64,000 nt of DNA, taken from contig NADL03000547.1 in assembly GCA_002205965.3 (NCBI GenBank), positions 1-64,000 of the forward strand, in the 5' to 3' direction. Positions 1 through 64,000 of the stretch are shown here, one piece after another. Within the stretch, counting starts at the first letter, position 1. Each line of letters starts with the position of its first letter. The notes below the pieces were generated by a model. That model was not told the DNA's origin and searched no databases. It saw only the letters and a program-made list of their open reading frames with translations. Both the position numbers and the translations under genes were made by a program. The DNA comes from Kappaphycus alvarezii. Taxonomy: Eukaryota; Rhodophyta; Florideophyceae; Gigartinales; Solieriaceae.

Positions 1-1423
1 CGAGCTTTGGATTGGTATCCACGGTGTTTTGGGGATCGGAAGCAACAATGACGTTGGGACTACTCCCCTTTGGTATGTATTCGGAGATCGTTTCGGTGAT
101 TTCGTCAGCAGCCTCTTGAGATTTCCCCTCAACAATTACGTCAGATACGTCATGACTTTCGACTCGCATTTTCTTTTTTGGGGGGGATGTTGCTTCATCT
201 GGCTTCTTTGTGCCCTTCCCAATTTTCATGCCACGAGCTGGTGAGGAAAGACGAGACTGGATGGAGTCGAATAGATGTTTTGCTGGTGCAAGATCTTCAC
301 AAGCAAATTCGACCGAACCCACACCCTGCAACACCTCGCGAAATTTAGAATGAGCTTGTTCCAAATCTTGATCAAATGGGGCAGTGGAAGAAATCGAAGT
401 CACAAAAAGCGCCCAAAACATTTTCTGTGCATCTGATAGACTGTTGTTTTCGGCTTTCCATCTCGGTAGTATATCCAGCATTGCGATCGTAATGCTGCTG
501 GATACCCTTTCAAGAACTCCCGCGGCGCTTAAGGAGCCATTTTTCTTGTGAACCTGCCGGTAGACAACAACAATAGCGGCGAACACAAATCCTTGCATAG
601 CCAACATCAAACGGGAATGAGAATACAAAGAAGCTGCGTGAAGAGATGAGCAAAGTGCGCTCTTTCTCCCCTTCGCATCATCGTCAATCTGATGGTACCA
701 GGCGAAAAAGCATGCAAAAGTCCATAGCATTCTGTTTCCCCTGTCCATGATGTTAGATAGCGAGAAGAGGCCCAAAGAGCGCCAACGCTGGATCACTCTC
801 TGTGAAAGGGGAGTAATGCAGGCATTCAAATGCTTCAGAACGGATACCTGTTTCTTCGACAACCTCATCGCAGAATGTAATTCGTGCTTGGACTTCTGGC
901 CTCTCATACAGATCAACTCGTCGAGAAAGCACGGAACTGACGATTTTGCAATGCGAGATGCGTTGTAAGACATCACTAAGGCCTGGCTTGTAGGTATATT
1001 GAGGAAAACATCAAAGTACAAGTACGTTTCCAGTATGTCATCCCGATCGGAGAAGGCCTGAACAATGCTCCTGTGTCGGTGACGGCCATCAATAAAAATG
1101 AATTCTTTCAGATCCGACTCGGCGTCCGCTTGTGAGGTGCATAGATCTATGGATGGAAGTGCTTCTAATTCCCTGGCGCTCAAGTTCCAAACCATTCCCT
1201 TCATAGAGCCGGGCGCGACATCGTTGAAGTGAGATCTATGCGAAGTCTTGATTCCCATGATAAATGTTCCTCTCTTCGCTTGGTCAAAACCAAAACTTTT
1301 CATGTCCTCCGCAATAACTTCGACAGTGGCATTATCGACAGGACGAAGAGCCTTCTCTGACATCGCATCGGAGATGATGTTGAGCTGCTTGATGCTAAAA
1401 CAGGCACGGAACATTTGCGCCAT
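1..1423 (-). CDS. Large protein with ParB/sulfiredoxin-like motif, copy 1 (N-terminal 474 codons, runs off the window)
   Basis: The frame opens at the ATG at 1423 (protein start MAQMF) and stays open to base 1. Residues about 108-120 read FIFIDGRHRHRSI, which resembles the D-G-x-H-R core of ParB/Srx-fold NTP-binding domains; this is a motif-level call only. A lysine-rich stretch, SPPKKKMRVE, near residue 415 looks like a nuclear localisation signal. Two opposite single-base differences from copy 2 near bases 35-43 cancel, so the frame survives. At the three places where copy 2 changes frame (about 9667, 10157, 10208) this copy reads straight through. The frame is thus intact here and broken in the sister copy. 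Function unknown; a nuclear DNA-associated role is only an inference. The homologous C-terminus is seen at 7615-9660. Confidence 0.75.
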   Translation of the reverse strand, partial: MAQMFRACFSIKQLNIISDAMSEKALRPVDNATVEVIAEDMKSFGFDQAKRGTFIMGIKTSHRSHFNDVAPGSMKGMVWNLSARELEALPSIDLCTSQADAESDLKEFIFIDGRHRHRSIVQAFSDRDDILETYLYFDVFLNIPTSQALVMSYNASRIAKSSVPCFLDELICMRGQKSKHELHSAMRLSKKQVSVLKHLNACITPLSQRVIQRWRSLGLFSLSNIMDRGNRMLWTFACFFAWYHQIDDDAKGRKSALCSSLHAASLYSHSRLMLAMQGFVFAAIVVVYRQVHKKNGSLSAAGVLERVSSSITIAMLDILPRWKAENNSLSDAQKMFWALFVTSISSTAPFDQDLEQAHSKFREVLQGVGSVEFACEDLAPAKHLFDSIQSRLSSPARGMKIGKGTKKPDEATSPPKKKMRVESHDVSDVIVEGKSQEAADEITETISEYIPKGSSPNVIVASDPQNTVDTNPKL

Positions 1424-1672
1424 TTGGAAGAGAGATGTTTAGAGAGGTATGCAACGAGTTAAGTTAGTAGAGAAATATAATCTGTTGATTCTGATATAGG
1501 TGCGGGTGGAGATGCAGGGTAGATGTGGATATGTTTGGAGAGGGAGAAGGAAGAGACGGAAGAAAAACGTTGGACTTTAAGTACCCAAATTAATTGCAAG
1601 CGCAGAATCAAATCAAAGAAAATAGTAACTGACTATTGATTTTACAGTTGTAATTCTAAAAATTGTGATATA

Positions 1673-1678
1673 CACGTG
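1673..1678. promoter_or_regulatory. G-box-like CACGTG upstream of the copy-1 gene
   Basis: A CACGTG palindrome in the context TACACGTGGC lies 250 bases upstream of the copy-1 ATG and is repeated at 11165-11170 before copy 2. Gene C has three similar sites 209-252 bases upstream of its ATG. Shared spacing suggests a common bHLH/bZIP-type control site; this is inference. Confidence 0.3.
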
Positions 1679-1851
1679 GCAACTGAAATCAAGAATGAAA
1701 CCCAAATTGAAAACCCCTAAATCCAAGAACTATATGTGCAGCCTGCTCTGAACTCTCTCCATTGCAACCCGCCGGCTCCTGGCCGTTTTATTTCGACGTT
1801 ATGAACATGTTTTTGGAAGTAGAACCGGAAATTACACACTACGAATCCCCC

Positions 1852-2085
1852 GCCGTATATGATGGACGTTATGGTCATTTTTATGTAAACAGAACCGGGA
1901 AAGACTTTGTATTTCGCAGAAAGTCGTTGTTGTGCAAAACCTCTTTTGCATGGTGAAAAAAAACCCTAAAACCCTAAAGCCGTATATGATGGACGTTATG
2001 GCCATTTTTATGTAAACAGAACCGGGAAAGACTTTGTATTTCACAGAAAGTCGTTGTTGTCCAAAACCTCTTTTGCATGGTGAAA
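1852..2085. repeat. 107-bp direct tandem repeat with a telomere-like spacer
   Basis: Unit 1 (1852-1958) and unit 2 (1979-2085) both start GCCGTATATGATGG and end TGGTGAAA, and differ at only a few bases. They are separated by a 20-base spacer (1959-1978) made of two CCCTAAA telomere-like repeats with an A-rich lead. The same arrangement is found in copy 2 of the segmental duplication, so it is older than that event. No coding function is apparent; it lies upstream of the ParB-like gene. Confidence 0.9.
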
Positions 2086-2491
2086 TCATGTCAGATAGAA
2101 ATATGTCCGGATGATCTTCGCTGCCATTTCTTTCAAAACACAATATGCAGAAATGACGGCTCGCTCCAAATTCTCTCATTCCGAACTGAAATTTCAAGGC
2201 CATGCAAGGTAGACTTTATGATCATTGTTTTGCAAATAAGACCAGGAATGGCAAACTACAATCTCTCTGTTGTAATAAATACGCTAAAACCCTGCCGTTT
2301 GTGATAGATTTCATGATCATTTTTATAGAAATAGAGCCTAGAATGACGCTCAAGTTCTATGAGCCTTGTAGAGGTCAAAAATCTCTTTACCATTGCTACA
2401 TCATGTCAGTTAGAAACAAGTGCGGATGGCCCTCAATGTCATTTATCCATAAGTCCTATGTTTCTTGAGCTAGAAAATCACTTTACCCGCT

Positions 2492-3666
2492 ATGGCTCAT
2501 CAACAGTTGATAAACATTTCGAAGAAAATGTTTTGCGTAGCCGAAAAACCGTCCCAAAGTATTCCCCAACGCTCTAGCTCACCTTACCCATCTACCTTTC
2601 CGGCAGTGGTATTCGACTACGAGGAGTACAACACCGAATATAGGGGTTTCGCGCCACCAAGCCTTCGTCTGAAAGGATTTATTCGCAATCGGACCGGAGT
2701 TCTTTCTCTGGTGACATTAGTCCATTTTCCGAACGCCGCCTCTCCCGAAATTATTGAGGGTGCCTTGTCCTGGCAAAGGGAAGAGTTTCGCCTGAAAGAA
2801 AACAACATATGTACTGGCGGTTGAACTTCGAACCTTGCAGACTTATCAACCATCAAATTCTTTTGATAACATATGCGACTGGATACAACGTCAGGTGTCC
2901 AATACTCTCCGATCACTCAGAACTCCCTATGATGAAACTACAGACGAGCAATATCGGCCAATTTTATGACCAAGACAGTTCTTTGAATGGAGAGCGGATT
3001 GCCAAGGAATGGATTGCGGCGCTAACCGTCATTCACCACATGAGCACACGTGCTTTATTAGAAATATGCATGAATCGTCCTAAAAAAGCGCAAGCCTTTG
3101 TTCCAACGAAAGTTAATCGAGAGGGGAACCTTTTTGTGTGGTGGCAAACTCCAAAGCCACTGAATTTAAGGGAGTTTATACGAAATGTCTATTCCATGAA
3201 AAGAGTCCCAATTCATATTGCTACTCCTTTGCTACGGTCTTTTCCTCATTATACTGGTTTCTACTCAGCTGTCGTGGGGAACGATAAGATCTACCTGGAT
3301 GACGAATCGGACGCTCCCTACCCTGTGGACACTTCAGATCTTCTTTATGATGATGTGGCCTCTATTTCAGTGACGGTACCTATTGCATTTCATCTGAAAG
3401 TAGAAGGAACGCAAATAGCGGAGATATCGTTTGAACATAAGTCTGTGAACCTTGTTTTCATTAACTCATCTCTAGAAACATGCATTGGGGCTGGTGTGGT
3501 AAGGTCTCAGAGCTACCAGTGGACGAGAAAGGCATGGTGCGATAATGTTGCAAAAGAAGTGGACGCCAATCGTCAGAAAACCCTAGTACGCCAAGGTTTA
3601 AAGAACCTATCTTCGTTCCTTGATATTCGTAAACTAGTGAAAACGACCATAGTGGTGAAAAGATAA
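2492..3666 (+). CDS. Gene A: unknown protein, paralogue of B and C, one apparent frameshift
   Basis: Two overlapping frames, 2492-2824 and 2809-3666, read as one protein of about 390 residues if the frame changes once in the A-rich stretch near 2795-2812. No known domain is recognised. The central part shares a spaced pattern with B and C: K-E-W-I-A-A-L, then V-W-W-x4-P-L-N-L-R-E-F-I-x3-Y, then G-F-Y. The ATG at 2492 lies 27 bases after the end of the segmental duplication, so the promoter is within or at the edge of duplicated DNA. The gene ends 23 bases before the end of convergent gene B, with AATAAA-like sequence in between. The frameshift may be decay or an assembly error. Function unknown. 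Confidence 0.6.
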
Positions 3667-3689
3667 ATAAATTTTATTCTGTTTCTGTG

Positions 3690-4912
3690 CTACTCATCTA
3701 CTACTTTCCATAGCATTGATAATCCCAGTAGCCCCTCTGCCTCGAAACATTGTCGCAGCGGGCCGGCAAGTTTCCGAGACGGACCAAGGCGGTGGTCCGT
3801 CCAAAGCGCAGCCTCCTGGGGCGACATCAAGGGGTTACTAACAGGACTGAAAGAGCATGGGAGCTTATGGAACGATGTTTTCACAAGGAAACTCGTCTGC
3901 CGACCCAGTGATCGGCTGGCATCCCAGTATGAAGAGGACTGTCCTGCTGGGAGAGGAATAACAGATGCGTTTTGCAGCGTCATTCGGACTCTTTTCAAAC
4001 AATTAGGCCCAAACTTATTCGCCTCCAACGATTCATCCCTCCCAGAAGTGACCGTGATCTCATATTGAAGGAACGACTCTGTGTGCCAGAGAATCATGAT
4101 ATCATGGTCATTATCGTCCTTCTTGACCTCTTCCGACAGCAAAATCCGATAGAACCCGAGCGAAATGGATGTGTTTCACAGAGGACTTCTTTCAGATAAT
4201 CGAACGATAGCTTTTCCTGATCGTAAAGGCAATTGAGGAAAGCACCTAAATCTACTGGTTTCGATAAAGACCACCATATCCAGCAAATGAATGGTGCAGA
4301 TTCATCAATAGCTTGGTCATCTCCATTTTCTGCTTCCACTTGTTGGTAAAGTGCATTCTGCGCATCCCAGGGAAGCTTCATGACGCGTAAGAGCTCTTGA
4401 AGGCATGCAGCTTGGTGGAGAATGAGGCATCCGATCCAAGTTTTCGCCAGATCCACTCCCCGAAAGGAATGGAAGAATGGATGTAGCAGCTCCCACGAAA
4501 CCTTCCATTCAGTATCCGATCTATGTGATTCCCCATTCGTATCCCTTAATATTCCAGTGGGTACAGGAATCTCCCTAAATGGGAATTTAGCAGAGAGGCA
4601 GCGGTTATTGTGGCTTTTATGCGAGTCCATATCCACGGCTGCCGACGTCCCATCTGGAAGAAGAAGATTGATTGTACCTTCCTTCACAAAAATGTGGCAA
4701 TTCACAACTGTCGGAGCTTCAGAAGGACCTGTCTTGTAATAAACAAGCATCAATTCGGGTAGGCAGTTGTGGGTGAGTAATAGACGAATGTCGTCCCTTA
4801 ATACCGCAGAAAGTGGCCATGTGTTTCGAGTAGGACGAGTTCTGGAAGGATTGGAATAGTACAAAAGGATACCACATACACTGGAGCCAGCAAGTTCGGT
4901 GGTGATAAACAT
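3690..4912 (-). CDS. Gene B: unknown protein, paralogue of A and C, one apparent frameshift
   Basis: The ATG at 4912 opens a frame that runs to 4094. The protein-like sequence then continues in another frame to the stop at 3690, giving about 407 residues. The switch lies near 4156 at a CCC run (GGG on the coding strand). After the switch the protein reads G-F-Y-R-I-L-L, matching G-F-Y-R-F-T-L in gene C and G-F-Y-S-A-V-V in gene A, which supports a single missing base. Earlier family landmarks are A-K-T-W-I-G-C-L and W-W-S-L-S-K-P-V-D-L. No signal peptide or membrane segment stands out. It is head-to-head with gene C and tail-to-tail with gene A. Function unknown. Confidence 0.6.
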
Positions 4913-5296
4913 TGCTGCTAGCGTATAGGTTTCAGTAGAGGGTGAGTGAAAAGAAAGAGTGGGCGTGTGTTCTGTAAAAATTGTGGCAGGTCGGCCAAGA
5001 TAAATGAGTGGGTGTGCCGATAAGAGTTGGAGGACGGGTAAGTGGGGGCGGGTATGGAAAGGTGGCCGGGGGTGTGAAAGAGCCGTTGATTAAGAATGGG
5101 GCGGGAAGAGAAGAGTGATGAGGTTGACCTGTAAATTCTGCATAATTCTGAAAAATTCAGAACACACGTGTAAATCGAAAAAATTCAAATTACACGTGGA
5201 CACACGTGGACATTGAAAATAGATATATACCACGCCCATCCTTCCACTTGACACACTGCGAGTCCCAGTCCCATCGCTACCAAAATCCATCCATGT
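4913..5296. promoter_or_regulatory. Bidirectional upstream region between genes B and C
   Basis: This gap lies between the divergent starts of B (4912) and C (5417). It holds three CACGTG palindromes at 5165-5170, 5193-5198 and 5203-5208, the last two as TACACGTGGA-CACACGTGGA. Small sites such as AAAAATTCA occur near them. I see no coding potential here. A shared promoter is an inference from the divergent arrangement. Confidence 0.4.
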
Positions 5297-5304
5297 ACAT
5301 TCAC

Positions 5305-5412
5305 CCTTCTGCTTTACCATCCATCTTTCTGCTTTACCATCCATCTTCCTCCTCTACCATCCATCTTCCTCCTCTACCATCCATCTACATTCAGCCTCCT
5401 CCTTTACCATCT
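5305..5412. repeat. 20-bp minisatellite in the leader of gene C
   Basis: About five imperfect units of the type CTTCCTCCTCTACCATCCAT (variants with CTGCTTTACCATCCAT) run up to within a few bases of the gene C ATG. The repeat is pyrimidine-rich and would lie in the core promoter or 5' UTR. Unit number could vary between individuals. Confidence 0.85.
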
Positions 5413-5416
5413 CCCC

Positions 5417-7069
5417 ATGTTTTCCAAACTCACCAACATCTCTAACAGTAAGAGCTTGAGTGGCATTCTCTTCTTCAATGACGATAGTCGCACGATGATG
5501 GAGCCTGGCACCCCGCAAGCCCTTCTCCTTGCTGAATATCTCCCAAAAATTAACGTTGGCGCTGTACAGATCCCCGTCGTATTCTTCTCAAAGGGCAAAG
5601 AAATTCCCAATTCAATACCTGGTTTCGTCACTCGATCCCCTGAAAATGAACTCCGCCTAGTGGACACGACATACCGAACGGAGTACAGCTTGGATGTCCA
5701 GTGCTACGAGAACAAAAACTCTTTACTTAGTGACTATTCGGGAGAAAATGGATCGCAAAACTTCAAACTCAACCTTAATATGCTAAAAATTGAAAAATTC
5801 GAAGACGGCGACATTCGCCCCGGAAAGGAGGCAGCGATGATTTGGATAGGGACTCTTGCAGTGAGCCGCTTCGTTCTGACACGTGCATTTCTCACCGTGT
5901 GCGTATTGCCGAAGGCGAATCGTGATCAACTGGATCGCAAACTGCCTATGAAAGGATGCAAGACGCAAAATCAATGGGTGATGTGGTATCCGTCCGCTAC
6001 CCCTCGATCGCTTGTGAAGTGGATTGAGTTTCTTTCAAAGGGAAGGGGATATGACTCGAACGACCTGCTGAACATATTACCGTCCCTAGAAGGTTTCTAC
6101 AGGTTCACGCTTCCCAGTCAGGGCCCTAAGGAGCTCATGAGAGTCGTTTTTGACGAAGAGCCCCTGGACTCAAATGGACTTCAAGCTTACGAAGTGGAGC
6201 AAGGATCCAGCCGATTCCTTCAAATCACGCTCCCCTTGAATATTGACGTTCCCAAGTCTTCCTCTCCGCCAGGGGCGTCAGTTTTCTCCTTTAATGAGGT
6301 GGTGGACTGCTTCGTGCTTCCCCTAAATCCTTTAATTTTTTCTGGATGTCTCGGCCCATATCGATCCGCAGTGCATGGTTCTAATGCCTCCGATCGTTGG
6401 TCATCGTTCATGAAGAAGTTGAAAGTAGACCAAAGGGCAGCCGGCGTTGAGAGGAACGCTGTGGACAACCTCCAACAAATCATATCATCTTTACCTGGGT
6501 TCATTATGGGGTCAAAAATCGGTTGGAATGAGAACGACCATTCCAAGCTGAAAGAAGTGTCGTCGAAAGCGCGTCCGGTCTCAGGGTCCACCGTTCCCAA
6601 AAGCAGTAAAGGACCCAAAAATGACACTACGAATAGTTCGCGAGAAGTTTCTGCTGCTCATGAAGCGTCTAAGGAAAGTTTTTCCGAAAAAGGGACTACT
6701 AAGTCATCGGCACCCGCAAAATCTACTCTCAAGAAAATACGCCCCAAGAAGAGACCTTTCCAAAGAGGCACAGCAGGTACCTCTGGCTCTCCTAAACTTA
6801 TACCGAGCAAAAAAGGTTCAGTTTCTAAGACCACAGCTCAGAGGAAAAACGAATCGCCACCGGGTGAGAGTGATGCCCAGTCAAGCAGGCAACAAATTGT
6901 TCAGAAGGAACCTGTGATGAAAACGAAATCCGCGATAAGCCGAGGTCCTCCTAAGGATAATAGGAGCGAATGTTCCTCTCAAAAGAGCTCCGAGAGCGAT
7001 GAGAGTAGTTATATGGACTTTGACGAAGAAATGGATCGCCAAATTGACGAAGAATTGAAAAAGCTATAA
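5417..7069 (+). CDS. Gene C: intact 550-residue unknown protein, paralogue of A and B, with basic Ser/Lys-rich tail
   Basis: The single intact member of the A/B/C family; ATG at 5417, TAA at 7067-7069. The globular part is about residues 1-370. Family landmarks are W-I-G-T-L at residue 143, W-V-M-W-Y-P near 187-192 followed by P-R-S-L-V-K-W-I, and G-F-Y-R-F at 226. From about residue 375 the sequence becomes Ser/Lys/Pro-rich and disordered, with a basic patch L-K-K-I-R-P-K-K-R-P-F near 445 that could act as a nuclear localisation signal. It ends in an acidic-amphipathic segment, Y-M-D-F-D-E-E-M-D-R-Q-I-D-E-E-L. Genes A and B lack this tail. No known domain recognised, so function is unknown. 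The CACGTG cluster and minisatellite lie just upstream. Confidence 0.85.
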   Translation: MFSKLTNISNSKSLSGILFFNDDSRTMMEPGTPQALLLAEYLPKINVGAVQIPVVFFSKGKEIPNSIPGFVTRSPENELRLVDTTYRTEYSLDVQCYENKNSLLSDYSGENGSQNFKLNLNMLKIEKFEDGDIRPGKEAAMIWIGTLAVSRFVLTRAFLTVCVLPKANRDQLDRKLPMKGCKTQNQWVMWYPSATPRSLVKWIEFLSKGRGYDSNDLLNILPSLEGFYRFTLPSQGPKELMRVVFDEEPLDSNGLQAYEVEQGSSRFLQITLPLNIDVPKSSSPPGASVFSFNEVVDCFVLPLNPLIFSGCLGPYRSAVHGSNASDRWSSFMKKLKVDQRAAGVERNAVDNLQQIISSLPGFIMGSKIGWNENDHSKLKEVSSKARPVSGSTVPKSSKGPKNDTTNSSREVSAAHEASKESFSEKGTTKSSAPAKSTLKKIRPKKRPFQRGTAGTSGSPKLIPSKKGSVSKTTAQRKNESPPGESDAQSSRQQIVQKEPVMKTKSAISRGPPKDNRSECSSQKSSESDESSYMDFDEEMDRQIDEELKKL

Positions 7070-7160
7070 CTGTTAGTTTCTAATTAAATTGCTCTACTTT
7101 TTTTCTCTTCACTGCCCGATATAAATTACTTTTGTTAGCTGAGACCCCAGTTCTTTAGGT

Positions 7161-7466
7161 TTAGGAGAGTAGCGCAATGTCATCTAAGGCGTTGCCTTGG
7201 TTGCCGAAGAGCCACCTCAACAAGGAAACGTGCTGCTTCACTGCGCTAAGTGCTGCAAAAAAATGCCTGAAACAGTTAGACAGCGATACCGACAACTCGA
7301 TTGGGGACGACTGGACCCCTAATTTTGCCGTTTGGTACACAAAACCATTGATGTAACCCAGCGAAAGGATGAAAGTCCAGGAGTTTTCAAGACCGCCACC
7401 GGTTAGGAGGTTTTTCTTACCATATCTCGTCACATAACCCCTGTTTACAGGGAGCCTTTTTGCCAC
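7161..7466 (-). CDS. Small open frame of unknown significance
   Basis: A 101-codon frame lies between the end of gene C and the end of the ParB-like copy 2. It begins only at GTG (within a CACGTG), so no ATG start supports it. The middle is moderately hydrophobic (G-Y-I-N-G-F-V-Y). No homologue recognised. It could be an exon, a remnant of a fourth family member, or chance. Confidence 0.2.
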   Translation of the reverse strand: MAKRLPVNRGYVTRYGKKNLLTGGGLENSWTFILSLGYINGFVYQTAKLGVQSSPIELSVSLSNCFRHFFAALSAVKQHVSLLRWLFGNQGNALDDIALLS

Positions 7467-7614
7467 GTGTAATTGGCAATTTTTTGGAATACACGTGTCA
7501 TGGTGCTCTGAAAAATAAGCTCTTTTAACTTAACTGTTTGGTTGCGAGTTGTTTACCCTTTAGCACCTCCCCATTGCTTCGGATTACATTCTTTACTCCC
7601 AAGTTGATGACACG

Positions 7615-10600
7615 CTAAGTGAATGTGTAACTTGCTCCATAGTCTACTAGTAGTTCTACAGCACCACATATAGGACATTCGTAGCATTGTTTGGACTTCA
7701 ACAGCCTTTCCAATAGCTTGGGGTACAACATCGGAACAACAAGGTGGTTCTTTTTTAGCGCTTTCGTTCCTTCTGAGTATATTTCCGTGAGCTGTGCGGG
7801 GTCCAGCTGCCGTTCGTAGACAACGCAACTGCCGTCACTGTTGTGGTTGAATTTAGAAGCTAGGCTATCGTCATGGAAAAAGAGCCAGTACAGCTTATCT
7901 GTTATACCGCTTACAAACAGCTCCCGCTGTTCAAACGGCGATAGGCGATGCTTGTGATCCTTGACGCCACTCTCTGAGTCAACTAAATATGCCTGCCCAA
8001 GAACCAATGGCAAAGGCCTTTCCCCACGCTGGATTATTTCCCTGGCCTGCTCCTTCGAAATGAAAGCGCCAAGTTCCACCGGAGTTCCATCATCGTTGAA
8101 CCTCTTGTAACAGTCTGACTCTGATGTAGGGGTGTTCTTACTTAGAAAAATGCTTACATGTGCCTTCAAACCAATTTCGGAAATCACTCTATCCGACTGA
8201 TGCAGTGTCATCAGAAAAGGAACAGAAACAGATCTGTCAAGGTTATCTCTTTCAGGATGGCGGTTGAAAGCACCTTCATTATGTTTTCCAAGGACCGAAT
8301 GACCACCACAATGGCACTTCTTCAGGACAATAGATCTCAACGCCTCGAAGACCCCAATTGATGTCGACCTCCGGCCATCGAACACCCATGCCATGACCTT
8401 TCGGAAAACTGTCGGAGATGATGGACGGGTCACGGTGAGAAATTCCTTGAGAACCTCCGTATCCTCGCCGGTGACGTCGAGAATTTTATAACGAGGGAAT
8501 CTCTGCATGATTTTGCTAAACTCCAATTTGAGAAATGCGTGAAGGTCACTTTCTAAACCCTCGGAGCTCAACGACTGAATTTTAAGCGATGTTTGGATCT
8601 CAGGAATATTAGCGTAAACCAAAAAGTGGCAGATGCATGTCGAAGCAATATTCGACAAAGACCCATCGAACTCTGGCGAGACAACGATCGTCTGAGAGTA
8701 TAATTTAAGCTTTCCATTTCCAAATGACTTCTCAGGAGACATAACGGCAGTCTCGTTCATTGTTATGGCATACACCATGTTATAGTTCTTAAGGAAAATC
8801 TCTTCAAGTACTTCGGAGACAGTATGTCCGTAGCAGTTATCATAGGACTTGAAGAAGCCAATCCACTTCGCTCCATTGTGGAGAGGTTCCGGCTCGATTT
8901 CGAGAATTCTCTCTTCATGCTGCGATACCTGAACGATTTCGATTTGTTGTAGGTATTTATCAGCCAGCTCGAGACAGTTTGAGGCGCACGCAATTTTGCG
9001 TCGAACTTCTGGATCAATACGTCCACATGAACTCGACGGTTGAGGGGTAGGCTCAGATGCCCGTTTTCCCGGGAAGTTCTTTCGTTTGGCCTTTTGCGAG
9101 GGGACCTGTTCGCGCTGCGTCTTGACCTCATTACTGCGATGGGAATCGCAGAAGTCCCTTTTAGAGCGCAGCCTTTCGCTACTCCGAGTCTTTCTAACAC
9201 TTAAATGAGTATTTTCTCGGTGCCTGCGGGCGCTTGAAGGCAGAATCATAATTGCAGCATCGTCTTCGGTTCGGTCTGCAACCTCTTCATCAGCTTCCTC
9301 ACGTGCTGGCATATGCATCTTCACTTTCTCCACGTTCCGAACATCAAGACACTTCTCGTCCGTGCTTCCAACGCTATCATCAGATATTTGAAGAATCTTT
9401 TCCCTCCCCATAACTTCTTTTGACGTAAGATGTACCACCTTTGCGACCGAGGCGCGTTTCTCCCTTACTTTCAAAATAGGTTCCACCACCTCGAGCTTTG
9501 GATTGGTATCCACGGTGTTTTGGGGGATCGGAGCAACAATGACGTTGGGACTACTCCCCTTTGGTATGTATTCGGAGATCGTTTCGGTGATTTCGTCAGC
9601 AGCCTCTTGAGATTTCCCCTCAACAATTACGTCAGATACGTCATGACTTTCGACTCGCATTTTCTTTTTTGGGGGGATGTTGCTTCATCTGGCTTCTTTG
9701 TGCCCTTCCCAATTTTCATGCCACGAGCTGGTGAGGAAAGACGAGACTGGATGGAGTCGAATAGATGTTTTGCTGGTGCAAGATCTTCACAAGCAAATTC
9801 GACCGAACCCACACCCTGCAACACCTCGCGAAATTTAGAATGAGCTTGTTCCAAATCTTGATCAAATGGGGCAGTGGAAGAAATCGAAGTCACAAAAAGC
9901 GCCCAAAACATTTTCTGTGCATCTGATAGACTGTTGTTTTCGGCTTTCCATCTCGGTAGTATATCCAGCATAGCGATCGTAATGCTGCTGGATACCCTTT
10001 CAAGAACTCCCGCGGCGCTTAAGGAGCCATTTTTCTTGTGAACCTGCCGGTAGACAACAACAATAGCGGCGAACACAAATCCTTGCATAGCCAACATCAA
10101 ACGGGAATGAGAATACAAAGAAGCTGCGTGAAGAGATGAGCAAAGTGCGCTCTTTCTTCCCCTTCGCATCATCGTCAATCTGATGGTACCAGGCGAAAAA
10201 GCATGCAAAGAGTCCATAGCATTCTGTTTCCCCTGTCCATGATGTTAGATAGCGAGAAGAGGCCCAAAGAGCGCCAACGCTGGATCACTCTCTGTGAAAG
10301 GGGAGTAATGCAGGCATTCAAATGCTTCAGAACGGATACCTGTTTCTTCGACAACCTCATCGCAGAATGTAATTCGTGCTTGGACTTCTGGCCTCTCATA
10401 CAGATCAACTCGTCGAGAAAGCACGGAACTGACGATTTTGCAATGCGAGATGCGTTGTAAGACATCACTAAGGCCTGGCTTGTAGGTATATTGAGGAAAA
10501 CATCAAAGTACAAGTACGTTTCCAGTATGTCATCCCGATCGGAGAAGGCCTGAACAATGCTCCTGTGTCGGTGACGGCCATCAATAAAAATGAATTCTTT

Positions 10601-10915
10601 CAGATCCGACTCGGCGTCCGCTTGTGAGGTGCATAGATCTATGGATGGAAGTGCTTCTAATTCCCTGGCGCTCAAGTTCCAAACCATTCCCTTCATAGAG
10701 CCGGGCGCGACATCGTTGAAGTGAGATCTATGCGAAGTCTTGATTCCCATGATAAATGTTCCTCTCTTCGCTTGGTCAAAACCAAAACTTTTCATGTCCT
10801 CCGCAATAACTTCGACAGTGGCATTATCGACAGGACGAAGAGCCTTCTCTGACATCGCATCGGAGATGATGTTGAGCTGCTTGATGCTAAAACAGGCACG
10901 GAACATTTGCGCCAT
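7615..10915 (-). pseudogene. Large protein with ParB/sulfiredoxin-like motif, copy 2, interrupted by three single-base indels
   Basis: Full-length counterpart of the gene at the left edge; about 1100 codons from the ATG at 10915 to TAG at 7615. The frame breaks at three places relative to copy 1: an extra base near 10208, an extra T near 10157, and a C6 instead of C7 run near 9667. The readable pieces are 10175-10915, 9627-10217 and 7615-9660. The N-terminal piece carries the FIDGRHRHRS motif (residues 110-119). The 681-residue C-terminal piece contains a basic Arg/Lys/Ser-rich segment and ends with a short cysteine motif, C-Y-E-C-P-I-C-G, suggesting a zinc-binding knuckle. Nearly all other bases equal copy 1, so duplication is recent, or the indels are assembly errors. 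No family is firmly recognised beyond the ParB-like motif. Confidence 0.75.
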
Positions 10916-11957
10916 TTGGAAGAGAGATGTTTAGAGAGGTATGCAACGAGTTAAGTTAGTAGAGAAATATAATCTGTTGATTCTGATATAGGTGCGGGTG
11001 GAGATGCAGGGTAGATGTGGATATGTTTGGAGAGGGAGAAGGAAGAGACGGAAGAAAAACGTTGGACTTTAAGTACCCAAATTAATTGCAAGCGCAGAAT
11101 CAAATCAAAGCAAATAGTAACTGACTATTGATTTTACAGTTGTAATTCTAAAAATTGTGATATACACGTGGCAACTGAAATCAAGAATGAAACCCAAATT
11201 GAAAACCCCTAAATCCAAGAATATATGTGCAGCCTGCTCTGAACTCTCTCCATTGCAACCCGCCGGCTCCTGGCCGTTTTATTTCGACGTTATGAACATG
11301 TTTTTGGAAGTAGAACCGGAAATTACACACTACGAATCCCCCGCCGTATATGATGGACGTTATGGTCATTTTTATGTAAACAGAACCGGGAAAGACTTTG
11401 TATTTCACAGAAAGTCGTTGTTGTGCAAAACCTCTTTTGCATGGTGAAAAAAAACCCTAAAACCCTAAAGCCGTATATGATGGACGTTATGGCCATTTTT
11501 ATGTAAACAGAACCGGGAAAGACTTTGTATTTCACAGAAAGTCGTTGTTGTCCAAAACCTCTTTTGCATGGTGAAATCATGTCAGATAGAAATATGTCCG
11601 GATGATCTTCGCTGCCATTTCTTTCAAAACACAATATGCAGAAATGACGGCTCGCTCCAAATTCTCTCATTCCGAACTGAAATTTCAAGGCCATGCAAGG
11701 TAGACTTTATGATCATTGTTTTGCAAGTAAGACCAGGAATGGCAAATACAATCTCTCTGTTGTAATAAATACGCTAAAACCCTGCCGTTTGTGATAGATT
11801 TCATGATCATTTTTATAGAAATAGAGCCTAGAATGACGCTCAAGTTCTATGAGCCTTGTAGAGGTCAAAAATCTCTTTACCATTGCTACATCATGTCAGT
11901 TAGAAACAAGTGCGGATGGCCCTCAATGTCATTTATCCATAAGTCCTATGTTTCTTA
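9491..11957. repeat. Segmental duplication, copy 2
   Basis: Matches 1-2465 (see copy 1). It includes the shared 5' flank of the ParB-like gene, the CACGTG site (11165-11170) and the 107-bp tandem repeat with telomere-like spacer (about 11343-11577). After base 11957 the sequence no longer resembles the copy-1 flank: gene A follows copy 1, gene-less DNA follows copy 2. Confidence 0.97.
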
Positions 11958-13504
11958 AGCAGTCCGTATGAACGTAAATGGCAAAATTCCTCCTTCCAAC
12001 ATGACTCTCACTCCTAGATCGCGTAAGACTTTGATATTCATGAGAATGATAAAAGCTCTCCATCCATGCTCGAAAGGCTCACACTGAGCGTCCTTTAAAA
12101 ATTCATTTTGAGGACAATCGCTCCAACGGATTTCAAGGCATATATTCCCACCCCACCATTAGCCTGAACCTCACATTACGAGCACCATGCAAATACTTAC
12201 TAAGGTGATCTGCTGTATTCATCAGGTTGCAACTGAAAACACACGCATCAACTAAATTGAATAAAGACCATAAGGTATTTGTACGTCACGTTTCTCATTT
12301 AGGAAGCATTGAACCAGCCAATGACTTGATTAAAGACAAATACATTCTCCAAATCCTTACATCCCGGACAGCATCATACTTTTCCTACTCTTGTGATATA
12401 AGCAATCCAACGGATTTCAAGTCATATTTATCCCCAAATGGATCTAGTAAACACAAAAAGGTCGCTCTGTGTCATTTTTTATCGACACCAATCACCGGAG
12501 CATTACATTCCACGCACCGGTAACAAGGCATACTAATACCAACTGCTCCATTTATCAGAATTTAAAATCATTTCTCTACCAAATGGATTCAAGGATTCAA
12601 TAAAGGCAAGACGGTATTCAGTTTTTACTTTTCTCAGTTAGGAAGCAATTTATAAACAAATGCTTTGAGTGCGTCACCTATGTATATTCAGCAGATCCTC
12701 GTGTTCAGGAAACCTTACCCAATTTCTTACTACTAACGATTGCTTGCGGAGTTTTTCGGATAAAAGCGAATTTGTATCCAGCTCACTTTACAAGGTCCCA
12801 AGAACACACTAAGAGCACATTGGATCACTTGTTCGCAAACAGAGCCGTCATCAATTCCGCTTAAAGAGCAAGTTTTTTTGCATTGGCCACTTTTATGCAG
12901 AGTTTGACTTGCAGCGTATCCAACATAAACCTTACTAATATCAACTGTTCATTTCATCGATTTTCACTGCAATCCCAAAAAATGGATATAGTAGGGAAAA
13001 TCAGGTAGCCCCGACCCATATCACTGCATAGGCCATGATCGCAGCACACAAATATAATATAGACGCTGAATACCACTATCAAGGGACACCTCAGCACAAG
13101 ATTCATGCTTTAGTTGAACAAACACTCCACAAAATCGAGTTTACCGTCAAAACCGCCTTAAAACATGGCAACACCACGAGTCTGCATGACGCTATCTTTG
13201 CACACTTTTTCATAAAATGTTGTGATACACTGCCTACTCCATCCATTTTTAAATAATAACGGGTTAATATAGGTCTGTAATCCATTTCCTAGAAAAAACG
13301 GTACAACCGCATCAAAAATAGGCAAAATCGACATTTTCGAAAAATTGTCATAACCCAAAATATTTTTACTTCTATGCCTTCAACTGTTGTTAGAAAGACA
13401 ATGAAGCACTCCTGAATACTTCCAAGGACCATCAAGCCTTATCGCAACATATAAATAACATGTGCAACAAATCCCCTCGGCCACCCAAATCCCCACCAGG
13501 CCAG
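11958..13504. repeat. Gene-less AT-rich stretch with diverged ~350-400 bp tandem repeats
   Basis: No credible gene. Related phrases recur: CAACGGATTTCAAG near 12126 and 12412, with CAAATGGATTCAAGG near 12580; TTAGGAAGCA near 12299 and 12648; and TACTAATACCAACTG near 12531 matched by TACTAATATCAACTG near 12935. The spacing suggests three or so highly diverged tandem units. They may be an old satellite or array of a non-autonomous element. Confidence 0.5.
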
Positions 13505-13507
13505 TAA

Positions 13508-13552
13508 CTAAAAAAAACCCTAAATCCCTAAAACCCCTAATCCCCTAAAAAC
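13508..13552. repeat. Telomere-like CCCTAAA patch at the end of a reverse-transcriptase relic
   Basis: Five imperfect units of CCCTAAA (variants CCCCTAAT, CCCCTAAAA) lie exactly where the GC-rich reverse-transcriptase sequence stops and AT-rich DNA begins. It reads like an interstitial telomeric sequence sealing a break. Comparable patches are at 1959-1978, 11450-11470 and 44452-44495. Confidence 0.8.
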
Positions 13553-15854
13553 CCTCCGGCTTCATCACCGTTGGCCGTCTGATGCGGCGAAAAAACCGAG
13601 TGTGAATCGGCTATTGCGGCCGGGAGCATTGCCTTCGTCACTATCCTGCGGAGCACAGACCCGATGGCGATCGGCCGGACCTTGTCGGGAGTCGGCTGGA
13701 GCGGGAGGAGCGTCGCCGCTGCCACGAGGTGGAGCACAGGGTCCGAGAGTTCCCCCGTGCGAACCGGGAAACGAGCTGTGTCAGGACACGCAGACCGGTC
13801 ACGCCGGCTTCAGGAATGACAGTCGTAACCAGGAGGTGGAACCAGCAGGACGGCGTTCGTTCGGGTCTGGCGGTTGTGTCCCGCGGGACGCCGCGGACCG
13901 CGTATTCCACAGCGGCGTCGGTGATGCACGTGGGCGACGGGAGTCGTCCTTCCGGGAGCGGCGAGACAGGGCGCAGCGGGGACGGTTGCAGATCCCGGAG
14001 TCGCTGAATTGTCACCGGGTCGATGACGTCAGCGAGCGGGCCATTGTGGAGGGCGCGCGTGGCCTTCCCGTATCGCTCATCAGCGCAAAGGGCCTCTGCA
14101 CGACGGGCGCGCCCGGAGTCGCCGGGGACTTTTGGCCAGCGTGTTTCCTTCCCACCATTCAAGCCGGGCTTGATGAGCCGCGAGAGCTTCGGACCAGAGT
14201 GCTCCCACTGTGAGCCCGTATGCACACGACGGAGGCGTTCTGTTCGGAGGGCGATCCGTTGGCTCTTGGGGTCCCGCCATCCGCGCTATCCCCGAAGTCA
14301 GCGACGGAGGACAGCCGTGGGCAATATGTGGAGGTGAAGGAATGCTCGTTGAGTAGCGTCTTCACAACGAGCATTTGCCGCAGCTTTCACCAACTTGGCA
14401 AAGAGCAGGATAAATTGAGTTAGGCAGGGAGCGGGGATATCTTGGAAGATATCCGTCTCGCGGTAAGGGTGTACGGTAGAGAGGATTTCCAGGGGAGTGG
14501 GCAAGGGGAAAGACGGCGATGTATCATGCGGCTGGTGGTCCGATTCCATGGGGTGGTCCGATTCAATGGTGGGGAGGAGCGGCATTAGGTCGACTGGCCT
14601 CTTGGCTGATGGAGGGGCTCCTCCACACCTTGCATGCCAGCCATCAACGGCTGCATGGGAACGGACGAGGCGGACTCCTTACCCTTCGTTGCCGCGGAGG
14701 CGACGGTGGGAGGGAGAACGGCCGTGGGCGCCGGCGGTGCGTTGGGCACCATGAGGAACTCCGACGGCGGGGCTTCTTCAGTGACCGGACAACGGCGTTT
14801 TAACGCCGACTGGGAAGAGCCCGGGGACCGGAGTGTGACGTCGGGAGTCTGTCAAGGGCGCGGCGGGGAGCGGCAGAGGGGAGGAGGGCGTGCCCCCGTT
14901 GGGGCGTTTGGGGGCTTGTGCGAGGCCGGGTGAGGTTGGGGCGTGTTTGGTCGGGGCAGGCGCAGTGGGTTTGACGGGGTTCTCGGCCGTTGTGCCGGCA
15001 AGCGTGCGGGCGGGACTCCCGTGGGTCGGGCGGCGCGCCTCAGCAATGAGGCGGGCATCGTGGCGTAGGGAGACCGCCAATGCGTTGCGGACGTTAGGGG
15101 CAACCCACGAACGAAACTTGGGGCTGACCAGACGAGCAGCCTCACTTTGTAGGCGAGTGGCGACACCCTTGGTGGCGGAGATGTCCAATGAGGAGCAGGT
15201 TTGCGTGAGCGTGAGCGGCGTAACCTACATTTCGGGGTAGGTCAGGAGGTGGGCGACGACGTTGAATACGTCAGGACGGGCCAGCTCGGGAAAGTAGAGG
15301 TAAACCCATTTCCCGACGTGCGGGACTAGGACGAAGGGGGGCAAGGTGGTCTTGGCGAGGGCGGCGGCCGAGCAGAGCTGGCGGTTGGCCGTGTCGAACG
15401 AGGGGAAGGAGGACGTAGTGGATGGGGCGAACCCAACGTGGAGGAGGTCGGGGGTAGGCGGGCGAACGGGTTCGGGCTCGCCCGTGCGGGGGTCGAGGCG
15501 GCATGGCTTGTCGGTGGCGGTGGCGAGGAGGGCGCGGGCGCGGGCAAGGTCGGCCGGAGAAAAATCTTCCGGATGGCCATTCATATGGCGCGCTTTCGGG
15601 AGATTCAAAACCCCCTGAACAATGGCGGGGTCGATGGTTGGGAGCTGCACCGAGGGTAACGGACGCAGCGTGGAGGGGTTGATTGGCCCTGGTGGCAGGC
15701 GGGAGGCGACGACCGCGTACGGATCGCGCATCCAGGGGGACGAGATCTGAGCGGTCCATGCGGGCGGCGAAGGCGGCCGAAGGGAGACGGAGAGGGCGCG
15801 GCGGCGGCCGAAGGGAGGGGGGGAATTGTTGGGAGTTATGGCAATTGGAGGCAT
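13537..15854 (-). mobile_element. Truncated non-LTR-type reverse-transcriptase element, GC-rich
   Basis: On the minus strand the element runs from an ATG at 15854 through a Pro/Ala-rich region; the frame 15854-14778 has one in-frame stop near 15226. It continues into an RT-polyprotein part: Y-R-E-T-D-I-F-Q-D-I-P at about 14460, a basic R-R-A-E-A-L-C-A-D-E-R-Y-G-K-A motif near 14080, and finally the RT signature K-V-R-P-I-A-I-G-S-V-L-R-R-I-V near 13660. The catalytic YxDD segment is absent because the copy ends at the telomere-like patch. Several frame changes make it dead. GC content is far above the surroundings. A relative of the Y-R-E-T-D-I-F segment occurs at 63770, and a C-terminal piece of a similar element at 48766. 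Family assignment is by pattern recognition, not by a search. Confidence 0.75.
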
Positions 15855-16281
15855 GATGATGAGGAGAAGAAGTTTAGCTACTGTCCTTCACTTACGTTCT
15901 TGCTTTAAAATGTAGTCTTTCCCTCTGTGAACCTCCATTTATGCGCCCATCCCACGTAACTTTGTCGGCTAACGTCTACAGAACTGCAATCTTAAGATTC
16001 GCATTAACATTTACTGGAAAAAGAGAGCGACCAACTAGCCGCAGCACTCTTTTGGAGACTCATGACATTCAAGTTATCTGGGCGTGATGAAATATAAATC
16101 CGATGAGAAGAGAACGTCAAAAAAATTTTGATCTTCAAGGAACTGTTGGCCTCGGCCCCAAAGCAGATGACCAGGACGAAGGCGCCAAACCGTCGGCGAC
16201 AACACGCGATTTCAGGTGCAAGAATAGAAACTTGCCGTAAAACGCACTGCGTGGGATGCTAAGTCGGTAAGATATGCACTA
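15855..16281. other. Intergenic, nothing recognised
   Basis: About 430 bases between the start of the RT-element frame and the stop of the PhyH gene. Base composition returns to genome average. I see no conserved motif beyond what a 3' flank of the PhyH gene could contain. Confidence 0.5.
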
Positions 16282-19242
16282 CTAACCGAGAATGTCTGAC
16301 ACAATTTGCTGAATAGGTTCGTATCCCACAAATGGCGGCAACGTGTGCGTGTATTCCTCCAGCAACTCGTCGAAGTTGATGTGCACAACCCGGAAAAATA
16401 ACATTTTCCGAATCTTGTCAGTCAAATTGATTCCTTGTGCAATGCCAGTGCGCTGGTGAATCAAAACGACGTCTCCAGGTTGCATCGAAACGCGCTTTGA
16501 GTTGCCCAGGTCCACATTCTTTTTTCGAAACGCAGGCAGAATGTTCTCTGTTTCCCCCTCTTCTTTAAGGGCATCTGACATGGCTGCATGGGTAATCATA
16601 TGTGATTCTGAAATCAGAATGAAAAAAATCAAACAAAAGATCAAATGCGTCAGCTCAACAGTTAAGGATATTTTGATCGGATCAACACAACGAATCGCTT
16701 TTTCGAGACATACCTGGCCAAACCACAAATTGCCCAGCATTCTCATCCTTATCTTGTCCCTCTGACAATGCGATTCCAACCAAAAAGTTAAAGTCCGAGC
16801 CAAGCCCCCTGTAGTCCAGATTTGGCCTGTCCAATTCCCACTTTTTGGGGGGTATGGCGCGGTCAGACTCATCCCCTGTTCAATAAACTCCTCGTTAGGC
16901 AGCAAATACGACACTGTTGGGATGTTCTCTCGCAAAGTAACACAGTTCTCTCCGAGCAATTGCTCGCACGCATGCACCAAACCACTTCGAAAGAATACGT
17001 CTCGCAGGATATCATGCTTGCGCACCTTCTTTTCAAATACGGGCATCGCCGTGCTTGAACCTAATCTATTTTTTCCATTCTGATGATATCTCCCCTTGTC
17101 ATACGCTTTGTCCAGATCATTCAATGCTCCCGCCACAAGCTCTTGTTGTACTAGCCCAGGCAGCACCACGTATCCTTCACGTACAAACGTCTCGATAAGT
17201 TCCCTCCCTACTTCGTAACGGCCGCTATTCGCTGCGGTAGAACTAGCTGCCAAACCCTCATTCCCCACTTTCTTCGATATATCCTTTTCAAATTCAGTCG
17301 CCCCTTCCGGAAGCAATTCCCTCAATCCATCAAACCCTACCCAGGGAGTTGGCGATTTCACAAAATCATGTAGCAACATATCCAATCGTGTGTCAACCAC
17401 CCTGAAGTACACATTCTTTCTCACATGTTCCGACAAATTGATACCAGGCGCATGCGCCAGTCGCTGGTGCGCAATCATGATATCACCGGGATGGAGCAGA
17501 GTGCGTATAGGATCACCAACGTCCAGATTCTGCTCGTAAAAGGTTCGAACGATGTCATTTGCAGGCGTCTGAAATAATTTACCGCCCCTCCACCGAAACA
17601 CAATCGACAAAAACAACTCAAAAGGTCAGTTGCCACAGCTAGTAACATGATAACCGCGAGGAGAAAGACGCTTAGTTGCAGTTTCTAACTTACGTTTTCA
17701 ATGACACTCGATAGAGAGGAATGGGTTTTCAAATGTGACCCAACCCAAATGTTAAACTGCCCGCGATTCTCATTAATGTATTGCCCATCTGACAAACACA
17801 CTCCACATAGCAACGAGAAATCAGAACCCCATGCTGCGTACTTACCATTGCCAGCATCGATATGCCACCTCTGCTTGGGGTGTGGTTCCTTCATATCCAT
17901 CCCTTGCTCCACGTACTGTTCATTCTGCACTGTATAGGCAATCTGAGCCAACTTGTTTCGAATCCGGCAATGACCCTTTCCCAAAAGATCCTCTGCGGCA
18001 CGCAGTAACCCAGTACCGTACGCCAAATCCAAAACTTCCGGCGCCTGCTTGACGGGTCTGACAAAACCAGGGACGGCTTTCTTCGACCCCGGTTGCGTTG
18101 TCCCGCTTGAGTTGTACTGTCCATTTTCGTACGCACCGTCAATCAAGTCCAGCGCAGCGCGCACCTTCTCAATGGGAACTGCTCGCTCCAGTATCACAAA
18201 GCCGTCCCGAATGAACGACTCCTTCTGCTCCTGACTCAGCACGGGTTCATCATTCATTTCAATTGTCACTCCGCTAGTAGATTCCTTCTTCGACCGGTTC
18301 AGTGTATAGTCCGCTGCGTCGTCTTCCAGAAACTCGGACAGGCCCTGAAAACCGACCCATGGAAGAGGTGCCGCCATCTGTTGATCTATGATGTTGTCGA
18401 CCTCAGCGTGGGCCACGCGGAAGGAGATGTGGAGGCTGGTTGTTTCTACGAGATTAGGAGCTGCGGCCATCGCCAACTTTTGATGGGCAACGAGCACGTC
18501 ACCGGGGTGGAGAAGAAGGCGGACAGGGGGGCCACAGTCGATGTGGCCCTTGTTCGTGTGCATAAGCTTAAGGGCATGATCATCGGGGCTCATCTTGGAT
18601 ACGATGCCATTAAGCGCAGTGTGGGTGACATAGTGCGAGCCTAGGGAAAAAAAGCCATAAAAGTGTCAGAGAGATGGGGGTGGCGGGAAAGGACAAGCCG
18701 AGCGGGAAGAATGGTGACTTACCCGGCCACACCACTATCTGGCCTCTATTCTCATCGAGGTGCATATCTTGCGACACGGCTACTGACATGAGGAGCGAGT
18801 GACCCCCTCCCTTGTTGGCATGTTTAGCCTGCACAGGCGTCAAAACCCTCCATCTCTTCTTCGGAAAGGGCTTCCTTAGCGGCATTTGTTGGTCCAGAAA
18901 TGGTTGACATGTGGGCATAAAATCAAGATGGGCACGATTGCCTACCAAAACAGCAAAGTCGTCGCCGAGAAGTTGCTCAGCAATTTCAAGGAGATGGGCC
19001 TTAAAGAAAAGGTCTGTGAGTTGGGAGGATTTGGCGAGCTGGGTGGGTAAACGGAATGTTGGAATTTCCTCTGAGAGCACGTTGCGTGTAATTGAGGGGA
19101 GATCCGACGCCGCAATTGCATCCTGGATGAAAGAGTTGGCGGAGGAAAGGAGGTCGGGAGGCACGGCAGATGGAAGAACAACGTAGCCACTTTGAGCGAA
19201 ATGGAGTTTTTGGTCGTCAGTGAGAGCGTTGAGACTGGTCAT
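16282..19242 (-). CDS. Three-domain phytanoyl-CoA dioxygenase (PhyH)-like protein, four exons
   Basis: Exons 18723-19242, 17694-18640, 16714-17568 and 16282-16607; introns of 82, 125 and 106 bp, all with GTAAGT or GTATGT donors and CAG/TAG acceptors. Phases fit to give about 882 residues if one base is restored in a C6A5 run near 16846, after which the frame reads K-K-W-E-L-D-R-P-N. Each third repeats a PhyH layout: G-[FY]-V-[VI]-L-[PE] start, E-N-[RA]-G-Q core, and H-P-G-D / Q-P-G-D ... F-R-V end. PhyH enzymes are Fe(II)/2-oxoglutarate oxygenases needing H-x-D, a distal His and Arg. The middle domain (about 310-600) has H433-I-D435, His528 and Arg545. Domain 1 has R-V-L-T and no distal His; domain 3 has E-L-D and no distal His. 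So one active domain flanked by two degenerate ones is inferred. No targeting signal is obvious. Substrate unknown. Confidence 0.85.
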
Positions 19243-19888
19243 GGTGTGGTTGCACTAATCTCAACTGGTATTATCTGTAATCGCTCCTGTCGCTGTTTTC
19301 ACGGACGGGAAGGATGGGATAGTAGACGCTAGCAAGAAGACGGCGGCTGAAAGTAGCGTTGCTTCTAAGTTGGTAAACCCAAGCGTGCAGAGATGCCTAC
19401 GCAACAGGTTTCGAGATCTCTTCGTAATATAAAAATTACCACCTGGTGAAATACCGTACTGTACAGTAATGTACTGTACGTACTAGTACTGTTGTCATTC
19501 TTTTATCACTGGTGTACTGTCCAAATGTGCAACGCAGAGCACTTAAAATTAAGTTTGAATTGGGTGACTAAATTACTGTACTGTACTGTAAAGTATAAGA
19601 ATTCGAGGGGAAGTATTTGACTTGCTTTGAGGAAAGATTATAGAAACCCAAGAACACAGTACTTTACAGTAATGGAATTTTATATACAGTGGGATTTCGT
19701 ATTCAAACCGGCAGCTGTGTATACTGTACTGCACATGTATGGACAGTACAACTTCACAAAGTTTCGAAGCACGGACCAGGACTCGATTACTTCCGATCAC
19801 TGATGCCTCTCTGGTCGGGTTACCGCCTGAAGTGAGTGAATAATTGCACCAGTGCTGAAGTAATTTAGAGTTTTCAATATAAACGGTG
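19243..19888. repeat. Intergenic stretch with dense TACTGTAC palindromes
   Basis: Between the PhyH start and the copia element there is no gene. Around 19445-19490 and 19570-19600 the sequence is built of TACTGTAC / GTACAGTA units, with more near 19660 and 19720. Similar clusters occur at 20165, 27200, 48690, 50340, 53155 and 60820, always outside host genes, so it is a genome-wide intergenic motif here. A promoter for the PhyH gene must lie near 19250-19450, but no TATA-type signal is certain. Confidence 0.6.
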
Positions 19889-19893
19889 CTACC

Positions 19894-20354
19894 TGTAGTA
19901 TCACAGCGCAAAAGGTATGACACGTGTAGCACGCAGCAAGGTTGCTGGTGGAAGTCTACTGTAAGCCCTACAAGCCGAGCTTACAAAGTCTGACATAACT
20001 ACTGACCGTTGTGCTCGACGGGTTGGCTTCCCCTTATTGCGGCAAGAACGAGTGTTTACTTCTTCTCTCTGATGGGTGATGATTCCTGTCTTGGACTTGC
20101 TCCGCTACTCGGTACAAAAGCCTTTACATAGACTTTTTTGTAGCCCGTCTGCACTGTATTTGGAAGTACAGTACAGTACAATATAGAACTAGTCCACCAT
20201 AAAAATTAAATCTAATGGCTACAGTAGAATTTGGTACTAGATTAATACAATAAAATATCTAAGCATTCTTGCTGAGCTGTCACAGGTGCTGCGCTGTCAC
20301 AGCAAAACGTTTGCCTGCTGCGCTGGCACTTTCGCACACCCTTTCTGTATAACA
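19894..20354 (-). repeat. Copia 3' LTR
   Basis: 461-bp LTR, TGTAGTATC...TATAACA on the plus strand. It contains a GTACAGTACAGTACAA motif near 20165 and a CACGTG near 19921. It is the 3' LTR because the coding strand is minus. The bases just inside (20355-20385) read purine-rich on the minus strand and may hold the polypurine tract. Confidence 0.93.
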
Positions 20355-20388
20355 TTCCCGCACTTTCAAAAAGCGAGGTAGGTGTGCC

Positions 20389-21502
20389 TTACTTCTTACG
20401 GATAATCCATTGCTCGATGAAGATTTTGGCAACTCTAGCCCGTAGAAGATTTACCAGAGGCTTGCAAACATTCGGCTTGGTTAGACCATCAGCAGGATTT
20501 GCGACACCAGCGATAAGTCCAACATTTGAGACTTCGAACTTGTTATAGGCTTCGCGAGCAGCAGCGATGTCTGTCATCAAACGTTTTTCAGTTGTATGGA
20601 AAGCACGGGTAAAGACATCGAAAATTTGCTTCGAGTCTGTGAACATTTTCAGAGGTATCTTACGGCGTAAGATGCGTTCCAAATCGTGTTTCAATATGTA
20701 AGCGACATCAAATGCGACGGAGAATTCGTACACTTCTCCAGCCATGATAGACCGTACGACGCGTCGAGACTGGCGGATGCTATAGTTCAAAACATGGTAG
20801 CGGTCTGCGTCATCACAAAGCAAAATAATGAATCCTAACTGCGAAGTGAGATCTGTGTTTGTCGCAAACTATGAATCTGCGTAAGCACGAATATGCAGAC
20901 TGTTGAAATTGAGCGGAGAATATTTTAAACGGATTTTTTAGTATCTTTCACGTAGTTAATGGAAGTATTAAGCTCGTCTATTGCCTTCTTTCCGACATTT
21001 TCAACGGTTACTTGTGCTGCGCGATTGATTGCACAGCATATGTCTGGACGAGTGTGCGATAGCCAACTGAATGCGGCTCGGACGGAACGAAAGAGTTCAA
21101 AGGTAGAATCCTTTGGTATTGTTCTGAGCTTGGCAAGATAGTCTGGTTGATGGGCGTATAAAGTTCGCTGACCATCAATCTATTTTTCAGTTTCAATATG
21201 GATGCCGACGAACTCAATATTGTCATACTCGACCGGTTTTGGCTCAAAAGAACGAGCTCTGAGTTCAATGAGCTTATCAAAATTTTCATTTCCAGCAAAC
21301 AAATTATCATCGAAATAGGCTCCAAGAAGTCTATCGGTACCCTCGGTACCTTTTTTCGCGTAATGGAAAGGATCTCCGTCGAGTGGTAGCATTCCTAGTT
21401 CGTTTTTGACGAAACATTCGAGAGTACCGCCCCAGTAGTCGCCAGAATAACATATACCATAAAGATGTCTTTTCAGCTTCAGTACTTGATCTCCTCAGAT
21501 GT
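20389..21502 (-). pseudogene. pol: Copia reverse transcriptase C-terminal part and RNase H
   Basis: Continuation of pol after a frame change near 21500. The catalytic box appears as A-Y-F-D-D-N-L-F (a YxDD variant) around 21285. The thumb-like segment S-H-T-R-P-D-I-C-C-A follows around 21050. RNase H covers 20389-20823 with F-T-D-S-K-Q-I-F-D-V and ends in G-V-A-N-P-A-D-G-L-T-K, typical of copia RNase H. Stops near 21180 and 20890 and frame changes interrupt it. Confidence 0.85.
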
Positions 21503-23632
21503 TCAAAACTTTCGATCTGCCTCACGGATCTTAAGATATATATCACGATTTAGCTTTTTTTTCGCTTGGTGGTAAGCTTGAACGAAATCAATCATTGCGA
21601 GGCGATAATTAAGAATGGCAGATACGGAAAGGATTATTGTTGTGGAGCTTTGGCGTAGCGTTGGGCAGCTATGCACTATAAACTCTTTCATGTCATCTTT
21701 GTAGCCTTGTCCAACGAAACGTGCTTTGGCCTTCTGACGGTCGGTACCTTGATTCTTTAGCGTAAGTTCAAATCTTCCACCGATAATGTTTGCCTTCCGG
21801 GGAAGAGACGAAATATTGACGACTTCCCAGACCTTGCGATCAGAAAGACCCTGAATCTCATTGCGTTTAGCTATTTCAAATGCTGCGGAGTTTGATCTTT
21901 TGTCAGCAGTAGGAATTTTCTCCATGATATACGTTAGGCTTGGAGTCTCGAAGACTTCAGTGTTTCCCTCTGTTTTGACCCGAACTTCAGCCATTATTTC
22001 TTGAACGGTTGCAAGAAATGCTGCGCCCGAGAATACTCGGTCAAAGAAGGTATCTATTTTGTCACGCTCATTATCAGACAATTTTTCCTTTCCTTTTTGG
22101 TGATCCGGATCCGTTATATACTCACGGACTCTGTCAATCGAAACACTTTTAAGTTCGTTATTGATAATGATCCAAAGATTTTTTTCATCTCCTGCAACAA
22201 CCTTGTATGGGCCTTCCCATGCTTTCAACTTTTCGCGATAGAATAGTACTTGGGATCCAATTCTAATCTCGCGGTCTGATGCAATCGGGAGGTTACGATT
22301 AAGAGCAGTGCGGATGCTGGCAGAAGCAGCAGCCTTAGACATTTCAGAGCGAGCATCTTGTAATGCTTTCATTCTCTCACGCTGCTCGGGAAGATCTGAG
22401 AATCGCAGCGGAAATTGTGGAACGATTCCAAACACGAGACGAGTGGGAGACAATCCATCTGGCCCGGCGGTGTTGTTCATGGCATGAACAGAAAGGGAAA
22501 GACAGTCATCTTTCGAAATCTTTGGGTGCTCCATTCTTACCTTACGATAAATTCGTCGGAGGAAGTCATGGTACTTTTCACCGACGCCAATAGCATTTTG
22601 GCTTTCGATACCTGAGTCCAAGCGTGTTATCTCACTCGCTTGTAGCAAGTGACGCCACCGGTCACTATCGAATTGTGGTTCACGATCAGTGTGAATTTCT
22701 TTCGAGTAACCAACGTACTTTGTAACCCATTGACGGACGTAAGCTGTCCATACGTTGTTTGCCGACTCTCCATCGAGGAATACTGCAGCACTGAACAACG
22801 TATCCTTGCAAACCATGTGTAGTACGGGCATGCTTTCCAAGTACATAAAATCCATAAGCAAAGTTCGGTTAAAGACTAAGTCTTCGCTTGGCAGTGCGAC
22901 GCGAAAACGACCAGGTTGTTTCGAAATCCTTTGACAAACATCACAAGATTCGGTAACTTTTTAAAGTGACTTAAGTGTCTCTGGTGTCGCTTGAGGATCC
23001 TTGGCCTGCTTCATCGTTTTGCATATTCTCAACGGATGCGGGTGATAAAAGTGCCGGTGGATTCTTTTTAATTTGGGCTCTGTATAAATAACTTCGTAGT
23101 TCCATTCATAGTAGGCATGGCCCAGCTTTCGACTGAGAGGTACGCTCCAGGAAGGATCTTTGCATCTGATACGATTATCCATTGTGTCTACTAGAAGCTT
23201 GTACTTATCAAGTACGTCGAGTCCTAAAAGAAGCGGTATTTCAATATCTACAACATCGAGAACGATTTTCATGTGACGGTTGTCGCCATATGGGATTCGA
23301 AATTTTGCTTTTCCGATACTTTCCTTCCTGTTTGCTCCAAATTTGTAGACCTTTGCTGCTGAAGATATGAGAGCTAGAGGGATTCCCATAAGGCGGTAGT
23401 ATGCCTCAGCTTGACTCTTCCCTACTACGGATCTCTGAGCCCCAGTATCCAAGCAGACTCTATTGAACCTTTCAATGCGTTTTGGGGCCGAAGGAGAAGT
23501 AAGTTTGATTGTAGCGCCACCTACAGATTTTTCATCATTTGTGTCACGGACATAATTAACAAGTGCATCGAATAGATCAAAAGTCTGTTTTTTCTTCTTC
23601 AACTTCATCGTTAACATATACATCTGTTTCAT
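21503..23632 (-). pseudogene. pol: Copia protease, integrase and N-terminal reverse transcriptase
   Basis: One frame, interrupted by a TAA at 22961-22963. Protease: C-L-D-T-G-A-Q (retropepsin D-T-G) near 23455. The integrase zinc segment has an H...H part before the stop and C-D-V-C after it. The integrase core has D in L-M-D-F-M-Y-L, D in H-T-D-R-E-P-Q-F and E in G-V-G-E-K-Y-H, giving the D,D,E triad. RT begins with V-W-E-V-V and includes A-K-A-R-F-V-G-Q-G-Y and M-I-D-F-V-Q-A-Y. The frame starts by overlapping the 3' end of gag by about 55 bases in the +1 frame. Confidence 0.88.
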
Positions 23633-25034
23633 CTGGTACTTCTTGACTCATTTCCTGTTTTGCTTTACTAACAGAGTCGAGCTGTTGACATAATTCAAAC
23701 AATACAACATGAGCATTTTGGGTGTTTCCATTTCTCTTCGACATGTACTCCATTTTTCGACGAGTGGCTTTAGCAAGGTCAATCTTATGCGGAAATGAAC
23801 TTAGCATATGGTCAGGGGAATCACAATTGAAACATCCCATGACCGAAAGTGGTCCAAATGGATCCTTCCTACTGCGGTAACTACGTGTATCACCGACACC
23901 ACGATGTCGGTTAGCGTAGCGACCAGGTCCTTGATAGAGTATCCCAGGGACCTTTTCGTCCTCATCTGAAGTAGTACGTGACCTAATTGCAACTTTATCT
24001 CTCATGTTTGCCAATTTGGCTTCCCTAGATAGATGCGAGTGTCCTTCAAGTTCTCCATAGAGTTGCTGAAATGAGAGTCCATGGGTAGCGACGGTACTTA
24101 ACGGGTCCGTTGCCCATGCAAAACCGACGGTAGCATTACGAAGAAAATAAATCTTGTGTGCTTCACTCCTGTGCAAAACAGGAATTTGCGGTGAAAGCTT
24201 TGTTATCAGCTTGTACAGTTTTTCAAGTGCTGGAAGCTCATTAAGGCCTTCAGAAGTATACTTAGATAACCTAAGTCCACAGAGATAGTTCTTCACTCGA
24301 TTTTGACGAATCACGGAGTTGTATTCATTACTAATGAGGTTTATGGCCTCAGTAAACGAATTAACTTCGTTATAAATTCAATCCAAGTAAAATCTCTTAG
24401 CATCACCACGTAGAAAGTTATGAAGGTATTGCTTCTTCTGCACAGTGCTGAGACCATAGTCACGAGCGACTTGTTGGTACTCGGCAACATATTCCATCCA
24501 TGACTCACCAAGGTCTCCCGAGAATTTTTGGTCCTTGTCACGGAATCTTGAGCCCATGTAGTACGCCAATTTGTCCTGATGCGTGGGGACGGATGTAGCA
24601 AGAGATTGTCCATCTTCGGTGGCTGATTGTTCCTGACCTCTTCGGGTTGTACGACGACCTGATTTCATTATGTCCTTTGTTATTTCTTCTGCAGCTAACT
24701 TGTCTTCGTCTTCGGTATAGAGATTAGCGGCTAGCTGGCGGATAACACGACGAGAACTATGCGGCGGCATATTTTCTCCACGGTCATTCAACCAGTCACA
24801 AAGTGCTTTATAAGCAATAGGCAGAGCTTTTATGGCAGGAGAGAACAATACAGCAAGTGGAAAAAGTTTGGCAACCTCATCCGCTACTTGAGGTCCAGTC
24901 ATAGACCGAGCGGAGACACGATTCTCTAGTAATTGAATTGAGTTAATGAATCCAAAAACCTCTTGAGAGACATTTTCCAGTGCTATCTGAGACAAAAACA
25001 AGTCCGATAGATTGGCAGTGCTTCCTTGTTCCAT
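23577..25034 (-). pseudogene. gag: Copia gag with zinc knuckle, one in-frame TGA
   Basis: The ATG at about 25034 (M-E-Q-G-S) opens a frame that would run 485 codons to 23577 except for a TGA at 24378-24380 (F-Y-L-D-stop-I-Y-N). The nucleocapsid-type knuckle reads C-F-N-C-D-S-P-D-H-M-L-S-S-F, so the last Cys of the C-x2-C-x4-H-x4-C pattern is Phe. The tail is acidic (D-E-V-E-E-E-K). A protein-like, helix-rich capsid region precedes the knuckle. Confidence 0.85.
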
Positions 25035-25222
25035 GTTGATCACTGACCTAGAAATTAGGATAACTTTTGACTTGTTTCCAACAGAAATTTAGTGTGTGAG
25101 CAATAATACTCTGGTTCATCGTTGACGAAGGGATTTTCAGGATTTTGTTCAGTGGAGTAGTATGCAGTTGTAAGAAAAAAGTGTGGAATAAAACTGAGGA
25201 CACTGTGAGGATAATTCGCGAA

Positions 25223-25682
25223 TGTAGTATCGCAGCGCAAAGGTATGACACGTGTAGCACGCAGCAAGGTTGCTGGTGGAAGTCTACTGTAAGCCCTACA
25301 AGCCGAGCTTACAAAGTCTGACATAACTACTGACCGTTGTGCTCGACGGGTTGGCTTCCCCTTATTGCGGCAAGAACGAGTGTTTACTTCTTCTCTCTGA
25401 TGGCTGATGATTCCTGTCTTGGACTTGCTCCGCTACTCGGTACAAAAGCCTTTACATAGACTTTTTTGTAGCCCGTCTGCACTGTATTTGGAAGTACAGT
25501 ACAGTACAATATAGAACTAGTTCACCATAAAAATTAAATCTAATGGCTACAGTAGAATTTGGTACTAGATTAATACAATAAAATATCTAAGCGTTCCTGC
25601 TGAGCTGTCAAGGGTGCTGCGCTGTCACAGCAAAACGTTTGCCTGCTGCGCTGGCACTTTCGCACACCCTTTCTGTATAACA
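25223..25682 (-). repeat. Copia 5' LTR
   Basis: 460-bp partner of 19894-20354. On the coding (minus) strand the internal region begins TTCGCGAATTATCC; this is where a primer binding site should lie, but it does not start with TGG, so the primer is unclear. Confidence 0.93.
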
Positions 25683-26065
25683 CTACCATATGTATAACCC
25701 TGGGTGTTGCGAGACTACATTTTTTTTGAGTCCTTCATTACATTTGCGAGCAAACAGGCCGATCCCGTGTGCATAAAGTCTGTGCTATTCTCTTACGCAA
25801 CAAACCACTCTGTACTGTGAAAACTAGAACTAAAGTTCGGGACGCCTACAGATACAGAAACGCTCTCGTCATTGCACTAGACAGGCAACATTGTCTGTCT
25901 CGAGATTGATCTTTAAAGAAACTAGTACATTATTGTGAGGAAAAACGAGATGTCTCTTATATAATACCTCTTCCGTAAGAGGGATGAAAAAGCTGTGAGA
26001 ACCAAACCAAAACAACAGTCCAGGACCGAAAAAACCTGCTGTACAGCAGTTCCTTATAACCGTAG

Positions 26066-26338
26066 CATCATTCTGCCAGAATCATTGACTCGGAGGGCAC
26101 GAGAAACCCAATCGAACCGAATGCGGCTGCACACTGTCCAAAAATCTATGAGGAAGCGGAGGCATGTATCCTCGAGTTTGTCCAACGGCACCACATCTAC
26201 CTCCCTGACGGAGATGGCGGCGTCCCGGAAGTATTCACGCCAGCCAGTCTCGCTGCAAAGCCCGATAATGCACATTGCAATTTAAATCGAGACTGGTACG
26301 AGTTAGCAGCAAATTTCGTTTTGAAAGATGGACAATGA
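26066..26338 (+). pseudogene. Coding-like relic, unknown
   Basis: A 90-codon open frame without an ATG start. It has balanced, protein-like composition, including A-E-A-C-I-L-E-F-V-Q-R-H and Y-L-P-D-G-D-G-G-V-P-E-V-F-T. The reading continues past a TGA as T-N-V-D-I-W-R-R-I-R-H-R-E-Y-L. It looks like the remains of a host or transposon protein, but no family is recognised. Confidence 0.25.
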
Positions 26339-27739
26339 AAGACACATGAAAACTCCACGACGCACACGAACGTTGATATCTGGCGAAGGATCCGCCATCG
26401 AGAGTACCTAAAAACGCCAGCTGTAGCATTTCTCACTGGAACTACCCCAAGCGGAATAGAATAAGATTTGGAACACCGTTATGGACCTCGCATTACATTC
26501 TACCGTGATGCATGGGAGTAAAGTCATAGGTAATCGTGTACATATAAGTTGCGGTTGGTTGTCGTTAGAGGTCCAGAGATGGAGAAACTAGAGTAGCGTC
26601 TGGTGCCTTTGCTGTAGCAATTGCTGAATTTTATTGGATGCGGATTAGGGGATTGGAGAAATCGTGATTACTTTTACATATTGGCAAGGTCCATGGAATT
26701 ATTTGACCGATATTTACAAAAAAATAGCTGAAAGTAAATATAGATGAGTAGAATTTTGTCCCTGGGTTATACACAAATTAATCTATTGATAATATGTTGG
26801 GGAACACATAACATTCGGTCAAAAACCAGACATTTCAGTGATAGGACAACTGAAAAGGTTCTAAAATCGTTGCTGTTAGTATAAAAAAAGTTATTCACAT
26901 CTATTAGGAGTTCAGCTACCAACTTAAGTTTTCCAGGAGAAGAATAATATGATAAACTAAACATTGATCCTGCAAGTACACTTACTGTAGATCATAAAAG
27001 AAACTGCCAAAAGTAAAAGAGGAGACCTTTTGGGTTTTATAGGGAAGAGAAAGGGGTTGACTGGGAAGGAGACAGGATAGAGTAGGTTTAGGAGTAGGGG
27101 AGGGGGGTCGCCAGGTCGACGCAACCTCCTGAGAGTTGCACAACTGACTCGGGTGCTACCTATATAAAACACCCGAGCGGCTATGGCTGAGAACTGTCGG
27201 TACAGTAGTGAGCTTACTGTACACTACTGTACTCGACCTTGAAAAATGATTAAAACTACTACGTAAAAATATAGAAAGTACAGTACGTTACCCAAAAAAA
27301 TCGTCATAGATAGTACTAGAAACACACAAAAATCACCTTCCAGTCACTGCCATCAACAGGGTTGTTTTAAGAGTGAGCTTACGCAAAAACAGAATTCTGA
27401 AAGGTCTTCAGAAAGACGTAGTATGATAAATTTCTGAAAAGTATTTCTGAAATTATTTTCTGAAATTTGAAAACGTGTTTACGCATGGACAAATGGGAAT
27501 GCACCATGTTTTTTCCTCACAACCATTTCTCACGGGTCTTCACTAACTGGTCACATTTCAGCAATTTACCTCAAGACTTCATTCCAGAATTCTGCAATTG
27601 AATCACAGACTGTAATTCTATTGCTGAAATTTGGCAGTTTAAGTTACGAATTCTTTGTGCGTAAGCTCTCTAATGTATGGATGAACTGGTTGGTTTTCCT
27701 CATGCCGTAAACTAAAAATGAAAACCTACAATATACCGT

Positions 27740-27950
27740 AGGCTGCGCTGGTGCTGCATCCCGTCACTGTGAAATCGGCGAATATATGGCGTGGAGGCAG
27801 CATTGCTGGCGTAAATTTCATTTTGTAGGTGCAGTTATTACAGTGGGGTGGCGTGGCACAGGTCTGCAAGTACTGTACTGTGCACGGCCTGAAAAAGTCC
27901 GTAGCCCTAGAAAAAGCGAAGTATAACTTTCTTTGTTGTGTGATAAGTAC
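27740..27950 (-). repeat. Dispersed ~200-bp repeat, copy 1 (inverted relative to copies 2 and 3)
   Basis: Reverse complement of the repeat found twice at 33.1-33.5 kb. Shared landmarks on the plus strand here: GGCTGCGCTGGT, GAATATATGG, GGCAGCATTGCTGG, TTTTGTAGGTGCAG, GGTGGCGTGGCACAG. It has no coding capacity, and a MITE or SINE is the likely class. Confidence 0.7.
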
Positions 27951-28209
27951 TCTTCAATGTCTCAACTGCTAGAAAAAGTTGAGCTGCACATTCCGACATG
28001 CAGCCACTTCCTCGATTAAAGTCACAGTATGTCGTAGTTTTTATATTTTAATGGAATAGTTACGACAGCTTTTCTTCTTGGGGATGTAGTTAGTGTAACA
28101 GAGACACGCTCAGGACGCTTTACTATGAAATTTGATTCATGCTATGAGTCATGCTTTCGGGGGTTAAAGTAAAGTCACCTTAACTATACTCTAGTTCTAT
28201 CAACTTTCG

Positions 28210-29565
28210 CTGCTACAAATTCTGTGCCATGGCTCGTTGCATGGGTAAAACAACAGAGTACTCCGGGAACACCTCTCAAGCCCTTCGATTGAATGAGGGA
28301 AAGAACTCTCTTACAAACCTTGCAGTGCTTAGATACCGTCGCCAATTCCCAAAAATCTCAAGAGCTTCCCTTGCTCGGGATAAAGAAACACATGCGGCTC
28401 CCTATCATCTCAGAAGTTTGTTGAAATCCCTTCGATTGGATTCTGGGAACTCTAGGCCTCCGCGGGTGAGGACCTAACCATAGAGAGAAAGACGACATTA
28501 AATTGAGACCCTTTGCAGGAATCAAAGGTAATAACAGTCACTTTTTTGTCCGATCCCTCTCTCACTAATCTACTATAAAATTCCGATGGCTACTTTATAT
28601 AAGGCATCGCAACTGCAAAATTTGCCGCCCTCATTCTCTTTTCCCTCTTTTTGATCATAGAAACTATAATTTTCGCTTCGAAGGGGTTTGAGTACCCAGC
28701 CCCTGAGAATACGTTCTCGGTGGAGGTTTTTGCTGTTTATTTCGTATCTAGAAGTTTCACAACTCAAAATTGAACTCCCATGAACCAAAGATGACTTGAA
28801 TAATTGAAACGATTCCAACGATTATCGCTAGATCTCCGACTATTCTTGACCTTTCCGTTGTAAAACAAATTACTGACCAGGGTTCAAATTTGTTCCCCAT
28901 TTTTCTTCTGCTCATTCAGAAAGAAAGAAATTAGAGGATTAAGCTTTCTTATGCAGCCAACTTCCTTAAGATTGACCTTGCCCTCTGACAAGGTATTAGA
29001 CAGTGCATGTATTCCCCTCTGTATGAAGTGCACACGGGTTTTCAAATGTCTTAATCATAGCTTAAAATTTGATTTCGTGAGAGGGCTCTTCCGTTGCGGC
29101 TCTCCAACGAAAACAAGGGTTTTTCCAAATAGAAGAAGGCCAGTAGAAGAAATAGCTGTGTTTATGTTCCAGCAGTATCCCAGTATTTCATGAAGATATC
29201 ATCTACTGCGGCGTTGTTAAAACTCAAAATCAAAACCGACCCGTGACGAGGTCTGGTGTAGTAAAATCGGGGGTCCTGTCATCCAGCACGGCCTTTTTGG
29301 CGGTGATACGGATTAGTATATTCGAAATGTGACTATTACCTGTTCCAGGTGGACCTTGGCAGAAAATAATCCTATTACTCAAACCTGAGAATGAAGAACC
29401 GTTGATTTCACGCCTGGCCAGAAAAGTTTCCAACATGCTTAGCGGAATGCAGCAAAGTAATTCCCACATGAAAGCCCAGGATACCGAAACAGCGAACTGG
29501 GACTCATTAAATGTCACAGAATATTTGAATGTGAACATCATGACCGAGCACCTAGCCTTTTCCAA
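28210..29565 (-). pseudogene. Decayed superfamily 1 (UPF1/SEN1-like) helicase core
   Basis: Read from 29565 downwards in shifting frames, the conserved helicase motifs appear in correct order. Q-motif-like: F-N-E-S-Q-F-A-V. Walker A: C-Q-G-P-P-G-T-G-N-S near 29340. Motif Ia: F-N-N-A-A-V-D-D-I near 29205. Motif II/III region: L-V-F-V-G-E-P-Q-R near 29100. Motif IV region: S-R-Y-E-I near 28740. Motif V: I-T-F-D-S-C-K-G-S-Q-F-N-V-V-F-L-S near 28510. Motif VI: V-S-L-S-R-A-R-E-A-L-E-I-F-G-N near 28370. These enzymes unwind RNA or DNA using ATP. The essential Walker A lysine is Asn here, and several stops and frame changes interrupt the gene, so it is dead. Confidence 0.82.
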
Positions 29566-29896
29566 TAAATCATTGACATATACAGCGAAATTCTACGAAG
29601 TTGGTTGAACAGCCGAGAGCCTCTGCACTGGAAATTTCTGCAAATCTTTTAGCTTGGCAACAGAGTGAGCTGATAGAAGAAAATATTGGTCTTTATCGAC
29701 CAATTCTTTGCCAATCGCCCGATCAGGGAACCCTGCGCGAAGTGTGGGAAAAACATAGTGCAAACTGAACACTGCGGCTTAAAAACATGTTAAAACCTTG
29801 TATTTCACTCCATAATTTGGAAATATTGACAATGTAGTCAGTGTTGTCGAATAAATCCAAGCCAGTGGAGAAATATTCGCTCTTATTCGAATCATC

Positions 29897-32402
29897 TCAA
29901 ACCAACAGATTCAAATCGCTGATATTATTACCAGCCCGATCAATAACCGCCTGCTGGAAATGATCAGAATTACCAGTAAAGAATCCATACAGCGAACCTC
30001 TCGGACGTTCTTTTTCGAAAAGCCGCAACTTAACTACAAAATACGAGTCGAAAACTGCAGGACTAACGCTTTGAGAAGTAGTAGAGGTAGATGTTACTCT
30101 TGTGCTCTCCAAAGACACAGAAGCCGTGACCGATGGGAGGCGTATGTATCTACTTAGTACACCGCTATCCTCAAGCATTGGGAGGGGGAGTACCACTGAA
30201 CCAAAGCTATCATTCTTATCTGCTTCTTGGCGAGTCCATACTATCAGGTTTATGTACCCGTATACCTCAAGTTGCTCGACAATTCCGCACCAGTACACAA
30301 GCTCATCTCCACTTTTCAATCCCTCTGGTCCAATTAATGTATCCTCCATCGGCACGAAGGAATAAATAGGGAGTAACACAAAAGAGCAGTCATCGACGAG
30401 ACTCATACATACTTCAGCAATTACCTGTGATCCAGATACCATGCAGTAGTCGAGGTCCCTTGTCGCCCTATTAGACACCTAACCCAAGCACTTGACCCTC
30501 AAAACTTAAGAAATGGAGATACCAAGTTGTAGCAGTACATTTGGGCCGAAATTTTCGGCAACGTTTTGCTGAATCACTGATTGGAAAATACTGATGCGGT
30601 ATTAAGTATGACATAGATGAGGTAGCAAAAGTTCGTCATGATGTTTAAAGACGACTCTGCGAGGCTAAAAAACCAAAGAGGTTGCCCTGTCATTATATTA
30701 AGTGCGTAGTTTCTTAAATCGTCTTCTGTGTTCGCTGCACCACACTGTAACCGAACTTCTTGAACTTAATCACGATTTTCACCTTCTTTTCTGTTTCATT
30801 CACGTTGAAGATCGGGTTGCTGCGCTGAACTATCTTCAGTATTCCATTCATGCGATTGCGTGGGTACACGGCTAGGGGGGGGAAAAGAGAGAAGAATCGA
30901 TTGTGGGTACGTCGCTGCTAGTGCCATTGACGGCTGCCTAAAGTCTGTTTCCCATTATATACAGTTCTCAGAGCCCCTTCGTACCCCGAAAATCTTATTC
31001 TCCCTTGCAAATCCATGGAATTCTTAGACCGTCTCACGAAACGCGCTAAATCCAGGGAAATTTCATGCAATGGGTTAAGGTGCTCGATGAAGGCCTTTTA
31101 ACGACACGTTCAATGTCCAGCTTTGAGACAGCGAATCCAAACCAAAGGAAAATGTTCATGTGACAATAATAGTACCAAGAGAGGTAATAAATTGAAGATA
31201 ACTCCCCAAGACACACTGCCGGATGAACTTTGCGACCAATTACTTGCAACCGATAATGACGCACCCATTATGTCGAAACGAAGTACGACAACTGAGGCTT
31301 TCTGATTGAAAAGAGTTCCAAGAGCCAGATGAAGAACAAAGAGAAATGCTTCGTTGTTAAGTTTCACCTCTGGGGCCTGCAGGATCTGGTCGTACTCATC
31401 CCATGTTATATACTGTTGATTTTTGTCGAAATCCTCGTACTTCAAAGTCGTTATTGTTTGAGTCTGTGTTCCAGATCCAGTCACTTCGCTTCTCTTCCTC
31501 TTCATTTCTCAAGGCAGGTTTCAGAAGACCCTCCACGTCGTTGAATTCATCACAAGTACGCTTCCTTGCAGACGATGAATTGCCAGCACTGCCTTGCGGA
31601 TCATTTAGAGTGTCGGGGAAGGAACCAACCTCTCCTGGAGACGTTTGCGAGTCTTTGGCAGTAGAACAATGGCTATGTCATTATCTATATTCTCCTTGAA
31701 TCCTTCCTCTGTCGCTACTCCACCGGATGTGAAACGAGTGGGAATAGAAATTGACTTCAGCGGAACATCGGTCGACGCAGACGGAGTCGGAGCGGACGGC
31801 AAACTAGTATTTCTTTGACAGTTCCCTCCACTTTCTCTGATCTTCTTGAATGCTTTCGGACTTCTCTTTTGCCGGCCTTTTCCCTTGCTAGGCTTTCCCT
31901 CTTTACGCGGAGATTATTATTTGGGCTCAACTAACAGAATACCCTGTTCTGTATCGCCAGAATCCTCCTTCAATATTCTCCCACGCAGATTACCCCGCTT
32001 TCGTTTCGGAGGAAGGAATTACATCCCACTTACCAGTGCGCCTTTGTTGCCCTTTTTGGCTGCAATTTCAGGCTTCGGGGTCGTACAAGGTTCTGGTGCT
32101 GCTTCCGAAGGTTCGAGAAAGAGGGAAGCATTTCTGTGCGTGTTCCTGCGACGTTTTTTTGCCGTTTTCGGTTGCTTCCCTGCAGTCATTTTGCCCACCA
32201 TGACGATATTTTTCTGCGCGAAAAAAGAAGTCCGTGGATTGGAAAGACAAGGAGGTTGCGGTTCTGTGAATAATCGAAAAAGGGGGAATTCAAAGGGGAT
32301 AGGTTCGGGGAGGTGCGGTGTGATAGACTGAGGGTATTTGGCAGAAGGTTGGTGAGGGATGCTGAAAACGTTGGAGGAGTTATCTGTCGTATGAAGGTTC
32401 AC
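29897..32402 (-). pseudogene. Upstream remnants, probably the N-terminal half of the decayed helicase gene
   Basis: Protein-like minus-strand segments: 32019-32402 (basic, K-T-A-K-K-R-R-R), 31605-31802, 31110-31505 (M-K-R-K-R-S-E-V and W-D-E-Y-D-Q-I-L-Q) and 29897-30478 (the longest, 193 codons). A consensus GTAAGT donor follows K-G-N-K-G-A-L near 32030, so some breaks may be introns rather than damage. The segments lie in order upstream of the helicase core on the same strand and together would be a plausible N-terminal regulatory region, but none carries a recognised domain. The frames at 30478 and 31802 lack clear ATG starts. Confidence 0.45.
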
Positions 32403-33079
32403 GCGTTACCCTTTAAGTACTATCGGAAAGCGGCTGTTGGGTCTCAGATTGTACAAGCTGTTTTCATCAAAGCCGCAACGCTGTTGAGATGAATTTCCTG
32501 TTGGAGGGGACTCATCACACGCAATATTATCGACAGGTATAGAAAGATGTGAGGCAGTTGATCTCGTCCTTTTGAGGGAAACCGCAACTACCGAAATCGT
32601 ATGCAAAGGGGCGCTTGGCTCGGGAGGGGGACGGGAGATAGGGACGGAATTTTTTGCGTGAGAAGGGACTAGTTGACACTAGTGCGAAAAGATGTATCCA
32701 TGAGACCGAAGGAAGTGATCGAAGAGTTGCAAGAACGGACTACGGTTAATGACGGAAGTAACAGACTGGAACAGAATGTGCTACGTAAAAAATTATGTTT
32801 TGATCCGACAAATACTAAGCATTGCGATCAAAATATCCACAATAACGGGTCTAGAGTGCGATCTTCAAAAAAAAGATGTTTTAACTGAACTTCGGAAACG
32901 GCAGCTGTTCCTTTGTGGTACTTGGACAGGTAGTTTCCAACACAAGAATGGACTATTTGAAAATGGTACAGTTACATACGTTACTGATTCAGTACCGTAC
33001 AGAATAGTGTTGATTTACCTCAAAACCCGCGACCCCGAAGCCAAAAATGAACAATGAAATACGGAAACAACGGAAAATC
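32403..33079. other. Intergenic, nothing recognised
   Basis: Lies beyond the 5' end of the helicase relic. Small frames are present, but none has protein-like character on both ends or an identifiable motif. Confidence 0.4.
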
Positions 33080-33330
33080 AGCATACAAACTTGAGCTCCC
33101 CTTTTCGCAGTACATTACATGCACAACTGTGCCTTACAACCTCACTGTAATTAATGTACCTACAAAATAAATTTTAGGCCAGCAAAGCTGCCCCCCCACC
33201 ATATATTCGACCATTTCACGGTGGCATAATATAGTACCAACGCAGCCCAGATTGTAGATTCTAGCCTTTATTTTTCCTAGGTATTTAGAAGTTCGTCTTT
33301 ACATTTTTAGAACAAAAAAAGTTGTGCTTC
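33080..33330 (+). repeat. Dispersed ~200-bp repeat, copy 2
   Basis: Contains ACATTACATGCACAACTGTG, ACCTACAAAATAAATTTTAGG, CCAGCAAAGCTGCCCC and GACCATTTCACGG. It aligns with copy 3 directly and with the reverse complement of 27740-27950. Confidence 0.75.
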
Positions 33331-33545
33331 ACTTTTGTAGCACTCCCGCCCCCGTATTTGCCGAGGCTTTGCCCAATACATTACATGCAGAACTGTGCCA
33401 CGCCACCTAACTGTAATTGCTGTACCTACAAAATATATTTTAGGCCAGCAACGCTGCCCCCAAGCCATTGATGCGCCCATTTAACAGAGTCATGTTGAAG
33501 TATCAACGCAGAGAAAAGAAAACCAATAGTGATTTGCGACCCTAC
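33331..33545 (+). repeat. Dispersed ~200-bp repeat, copy 3 (tandem with copy 2)
   Basis: Shares ACATTACATGCAGAACTGTG, GTACCTACAAAATATATTTTAGG and GGCCAGCAACGCTGCCCC with copy 2, about 260 bases downstream in the same orientation. Copies 2 and 3 are separated by a GTTGTGCTTCACTTTTGTAG segment that is also matched in copy 1. Confidence 0.75.
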
Positions 33546-33957
33546 TCTGTTTCCTGTACCTAAAAAAGTTTGGTTGACCCCCACAATACGGCCCCTTCAA
33601 GCCTCTCTTGCAGACACGTCTACTAAGCAGTGTGCAATGTAATTCAGCAGAAATCTATGCCTTTCGACTGGATTGCTGAAAAAGTTTAATACTGTGTGGT
33701 CCTTACATGCATGGCGTAGCATATTGGAGTTGGGAAGTTTGGGGTGGGAGCTTTTCTTTCGGTCGGTTCCGATCGCAAGGTAATTTATGTATTATTCTGC
33801 CCCCACTGTGAGTAAGAATAATCTAAACAGTTGCGTGCAGCGACTGATGCTTCATTTAATACGTGAAGAACGGGTACCACTATATGGAGTTACCACTATT
33901 ATCAGAATTTCTACCAATGGAATTTAGTCAACAGGAATTACATAATCCTGTGTGTCT

Positions 33958-34616
33958 CATTGTGTTTTCTCTGCGGGATTCCCTGCTGCCGAAGCAGAAG
34001 GCGGAAGATGACTCCCTTCACTTGAGAAACCATTGTTCTCGATTATTTCGCCCACTTCCACATGTTTAGGGAAAATATTACGATACAATTTCAAAATTAT
34101 GCTCCACATAACGTCGTCGTTTTCATTTTACAATATGACGCGCATTATTTTCAATCGAATAGTTTCAAGCTTAATATTTTCGGATAGGGCACAATCCTCG
34201 ATATACAGACAAAGCCCAGCCAATATTTTTCTACAGCAACCATCACCGTCAAGGTTCACCAACGCTTCACCAAGCTTCCTTGAAACTTCATCGATTTCGC
34301 TATAGTTACTTTTCTTAGAACCGCTATTCTGGCTTTTGGTAGATTTTGATGATGTTGATATTGTTGTTGAAGAGCTACGCATCGGAGATGCTCTTTTTTT
34401 CTTTGTGCTGCCAACAAAGTTACGAGAAGTTCTTATCTGTCGACGCTTCCAGGGCTCAGATCCCAATTCACTCATTCTAACATTATCCAACTCTTTTAAC
34501 TGTTTCACAGAAATTCCTGGAACCAAACCTACGCCATGTTTTAGAGCAGGGTGCTTAGTAGGAGACCTATGGTATGAGTATGAGGCCCAGAATTTGTTTA
34601 TTGTCGACAACAAAAT
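33958..34616 (-). pseudogene. Coding relic of about 210 codons, unknown function
   Basis: One minus-strand frame from about 34613 is open to a TAA at 34128 and continues in the same frame to TGA at 33958. The first part is Ser/Lys/Thr-rich (S-T-K-K-K-R-A-S-P-M-R-S-S-S), then a compact helical-looking region follows: K-L-G-E-A-L-V-N-L-D-G-D-G and L-A-G-L-C-L-Y-I-E-D. There is no ATG at the start, so the 5' part may be an exon boundary or lost. No family recognised. The consistent frame across a stop suggests a recently dead gene. Confidence 0.4.
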
Positions 34617-37600
34617 CTATTGAATAATAGTACGGCTAGGCCGAACTTACAGCTATATAGTACCTACTACTGTTTAGACTGGGTTTCATTCGAAAACGCC
34701 TCAATAGCTAAATCTACGAAATCTTTATTATCATTTCTTTACAGTCAGATATCAACAGAGATTATTGGTTATTAACTTTCCAATGCACAATATTGAATTT
34801 TTTGATGACGAATTTAATTGGAACCTTGTAAAAGTTTAAGTGCAATGTGAACTTATCTAATTGGTTCTAGGCATGAATTTCATTCTTTTTCCGCAAAATA
34901 TGATACTGTATTGCCAACTGTTGATTTTACTGATTCCTCTACAGTCGCAGAAATCCCAATACCTTTCTATATTTTCCATTGAAAAACCGATGGTAACAGT
35001 CATTCCTTGGCTGATCCAAGTAACGTTATTGTCAACCATTAAACGATTTAGGCCTGTTCACTCCCTGATTTCCTCATCGCTATTGTAAATAGTCATAATA
35101 TCTCCGCAAACGGTTTACTGTACCTTCTATTGCGACCAATAAAATTTTACCGTCCCGTAATTTTTATGGCGATACTACCATAAGAACGCAAAACACTGCG
35201 GTTTGTCCGCAACCATGTTTCACAAACTTCTGAAACTAGTAAACTCAATTTCCAGGACTAAATTCCATTTCCGGGCAGATCTGATCGCATTCAAGAAAAC
35301 CATGTATCCGTTGCAAGATTTCTCTTTGGGTAACTATCACAGAGCTTTCTAGGTCCTTGAGTACTGTAGTCATGCTAGCGACTATATTGCTCATGTGTGT
35401 AATCCTAGCTTTCCGCATTTACAAATAAATCGAGAGCGTTGTCGTAGATCCCAAAGAGTCAAAATTACAACACCGTATTCAAATGAAAAATCAACATAAT
35501 AACAAGAATTCATATTTCTCAGCCTACTCACAACGGCTACCTCGAGCTGTTTTGCTCCAATCTCAATAGTACCAAGCTCTAAAACAAAGTACTTTTAATT
35601 AGAATGTAATCAAATTGATTAAAGTTATGAGCTAAAATATGGTAGAAATTAGCCCTGGCCACTCCTTGTTGTCATTAATAGAACTGTTTGATTTTATTAA
35701 TTAGAATACATGTGACATCCCCATTAATATTGCCATATTACATTACATCTTAAGCCCGTGTGGGTTGAGTCAGTTTCCCTGTAGGTCTATGAGTGAGTGG
35801 AGCGTCCTCCCCGGACAGTCGTACGATAATTCACCTGGAGCCATTCAGGAAGCTTTCGGTGAATGGTTTCTACTCCTTTGAAACAAGGGAGCCTACTGTT
35901 ATACGACAAGTATGTTACGAATCTCCAATTTTTGTAACTGTAAACGTCCTATTGTATCATGCATGTAGGTAAGTCATGCAAAAACTATTAAATTATATTT
36001 TGTACCTTGAGAATACAGTTTGTGCCGATTTTTTCAATATATCGCTGATTATACATGATGTAAGTCATATCTTTTGTGATATGCCATTCTGCAGCCTGAA
36101 ATATAAATCTTTTTGATACGCTTCCTCAACATATTCAGACAATGGATAGACTAGCTCCATATCTCTGATTTCGGAAAACTAACACATGTAACCCTGTTTT
36201 CAGTAAGGTCCCATCGTAATGCACTGCTCAAAGTTTCTTCATTTGAATCAATGTTTATTTCCAATATTGGATTAATCATACATGGACGCTTAAAAAAGCA
36301 TTGCCTATCATTTGTCCTTGCTTAGTTGGACGCATGATTTATTTGTTTTTTTTACTCGATACATTGACAAGTTGTTAAAATATTTACAATGCACGTTGAC
36401 TATTGATGATTCACACATTTGTGTGTATCGAATCAGTGTAGTATTGGTTTGGTACAAAGAAGCCTCCCACAAATTACTGCTGCATATGGCTATAGGTCGT
36501 TCAATCAATTCAAAATCACACTCCTGCTCCCTGTCTTGTTTCAACAGAGGCAATTTTTCTTGCAGCATGAGAGCGTATCACACTTGACTTATAATCACAA
36601 ATACCATGCTTTTAGTTGTTCATCACCTTCATCTTTTCTGCAGAAATGCAGATATACATGTATTTGTTTTGACCTTTTTTCTTTCGTTACTGTTCTATAT
36701 TCCTGAACTTCTTTTCATTTATTTCATGCTCGACATTTTTGTGTGAATTTGCATACTATAACCAATTCATTTTGAATATTTGCTCTAAAAGTTCAATAAA
36801 CCAAAACTATTTCCATATTACACGTTGATTTATAGACATTCTCTCTTCACATAGTGACATATATAAATGATAGGAGGTATTATCTGTCTTTTTTGACGTT
36901 TCTTGCACAGAACATTCAGATCAAACGTTCAGTGCGCCACCTTTGGTGCTGATTCTATTGTAAAATTCTTAACCATTCTATTTCATATGTTCTATGCGTC
37001 ACTGTCAACATTTTTATGATTTGTCAGTTTTTCATGCGGGAGGATCACCGAGGTACCCGTATCCCTCTTTCCTCAATGAGCACTGCGAGTATCTCAATCA
37101 GGAGCATTGCAGTCTAGTTGAGTTAGGATTACACATCCGTTTAATCACAGAATTCATTAATTTTAATGACTATGATTACATAAAGGGAAAATTGTTCACC
37201 TTTTCTTTATTGAAAAGCTTGTCCTCTTCTTTTTACCTTGCTTGTGTTACAGTTGGAGCATCGGGAGCGAAAAAAATCTCATATATCAGTAGCGCAGTAC
37301 TCCTCTTAGCTGTTAGAACCGGGACCTTGTAATGAGGCCAGTGGACGCCATGAGAGAGGCGAAACAAGGGCCGCCCGGAGGGGAGGCCACGATTGCAGCT
37401 GTATTAAGTAATGCTTACTCTCAGATGCAATACAGTAAATCCTATAGCAAGTTCACGGTCTCTTACTGTTCTGTCTTTATTAAGTCTGTACCTATTACAA
37501 AAATTCTCAGAGGACACAACTTTTCTTACTCCTCAACCAGTATAATTAAACAAGTTTACCGTCAACCTCTAGAATGTTTTGAAAATCCCCATTGTTGGGG

Positions 37601-38889
37601 GAATTTCTGGTTAAAGAACTAGATGGAAGCTATTTCATACGATTGCATCGGATCAACGCATACCCAGCTCTATGCTGGCAAGGTTGAAAGTTTCTTTAAT
37701 TAAAGCAGCAATTTTTCTGTAGTTTTGAATAATTGTTCTTCGGATCAACATAAACTACAGTAACGTATGGGTACAGACCTTCCGGTTTCGATTTGCGGTA
37801 TAAACAACGCCTCGAAAGAATATTAAGCGTATCATTCCATAAGGCCTATTTGGGGCAAACTGATGTCTTAAGAGGGGATCTTGGGTTTTTTTAATCCATG
37901 AAAAATGAGGTCAGCTGTTCTCCTAGAGATTTCGTGATATGGATCAAAGCTTGCAATGTAAAGGATTGTCGGTATGCCATGAAAACGCTAGAAAACTAGC
38001 TGGAGGCCACCCCAAAAGTAATGCCGCATTGGACATCGCTGGCGTCCCGCAATGAATTTTTGTTAAGAACTGTTTGAGCTTTGCGTATTTCTCAATTTCC
38101 CTCATAGCGAAGGTGTGTGCGAAGTTGTATAGCATCGCGTGAGCGACCAGTGTCTCAAGTTCAAATCTAGCTAATTGCTGACAGTAACAACATTGGATTA
38201 AATTACTTATTTACATGTTCCGTTCGAAATAGAAACTATTTAGTCCTTACAGTCAATATGGTAAGCATTCTTCCCTCTCTTGATATACGTCTGTACTGCT
38301 TCTGTTCATGCCTGCAAAATGTGACCTTCAATGTTTTTTGCTGATAACTCTAATTTTCAATCTTTTTTCCTCTGGAAAATCTTACTTTCACTTTGTTGAC
38401 GCTTTTAAATCTGAACTTATGTTTTCCTGCCGTGAAAGGTAGAATTCATCGTTCTCAATGCCATTCTCGTACTCAACACGTCTATTTCACCTCGATACAG
38501 CTTTTCAGCGAGGTTGATTCCGTCCATAGTGTTGCTTTTCATACAGGCTATAATCTAATTTATGTACTTATCTAGAAATCCATAAGTTTTTTTCGATCTC
38601 TACAAAGCCCCGGGTCCTCATTGTCCTACCTAAGTATATTAAGGCATACCCTACGGTATTAATTACTTTGTTTGTAATAGAACGAATTTATGTTACATGA
38701 ATGAAAATAAATTTATAATAAAAGAGTAATCATAGCTATTTGTACAACTTTCTTTACTGCCATCCTACGAATGATACCTCAGCTGTCCACACATTCCCCT
38801 TCGGAGCTTATTTTTATTTGTTTTTAAGGTAAATAGGTCACTCTAAGACCATTAGCTCGGTTAAACATATTCAGGAGGACTTTTTGGCA
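34617..38889. other. AT-rich stretch without a supported gene
   Basis: Small frames exist, such as 36994-37332 on the plus strand and 36308-36568 on the minus strand, the latter coiled-coil-like at its start. None shows a motif, paired splice sites or codon structure strong enough to annotate. No repeat boundaries were found. Confidence 0.4.
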
Positions 38890-40700
38890 TTGTACCTCGA
38901 AGCAAAGAGTGAGAAAGCAGCACAAATCGCGACATTTCACTGAGAATGAAACTAATGTCCCCTATTTTGACGCGAAACGCCGAAAGCCGCATTTATCTGA
39001 TTTCGGGTCCTTTGAGAGCAAATAATATGCGATCTGCGAGCTCAACACATTAGGAAACGATTCTGAGCATGTCGGCAGCAATTTGTCTCGGAATTTCGCT
39101 ATGTCTTCGATAAACTTTTCTTTATATTTTTAAATTTTGGTTGTTTCATTTTGTGACCTCAGTTTCTCAAAATACTTTACAGGCTTTTTATATTTGTTGG
39201 TATATGTCCCTTCCATCGTTCGTGCAATTAATTTTCCCAAACAGACCTTCTTAATACTTTAGTCACCGCAATTCCCGAGCCACATACACCACTTCTACGC
39301 AGCAAAAGAGTGCAATCAGATGCAAAGGCTGTCCAAAACTGTAGTGTTCTTATTGCCTCCAAAAATTTGTCTCGTCGGCAGAATATAGTCTATCTAAAAT
39401 ACCTTCAATTTCCTTTTCGTTACTTATTACTTCAAATAGTTTGCTATGGTCACAGTCTTTCCTACGGAGCTTGATGCAATACATAAGCACATCTACAAAG
39501 TCCTAATTTCTTCGCACTTTGTCAAGTAGAGAAATTATAGAACCACAATCCAAATCTGTTTGAAAGTCGCAATACCCATGGCCAAGTGTAGTAGGGAGCT
39601 TTCGATCTCGGTAAAACAGAGGGAACTTCAATTGGACATTCCATTACGTTGTGAATATCCTCTATCCTTAATTTTGAGTATATGTCTATTACCGTATTTT
39701 TAGTGTCATTTTCTCCTATCTCAACAGAAATTACATCACTGAAAAGCATTATCTCGCAATATTCAATCACAAAGCCAAAAATGGATAACAATCACACGTT
39801 GTTAGTACTAGGGTATGTCTTAGTAACTTCTACGAGGCGATTCCTGAGTATCCTCAGCTGGGTAAATTTTACTATACAGGTCTTTAAAGGTTCCACAATC
39901 TTCCAGAAAGACAGAGGAAAGATCTTGCACGAGCCTCGCCCCCATGTTTGAAACAACTCCACTAATGGCTTTATCGCTCTTAAATGGGTTTACGTGGGTA
40001 GTTCTTCTCGTTTTTCTCAAGCGCAGACGACTTCCACAAGAGATCAAGGCCTAAAAAAGTTTAAGGCTAACTTTTTGTTCTCTACAGAGGAAGTTTTTGA
40101 GTGAAACGAACGACGGAAAAACTGCAAGAAATTCATCGAATCTTTGAATCTTCGCTAACGCGCTCTCTCTGAAATTGATCTTCTTTCATGTCGCTCGACG
40201 CATAAACGAGGCACAGCAATAAGAAGAAGCAATTAATCGCACAGTAATAGTTTTCTTACCATCTCGTTACGCTTCTGCAAGCGCTGGTGAGCCTTTCCTC
40301 CACCAGTCTTGCTTCCAGATTTCCAACAGTCGCGAATATCTGCGGCCATAGGTTTTCTCAGGGGTGGACAAAAAGAAAAACAATGATATCTGCAACGTTA
40401 GAAGAGTAGAAAAGAACGGGTCACATAATCAAACCTGGGAAGCACAGAATTCCATTCTCGCGCTGTAAAAGCCGGTTTGAAGTTACTTACATTTCCAAAA
40501 TTCTCTTCAGCGTCCACCGTTTCGGAAAAATTGAAACATGGATCAGTCGCGTCACGAAGGAGCTGAGCCGGGAACAATGGTAGTAAACGACCAGGAAGAA
40601 GGCTGGTGTCTGGTTCGAATGACTGATGGCTGGTAGATCCCGGTTGGTGGATTTAAGGGTGGGAGATGGTCCATTCGAGCTGCTTATAAGCGGTTGAAAA
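38890..40700 (-). pseudogene. Decayed multi-exon gene, unknown function
   Basis: Minus-strand protein-like segments follow each other in different frames. They are an acidic piece near 40550 (D-A-E-E-N-F-G-N before a GTAAGT donor), then A-D-I-R-D-C-W-K-S-G-S-K-T-G-G-G-K-A near 40310 followed by GTAAGA. Next comes the open frame 39820-40047 (S-G-V-V-S-N-M-G-A-R-L-V-Q-D-L), and then S-I-I-S-L-L-D-K-V near 39550 with an in-frame stop soon after. At least two donor-like and one acceptor-like site are present. It could be a dead host gene or a DNA transposon. I do not recognise the family. Confidence 0.35.
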
Positions 40701-40932
40701 GCCACTAAACATCTCCGTCTAATAGTCGCCTTTCAATGCACACACGCGGTCCCCTTGATAAAAAATGCCATTTAGGCTCTTTTGAAGCATGATCAAGGAC
40801 TCTGATCTCATCACTGTACCGTTCATTGATATGTATAATACAGTCTGACGTGAGAAATCACTGTATTACTTAGGTCATACATTTTTCATGCATCTAACTA
40901 TTTATGGTAATGATTCTAAAACTGGATATTTT

Positions 40933-41277
40933 TGCCGCCCTTTGTTGGCTGTGGGCGGAGGGAGAAAAGAAAAAAAGAAAAAGTAAAAATAGAAAAGAAT
41001 TGGGTGGCCGTTTCCCCAGGGTTCATTGTCTCCCCCCCTTTTTCACTCCCCGGCAGGCCGGCAGAGGTTTATATGCGGGTGAGCAGTGGGTGGCAACACC
41101 AGGTTGAACTAAACACTGCCCACCTAAAAATTAAAAAATAATCATAAAATTGTAGAAAATAACTAAGAAAGTAGACCAGACTACAGTAGCTCCAGTTTAG
41201 GGGCCGTCGAAATAAAACTGCGTCATACAATTGCCCAAATTCATACACTTTCTAGAAGCATCCACGAGCTCACGACA
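40933..41277 (-). repeat. Gypsy 3' LTR
   Basis: Starts TGCCGCCCTTTGTTGG and ends CGAGCTCACGACA. It contains an A-rich purine run (GAAAAGAAAAAAAG) and CAGTGGGTGGCAACACC. Partner at 47915-48260. Confidence 0.9.
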
Positions 41278-41650
41278 CCACCCCGGCTCCAGATGGAAGC
41301 CCGGCGCACCATATAATCGTTACTTTGCTCGGGCCTCGGGCCCGACTGCTGCACCTTGCTAGTGCCGGCAAGCAACCCTTCCCCTTCGGTGAATACCTCC
41401 GTTTCTTCCGCGCGAACCCTCCTCCTTTCCGTAGCGCCGTTCTCTCTCAAAACGCAAGTTGATTCAGGGCAGCTAATGCCCTCCGGGACTGCCCCATCCT
41501 TGTTACTACGAGAGGGGGTTAAACGGCTCCAGACCCATCTGAAAATTCCTATGCGGACTATTAAGATGCGAAGACCAACCAGACCGCCAGGAAATCAACT
41601 GGGGGAAACCTCCCCGAAAGCAACTTTGGCAGAAAGCGGCTCGAAAGACC

Positions 41651-43091
41651 GTGGGCGAACCCTCGCAGGGCAACAACTCGGTCATCTCGAAATTTCCCGG
41701 TCCATCGTTCGAGCCCTATCGGACCGCCCAATACTTTCGCGTCGACAGTCTTCGTAGTGGCGTGAGCAAACGCAAAGTGACTACGCATTCGAATCGACCA
41801 GAGACGACCAAAATTCAGAAATCAAAGGTCAAGGATCCTTCGCTCAACGACGTCTTCTATCAGCTTTCGTTTGGAGGTTTCCGGGAGGCTGAGCCGGCGT
41901 CGGCGGAAGTTTCCTATCAGGAGTTGGAAACGCTGTACGGAAAGAACATCACGAACTTCGTGGCTTCTAAGGAATGTGTGGACGGCATTGACAGGGATCT
42001 TGCGGTTCGACTTAGCTTGACATAGTCGCTCGCCGATGAGGATGATTATTTGGAGTTCCCCGAGGTTCCCGAATGGATAATCTCGTCTGTTGTTTGGAGA
42101 GCTCCAGAAGGGGTTAGCGACAGCTCCGCGGGCCGCTATTACGCTGTCGATGAGGAAACCGAAGAAGAGCACCCGATCGACCTCTACACCTTTTCCTTCA
42201 ACGAGATACCTAAGGGTTACGCTGACCACAATCCTTCAAATCATCAACAAGGCATTTTGCAGGTATCTGAGTTCGAGAGTGGGAGTCATCCTGCAAATAG
42301 ATCGTTGGTGTCAGAAGAATCCGAATGAACACTTTTGCGTGTTATTTCCGATGTCGAGGGTCCCCTCCCTTCTTTCGTCACCGCATCTTCTCTTGCACCT
42401 TGTCGTGCGCTTCAGTGACTTCGATGGGCGCTGCATACAAGCTGTAGTCGCGAACGTCGTTTCCCTTATCTTCGGTCGGGGCCCGGCGGATAACTACTGG
42501 AAGACGGATTAAATCCGCGATCACGACACTTTAGAGCAGCTTGGCTATCGCCCCAGGTCTCTTTCCTTTGCCGACGTACAAAAGGGTTTATACGAAGTCT
42601 ACCAAGATCTCGTGATTCTGCGCCACGTTAGACCTTCTAAGGGTTTATCCAAACACACCAAGAGGAGCCTTCGGCGTGAAGTGGAGTCCTCCATTGATGC
42701 TGACTGGATGAAAACGTTGCCAAGTTCTCCTGATCACGGGATTTATGTCGCGGCCGTTATACGGGGACTTGGGTCGCAGCATGCGTTTTGCCTTCACGCA
42801 AGAGAAGAGCCCATCCTTATCTACGATTGCGCAGAGAAACACGCCATTCTGTTTCTCAATGACTCTCTCGAGACATTTTGCGACGAGAAGAATCCGGCGG
42901 ATTTCTTGAAACTGGACGACGTGTGCCGTGTAGTCCCTCTAAATGGAAAGGGCGTTCCCTCTCTCGAGTCGACAATTCTCTACAAGCCTTCGGATTCGGC
43001 CAACAAGAAGCGTTGCCGGCGCCGTTCGAGGGCCTCGCTTGCCTCTTCCTCCGACCGCAAACGCTCCAGTGCGGGCACACCCGGACGCTGA
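41651..43091 (+). pseudogene. Antisense accessory ORF of the gypsy element with cysteine-protease-like C-H-D pattern
   Basis: Plus-strand frame opposite to gag-pol, between integrase and the 3' LTR. 41651-42328 is one frame with a TAG near 42023 and is acidic (D-E-E-T-E-E-E-H). After a frame change, 42340-43091 is one frame with one TAA at about 42510. This second part reads D-G-R-C-I-Q-A-V-V-A-N (Cys codon 42432), then L-G-S-Q-H-A-F-C-L (His codon 42780), then L-I-Y-D-C (Asp codon 42825). That order and spacing resemble papain-fold cysteine peptidases. A basic tail follows (K-K-R-C-R-R-R-S). Some plant Tat/Retand gypsy elements carry antisense ORFs at this position, but I know of none with a protease. 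The peptidase call is an inference from motif order. The copy is broken. Confidence 0.5.
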
Positions 43092-43395
43092 ACACCTGTT
43101 CCTTCTTGGATGCTTCCTTATGTCCTCACGTGCTGCCTCCAATGTTGTAGAATGAGCCTGATATAGTTGGTAAAGCGATAAGATGATTCAGATTGTACTC
43201 AAAGAAAGAAATTTAAGAAAGAAATTCGTAGCATGAAATAGAAATCTAGAACCCTTCATCTACAGAACGCCTCGGGAATCAAGTTTGTAGGAACGACGGG
43301 CGAAGAGCGTAGAGCGCTAGGCGCCTCGCGTGAATAGCTCCCCGGGAGCACCTTCCCCCGTGCGAAAGCAGCCAGTACCGTGGGTGGGCTACCTT

Positions 43396-44440
43396 TTAAA
43401 CTCGACAAGGTCCGAAGAAACGGGACCGAAGCGCCAGCCATTTGACCGTGAAAATTAAGGCCTGTCCGTGTGCGACTAGGACCCATTCACCTACATTAAA
43501 CATTGCCGGGGTCCCAGGTCTATCTCTGTCAGCATCACATTGCAACTGTGCCTCTACCCTGGTTGCCCATAAGGCTAGTCCAGCTAGGAGTTCTACTCGG
43601 CGATGTACGTTGGAAGCATTCGCTATCAGTGAGACAGCATCGGATGGGTTCAGGCGTGGCGCGACCCCGAGCATTAGCTCGAATGGCGAGGCTCCCGTTG
43701 TTAGGGGCCGGCGGCGGTATCCATACAAGACGCGTGGGAGGCAACTGTCCCAATCGGCCTTCTGCCCAATTACCATTTTTTTAATCCTAGCCTAGATGGT
43801 GCGGACCATTCTTTCCGCGCGGCCATTCGACATAGGAGCGTAGGCGAGCACGGCACTTCAGCTCACTCCGTTCTTCTTCATGAAATCAACCAGGGCAGAG
43901 GCTGTAAAGCATCCCGCCTTGTCAGAAATGATTTTTTTGGCGGTCCGGAAAGGGAGACGATCTTCTTCTGCACGCACCCGATCACAACTTCAGCCGATGC
44001 GTTCTTCGTGACAGCGGCGATAAGCCACCCGGTCAGATGTTCGACGGCGATAAGAAGAAATTTATTACCCATACGAGACTCCGGGAATGGCCCTGCGAAA
44101 CCAATCAAGTATTTTTCGAAGCCATTCGTGAGCGGAATCCCCAATGTTGTCCGATACGGAATCAACGGGCTCGCCCTCTGGCAGGCTTCACAGCTCTTCA
44201 CGTAGTCTTGGATGTCTTAACTGACTTGAGGCCACCAAAAGCGATCAATAACGAACTTTTTCGTTGTTTCCTTATTCCAATGACCGATATAGTCATGAAA
44301 AGTCCTTAATATCGTCGATCTGTCTTTGATGGCCGGTATCGTGCGAAGACCGTTCTTAGCTCGCCTCAGTGACTTGCCCTCCCAGAGCATAAATTATTTG
44401 GCGGCACGCTTAATGGAACGGCGCTTCACAGGGTCCTTCT
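43396..44440 (-). pseudogene. pol: Gypsy integrase
   Basis: Zinc region: H-D-Y-I-G-H and later C-E-A-C-Q-R form the HHCC pattern (44170-44300), with a stop between. Core: F-E-K-Y-L-I-G-F-A-G-P-F-P, where the usual first catalytic Asp is Gly; I-S-D-K-A-G-C-F supplies the second Asp; N-G-R-A-E-R-M-V supplies the Glu. The C-terminal part (43396-43776) includes G-Y-R-R-R-P-L-T-T-G-A-S-P-F-E-L-M-L-G. Several stops and frame changes. Confidence 0.85.
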
Positions 44441-44451
44441 TAGGAACCTGA

Positions 44452-44495
44452 AACCCCTGGATGTAATGGGTTTTTAGGGTATTTAGGGGTTTAAG
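44452..44495. repeat. Telomere-like TTTAGGG patch inside gypsy pol
   Basis: GGGTTTTTAGGGTATTTAGGGG plus a nearby AAACCCC lies between the RNase H and integrase regions. Bases around it (GGAACCT... and ...GAGGTTCC) form short inverted ends. It interrupts the polyprotein and looks like filler at a repaired break. Confidence 0.65.
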
Positions 44496-45043
44496 TGAGG
44501 TTCCAAAACGGTCTCGTCGACAACTGCGCCGCCAGATCCTACCCTTGCCAACAAATTTCCTTCATTGGCGTCCTGTGCGGCCGAGAAATCATCGGGTATT
44601 ATGCGCGAAAGGTAGTCAGCAGCGCCGTTCCCGGCTCCGGGACGGTACTCCACCTTGAACTCGTATTCGGCTAGAAAATCTAACCAGCGCGCTAATCTTC
44701 CATCACCATCGCTCTTCTTGAAAGCATAATGGAGGACTTGGTGGTCTGTAACCAATTTGAACGGTATTGTCGACAGCAAATGCACTCGAAACTTCTTGAG
44801 TGCGAAAATAACAGCGGAAGCCTCTCTTTCACACGCCGAGTAGTTCCGTTCCCACGAGTTCATAGTCCTACTTGCGAACTGCATTGGATGTATCTTTCCA
44901 TCTTCTTTCTTCTGTGCAAAAAACGCTCCGATTGCGACACTTGAGGCATCAGTTTCGACAATAAACGGCGTTTCGAAATCCGGAAAAGTCAGAAGAAGTG
45001 GAGAAGTGAGGTTTTCCCTTAAATTCTCGAATGCTTCCATCAT
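44483..45043 (-). pseudogene. pol: Gypsy RNase H
   Basis: V-E-T-D-A-S-S-V-A-I-G-A, then R-N-Y-S-A-C-E-R-E and L-V-T-D-H-Q-V-L: the standard D-E-D arrangement of gypsy RNase H. Ends with Y-L-S-R. The frame is otherwise open for 186 codons and is joined to RT by a frame change near 45050. Confidence 0.9.
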
Positions 45044-45103
45044 GTCGGCCGTCCAGATGAAGTCCTTGTTTCCCGAGGTCGGCTGAAACCTTGGCGAATC
45101 CTT

Positions 45104-45856
45104 TCATGAACCGGCGATAATAGCCAGCAAGCCGAGAAAGCTGCGAAGCTCATTCGTTTTTCTTGGTACTTGAGCCTCCTTGATTGCTTTAATCTTCTCT
45201 TCATCCACATGAACTCCATTCTTGTCAAATCGGTGTCCGAGCAAGCTAGCTATCGGTTTTGAGAACTCCAATTTCGTAAGCTTGAGCTTCATTCCGGCTT
45301 TCTGAATGGCTTTGAACACACTCTTTAAGTTCTCAACGTGTTCCTCTATGGAATGTGAGAACATCACAACATCATCCAGTTAAACACGGGCAAAGCGAAT
45401 TTTTCGCAGAATAAAGTCCATCATACGTTGAAAGGTCGACGGTGCGTTCATCAGGCCGAACGGCATGACCTCAAACTTGAAGGTTCCGTAACGACAAACA
45501 AACGTGTTCATCTCCTTACAGTCCTCGCTCACGCGAACCGGCCAATATCCGGCCAATAAATCGAGGGTGATGAACACTGAGCAACCATCCAAGTCGTCGA
45601 ATGTTTCTTCGATCTTGGGAAGGTCCGCATTCATCCTGCGGTTCAGAGTGCGGTAGTTCACTCAAAATAGAGGCTTTTCATCCTTTTTGGTCGCAATGAC
45701 GACGGGAAACGACCAAGCGGAGGCAGCGGGGGTCACTATTCCTGCTTCCAACATCTTATTGATCTCTTGGCGGGCGGTTTCTTTATGTCGAGGCGATAAA
45801 CGACGAGCCTTATGATAGATTGGGGTCGGGTCCTTTAACTCGGATTTGTGCTCCAC
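45104..45856 (-). pseudogene. pol: Gypsy reverse transcriptase
   Basis: R-R-L-S-P-R-H-K-E, then G-I-V-T-P-A-A-S-A-W-S-F-P-V-V, then N-Y-R-T-L-N and F-I-T-L-D-L-L-A-G-Y-W and M-P-F-G-L-M-N-A-P-S-T-F. The catalytic box should read Y-L-D-D, but the Tyr codon is TAA (about 45379), so the sequence is stop-L-D-D-V-V-M-F-S. A further stop lies at 45661. Clear gypsy RT, dead. Confidence 0.92.
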
Positions 45857-46151
45857 CGGGACCGACGCGGGACGGAGCTCGTAGATCGTCCATGCGACTA
45901 TATCGGTCTCCGGAGGGCATCGCTGATATCCGCCTGTGTGTCTTCCTGTAGATGCACCAGTCTTGCTCTAAGCGCACCCCTTAGTTCTTCGTCTTGATCC
46001 TCTCCGATAGCAGCGCTATTTTCATCAGTCGCTCCATCAAGTTCTTCGTCCTGCGATGTTTACCAAATGGCCAAGACGAGCTCCTCCTCCAAGGTATCTG
46101 ATGAATCTGGGCCAGCGTTTGAATCAGAAGTGAAATCTTCGCTGTGGGTTC

Positions 46152-46982
46152 CTACCTCTCCTTCCTCTCCAGTCTCTTCTCGGTAGCTTTAGTGTTCGGC
46201 TCGAGGGGTAATACAATTTCTTCGGATCCAACGTGGAGACACAAGCTCCGGGTGCCGAAATTCATATTCGCACGCAAAGCGGAGAGGGTGGGGCTTCCAA
46301 TTACGAGGTCGAATGGCAACTTCTCCACGACGAGGTAGTCCAGCTTGACTGCTTGGATTCCAAACGTTGTAGGAACTTGGAGTAACGAGCCGAGGCGAGA
46401 AGAGCTTTCCCTATTCGCAACCGTGATTCTCTTTGCTGTATAGTTCGGAGAGAGGTACAGAAGTCTGGACAAGTCTGCTGACATAACGTCAGGGACAGCA
46501 CTGCAATCAAGTAGTGCCCAAGCATCGGTACCATAAACTTTCACTTGAATCAATCGAAGCAAACTTGGTTCAACGTTGGAGACGAAGGTTACACGGGGGA
46601 TAATCTTGCTCTTCCCGAGAAGGCGGCGCATCACTTTAGATCCAACGTCTGCGTCCCCACGAAGGAGTTGGCCAAAAGTAAGTCCACAGTTGGCAGTCGC
46701 CAGTTTCGAGACAACGTCGTACTTTCCGACGTATTCTTGTATCTTGTCTGCCTTCTTCTTTCCTCTGTTGGTCTTCTTGGCCTTCTTCATTCGATCAACT
46801 TCTCGGAAATTGGCCTGTGGGTGGTTCGGTCCCGCATGCGGAGGGTGAGCTGCTTGAGGGCTAGCTACGAGGCGGGATATCGGAATGCCTCCATAAGATT
46901 CTTGTCGGGGTTGCTTCGGAAGTGTTTCGCCGTCTGCATTTCTCTTCGTGTCGTTGACGCCTTCTTCTTCCGATGATCCCAT
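46152..46982 (-). pseudogene. pro: Gypsy protease region
   Basis: 276-codon frame with a linker, then a retropepsin-like fold: V-Y-G-T-D-A-W-A-L-L-D-C-S-A, where D-S-G or D-T-G is expected, followed by D-L-V-I-G-S-P-T-L near 46290, typical of the I-I/L-G motif near the end of the fold. The changed active site means it is inactive. Confidence 0.75.
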
Positions 46983-47080
46983 GTCGGCCGATTCTCACGG
47001 AGAACATTCACTTTCCCAGACTCTTCGCCTTCTTCTTTGGGCTTTTCCTTAACATCAGACTTTTTCAACGGCGCGGACCA

Positions 47081-47912
47081 TCACATGGCCTCTGTGTGTT
47101 CCATCCTGCCGCAGTGAACACAAAGGGTATTGCGGTGCGGGTTCTTCTCGCACCTCAAGGCTGTGTGACCCATCTCATTGCAGTAGAAGCACTGCCTAAC
47201 TCGGTTGTTCTTCTGGATTCCCGTAGAAAATCCGGCCACCGGATCCCCCTTCTTGTTCTTTAGAAACAGCGTAAGCTGGGAAAGGTCTTCTGCCAAAGCA
47301 TCTACCTTGTTCTCGATGTTCCTCGAACGAGCGTCTGGACGAACCATTCGCTTTGCGGGCGAGACATTGGTGATGGGGTTTGAGGGGCCAGCAAAGGCGA
47401 GTTGGTTCGAATGAAAGTCCCTTAAAGCCTTGAATGTATCTGAGTAGTCCTTAGGTCCGCGGAATGACAGACATTTCTGTAGTCCCTTGTAACGAAAGGC
47501 GGCGGTGCGAAGTAACCCAAATCTTGCGATATTGTCGAACCCTGCATTCTCGTAGAGTCTTCCCATCTCTTTTAGTGAGCCAGGGATATCACAGATCTCT
47601 AGGCCGATCTCCAAAGCTTGACGAATAATATCTTGAGGGTCTTATTCTTTGACAAAATGATCGAAAAAGCGAGCTTTGACGGCGGTATAGTTCTTCGCAT
47701 CATCAAGTAACGCCGTGTTCGACGCGAAAGTGTCATAGTAGAAGTCAAACGCCACTCCATCCAGATGATCGAGGATAGCGAGGGCTTTCTCCTCTCGGAT
47801 TTAAGGACATGATGAAGTTCTCGAAGAAGAAGAAGAATTTTTGCACGTCGCTTGACCCATAGAAAACGACGAAGCTGGGGCCGAGCGTCCCGTCCCTGCG
47901 CAAGAGTACCAT
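47081..47912 (-). pseudogene. gag: Gypsy gag with CCHC knuckle
   Basis: A candidate ATG at 47912 lies within the primer-site candidate just inside the 5' LTR. The capsid-like part is broken by a frame change near 47800 and a TAA near 47642. The first knuckle is canonical: C-F-Y-C-N-E-M-G-H-T-A-L-R-C. A second, C-V-H-C-G-R-M-E-H-T-E-A-M, ends at TGA exactly where the fourth zinc ligand should be. A Lys-rich linker follows in the protease region. Confidence 0.8.
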
Positions 47913-47914
47913 GT

Positions 47915-48260
47915 TGCCGCCCTTTGTTGGCTGTGGGCGGAGGGAGAAAAGAAAAAAAGAAAAGGTAAAAATAGAAAAGGATTGGGTGGCCGTTCTCCTC
48001 AGGGTTCGTTATCTCCCCTCCTTTTTAAATCCCCGGCAGGCCCGGCTGGGTTTATATGCGGGTGAGCAGTGGGTGGCAACACCAGGTTGAACTACACACT
48101 GCCCACCTAAAAATTAAAAAATAATCATAAAATTGTAGAAAATAACTAAAAAATAGACCAGACTGCAGTAGCTCCAGTGTAGGGGGCCATAGAAATAAAA
48201 CTGCGTCATACAATTGCCCAAATTCGTACACTTTCTAGAAGCATCCACGAGCTCACGACA
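47915..48260 (-). repeat. Gypsy 5' LTR
   Basis: 346-bp partner of 40933-41277; same ends, but with scattered substitutions and small indels, for example in the CTCCCC/TTTTT stretch near 48010-48030. Confidence 0.9.
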
Positions 48261-48765
48261 GCTATGTTAAAGCATGAACTGACATATAGAACTGTACAAT
48301 TCTATCACATGTAAACTTATTTATGACAAAAAAAGAAGTATTTCCCAACTTACAGCGACCTGTAGTGATACTGTACTAATTTATCTAGTGCAGTGTAAGA
48401 TTTGATTTTGCAGTACTATTTACTAGGATTTACAACTAACTGAACATTTCAAAAAAGGGTGCAGAACACATCAGAATTTCAGTTTTATTAAGGAATTGAA
48501 ATTGGTCGAGAGAAATTCCTCTTCAATGTAATTGCACAATTTAAGTTCTGGCAGTAAATAGCGTTTTCAGAAAACTTATAGTATCTTAACTTATCAACCT
48601 AACCCCCCATACGGTGGGTGGGTGGGAATATCATACAGCTGGACACGTACGCACGTTATATTAATATGCACCACCGTTGCAAATTTTACTTTACTGTACA
48701 CTGTTACTGCTGTACTGTACCGTATATTAGCTTAAAACCCTACGCCCTCTCTCCTGGGTGCGTAT

Positions 48766-49059
48766 GAAATCACATTCACCTCACCTTTCCAAAAGTGCTT
48801 CCTATCAAAGGGAGCCCGGGAAGCGCGCGCTGCCGCCAATGCGGCAGAACGACGGAAACTGAGGGACTTTGCGACCAAAATCGCCGTCTTTCCTGGCCAT
48901 GCTTCACCGGGACGCCCGCTTCTCGGCTGGCAGTTTGTCCCACTAGCATTTGATTCCTTGAGATTCCCATCGGAGACCACATCCAAGGTGGCCGATGAGT
49001 ATGCGGCCGCTATCGCGGCCCGTATCGTATGCTGTAAGGCGAAGGTATCCTCGGCTTAA
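48766..49059 (+). pseudogene. C-terminal relic of the reverse-transcriptase element family
   Basis: An open frame ending in TAA reads A-A-E-R-R-K-L-R-D-F-A, then G-W-Q-F-V-P-L-A-F-D-S-L-R-F-P-S, then A-D-E-Y-A-A-A-I-A-A-R. This matches the pattern I associate with the C-terminal domain of the same non-LTR-type RT proteins seen at 13.5-15.9 kb. It is GC-rich compared with its surroundings, as is that relic. A 3'-end piece is expected from 5'-truncated insertion. Confidence 0.6.
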
Positions 49060-49533
49060 TCAAAAGCTCAGCTATGACATTTGGTCCACGTGTGCAGCTT
49101 CAGCGATTGTTCGTAGCCCGCACCATGCAAAAGTTTGCCTCCCGCCCCAAAGCTAGTCAATTTTAGTGGCTTTTCGAAGTATTTAAGGAAATAAGTGAGT
49201 AAAAACGGATAATACCTTAATGCACTGTTGCAATTCCTCACTTACTTCAGACAGATAGCCCCTCTCTGGTCCCGGGAAACATGTCAGGGTCACTCTATAT
49301 AGACCTCAGAGGAGCGCTTATCATTTAGAGCATCACCTCCGGTGGAAGCAAACGGCCAATTTACTTTTCTACGTGCGGATTTCTGGTTGGTCAGGTAAAA
49401 AAATAAATATTTATTAATTGGGTACCAAACAAATTTTCCCCTCTGGTCCAGTTGAGGGCATGCAGAAAGACGCTCATACTCAGCTTCTTATCCAAATTGC
49501 ATGCAACAAACAGTACCCCACCTATAATCCTCC

Positions 49534-50030
49534 TTGCTGAACCGCGTAGTCGAAGAAATGAGCTCCGACGACTTCTTTTGTAGTACTGACGACCCATTCG
49601 TTTCAGAATGCAATGATGATCCACCAAAGAGGGAAGGATTGAGGCCTCGTTGAGCACCAAATATTGACCGCAATCGAATGCAAGGATCTTAATGCCTCCA
49701 TGTGGACTATTTCAGCGCGAACCCCGTTTACAGCGAGGTTATTTTCAGACGCCGTTTTCGCCTGACTAGTCAGTCATCCCTTTGAACTTATGACGCCTTA
49801 AAAGACTCATAAGTTCTTCATGCAGAGACGTCGTTAAGCCGGCAAGATTTCATTAACAAGGTTGCAGAAAGAGACCGTGGTCATACAACTTCTACTAGAT
49901 GGCTGTGCTTCAGATCCCCTTGAAGAGTATATTCGCCTCGGTGCTTTTACTACGGATGGGGTGCTGAGAATATCATAAATATTGTTTTGGATTCCTTTTC
50001 GGCGTAATATCTACGCGTTCCAATGAAGAT
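49534..50030 (+). pseudogene. PIF/Harbinger-type (DDE_Tnp_4-like) transposase relic
   Basis: In shifting plus-strand frames: V-D-Y-F-S-A-N-P-V-Y-S-E-V-I-F-R-R-R-F-R near 49720, a Q-R-R-R-x-A-G-K-I-S-L-T-R-L-Q-K segment near 49840, then I-Q-L-L-L-D-G-C-A-S-D-P-L-E-E-Y near 49900, and finally Y-L-R-V-P near 50015. This is the ordered signature of the N-terminal part of Harbinger/ALP1-like nucleases. The catalytic D-D-E part is not seen, and the frames are full of stops. The ends of the element are not found. Confidence 0.6.
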
Positions 50031-51500
50031 GATATGAAACGTATACTATGTCGATCAGAAAAACTCAGCTTTTCTTGCATGGTTGGAAGTTTGGATTGCT
50101 GCAAATGGGTCTGCAAAAACTGCCCGACAGCCTGAAATGGTCAGTTCGAAGGAAACGAAAGCGTACCTGCCACAATTCTGGAAGCTATTTCCTACGATAC
50201 GCTTTGGATCGGGCACGCATTCTTCGGCATTCCAGGTGCTTGCAAAGATATTAACTTCTAGATTGCTCTCCCCTTCTTTTTAATATAGCCATTGGATCGT
50301 ATCCATCACCCATGTAATACAATATATGCGATCAGAAACGTAACTTGCTATACTGTACAATTGATTGTATCTATCCGAAGTGGCCGTGCTTCTTACATAC
50401 TGTAGTGCAACTGCACTAACACTGTACAACCATCGGCAGAGCTGATTTAAGTGATCTTTTTTGATCTGATTCACCACTAACCAGCATGCACTATACTGTA
50501 AAGCCGGGCAATTTTCGATTGTCGCCCACCGGTATTCTTGGTACTGGATAACCAACCAAAAGGGTTCGAGGGCTTGCAATCTGGACTACTTGGCCCCCAA
50601 CTTGGACTTGATATTTTCACATGCAAAAGGAACCTATTGGAACAAGTGTGGACTGCACTTGTCTCAAACTTGGACATCCATTTCTTGCCTCACCTTAAAT
50701 TAACTTACCCCGCCGTCGTAGATAACCCTAACCTAGCTAACTAGTATTTATACCTACCTATCAACTAGGGCCCCAGATTTAACAGCAACCTCAGTGTTCG
50801 CTCTGAGCTTTACTCCCAACGCCCGCTTTTGCAGAAACCTTGCCAACGGCAACTTTAGCTATAGCCACGCTTATTCGCCCGGGTCCCCGTTTCTATTTAC
50901 CCCCTTGCTCTCCAATATTATAATACCCCTTTTTCATTTGTTTGTGATATTACCTCTCACTTTGCGCTTCGGACTCCGCCGTCTATATACAAATTGGAAC
51001 TTCAATGCTGTCGCTGGCGACCCACTGTTCACTACTAAACTCCTGGTTTCTACGATTCTCTGGAATCAATCCTTATCACGATCCTAGCATTTCGCGGACG
51101 ACAGTAAGGCCTTCAAACCAGAAGGAAAAGTATACCGTCCAGCCGTCAAAGAAATCACTCCCACTCTTCCAGCTCCACTTCTCCTCGCCACCGACGAGCT
51201 GTGCTACTGCATCGCAGCGTGCTTAAAGAGAAAAAGGGAAAGCGAATACCCTGTGAGTCTTGGTGTGTGTGCGTTGGGTTTCGCATTGTCTGACAGTGTT
51301 TCGTTTCTAGACAAAATGACTGCGCACCCTGCATTGTACTACAAATGCGATCGTGGAACCCATTAGAGAGAGGAAGATACTGCTGTTACAAGTGTAGTAA
51401 GGGGCTTATAAAGATGTGAAAAGAGATTTCCATGCACTTCAAGCCGAGTGGTACATCATTTCTCGTCTGAGGAGATAGTGGTCGGAGGCTCACATGACTG
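50031..51500. other. Gene-poor stretch
   Basis: A plus-strand frame at 50083-50283 has protein-like character (L-P-Q-F-W-K-L-F-P-T-I-R-F-G) and may be more of the neighbouring transposon, but I cannot place it. Otherwise TACTGTA motifs near 50340-50510 and no supported gene. Confidence 0.35.
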
Positions 51501-51518
51501 AAATCGTGAAGGGCGGCA

Positions 51519-52085
51519 TTATACTGCATAGAATTGATGTGGAGATGCAGGAGAAAGGGGAAGGACGAGCGTTTGAGGAGCATGACCTGGCGGAGACGTC
51601 ATAATTGGGGAAGATGCAACACTGATGTGGGGAATATTGAAATCACTGAACAATACTACCGTATTGTGGCAGAGTTCGTTTGCGTCTCTGCGTGATCTCA
51701 ACTTTTTTACCATGAACGAAATATAGTACGGCAATACTCGCAAGTTAGTAATGGACCGCTTGTGGGAACGGAAAAGACGTTCGCTCCTATAAATACCAAT
51801 TGCTCGCTATTGGACGATCTTGTAAATCACTGTTGGAGTCATTATCGCTGTTTGGAGAAGCACAGGGGGAGAGATAGGCGCAAACACATCACCTCAATCC
51901 AAATATGTAGCGGCTCGTTTTCCCACCTTTTGCACTGCTTCAGCGCGGGGAAGTTTGAAGTATTCAATCGTTTTAGCGTTTCTGAATTACACAGGCGCTT
52001 TGGAAAGCCAGACAATCTCATTAAGGTGCTTCGAAGACTCATTACGGGCTTTTTCTAAGTCAATGCAGACCTGAGACATTTTTAG
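51519..52085 (-). pseudogene. Coding-like debris, possibly coiled-coil
   Basis: Minus-strand reading gives M-S-Q-V-C-I-D-L-E-K-A-R-N-E-S-S-K-H-L near 52050, then after stops M-V-K-K-L-R-S-R-R-D-A-N-E-L-C and a Pro/Ser-rich segment down to 51519. The composition looks like a dead protein gene. No family recognised. Confidence 0.25.
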
Positions 52086-54880
52086 TTCTTTTCCGCACAA
52101 GCAGCTTTGGATAACCTGTCCTCAGCTTTACAAATAACACTGGGTGGTCTTCAGAACGCTTGTCCGATTCAGTATTTTCATGTCGCAATCATCTCCGACT
52201 AGGACGGAGCCAATTTCAGCAATAGTTTAAAAATTAGAGTTTCTAATTTGGCACTGTCCACTCCCGGAGAAGTTCTGATGCTCCTTCAAAAACAACCGTG
52301 CCAAGAAAAAACCTGACTGTTTTTCCCAAGTTTTCATTAGCTCACTGAAGCTTCACACCATTGTAGAGAGTTAGAGCCATTTTATAAATGTAGCCATCAA
52401 TTAATCCGGTTGGCCTTGATTTTTGAATATTGTTGGGAAAAATGTACACTTCACGCACTCTTTGTTGATCAGCTTGCATCTACTCTTAAGGGATTCGAAA
52501 GACCTCTCTTCAGTTGCAGGAGGTTTTAGATGATGTTAAACATAGGAAATCTTCGTAAGAGGCGACAAATAATTCCGCTAAGATCCAATTATAGGATCTC
52601 CTGACGCATTTATCCATGCTCCAGCGAGCGCGCAGTTCTCAAGTGGAGTATATTTTGAAACATGCGAGAGGACAGGCGGTTTCGGAGTCTTTTTCGGTTT
52701 ATTTTCTGTAGCTTGCAGTTAATTACGCGGTTCGAAAGAGTATGTGGTTCCCATTGCAATAATTGTCGAGTTTGAAATTGGATTTGTAGCGAAACAATCC
52801 CAAGGAACCCACTTTCTTCGAAGCTACTTCATCGTATAGAGGTAAAGATAGAGAAAATCGAAGATTTCCGGGAAACGGAAATTTCATCCAATGATATTGC
52901 GCCAACTGGTTCATTTTGGGGGTGAAAATTACCATTTTTACGTCACGATTTTAGATCTGGGGTAAAAAGTTTATTTATTTATTTTCCAGTGGGAAGGGTC
53001 GAAGCCAGATCAAATTACCAATTATCGAGAAATTATTTATTTGATGATTTGCTCCGAACCGGTGGGGATGCTCTGAGAGAATACTTCTGTACCTGTTATT
53101 GCACTTCGCTGAAAATACACGTGTACACGCTACGTACTAATTGAACCCTAACAGTACTGTAAGGAACAGCATGTACTGTACTGCTTGGACCTTTAATCGC
53201 TGTACAGTGCAGCATGAATCAAGTTCTGGAGTGCCAACGGTCCACTACTGACAAAATCTTCCATACATTAAAATAACCCCAAAAAACCCTCTCTCATTAA
53301 ATTACCAAGTCACGTAATATATATTTTACATTAAAATTCGAAAATATATGAAATTAGCGGTTCTATCAGTTCACATAACAAATCAATTGCAACTGTATTT
53401 TGGCGAGAAGACTGGAAAAAAGGGAAATATTATCCAGAGAGACAGATTAATCCCAGAAATGGCTTTTACTTCCTGTCCTTTTCGCTACAAGATATATCAA
53501 ATTGAAAACTACGTAACTTTTCTCCATCAATCACAATTTTAAAAGCGACTTCTCCCGAAATCACATTCACAAATATTACGTCCTTAATAATAATTACCTT
53601 TCCTAAGATTTCTCGCCTAATATTACCACTCACAGCGGCGGCATTGCTGCGAAACTTTTGTAGACGTAAGACGATTAATCAGTTCTATCCAATAGCGACA
53701 ACGAAGAATAGAGCAGTTGCCCAGTCATCGATGTATTTTTTGACGAACAAAGAAATGAATCCATTCATGAGATTACCAAATTAACTCTTGTGGAGTTCAA
53801 TTTCATTTGTAACTACCTTGAGGCCCATATCAGCAATATCTAAAACAAAGGGAGGTGACGAAAGTCACCGATGAAACTCCGGTACCTCTTATTTTTCACA
53901 ACGGCAGTATTGAGACAAGACATGAAGTGGGATATTATGGCAAACTTTTATGGCATCAAAGATGTGACATACGTGAAAATAGTTATGTCAATGATTATGT
54001 CAATGATTAAGATACTTTTCGGGTTTATGTATAGTTAGGTATATTTATAGATGATTTTTACTATTGCCCTGGAGAGCTTTTTGGAATGAATAGGGTCATT
54101 TCTGACAAAAATCAAATTCAAAAAGGTTTGAAATGAGTGGGTACGCTACATTTCTCACCATTAAGAAGAGTTTCAGGCATTGAGGGACATTGGAGGAAAC
54201 CAACAATTATTTTTCTGCAATGTAAAAGCTTTATGAGTTCAATGTAGAAGTTTCAGAGTTGATGAACGGGCAGAATAATTGCAAGAGTTATCACCACCAA
54301 GCGTCAGTTTTGGATATCGAAATAACGTAAAATGGTGTATTTTCACAATGATGATTTGGAAAACGGGATATCCAAAAGACAATCACGGATATTTGAATTC
54401 TGTAAGAAATGTTTCCGGACGGTCTCGGTGTGTTTCTCGACAAGTGATATATATTCATATAGTCTAAGATGAGGGACATTTTACCGAAGAATAAAACATC
54501 TGAGGAGATTTAAGCGTCTTGGATGGAAGGGAAAACGAGTCCAAGGCGTCTGACTACGTTATTGTCGAAAACATTTTCTGGTCGACATTACCTGGTTTCT
54601 TTCTTCTATTCAATGTTTTACTTGCTTTATATTATAATTTATTCATAGCTCTTCATCGAGAAGCTCTACACTCGTAGCGAAAGCTTGAGGAGGGGCCGAC
54701 GATGCTCTCCCGACTCTTCGGGATTTTGCAGCCTATCTGATGTAAGGCTGATGTTTCATAGGCTAAAGAAGAATACGAAAAACAGCTGCACAAACAACGA
54801 GTGAGTTGATCTGGTATTAACCGCTCTGGATGTAGATCACAATAAAAAAATGGTGGGAATATTTCTTAGATATCGTTCAT
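52086..54880. other. AT-rich stretch, nothing recognised
   Basis: No frame with motif or structure. A CACGTG lies near 53116 and a TACTGTAC cluster near 53150-53215. Confidence 0.4.
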
Positions 54881-54883
54881 GTT

Positions 54884-56640
54884 ATGCCTCATAAGTTTAT
54901 CGTGGAGTTGGAGGAAGTGTCACTGGTTGAACCATTTTTTCCAGATTTTCATAAGAGCAAGTTAGGGCAATCGGTTTCTTCTTTCCCTCATTCTGAGGCT
55001 CTCGTATACCACATGGGTACACGAATGAGGTTAAAAGTTGCGGTTTTTCTGTTAGAGAGGAGCACACCTGGGTAATCGTTTCAACTTCTCTTTCACACGT
55101 CTCATATTGCTTCAGACAGCATATTTATTGTATCAATACTGAAAGAATGATCCTCACGTCGTTATGTTGTTTTATTTACGGAGTTTTGCTTATTTGCGGA
55201 TATTCTACGGTTTAGACGAAATTTTCAAGTCTTTTCCATGCTGATCCCTGCGTTAGTGCTGCTGTTCTCATTCTTTTCTTGTGTATATAGATTCTCGTAG
55301 CTTCATAGGTAGGGTTGTTTAGGTGTTTTATATACACGTCAAATCCAGCACTGAATTCAGGAAATAATACACTAGTTGATGAGTTCGTTTGGAACGACAA
55401 TGATCTCGGGGCAGGATGGTACATGTTGTTTTCGGCAGAGATTGGTGGATATCTAACTGAACTTGTGGAAAAAATGGCGTCTGCGTCGATATAGTGACAC
55501 TGGACAAATTTTTTCTTCGTTGAAAGCGTCGCTGTGAACAGTTCTATTCTACCTACTTGTGGTAAGATGGCAAAGATAGACTTGCAGAGTAGATATGGCT
55601 CTAATCTAGTTAAGAATTTTCAGTCCGTGAGCACAGCAGATCATGTGTATGCCTCCATGTTCCTTGAAAGAGTTCAGAAAATATTTAATATCAATCGTGC
55701 ATAACACAAGATGAGACGGATAAAAGGTTCGAAGGGCGAGCGGCCCAGTAACTGGAGAATATGATGGTTCTCGACGTCCTGTGATTTCATGTATTGCATT
55801 GATGAAATTCAGAATTGGTTTTGTGTGTTTTTATGCCTCAATCACTAGATCCGTGAGTATTGGCAGTTGATTGCAAAATTTTAAAGAACAACTCCCTTGG
55901 ATAACTGGATGAAGCTGTGTTGATGTGCTTTGTTGCAAGCAGCCGGAGTTGCCCCTTTTGAGATACATACAGAGATATGGGTACTATGTTGCAATCACAT
56001 TGTGTCGCTTGCCGAAAATCAACTGTAATCACTGCAAGATGGATTTTATGTTGTTGCTCATGCCAGTGAACAATTTTAATGGAAAGAAACTGGGTTTATG
56101 GGAAATCTGTCTTTGCTTTCATAAATATATTGATAGGTGCAAAGGAGATTCTAGTCTGTTAGCACTGCTACATGTTGACGCTACTTTACCTCCTCTCAGG
56201 CTCTCAGCTCAAGTTCCCAACCTTGTAGAACTCCATTTTTCACATGTTCAAAGATGGGTGCACGTCCAAAGCAAGGTGTTAAGAATAGCATCAGTCGGAT
56301 TATCAGTTCTGTAATACACAATTTAGCTGAAAAAAAGCACAAGTGGGAACGGCGGTGCGGAAAATCCAGTGATCACCGATCCTATTGCAGACATAGAAGA
56401 GAATATGGAGCGTAAGAGCAAGCCAAGAGCATGCCCCGGGTCCCACCTTTTTCAAAAAAAATCTTCCACCAAGGGCCTGCAATTGAGAAGAATAATATAC
56501 AAAACACGAGGGCGACGATGCAGGTTATGACGGATGCGGACAGAGAAGCTCAAAGGCATGAAGAGAGGAAGAGCGAAAAGAATTCTGCTCGAACCAGCAA
56601 TAAACTGAAGATTGTTCCGGACCTGGCTGCCGACTATTAA
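54884..56640 (+). other. Possible dead coding region, unknown
   Basis: Scattered plus-strand frames with protein-like composition: 54884-55075 (ATG; V-E-L-E-E-V-S-L-V-E-P-F-F-P), 55925-56314 (129 codons) and 56431-56640 (ATG; charged helix E-A-Q-R-H-E-E-R-K-S-E-K-N). They are separated by stops in all frames, so this is either noise or a decayed gene. No domain recognised. Confidence 0.2.
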
Positions 56641-58407
56641 ACGACTAAAAAACGATGAGAAAAACAAATGAACCTGCGCAAAGAGAATTTGGAGATACAG
56701 ATCAAGATGGAGAAACTGAAACGAATCTAGGTACGCAGAGCTGGGCCCGAAAGGTGTGAGGAGAACGTACGCCGTGTGCAGCTAGGGTAGTTGCAGACAG
56801 TGACATACGGGTAGAGTTAGGACTCGGAACGCAGTGGATATGCGTAGGCAGGACGTTTGATATCGGAACGCGGGGTTTATTGGTAGTAATTTGGGGTACT
56901 GGACGAAAATGGGGTGGTATTGTAACGTAAGACTTTTGACTCGAGCCTTCACTCATCCGATTTGCAAGCCGGAAAATTCAAGCTCGCTGAGGTGTCTGTG
57001 TATTTTAGAGATTATTGTGATTAGCTCGATAATGGTTTGAAGAAAGTGCAGCAATGCACACGAAAGGTTGCAAGCTTGGACAAGTTTGCAGATTTCATGA
57101 TGACACCAAGCCGTGGAATTCGTAGGGTAGCATTGAATAGGCAAGTGATGGAATATAAATGGCTTCCCGAAGCAAGGTGGACTCGAGATTAGTAAAGGCG
57201 AGAGAGTGTGAGGTTGCAAGGGTGGTGGTGGGTAAATGCAAATAAAGAGCTCTGGTTGAGTTTGAAGGCTTTTTTGTAGTTGAGCTCAATAAATGTGCAA
57301 GAATATGAGACGATATGAGATGGGGTGGGGCGACTGTTGAAATTTAAGGTGATGAGACTGGAAAGGGGGTGTGAAGTGTGCCAGGAGGTTTGAAGAAGAG
57401 TTGAACAGTATTGGCGGTGGGAAGTGAAACCAAAGTGGTGGTGTGTGCATTTCAGCGAGCAAATGGGGGAAGAAGACTTGAGAGATTTTCTAAGATTGCA
57501 ACATTTGTGTTGGCATACGTAAGGAAATGTTGCAAAAATAGAGCCACCTTGACTAAAGTTCCCCGGAGACCGGTTTAGTTTGCTATCATATGAGATTATG
57601 TGCCAGGTTTAGTGCGGATTGTTTGACTGGGCTGTTTTTTGCTTTTTTTATTGTTGCTAATATCTCGTGATAACGAGTATGGAAAGGGCGGCTGTGTTTC
57701 CACAATTTTTTACGCTTGTGATATTTTTGTTTTTGATGTATTCCTTTCGTTTGGATCTTTACATCTGTAAGAAATGAGTGATTATTCCTTGAAATTCTGT
57801 TTGGGGGAACCACATTTGGATAAGTTAAAAACATTGTCATAGCGCGGGGACCGTTTGAGTAAGTTGCCATTTTGGGCCGTGCTGTTGGTTAGAGTTTTTT
57901 CCACGCGCTGCAAAAGCAATATGAAAAACAGCCTGTACTTTAGTAGAAGTATTTCATCATTATGTTTCAAAAGGCAGTTCTCACGAGAAATCAACAACCA
58001 GTTGAATTTCAGATCATATCAGCTTTGTTGACGTCTGCACCGATAGATATCATTTTTGCACAGCCACTCATACCTTTGGCTGCTTTGTAAATTATCATTC
58101 TACACGCAAGTAAGACGTAACAGTGTATTAACGGATATCTTTTACGGTTTCATAAGCTACAGTGCGAAACATGTTAAGGAGAACGTTCTCTTTTCCATGA
58201 TTAATTGTTACATAAATGAATTTAGGTCCTGGAAATTAGGCGGGTTCTATTTCACGATACTAGAAATCACCAGTCGGTTTGACATTTGGACCTTCATTCC
58301 TGATCTATTAACGCATGGAAGTACAGCAATGATAACACTGTCCTCCCCATGGCCTCTGCGTATATTCAAAGCCGACCCTAATTTCTCCACGCACAGGTCC
58401 CACCTCT
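56641..58407. other. No supported gene
   Basis: Frames in both directions are short and low-complexity. I see no repeat boundary or structural motif. Confidence 0.35.
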
Positions 58408-58620
58408 ATGCCTACTCCATCTGCATCCATTAGCCTAAAATCAACCTCTGCAGCCCCTCCAAGCACATCTCTACAGTTTACTAGGGAAGACGCTGGGGAT
58501 TCGTTGGAAGAGTCGGTTGCCCCGGAGTTGGTTTATGATTATCAGGACTCGGACGATAAGGCCATGGAAGAAGCTTCAGAAGAAAATGAAAAGGGCCAGA
58601 AGCCAAAAAAAGAGAATTAA
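58408..58620 (+). CDS. Small acidic open frame, hypothetical
   Basis: 70 codons from an ATG at 58408 to TAA. The Ser/Thr/Pro-rich start (M-P-T-P-S-A-S) passes into an acidic stretch (E-L-V-Y-D-Y-Q-D-S-D-D-K) and a K/E tail. Such composition is common in disordered exons, so it may be an exon of an unseen gene or chance. Confidence 0.2.
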   Translation: MPTPSASISLKSTSAAPPSTSLQFTREDAGDSLEESVAPELVYDYQDSDDKAMEEASEENEKGQKPKKEN

Positions 58621-59535
58621 GATATGGGCGTAGGGGTCGTGTAAATGGGTGGGAAGGGGGGTAGCGGAGGTCATGGTGTGGGCCTCGGACTTTATAATGG
58701 GGATCAAGTAGTCCCGACGGTTGTTTTGGATAGAGTTACCTTTATTGGTTAATATATTTCCGAATAGACGGTAGAGAGCGATGAGCCATTCGGGCATATC
58801 TGTAGGGACTGCCTGCGTAGCAGAAATTGGAGGATTTGTTTGGATCTGATCTGAGGGATTGGAAATGAGAGGACTGGATTAATTGTGCGTCTGTTATATA
58901 TCTTTAGCTTAGAATATATCTTCCTCACAAAGTATCTGTATGCGCCTCCTCATGGTATCTTTTGTAGTTTTTTTCGGACTTCAGAGTTATTTAAACGTCT
59001 ATAGAAGCTAAAAAGAGGAATAGCAAGGAAGTATGCGACTTCAAAGTGATACTTTAGTACAAACGAAGTTGGTAATCAACTTTGGACCGAGAATTTAGAA
59101 ACAGCTTGCAAGCCTTGAAACGAGATGGAAGAGCCTGGCCCTTTGTGGCGCAATATCACGTACCACTGCTCAGCCCCTGCTTTGAGCCGTTTACGTGATC
59201 GAATTTTGAACACATTTTGGTGAAAGTTACTGTACGCGAAGCTTCTGTAAGCAATGGTATTTATGCCAGACGGACCGGACCGCAGACAGCCCCAGAGGGA
59301 CCACTTGGACCCCCATGATGGGATCGATATTTTTTCGAATCACCGTTGCTCATTGGGTCAAGTTTCTTTTTGTTTAGTCACTAACTTTAGATATATATTA
59401 GTGTAATAGGTGACCTGATACTGATCTTACTTGTAGCAAGTATTATCAGTAGTAGTAGGAGTTCTAACTTATTGTTTATAGCTACAGAATCTAGCAACCC
59501 CTATCTAAACAGGCACACCGTTGTTGGCTTTAAAC

Positions 59536-59800
59536 CTAGCCCCCAACTATCGTCCCTCGCTTCCCCGCGTCAGCGGCGTTTCTGTCTGTTGCCTCTGTTA
59601 TCCGCTCGGGTGTTCCCCGCTTCGTTTTGTTGAAACATCCTTCCGGATACCTTTTTCTTATTTCTACTAACGCTGCGAGATCCTTTACCCTTTTTATATC
59701 GACGTGGGTCTGTCTCTTAGCGCCTCCGAAAAACCGGCGTCCATACACAAATATGTTTCCTCCTTCTCTAGTGTCGTTGGTGACACTTTCCTACTCCAAT
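59536..59800 (-). pseudogene. Coding-like relic, unknown
   Basis: Open minus-strand frame of about 88 codons after a TAG near 59797. It is well balanced, with basic amphipathic segments: H-V-D-I-K-R-V-K-D-L-A-A-L-V-E-I-R-K-R-Y and R-I-T-E-A-T-D-R-N-A-A-D. There is no ATG at the N-terminus. It could be a retroelement gag fragment or a dead exon. Confidence 0.25.
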
Positions 59801-62210
59801 TGGAGATTTGCAGTTTATCTGCATCGTTCTGTTACCCTTATTGTTGTCACTTGAACTTCGGCTTTTGCCGCGCTCTTTAGGGATAATCCGCGTCCACACG
59901 GTCCTTTCGGATCACAAGACTTTGTGGGTAAAAAAAACCCAGAGGGTTTCGCACCCCAGCCGCTCTAGTTCAGTCCACTCGCACTCTACCACCCCTGGTC
60001 TCTGCCCCACAACATCACTCGTCTTCAGGCGTTTCTCTGAACTACGGCACTGAAAAAAGCTTGAAGAGAAAGAGATAGCTCGAACTTTCTGTGGTTTTTT
60101 GCGTCGTTTCGTCTCGTTTCATTGCCTGTAGGCTGATATGTACTAACGGAAAGAACGTACAGCTCAACGAATTACTCTAAAACCTTTAGGATTGTTTGAT
60201 ATTGTAATTATCACTCTTTCATTTAATAAATCCCATTTGCCCCAGTGCATCTACAGTAGCAATGCCGTCGCTCGCAACGTGGTAGTACAGCCTTTCTCCT
60301 TCCGAACAAACTCGTAGGCTCTGGATCCCTCGTCCATATCTGCCACTTTTGTTTCCAAAACCACCTTACAGTAGCAATTTTTCGTTCGCAACACCTCTAT
60401 TTTTAGATGGCGGGCGTCAGACACCTCTTTTATGCCAATTTATCGCTATCAACTACCTGGTGCCAAAGTTTGGTTCAATTTCATTCCAATCTCACGTCTC
60501 AAAACAGCCATTACGTACCACGCAGAACTTCTAATTTTATTCCAGTACTTTTTCAGGTATCCGTGGTCGCACCAGGAACCTGCTGCCCGTGAGCTCCTTG
60601 TCAAGAAAAATTGAACGTCCATGAATACAACTTGATCGTTTGCAAGTACGGCAGACAAATAATCGCCCGCTAGGATGACCAAGTATTGTTACTGTAAAGC
60701 GACCACATGGTCGCTACAAGGCCCCCGAGCCACGACTACTAGGGTAACGCAAATATAGACCAGACATCAGGGCGACTGGTGCTACAGGAATGTTTCGGAG
60801 AAAACCTACGGACAGTACTGCAAGGCACGTATGCACAAATTTGGGCCACGAAATAACTGTTTGACTACAGTACGGTCCATGGCAGGGAGGGAAACCAGCG
60901 ATTTCACAACTGTAGTGCTCACTTTATATTCAAAATACTTTATTGCAGTACTGTTTTAGGGGTTTTAAAAAGTTGGTGGACTCTTTAGATACCTTGGTCG
61001 TGGAGTTTTCGGGCCTCAACCACTCGGACCAGACCAAAAAGAACAGTTCAATGAGCGAATTCCTTGTGTGCGCCTAAAACCACACACCCGGTATATCGGA
61101 AAAGTTTGTCTGTGCTGCGAGTTCTTCCGATCCGACTGGAGGTCAAAATCTCTATTATATTTGCCTTTCTGTCCGATTACAAGCGGGGTATAGCAAGCAG
61201 GGTATAAAATTACGTTTTACTCTGATCCCTCGGGATAGCGCCCAGTGTCGATAGACAAAAGGCTTCTATAAATCAAATCCTATGCATCAATCCCGGTCAA
61301 CAAAAACGTTTTCTACATTTACTCATAGACAATTTATCATCCCTTCCCATCCTTCTCTTTTTGTCCCCATAAACAAACCACGGTAGCACTTTTTTCGCAT
61401 GCAACCCTCCGTACTTAGTTAATAAGATCTGAAAATCTCATTCTCGATATTTTTCTATAATCCTGTATAAATCTTTTAAAATACGTCCTTAACGCAGTTA
61501 AAGGATGCTCAGAAGAGCTGCTCGACGCGACACGGCAAGAATTCCGAGCCTACGCCATAACACGGTTCAAAATCTCAAACAATTCGCATTTTATCTTTTC
61601 CATAAGTTGTTTTCGAGCTAGATTAATGGCAATTTTAGGAAGATATAAATACGTGCTTTCATAGTCTGGTTCGTTTTGAAGTTGCTAGTCAGCTAACGCT
61701 TGGTTCATGCTAGTTGTAGCTCGGAGGACTACGGGTCAACATAGGGCTTCAACTTTTTTCCACACGTACCTCTTTTAACAAACCTAGCCTTACTTCGCAT
61801 ACTAATTTCTTTTTGTTCTTTTTGCGTCGGCTGCTTCTATTGTCATGTGAAAGACTATTTTAGTTCCTTTTTTACCATATTCGTACTCCCAAGCATTTTA
61901 TGATTCTATCTTTTGTCTGTGTGCTTGCATTATATTTCTTAAAGACAACCACTTGTGCTTTTTTCTGAACACTTGAGGTTGAAGAGCATAAGTGAAGAAA
62001 ACAAGCAGAAATTGTAGAACAGCTGGGTTTAGTCCTTGCCGATAGTATTTATGCCCTGGTCTGCCTCAATCATATAAATATAATACACAACAGCCGAGCT
62101 TGGTGATTTTCTAGGCCATGATTGTAATTTATGTAGTTGTTGCAGAAACATTTAGTGACTGACGGTTCATTAGTTGACTTGTAGAGCTTTACGGTCGCTT
62201 AAATCATCTG
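59801..62210. other. No supported gene; short dispersed motif
   Basis: A motif of about 40 bases, GTAGC-x-x-TTTTTCG-TTCGCAACACC with variants, occurs near 60255, 60370, 61385 and, beyond this stretch, 63560. Otherwise nothing recognised. TACTGTA motifs lie near 60820-60960. Confidence 0.35.
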
Positions 62211-62262
62211 ACGAGGATGCATCCGCAAATTTATTAGAATATATTCGCGGATGCATCATCGT
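62211..62262. repeat. 20-bp-arm hairpin (inverted repeat)
   Basis: Left arm ACGAGGATGCATCCGCAAAT (62211-62230) and right arm ATTCGCGGATGCATCATCGT (62243-62262) pair at 18 of 20 positions around a 12-base AT-rich loop. There is no T-run terminator context expected in a eukaryote. It could be the core of a small foldback element or an RNA structure. Confidence 0.75.
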
Positions 62263-63580
62263 TCTCAACAAGACTACTCGTGTGAGCATTTGGCACCGTA
62301 TTGAGGGTAAGAATTATCGCTGAATTTGCCCTAATATCTTCAATCAATTCTTTTTTATGCGTTAGGAACGTCACCAGATCTATACTATGTCCTAGTAATT
62401 CAAATAAGTCTCGCTGAACAAGTGCTTTTATCCAGCATTTCTAAGGAATGTAATATTTGATCTTTTTAACTTTGACAGTTTGCCTAGGCAATCATGCTTG
62501 CCGAACATGTACAGTAAAGGACTTATACACTAGGACGGAAAGTTTATTGAGGTCCAAACGAAATAATATGCGCAAAGGATGAAAAATGAAGCTAAGTCAG
62601 TGTGTGCTGATGTTTTTTTCGCACTGCAGGCGTTCTTCTCCGACCTTCGGCACTCTGTTCACTCCCTTCCCACAGCAGTGAAGGAACTCGACGCTTTCGT
62701 TGCTGGTGGTATCCAGAGACCCCTGCAGAAGGAAATTTGTCTCCTTCAGAATGCTTTCCGCCGCACTGACTGTCGGTTGCCACCCCGTACACACTCCAAG
62801 CCTTTGCCTCGGCCCACCGCAGCCAAATTAACGACATAGCGGCTTTACGCCACCAGGCCAGGAAGCCCCGAAAATAGGGGTCCAAGAAGGATATGGTGGC
62901 CCCCACTAAAGATACCCCTGATTTGCACTAAATTTGCATCTGAAAATAAATTAGAAGTGAACCAAATTCGGATACATTATCGTGCTTTGCAAGATATTTT
63001 TACAGTTTCTGAAATTGCAAGATATTTTTAACTAGGATGAGTGTGGCAAGTAAATGGGTTGGATTTCTTATTTTAAGACACGCTGTCATTAATATATGAC
63101 AATAAGCGTCCAAGTTCTGGGTGATACTAAAAAGGAATCTGAAACTTCTGTATAATGGCCACATTAATTCAAACTCCTGGTCGATGTGTGGCGGGCATTG
63201 GTATGGCCCCTACATGTTTGCCTTGAGGAAATATCTTCTAATAGTCTCTGTGGTTCACACGATTCCCTTGAATGTATTTTATGTTTATTACTATTTTTTG
63301 AGACTTTAAGGGTCGCCAAAAATCTATGTAAGCTGAGTAAACTGCTTCCTCTTGTGGAGGTCAACCTAGTTGGCAGACAACCTCAAGTCAAGTTCCGAGT
63401 AGTGGGAAGTTGAGAGAATAAACTTCAGACCCAAAAACCATCTTTTCTTACGCTTAATACAGACCATCAGTGGTAGGTTCTGCCCCTTCTATACTTGCTT
63501 GTAGCTCTCTCAACTATCGTCCCTACACACCCCTTTTTGTTCGCTCGACTATATCACGGTAGCGCTTTTTCGCTTGCAAC
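62263..63580. other. Gene-poor stretch with one unplaced frame
   Basis: A plus-strand frame at 62579-62839 (86 codons, ATG start) has A-V-K-E-L-D-A-F-V-A-G-G-I-Q-R and then becomes Pro/Arg-rich. It may be the worn 5' part of the transposon that follows at the right edge, but I cannot show that. Confidence 0.3.
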
Positions 63581-63589
63581 ACCTTCTTT

Positions 63590-64000
63590 TTGGGATGATT
63601 GGTTCTGACCCCCAAACCTGCTGCCTCCTCTGTGCGTACTCAGGCCATAAAGGATGTGTTGCCGGTGGTTTCTCCGCACAAGGACAACCTGGGAAACGCC
63701 GATAAATGATCCCTCTGCCACAACTAGCGATGAGGGGCACTTAACATAACTTTGGTTATGGAGTTGTCTATCCCGTCCACCTTCTCTCTGTCATCTTACC
63801 ATTTGCCGACCGGCTACGATGTCCTAGGCACGCTGTATCGTGAGACAGACATCTTCCGGGACATCCCATTCGCATGTCTCGGCCAGTTCGTCCTCCTCCT
63901 CACCAAGTTGCTCAAAGCCTCTGCTCGCACAGGGTGACGCTGCTACAAATCGCACTTTTCTCCACCTTCATATGCTGCCCACCAATGTCACGCAGGGCAG
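63590..64000 (+). mobile_element. Reverse-transcriptase element, 5' part, running off the right edge
   Basis: Plus-strand pieces: a zinc-knuckle-like C-L-L-C-A-Y-S-G-H-K-G-C near 63625, then L-Y-R-E-T-D-I-F-R-D-I-P, C-L-G-Q-F-V-L-L-L-T-K-L-L-K-A (63825-63920), closely matching the segment at about 14340-14470 on the minus strand (Y-R-E-T-D-I-F-Q-D-I-P, C-L-T-Q-F-I-L-L-F-A-K-L-V-K-A). A single extra G in the GGG at about 63934 ends the frame; without it the match continues (T-F-L-H-L-H-M-L-P-T-N-V against A-F-L-H-L-H-I-L-P-T-A-V). So this is a second, more conserved copy of that family. Confidence 0.75.

Follow-up and report, generated by a model that had tools for sequence, protein, structure and literature searches.

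The window (the whole stretch of 64,000 nucleotides analysed here) carries on its minus strand a single copy of a dead, LTR-bounded Gypsy element. In a self-comparison of the window, the 5' LTR (47914..48260, minus strand) aligns with the 3' LTR (40932..41277, minus strand) at 94.0% identity over 349 columns. The parts of gag and pol, all on the minus strand, follow one another from 47641 to 43396. The gag part with a zinc knuckle (47081..47641) matches zf-CCHC at E 0.014, under the cut-off, and the aspartic protease region (46152..46994) matches gag-asp_proteas at E 0.15; a relative matches Asp_protease_2 at E 3.8e-6. The reverse transcriptase region (45104..45967) is broken by stops; of its three frames, the two that were scanned match RVT_1, at E 3.5e-13 and 2.7e-6. 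RNase H (44483..45103) matches Pfam RT_RNaseH at E 2.9e-34. The integrase remnants (43396..44216) match Integrase_H2C2 at E 0.0016 and rve at E 0.16, both under cut-off. Some of these domains thus stay under the Pfam cut-offs in the window, and they are clear in relatives. The LTR pair and the order gag, protease, reverse transcriptase, RNase H, and integrase identify the element as a Ty3/Gypsy LTR retrotransposon. An Rfam scan of the window is empty.

Between the integrase and the 3' LTR, the plus strand carries a broken antisense ORF, which extends from about 41566 to 43091. The sequence-only reading was right that an ORF is present on this strand, but its start lies further upstream than was proposed, near 41566, about 290 nt inward of the LTR. 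The N-terminus (41566..41653, plus strand) is a histone H3 tail up to about residue 29, which a tblastn search with an H3 query finds in two adjacent frames. It is followed, on the same strand, by a conserved N-terminal part (41717..42022; matched in 17 of 20 larger stretches from the host genome), a middle part (42026..42325; matched in all 20), and a C-terminal domain (42411..43088) that is defined by translation and by genome matches and contains one in-frame stop. The motifs reported from the sequence are present at their places on the plus strand: the candidate nucleophile Cys (42432..42434) in GRCIQAVVAN, the candidate catalytic His (42780..42782) in GSQHAFCL, and the candidate catalytic Asp (42825..42827) in LIYDC. 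A single stop separates the open stretch with the Cys from the following one, which holds the His and Asp in the same frame. The domain ends in a basic tail that includes KKRCRRRSR (42999..43088, plus strand), resembles a nuclear localisation signal, and recurs as a basic run in relatives. By translation, the stop codon of the ORF is at 43089-43091 (plus strand). The window copy of the ORF is interrupted by in-frame stops and frame changes, in agreement with the earlier description of the element copy as broken.

On its own, the window copy provides weak evidence, by which chance is excluded only moderately. An ORF of at least 192 aa is expected by chance in 9% of 5000 Markov-simulated regions. 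The Cys-His-Asp pattern occurs in its loose form in 18,402 of 20,000 shuffled proteins and in its tight form in 478 of 20,000. Simulations match the longest near-open path with at most four breaks (1772 nt) in 0 of 300 order-1 and 8 of 300 order-2 runs, and the path with at most two breaks in 9 and 39 of 300, respectively. Of the four ORF pieces, three have codon-use z values between 1.8 and 2.8 in the ORF frame, and one has values between 0.4 and 0.7. Since z rises to as much as 1.9 in the complementary minus frame, codon use is only a hint. The comparison with other copies is decisive.

The host genome (336 Mb, 884 contigs) was searched for such copies. The DNA of 41700-43091 is found at 43 places including the window, the rest being 92-66% identical. 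The protein encoded by 42513-43088 gives 150 scored matches of 405 candidates, the window included, and the others are 83-29% identical. Because 13 pairs are pieces of one copy, the 150 scored matches correspond by hand count to about 137 distinct places. The sequence-only reading named the lack of the frame in other copies as a point against it; the other copies keep the frame. Twenty larger stretches, picked for good or long matches, were read. Because the copies used were those with the best scores and the greatest match lengths, the sample is not random. In 19 of the 20 stretches, the ORF is followed by an integrase on the other strand, the two converging. L041 has its ORF within an LTR pair of 95.9% identity, and the Met of the tail is about 319 nt inward of the LTR. 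The window LTR gives no blastn match to L039, L041, or L059. Judged from L041, whose frame is interrupted by one stop, the protein is about 500 aa long. None of the 30 copies that bear the tail is open from the tail to the end, and the longest reaches 428 aa. No relative was confirmed in collections of viral contigs (queried with the ORF and with pol pieces), genome contigs, or phages, where the contig scans see only places with a short peptide pattern.

Two of the stretches have unusual surroundings. L056 (G000:C586), the exception among the 20, is a deep-branching copy with a decayed H3-like tail, and its 7.5 kb stretch contains no match to integrase, RNase H, or reverse transcriptase; it is perhaps a non-autonomous, domesticated, or truncated form. 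In L045, a second H3-tail match (5942-6046) and second integrase pieces (6516-7322) lie beside the first copy, which suggests that this neighbourhood holds a second, shortened element.

The protein of L041 starts with MAHTKQTARRSTGGRAPRLELACKAARKR. Searched against PDB, this region (L041:1880-2018) matches histone H3 at E 4e-8, and the tail of L002, whose first 30 residues (counting the Met) are 80% identical to H3, matches it at E 1.2e-8. The L041 tail matches 137 PDB sequences at E ≤10, and the best 60 of the 137 are H3, H3 variants, H3 chimeras, and one chain named Cse4. The L002 tail likewise matches 137 PDB sequences, and again the best 60 of 137 are H3, H3 variants, H3 chimeras, or a chain named Cse4. 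With H3 as the query, the tail is detected near the ORF start in 28 of 37 copies (E <0.01, within 510 nt around the start); 50 shuffled H3 queries match a mean of 0.3 and a maximum of 4 of the 37. When two tails of the family are added as queries, the tail is found at the ORF start in 30 of 37 copies, and the next conserved block lies 125-200 nt away, usually 171-195 nt. The tail is missing from its place in the other 7 of 37; L045 and L048 have a displaced tail-like match, and the flank of L021 is cut. A search of all 39 copies in full finds the tail at the expected place in 25 copies and gives 5 hits elsewhere, 3 of them in sequences in which no anchor was found and 2 displaced from the anchor. 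A search of the host genome with the first 90 aa of the L041 protein yields 430 candidates, of which 150 are scored matches; some overlap, and at least three fall on host histone H3 genes. The histone fold (PF00125) has no match in four ORFs, three of which have the tail, and it does match the host histone genes. Given its position at the very N-terminus, the tail is probably placed where it can be exposed. The sequence-only reading overlooked this tail, which points to chromatin far more directly than the protease-like pattern does.

The tail is under selection. In the 19 of 30 tails that were compared (9 out of register at the start, L047, and L056 were left out), dN/dS is 0.18 in one clade (6 copies) and 0.25 in the other (13 copies), and the two subgroups of the 13-copy clade give 0.32 (4 copies) and 0.45 (9 copies). 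Counts per position cover the 21 of 30 tails that start in register; L047, which then loses it, is one of them. Gln5 and Thr6 are each kept in 19 of 21, Ser10 in 18, Leu20, Lys23, and Arg26 each in 18, and Lys27 in 19. Lys4, Lys9, Lys14, and Lys18 vary among the 21. At position 4, Asn (11 tails) outnumbers Lys (6); at position 9, Lys (14) outnumbers Arg (6); and at position 14, Arg (13) outnumbers Lys (3). K9 is mostly retained in one group of copies and K4 in the other, and K23 and K27 are retained in both. The tail is thus an imperfect one (K4 in 6, K9 in 14, K14 in 3, and K27 in 19 of 21), and therefore no single site explains it.

The tail is also old. Four host histone stretches were read, of which L061 and L062 are open H3 genes with the canonical tail and L064 is another histone. 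In 20 of the 21 element tails, 14-23 of 29 residues agree with host H3 (L061, L062), and only 3-11 of the codons for those residues are identical; the remaining tail, L047, is out of register. Identical codons at shared residues number 10 of 23 in L002 and 4-5 of 22 in L041. The element tail is thus saturated in its codons against the host H3 genes. Tail-bearing copies occur on both sides of the midpoint-rooted ORF tree, and therefore the tail was probably acquired before the split. In the fourth host stretch, L063 (G000:C695:2281560-2282020), also an H3 gene, the frame breaks within the tail, perhaps through an intron, decay to a pseudogene, or an assembly error.

Selection also acts on the body of the ORF. 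Pairs were used if they shared at least 100 codons (60 for the pol controls) and had dS above 0.05 without saturation; the pairs share branches and are not independent. Among 39 copies (291 usable pairs), the median dN/dS is 0.57 at dS 0.05-0.3, then 0.45, 0.26, 0.20, and 0.14 with rising dS, the last bin being dS 1.5-4. RNase H of 24 of these copies gives medians of 0.55, 0.44, 0.46, 0.25, and 0.12, the last two from 3 pairs and 1 pair, and one reverse transcriptase piece from 17 copies gives lower medians, from 0.39 to 0.06. The closest ORF pairs have dN/dS near or above 1, as is expected for copies that decay after insertion. Closest pairs excepted, the values are well under 1, in line with the purifying selection that the sequence-only reading had looked to. 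As dN/dS falls with distance in the same way as in RNase H, the antisense protein was selected while the elements lived.

The Cys, His, and Asp of the C-terminal domain are mostly kept. The Cys is present in 31 of the 38 copies that have a residue there, the His in 31 of 39 (one of the others has a stop), and the Asp in 32 of 39. On the ORF tree, which holds 38 of the 39 copies, Cys, His, and Asp change 0, 1, and 0 times on internal branches. The tree likewise shows no internal-branch change in 113 of 450 columns overall and in 68 of the 229 in the domain. For each of the three residues, 139-150 of 454 columns equal or exceed it in conservation. The three residues are thus conserved no more than many other columns, which fits a catalytic triad without proving one. 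Their order, Cys-His-Asp, and the His-to-Asp spacing of 15 are those of papain-like peptidases (C39, Josephin, papain; order Cys-His-Asp/Asn), and we presume a resemblance to the Josephin and C39 signatures in particular; unlike these families, the domain has no sequence or profile match. The peptidase-like order claimed from the sequence is retained in its papain-like form, and neither a family nor a structure match accompanies it. In Ulp1, the residue order is His-Asp-Cys, and a Ulp1-like reading of the domain was dropped on this ground.

For the antisense ORF, and leaving aside the H3 tail, searches of Pfam, NCBIfam, and PDB sequences with window pieces, relatives, and profiles give nothing above the curated cut-offs and no peptidase match, and a PHROGs search with window pieces gives nothing credible. 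Peptidase C48 (Ulp1), OTU, and Josephin have no match at E ≤1 in 16 open frames and none at E ≤10 in the window pieces and four ORFs, in searches in which the HMMER filters drop most weak matches. Hits at chance level include MrpR_N_CB (E 0.022) and an EGF model, which one of the 16 frames matches at E 0.035; the best PDB profile match, OXA-1 at E 0.61, is noise. A single-sequence AlphaFold2 model of the window ORF has a pLDDT of 36, too poor for a fold search. The model would place the Cys in the first helix and the His and Asp in strands, a papain-like layout that carries no weight at this pLDDT. We hypothesise from the residue pattern that the C-terminal domain is a peptidase, and it may represent a new peptidase family. 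Lys and Arg abound at the C-terminus of at least 10 of the 12 open frames extending that far, and this basic tail is probably a nuclear localisation signal.

Antisense ORFs at this place are known from plant Tat/Retand elements. The aORF-3R of Grande, RIRE2, and Retand likewise lies between pol and the 3' LTR in antisense, has been conserved over a long time, and is suspected of a nuclear role, according to passages of PMC11963269 and PMC7264820. In the account of PMC11963269, nearly all clusters of plant Retand antisense ORFs encode TRP28 (PF04195), whereas the ORF described here starts with an H3 tail instead, and PF04195 is absent from the Pfam matches of the window pieces and relatives. 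The words 'protease' and 'peptidase' are absent from the main text of both papers (PMC11963269, PMC7264820). Passages of PMC2836005 and PMC4640811 describe OTU and Ulp1 domains in Ginger1, Helitron, and Mutator, and Ulp1-like domains in NeSL/Utopia. Ginger1 transposases, with their C-terminal OTU/Ulp1 domains, share with our element the association of a cysteine protease (here putative) with a Gypsy-type integrase (as described in PMC2836005). In Ginger1, however, the protease is of a named family and forms a sense fusion with a DNA transposon's transposase, as that description has it (PMC2836005); here, the domain is antisense and has no family match.

Viral histone mimics are a close parallel to the tail. 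Those described in passages of PMC10208167 are influenza NS1 (ARSK), SARS-CoV-2 ORF8 (ARKS), adenovirus protein VII (AKKRS), and polydnavirus CpBV-H4; the role of ORF8 as a nuclear mimic is disputed, according to part of PMC10833455. As in these cases, a selfish element would present histone or histone-tail sequence in the nucleus, the nuclear place being probable in ours. The viral H3-like mimics described in PMC10208167 are short motifs, and CpBV-H4 is an H4 orthologue, whereas the antisense protein, which a retrotransposon encodes, opens at its very N-terminus with about 29 H3-tail residues in register. The review of histone mimics makes no mention of transposons (PMC10208167). The titles and abstract openings of the open-licence PMC papers listed on histone mimicry and transposons, or on cysteine proteases and retrotransposons or antisense ORFs, contain no transposon-encoded H3 tail. 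N-terminal H3 mimicry is also found in cellular proteins, where, as Chen, Horton, Sagum et al. reportedly describe, it engages methyl-effector proteins. Those mimics are host proteins and host-encoded, whereas the present one is encoded by a retrotransposon.

Any explanation has to account for the antisense gene, its place in the element, its H3 tail, and the selection on both tail and body. Transposons are often silenced via marks on the H3 tail, and the combination of an H3 tail with a protease-like domain suggests interference with the host silencing machinery. On balance, we favour the reading that the antisense ORF is an accessory gene of the Gypsy element whose H3 tail mimic serves as bait for H3 enzymes or readers and so blunts silencing. 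An antisense transcript would give the protein, and its basic end would carry it into the nucleus. A Met before Ala is normally removed; the tail would then start as in H3, with Ala-Arg/Lys/His-Thr. The tail could occupy H3 methyltransferases, demethylases, or readers, offering K9 and K27 contexts in one group of copies and K4 and K27 contexts in the other, and the silencing of the element would be blunted by the host factors so engaged. The C-terminal domain, as a putative papain-like peptidase, may act on what the tail recruits. The fuller version of this idea, a long-kept antisense chimera of an H3 tail and an unknown, possibly proteolytic domain that traps or destroys writers or readers of H3 marks, with clades that differ in K4 or K9 in the manner of an arms race, is tentative, and we would put it at somewhat under even chances. 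If true, a selected, element-encoded H3 tail with lysine variants would point to histone mimicry in an intragenomic arms race. One antisense retrotransposon gene would thereby gain a suggested function, in a class of genes whose roles passages of PMC7264820 call unknown.

Other roles for a domain with this residue pattern are less probable. Ranked next, and unlikely, is an H3-clipping peptidase, in which the papain-like domain would cut H3 tails and erase silencing marks and the H3-like N-terminus would be a pseudo-substrate, a propeptide, or an autocleavage site. The mostly conserved Cys-His-Asp pattern with its spacing of 15 is consistent with such an enzyme, as is the retention of Leu20, Lys23, Arg26, and Lys27 in 18-19 of 21 tails in which Lys4, Lys9, Lys14, and Lys18 vary; clipping of H3 by proteolysis is a known phenomenon in the account of PMC13198579. 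However, the domain has no fold or family match, and the His changes once on an internal branch. The sequence-only reading had proposed a deubiquitinase or deSUMOylase acting on host silencing factors, for which the H3 tail would be only an address. The papain-like residue order agrees with this proposal, but the Ulp1 residues come in a different order. OTU and Ulp1 domains do occur in other transposons (passages of PMC2836005 and PMC4640811), whereas here Pfam gives no match to OTU, Peptidase_C48, or Josephin, and we give the proposal little credence.

Other readings rest on the tail rather than on the domain. Chromodomain integrases of other Gypsy elements target H3 marks, and by the reverse logic the H3 tail might be a tether that docks the protein and the integration complex onto H3 readers and steers new copies to chosen chromatin. 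The protein is element-encoded, probably nuclear, and H3-like, as such a tether would be; it is encoded on the strand opposite to gag-pol, though, and therefore not built into the polyprotein, and we regard the tether as doubtful, below the clipping peptidase and above the deubiquitinase in our ranking. Antisense transcripts of LTR elements can act as RNA (as described in PMC7264820), and a captured 5' end of an H3 gene could be a passive hitch-hiker on a transcript that matters as RNA rather than as protein. The idea is very improbable, since both body and tail show purifying selection on the protein and the synonymous codons are scrambled relative to host H3 while the residues are kept. Chance similarity to H3 or an annotation artefact might be suspected from the window copy, which is weak alone because its tail is split over two frames. 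The E values of about 1e-8 to 4e-8 from two separate clades, together with the shuffled controls, refute it, and its probability is negligible.

Further features were noticed elsewhere in the window. Direct repeats of 2.47 kb, 99.5% identical, lie at 1-2470 and 9492-11960. The roughly 7 kb between them contain ORFs of 302, 605, 689, and 331 aa with no credible Pfam match, and the whole may be a large mobile element, recent and of no recognised kind. A DGRHRHRS motif is present in the ORF at 10175-10930 (minus strand), which we take to recall ParB-like proteins. A Copia-type element at 19894-25682 has terminal repeats at 19894-20354 and 25223-25682 that are 98.3% identical, and its matches to integrase and reverse transcriptase are weak. 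Several long open frames follow one another in 16282-19254 (minus strand). One of them, at 17688-18665 (minus strand), is without a match in a profile scan, and another, at 16285-17625 (minus strand), matches phytanoyl-CoA dioxygenase (PhyH, E 3.7e-10) in three stretches.
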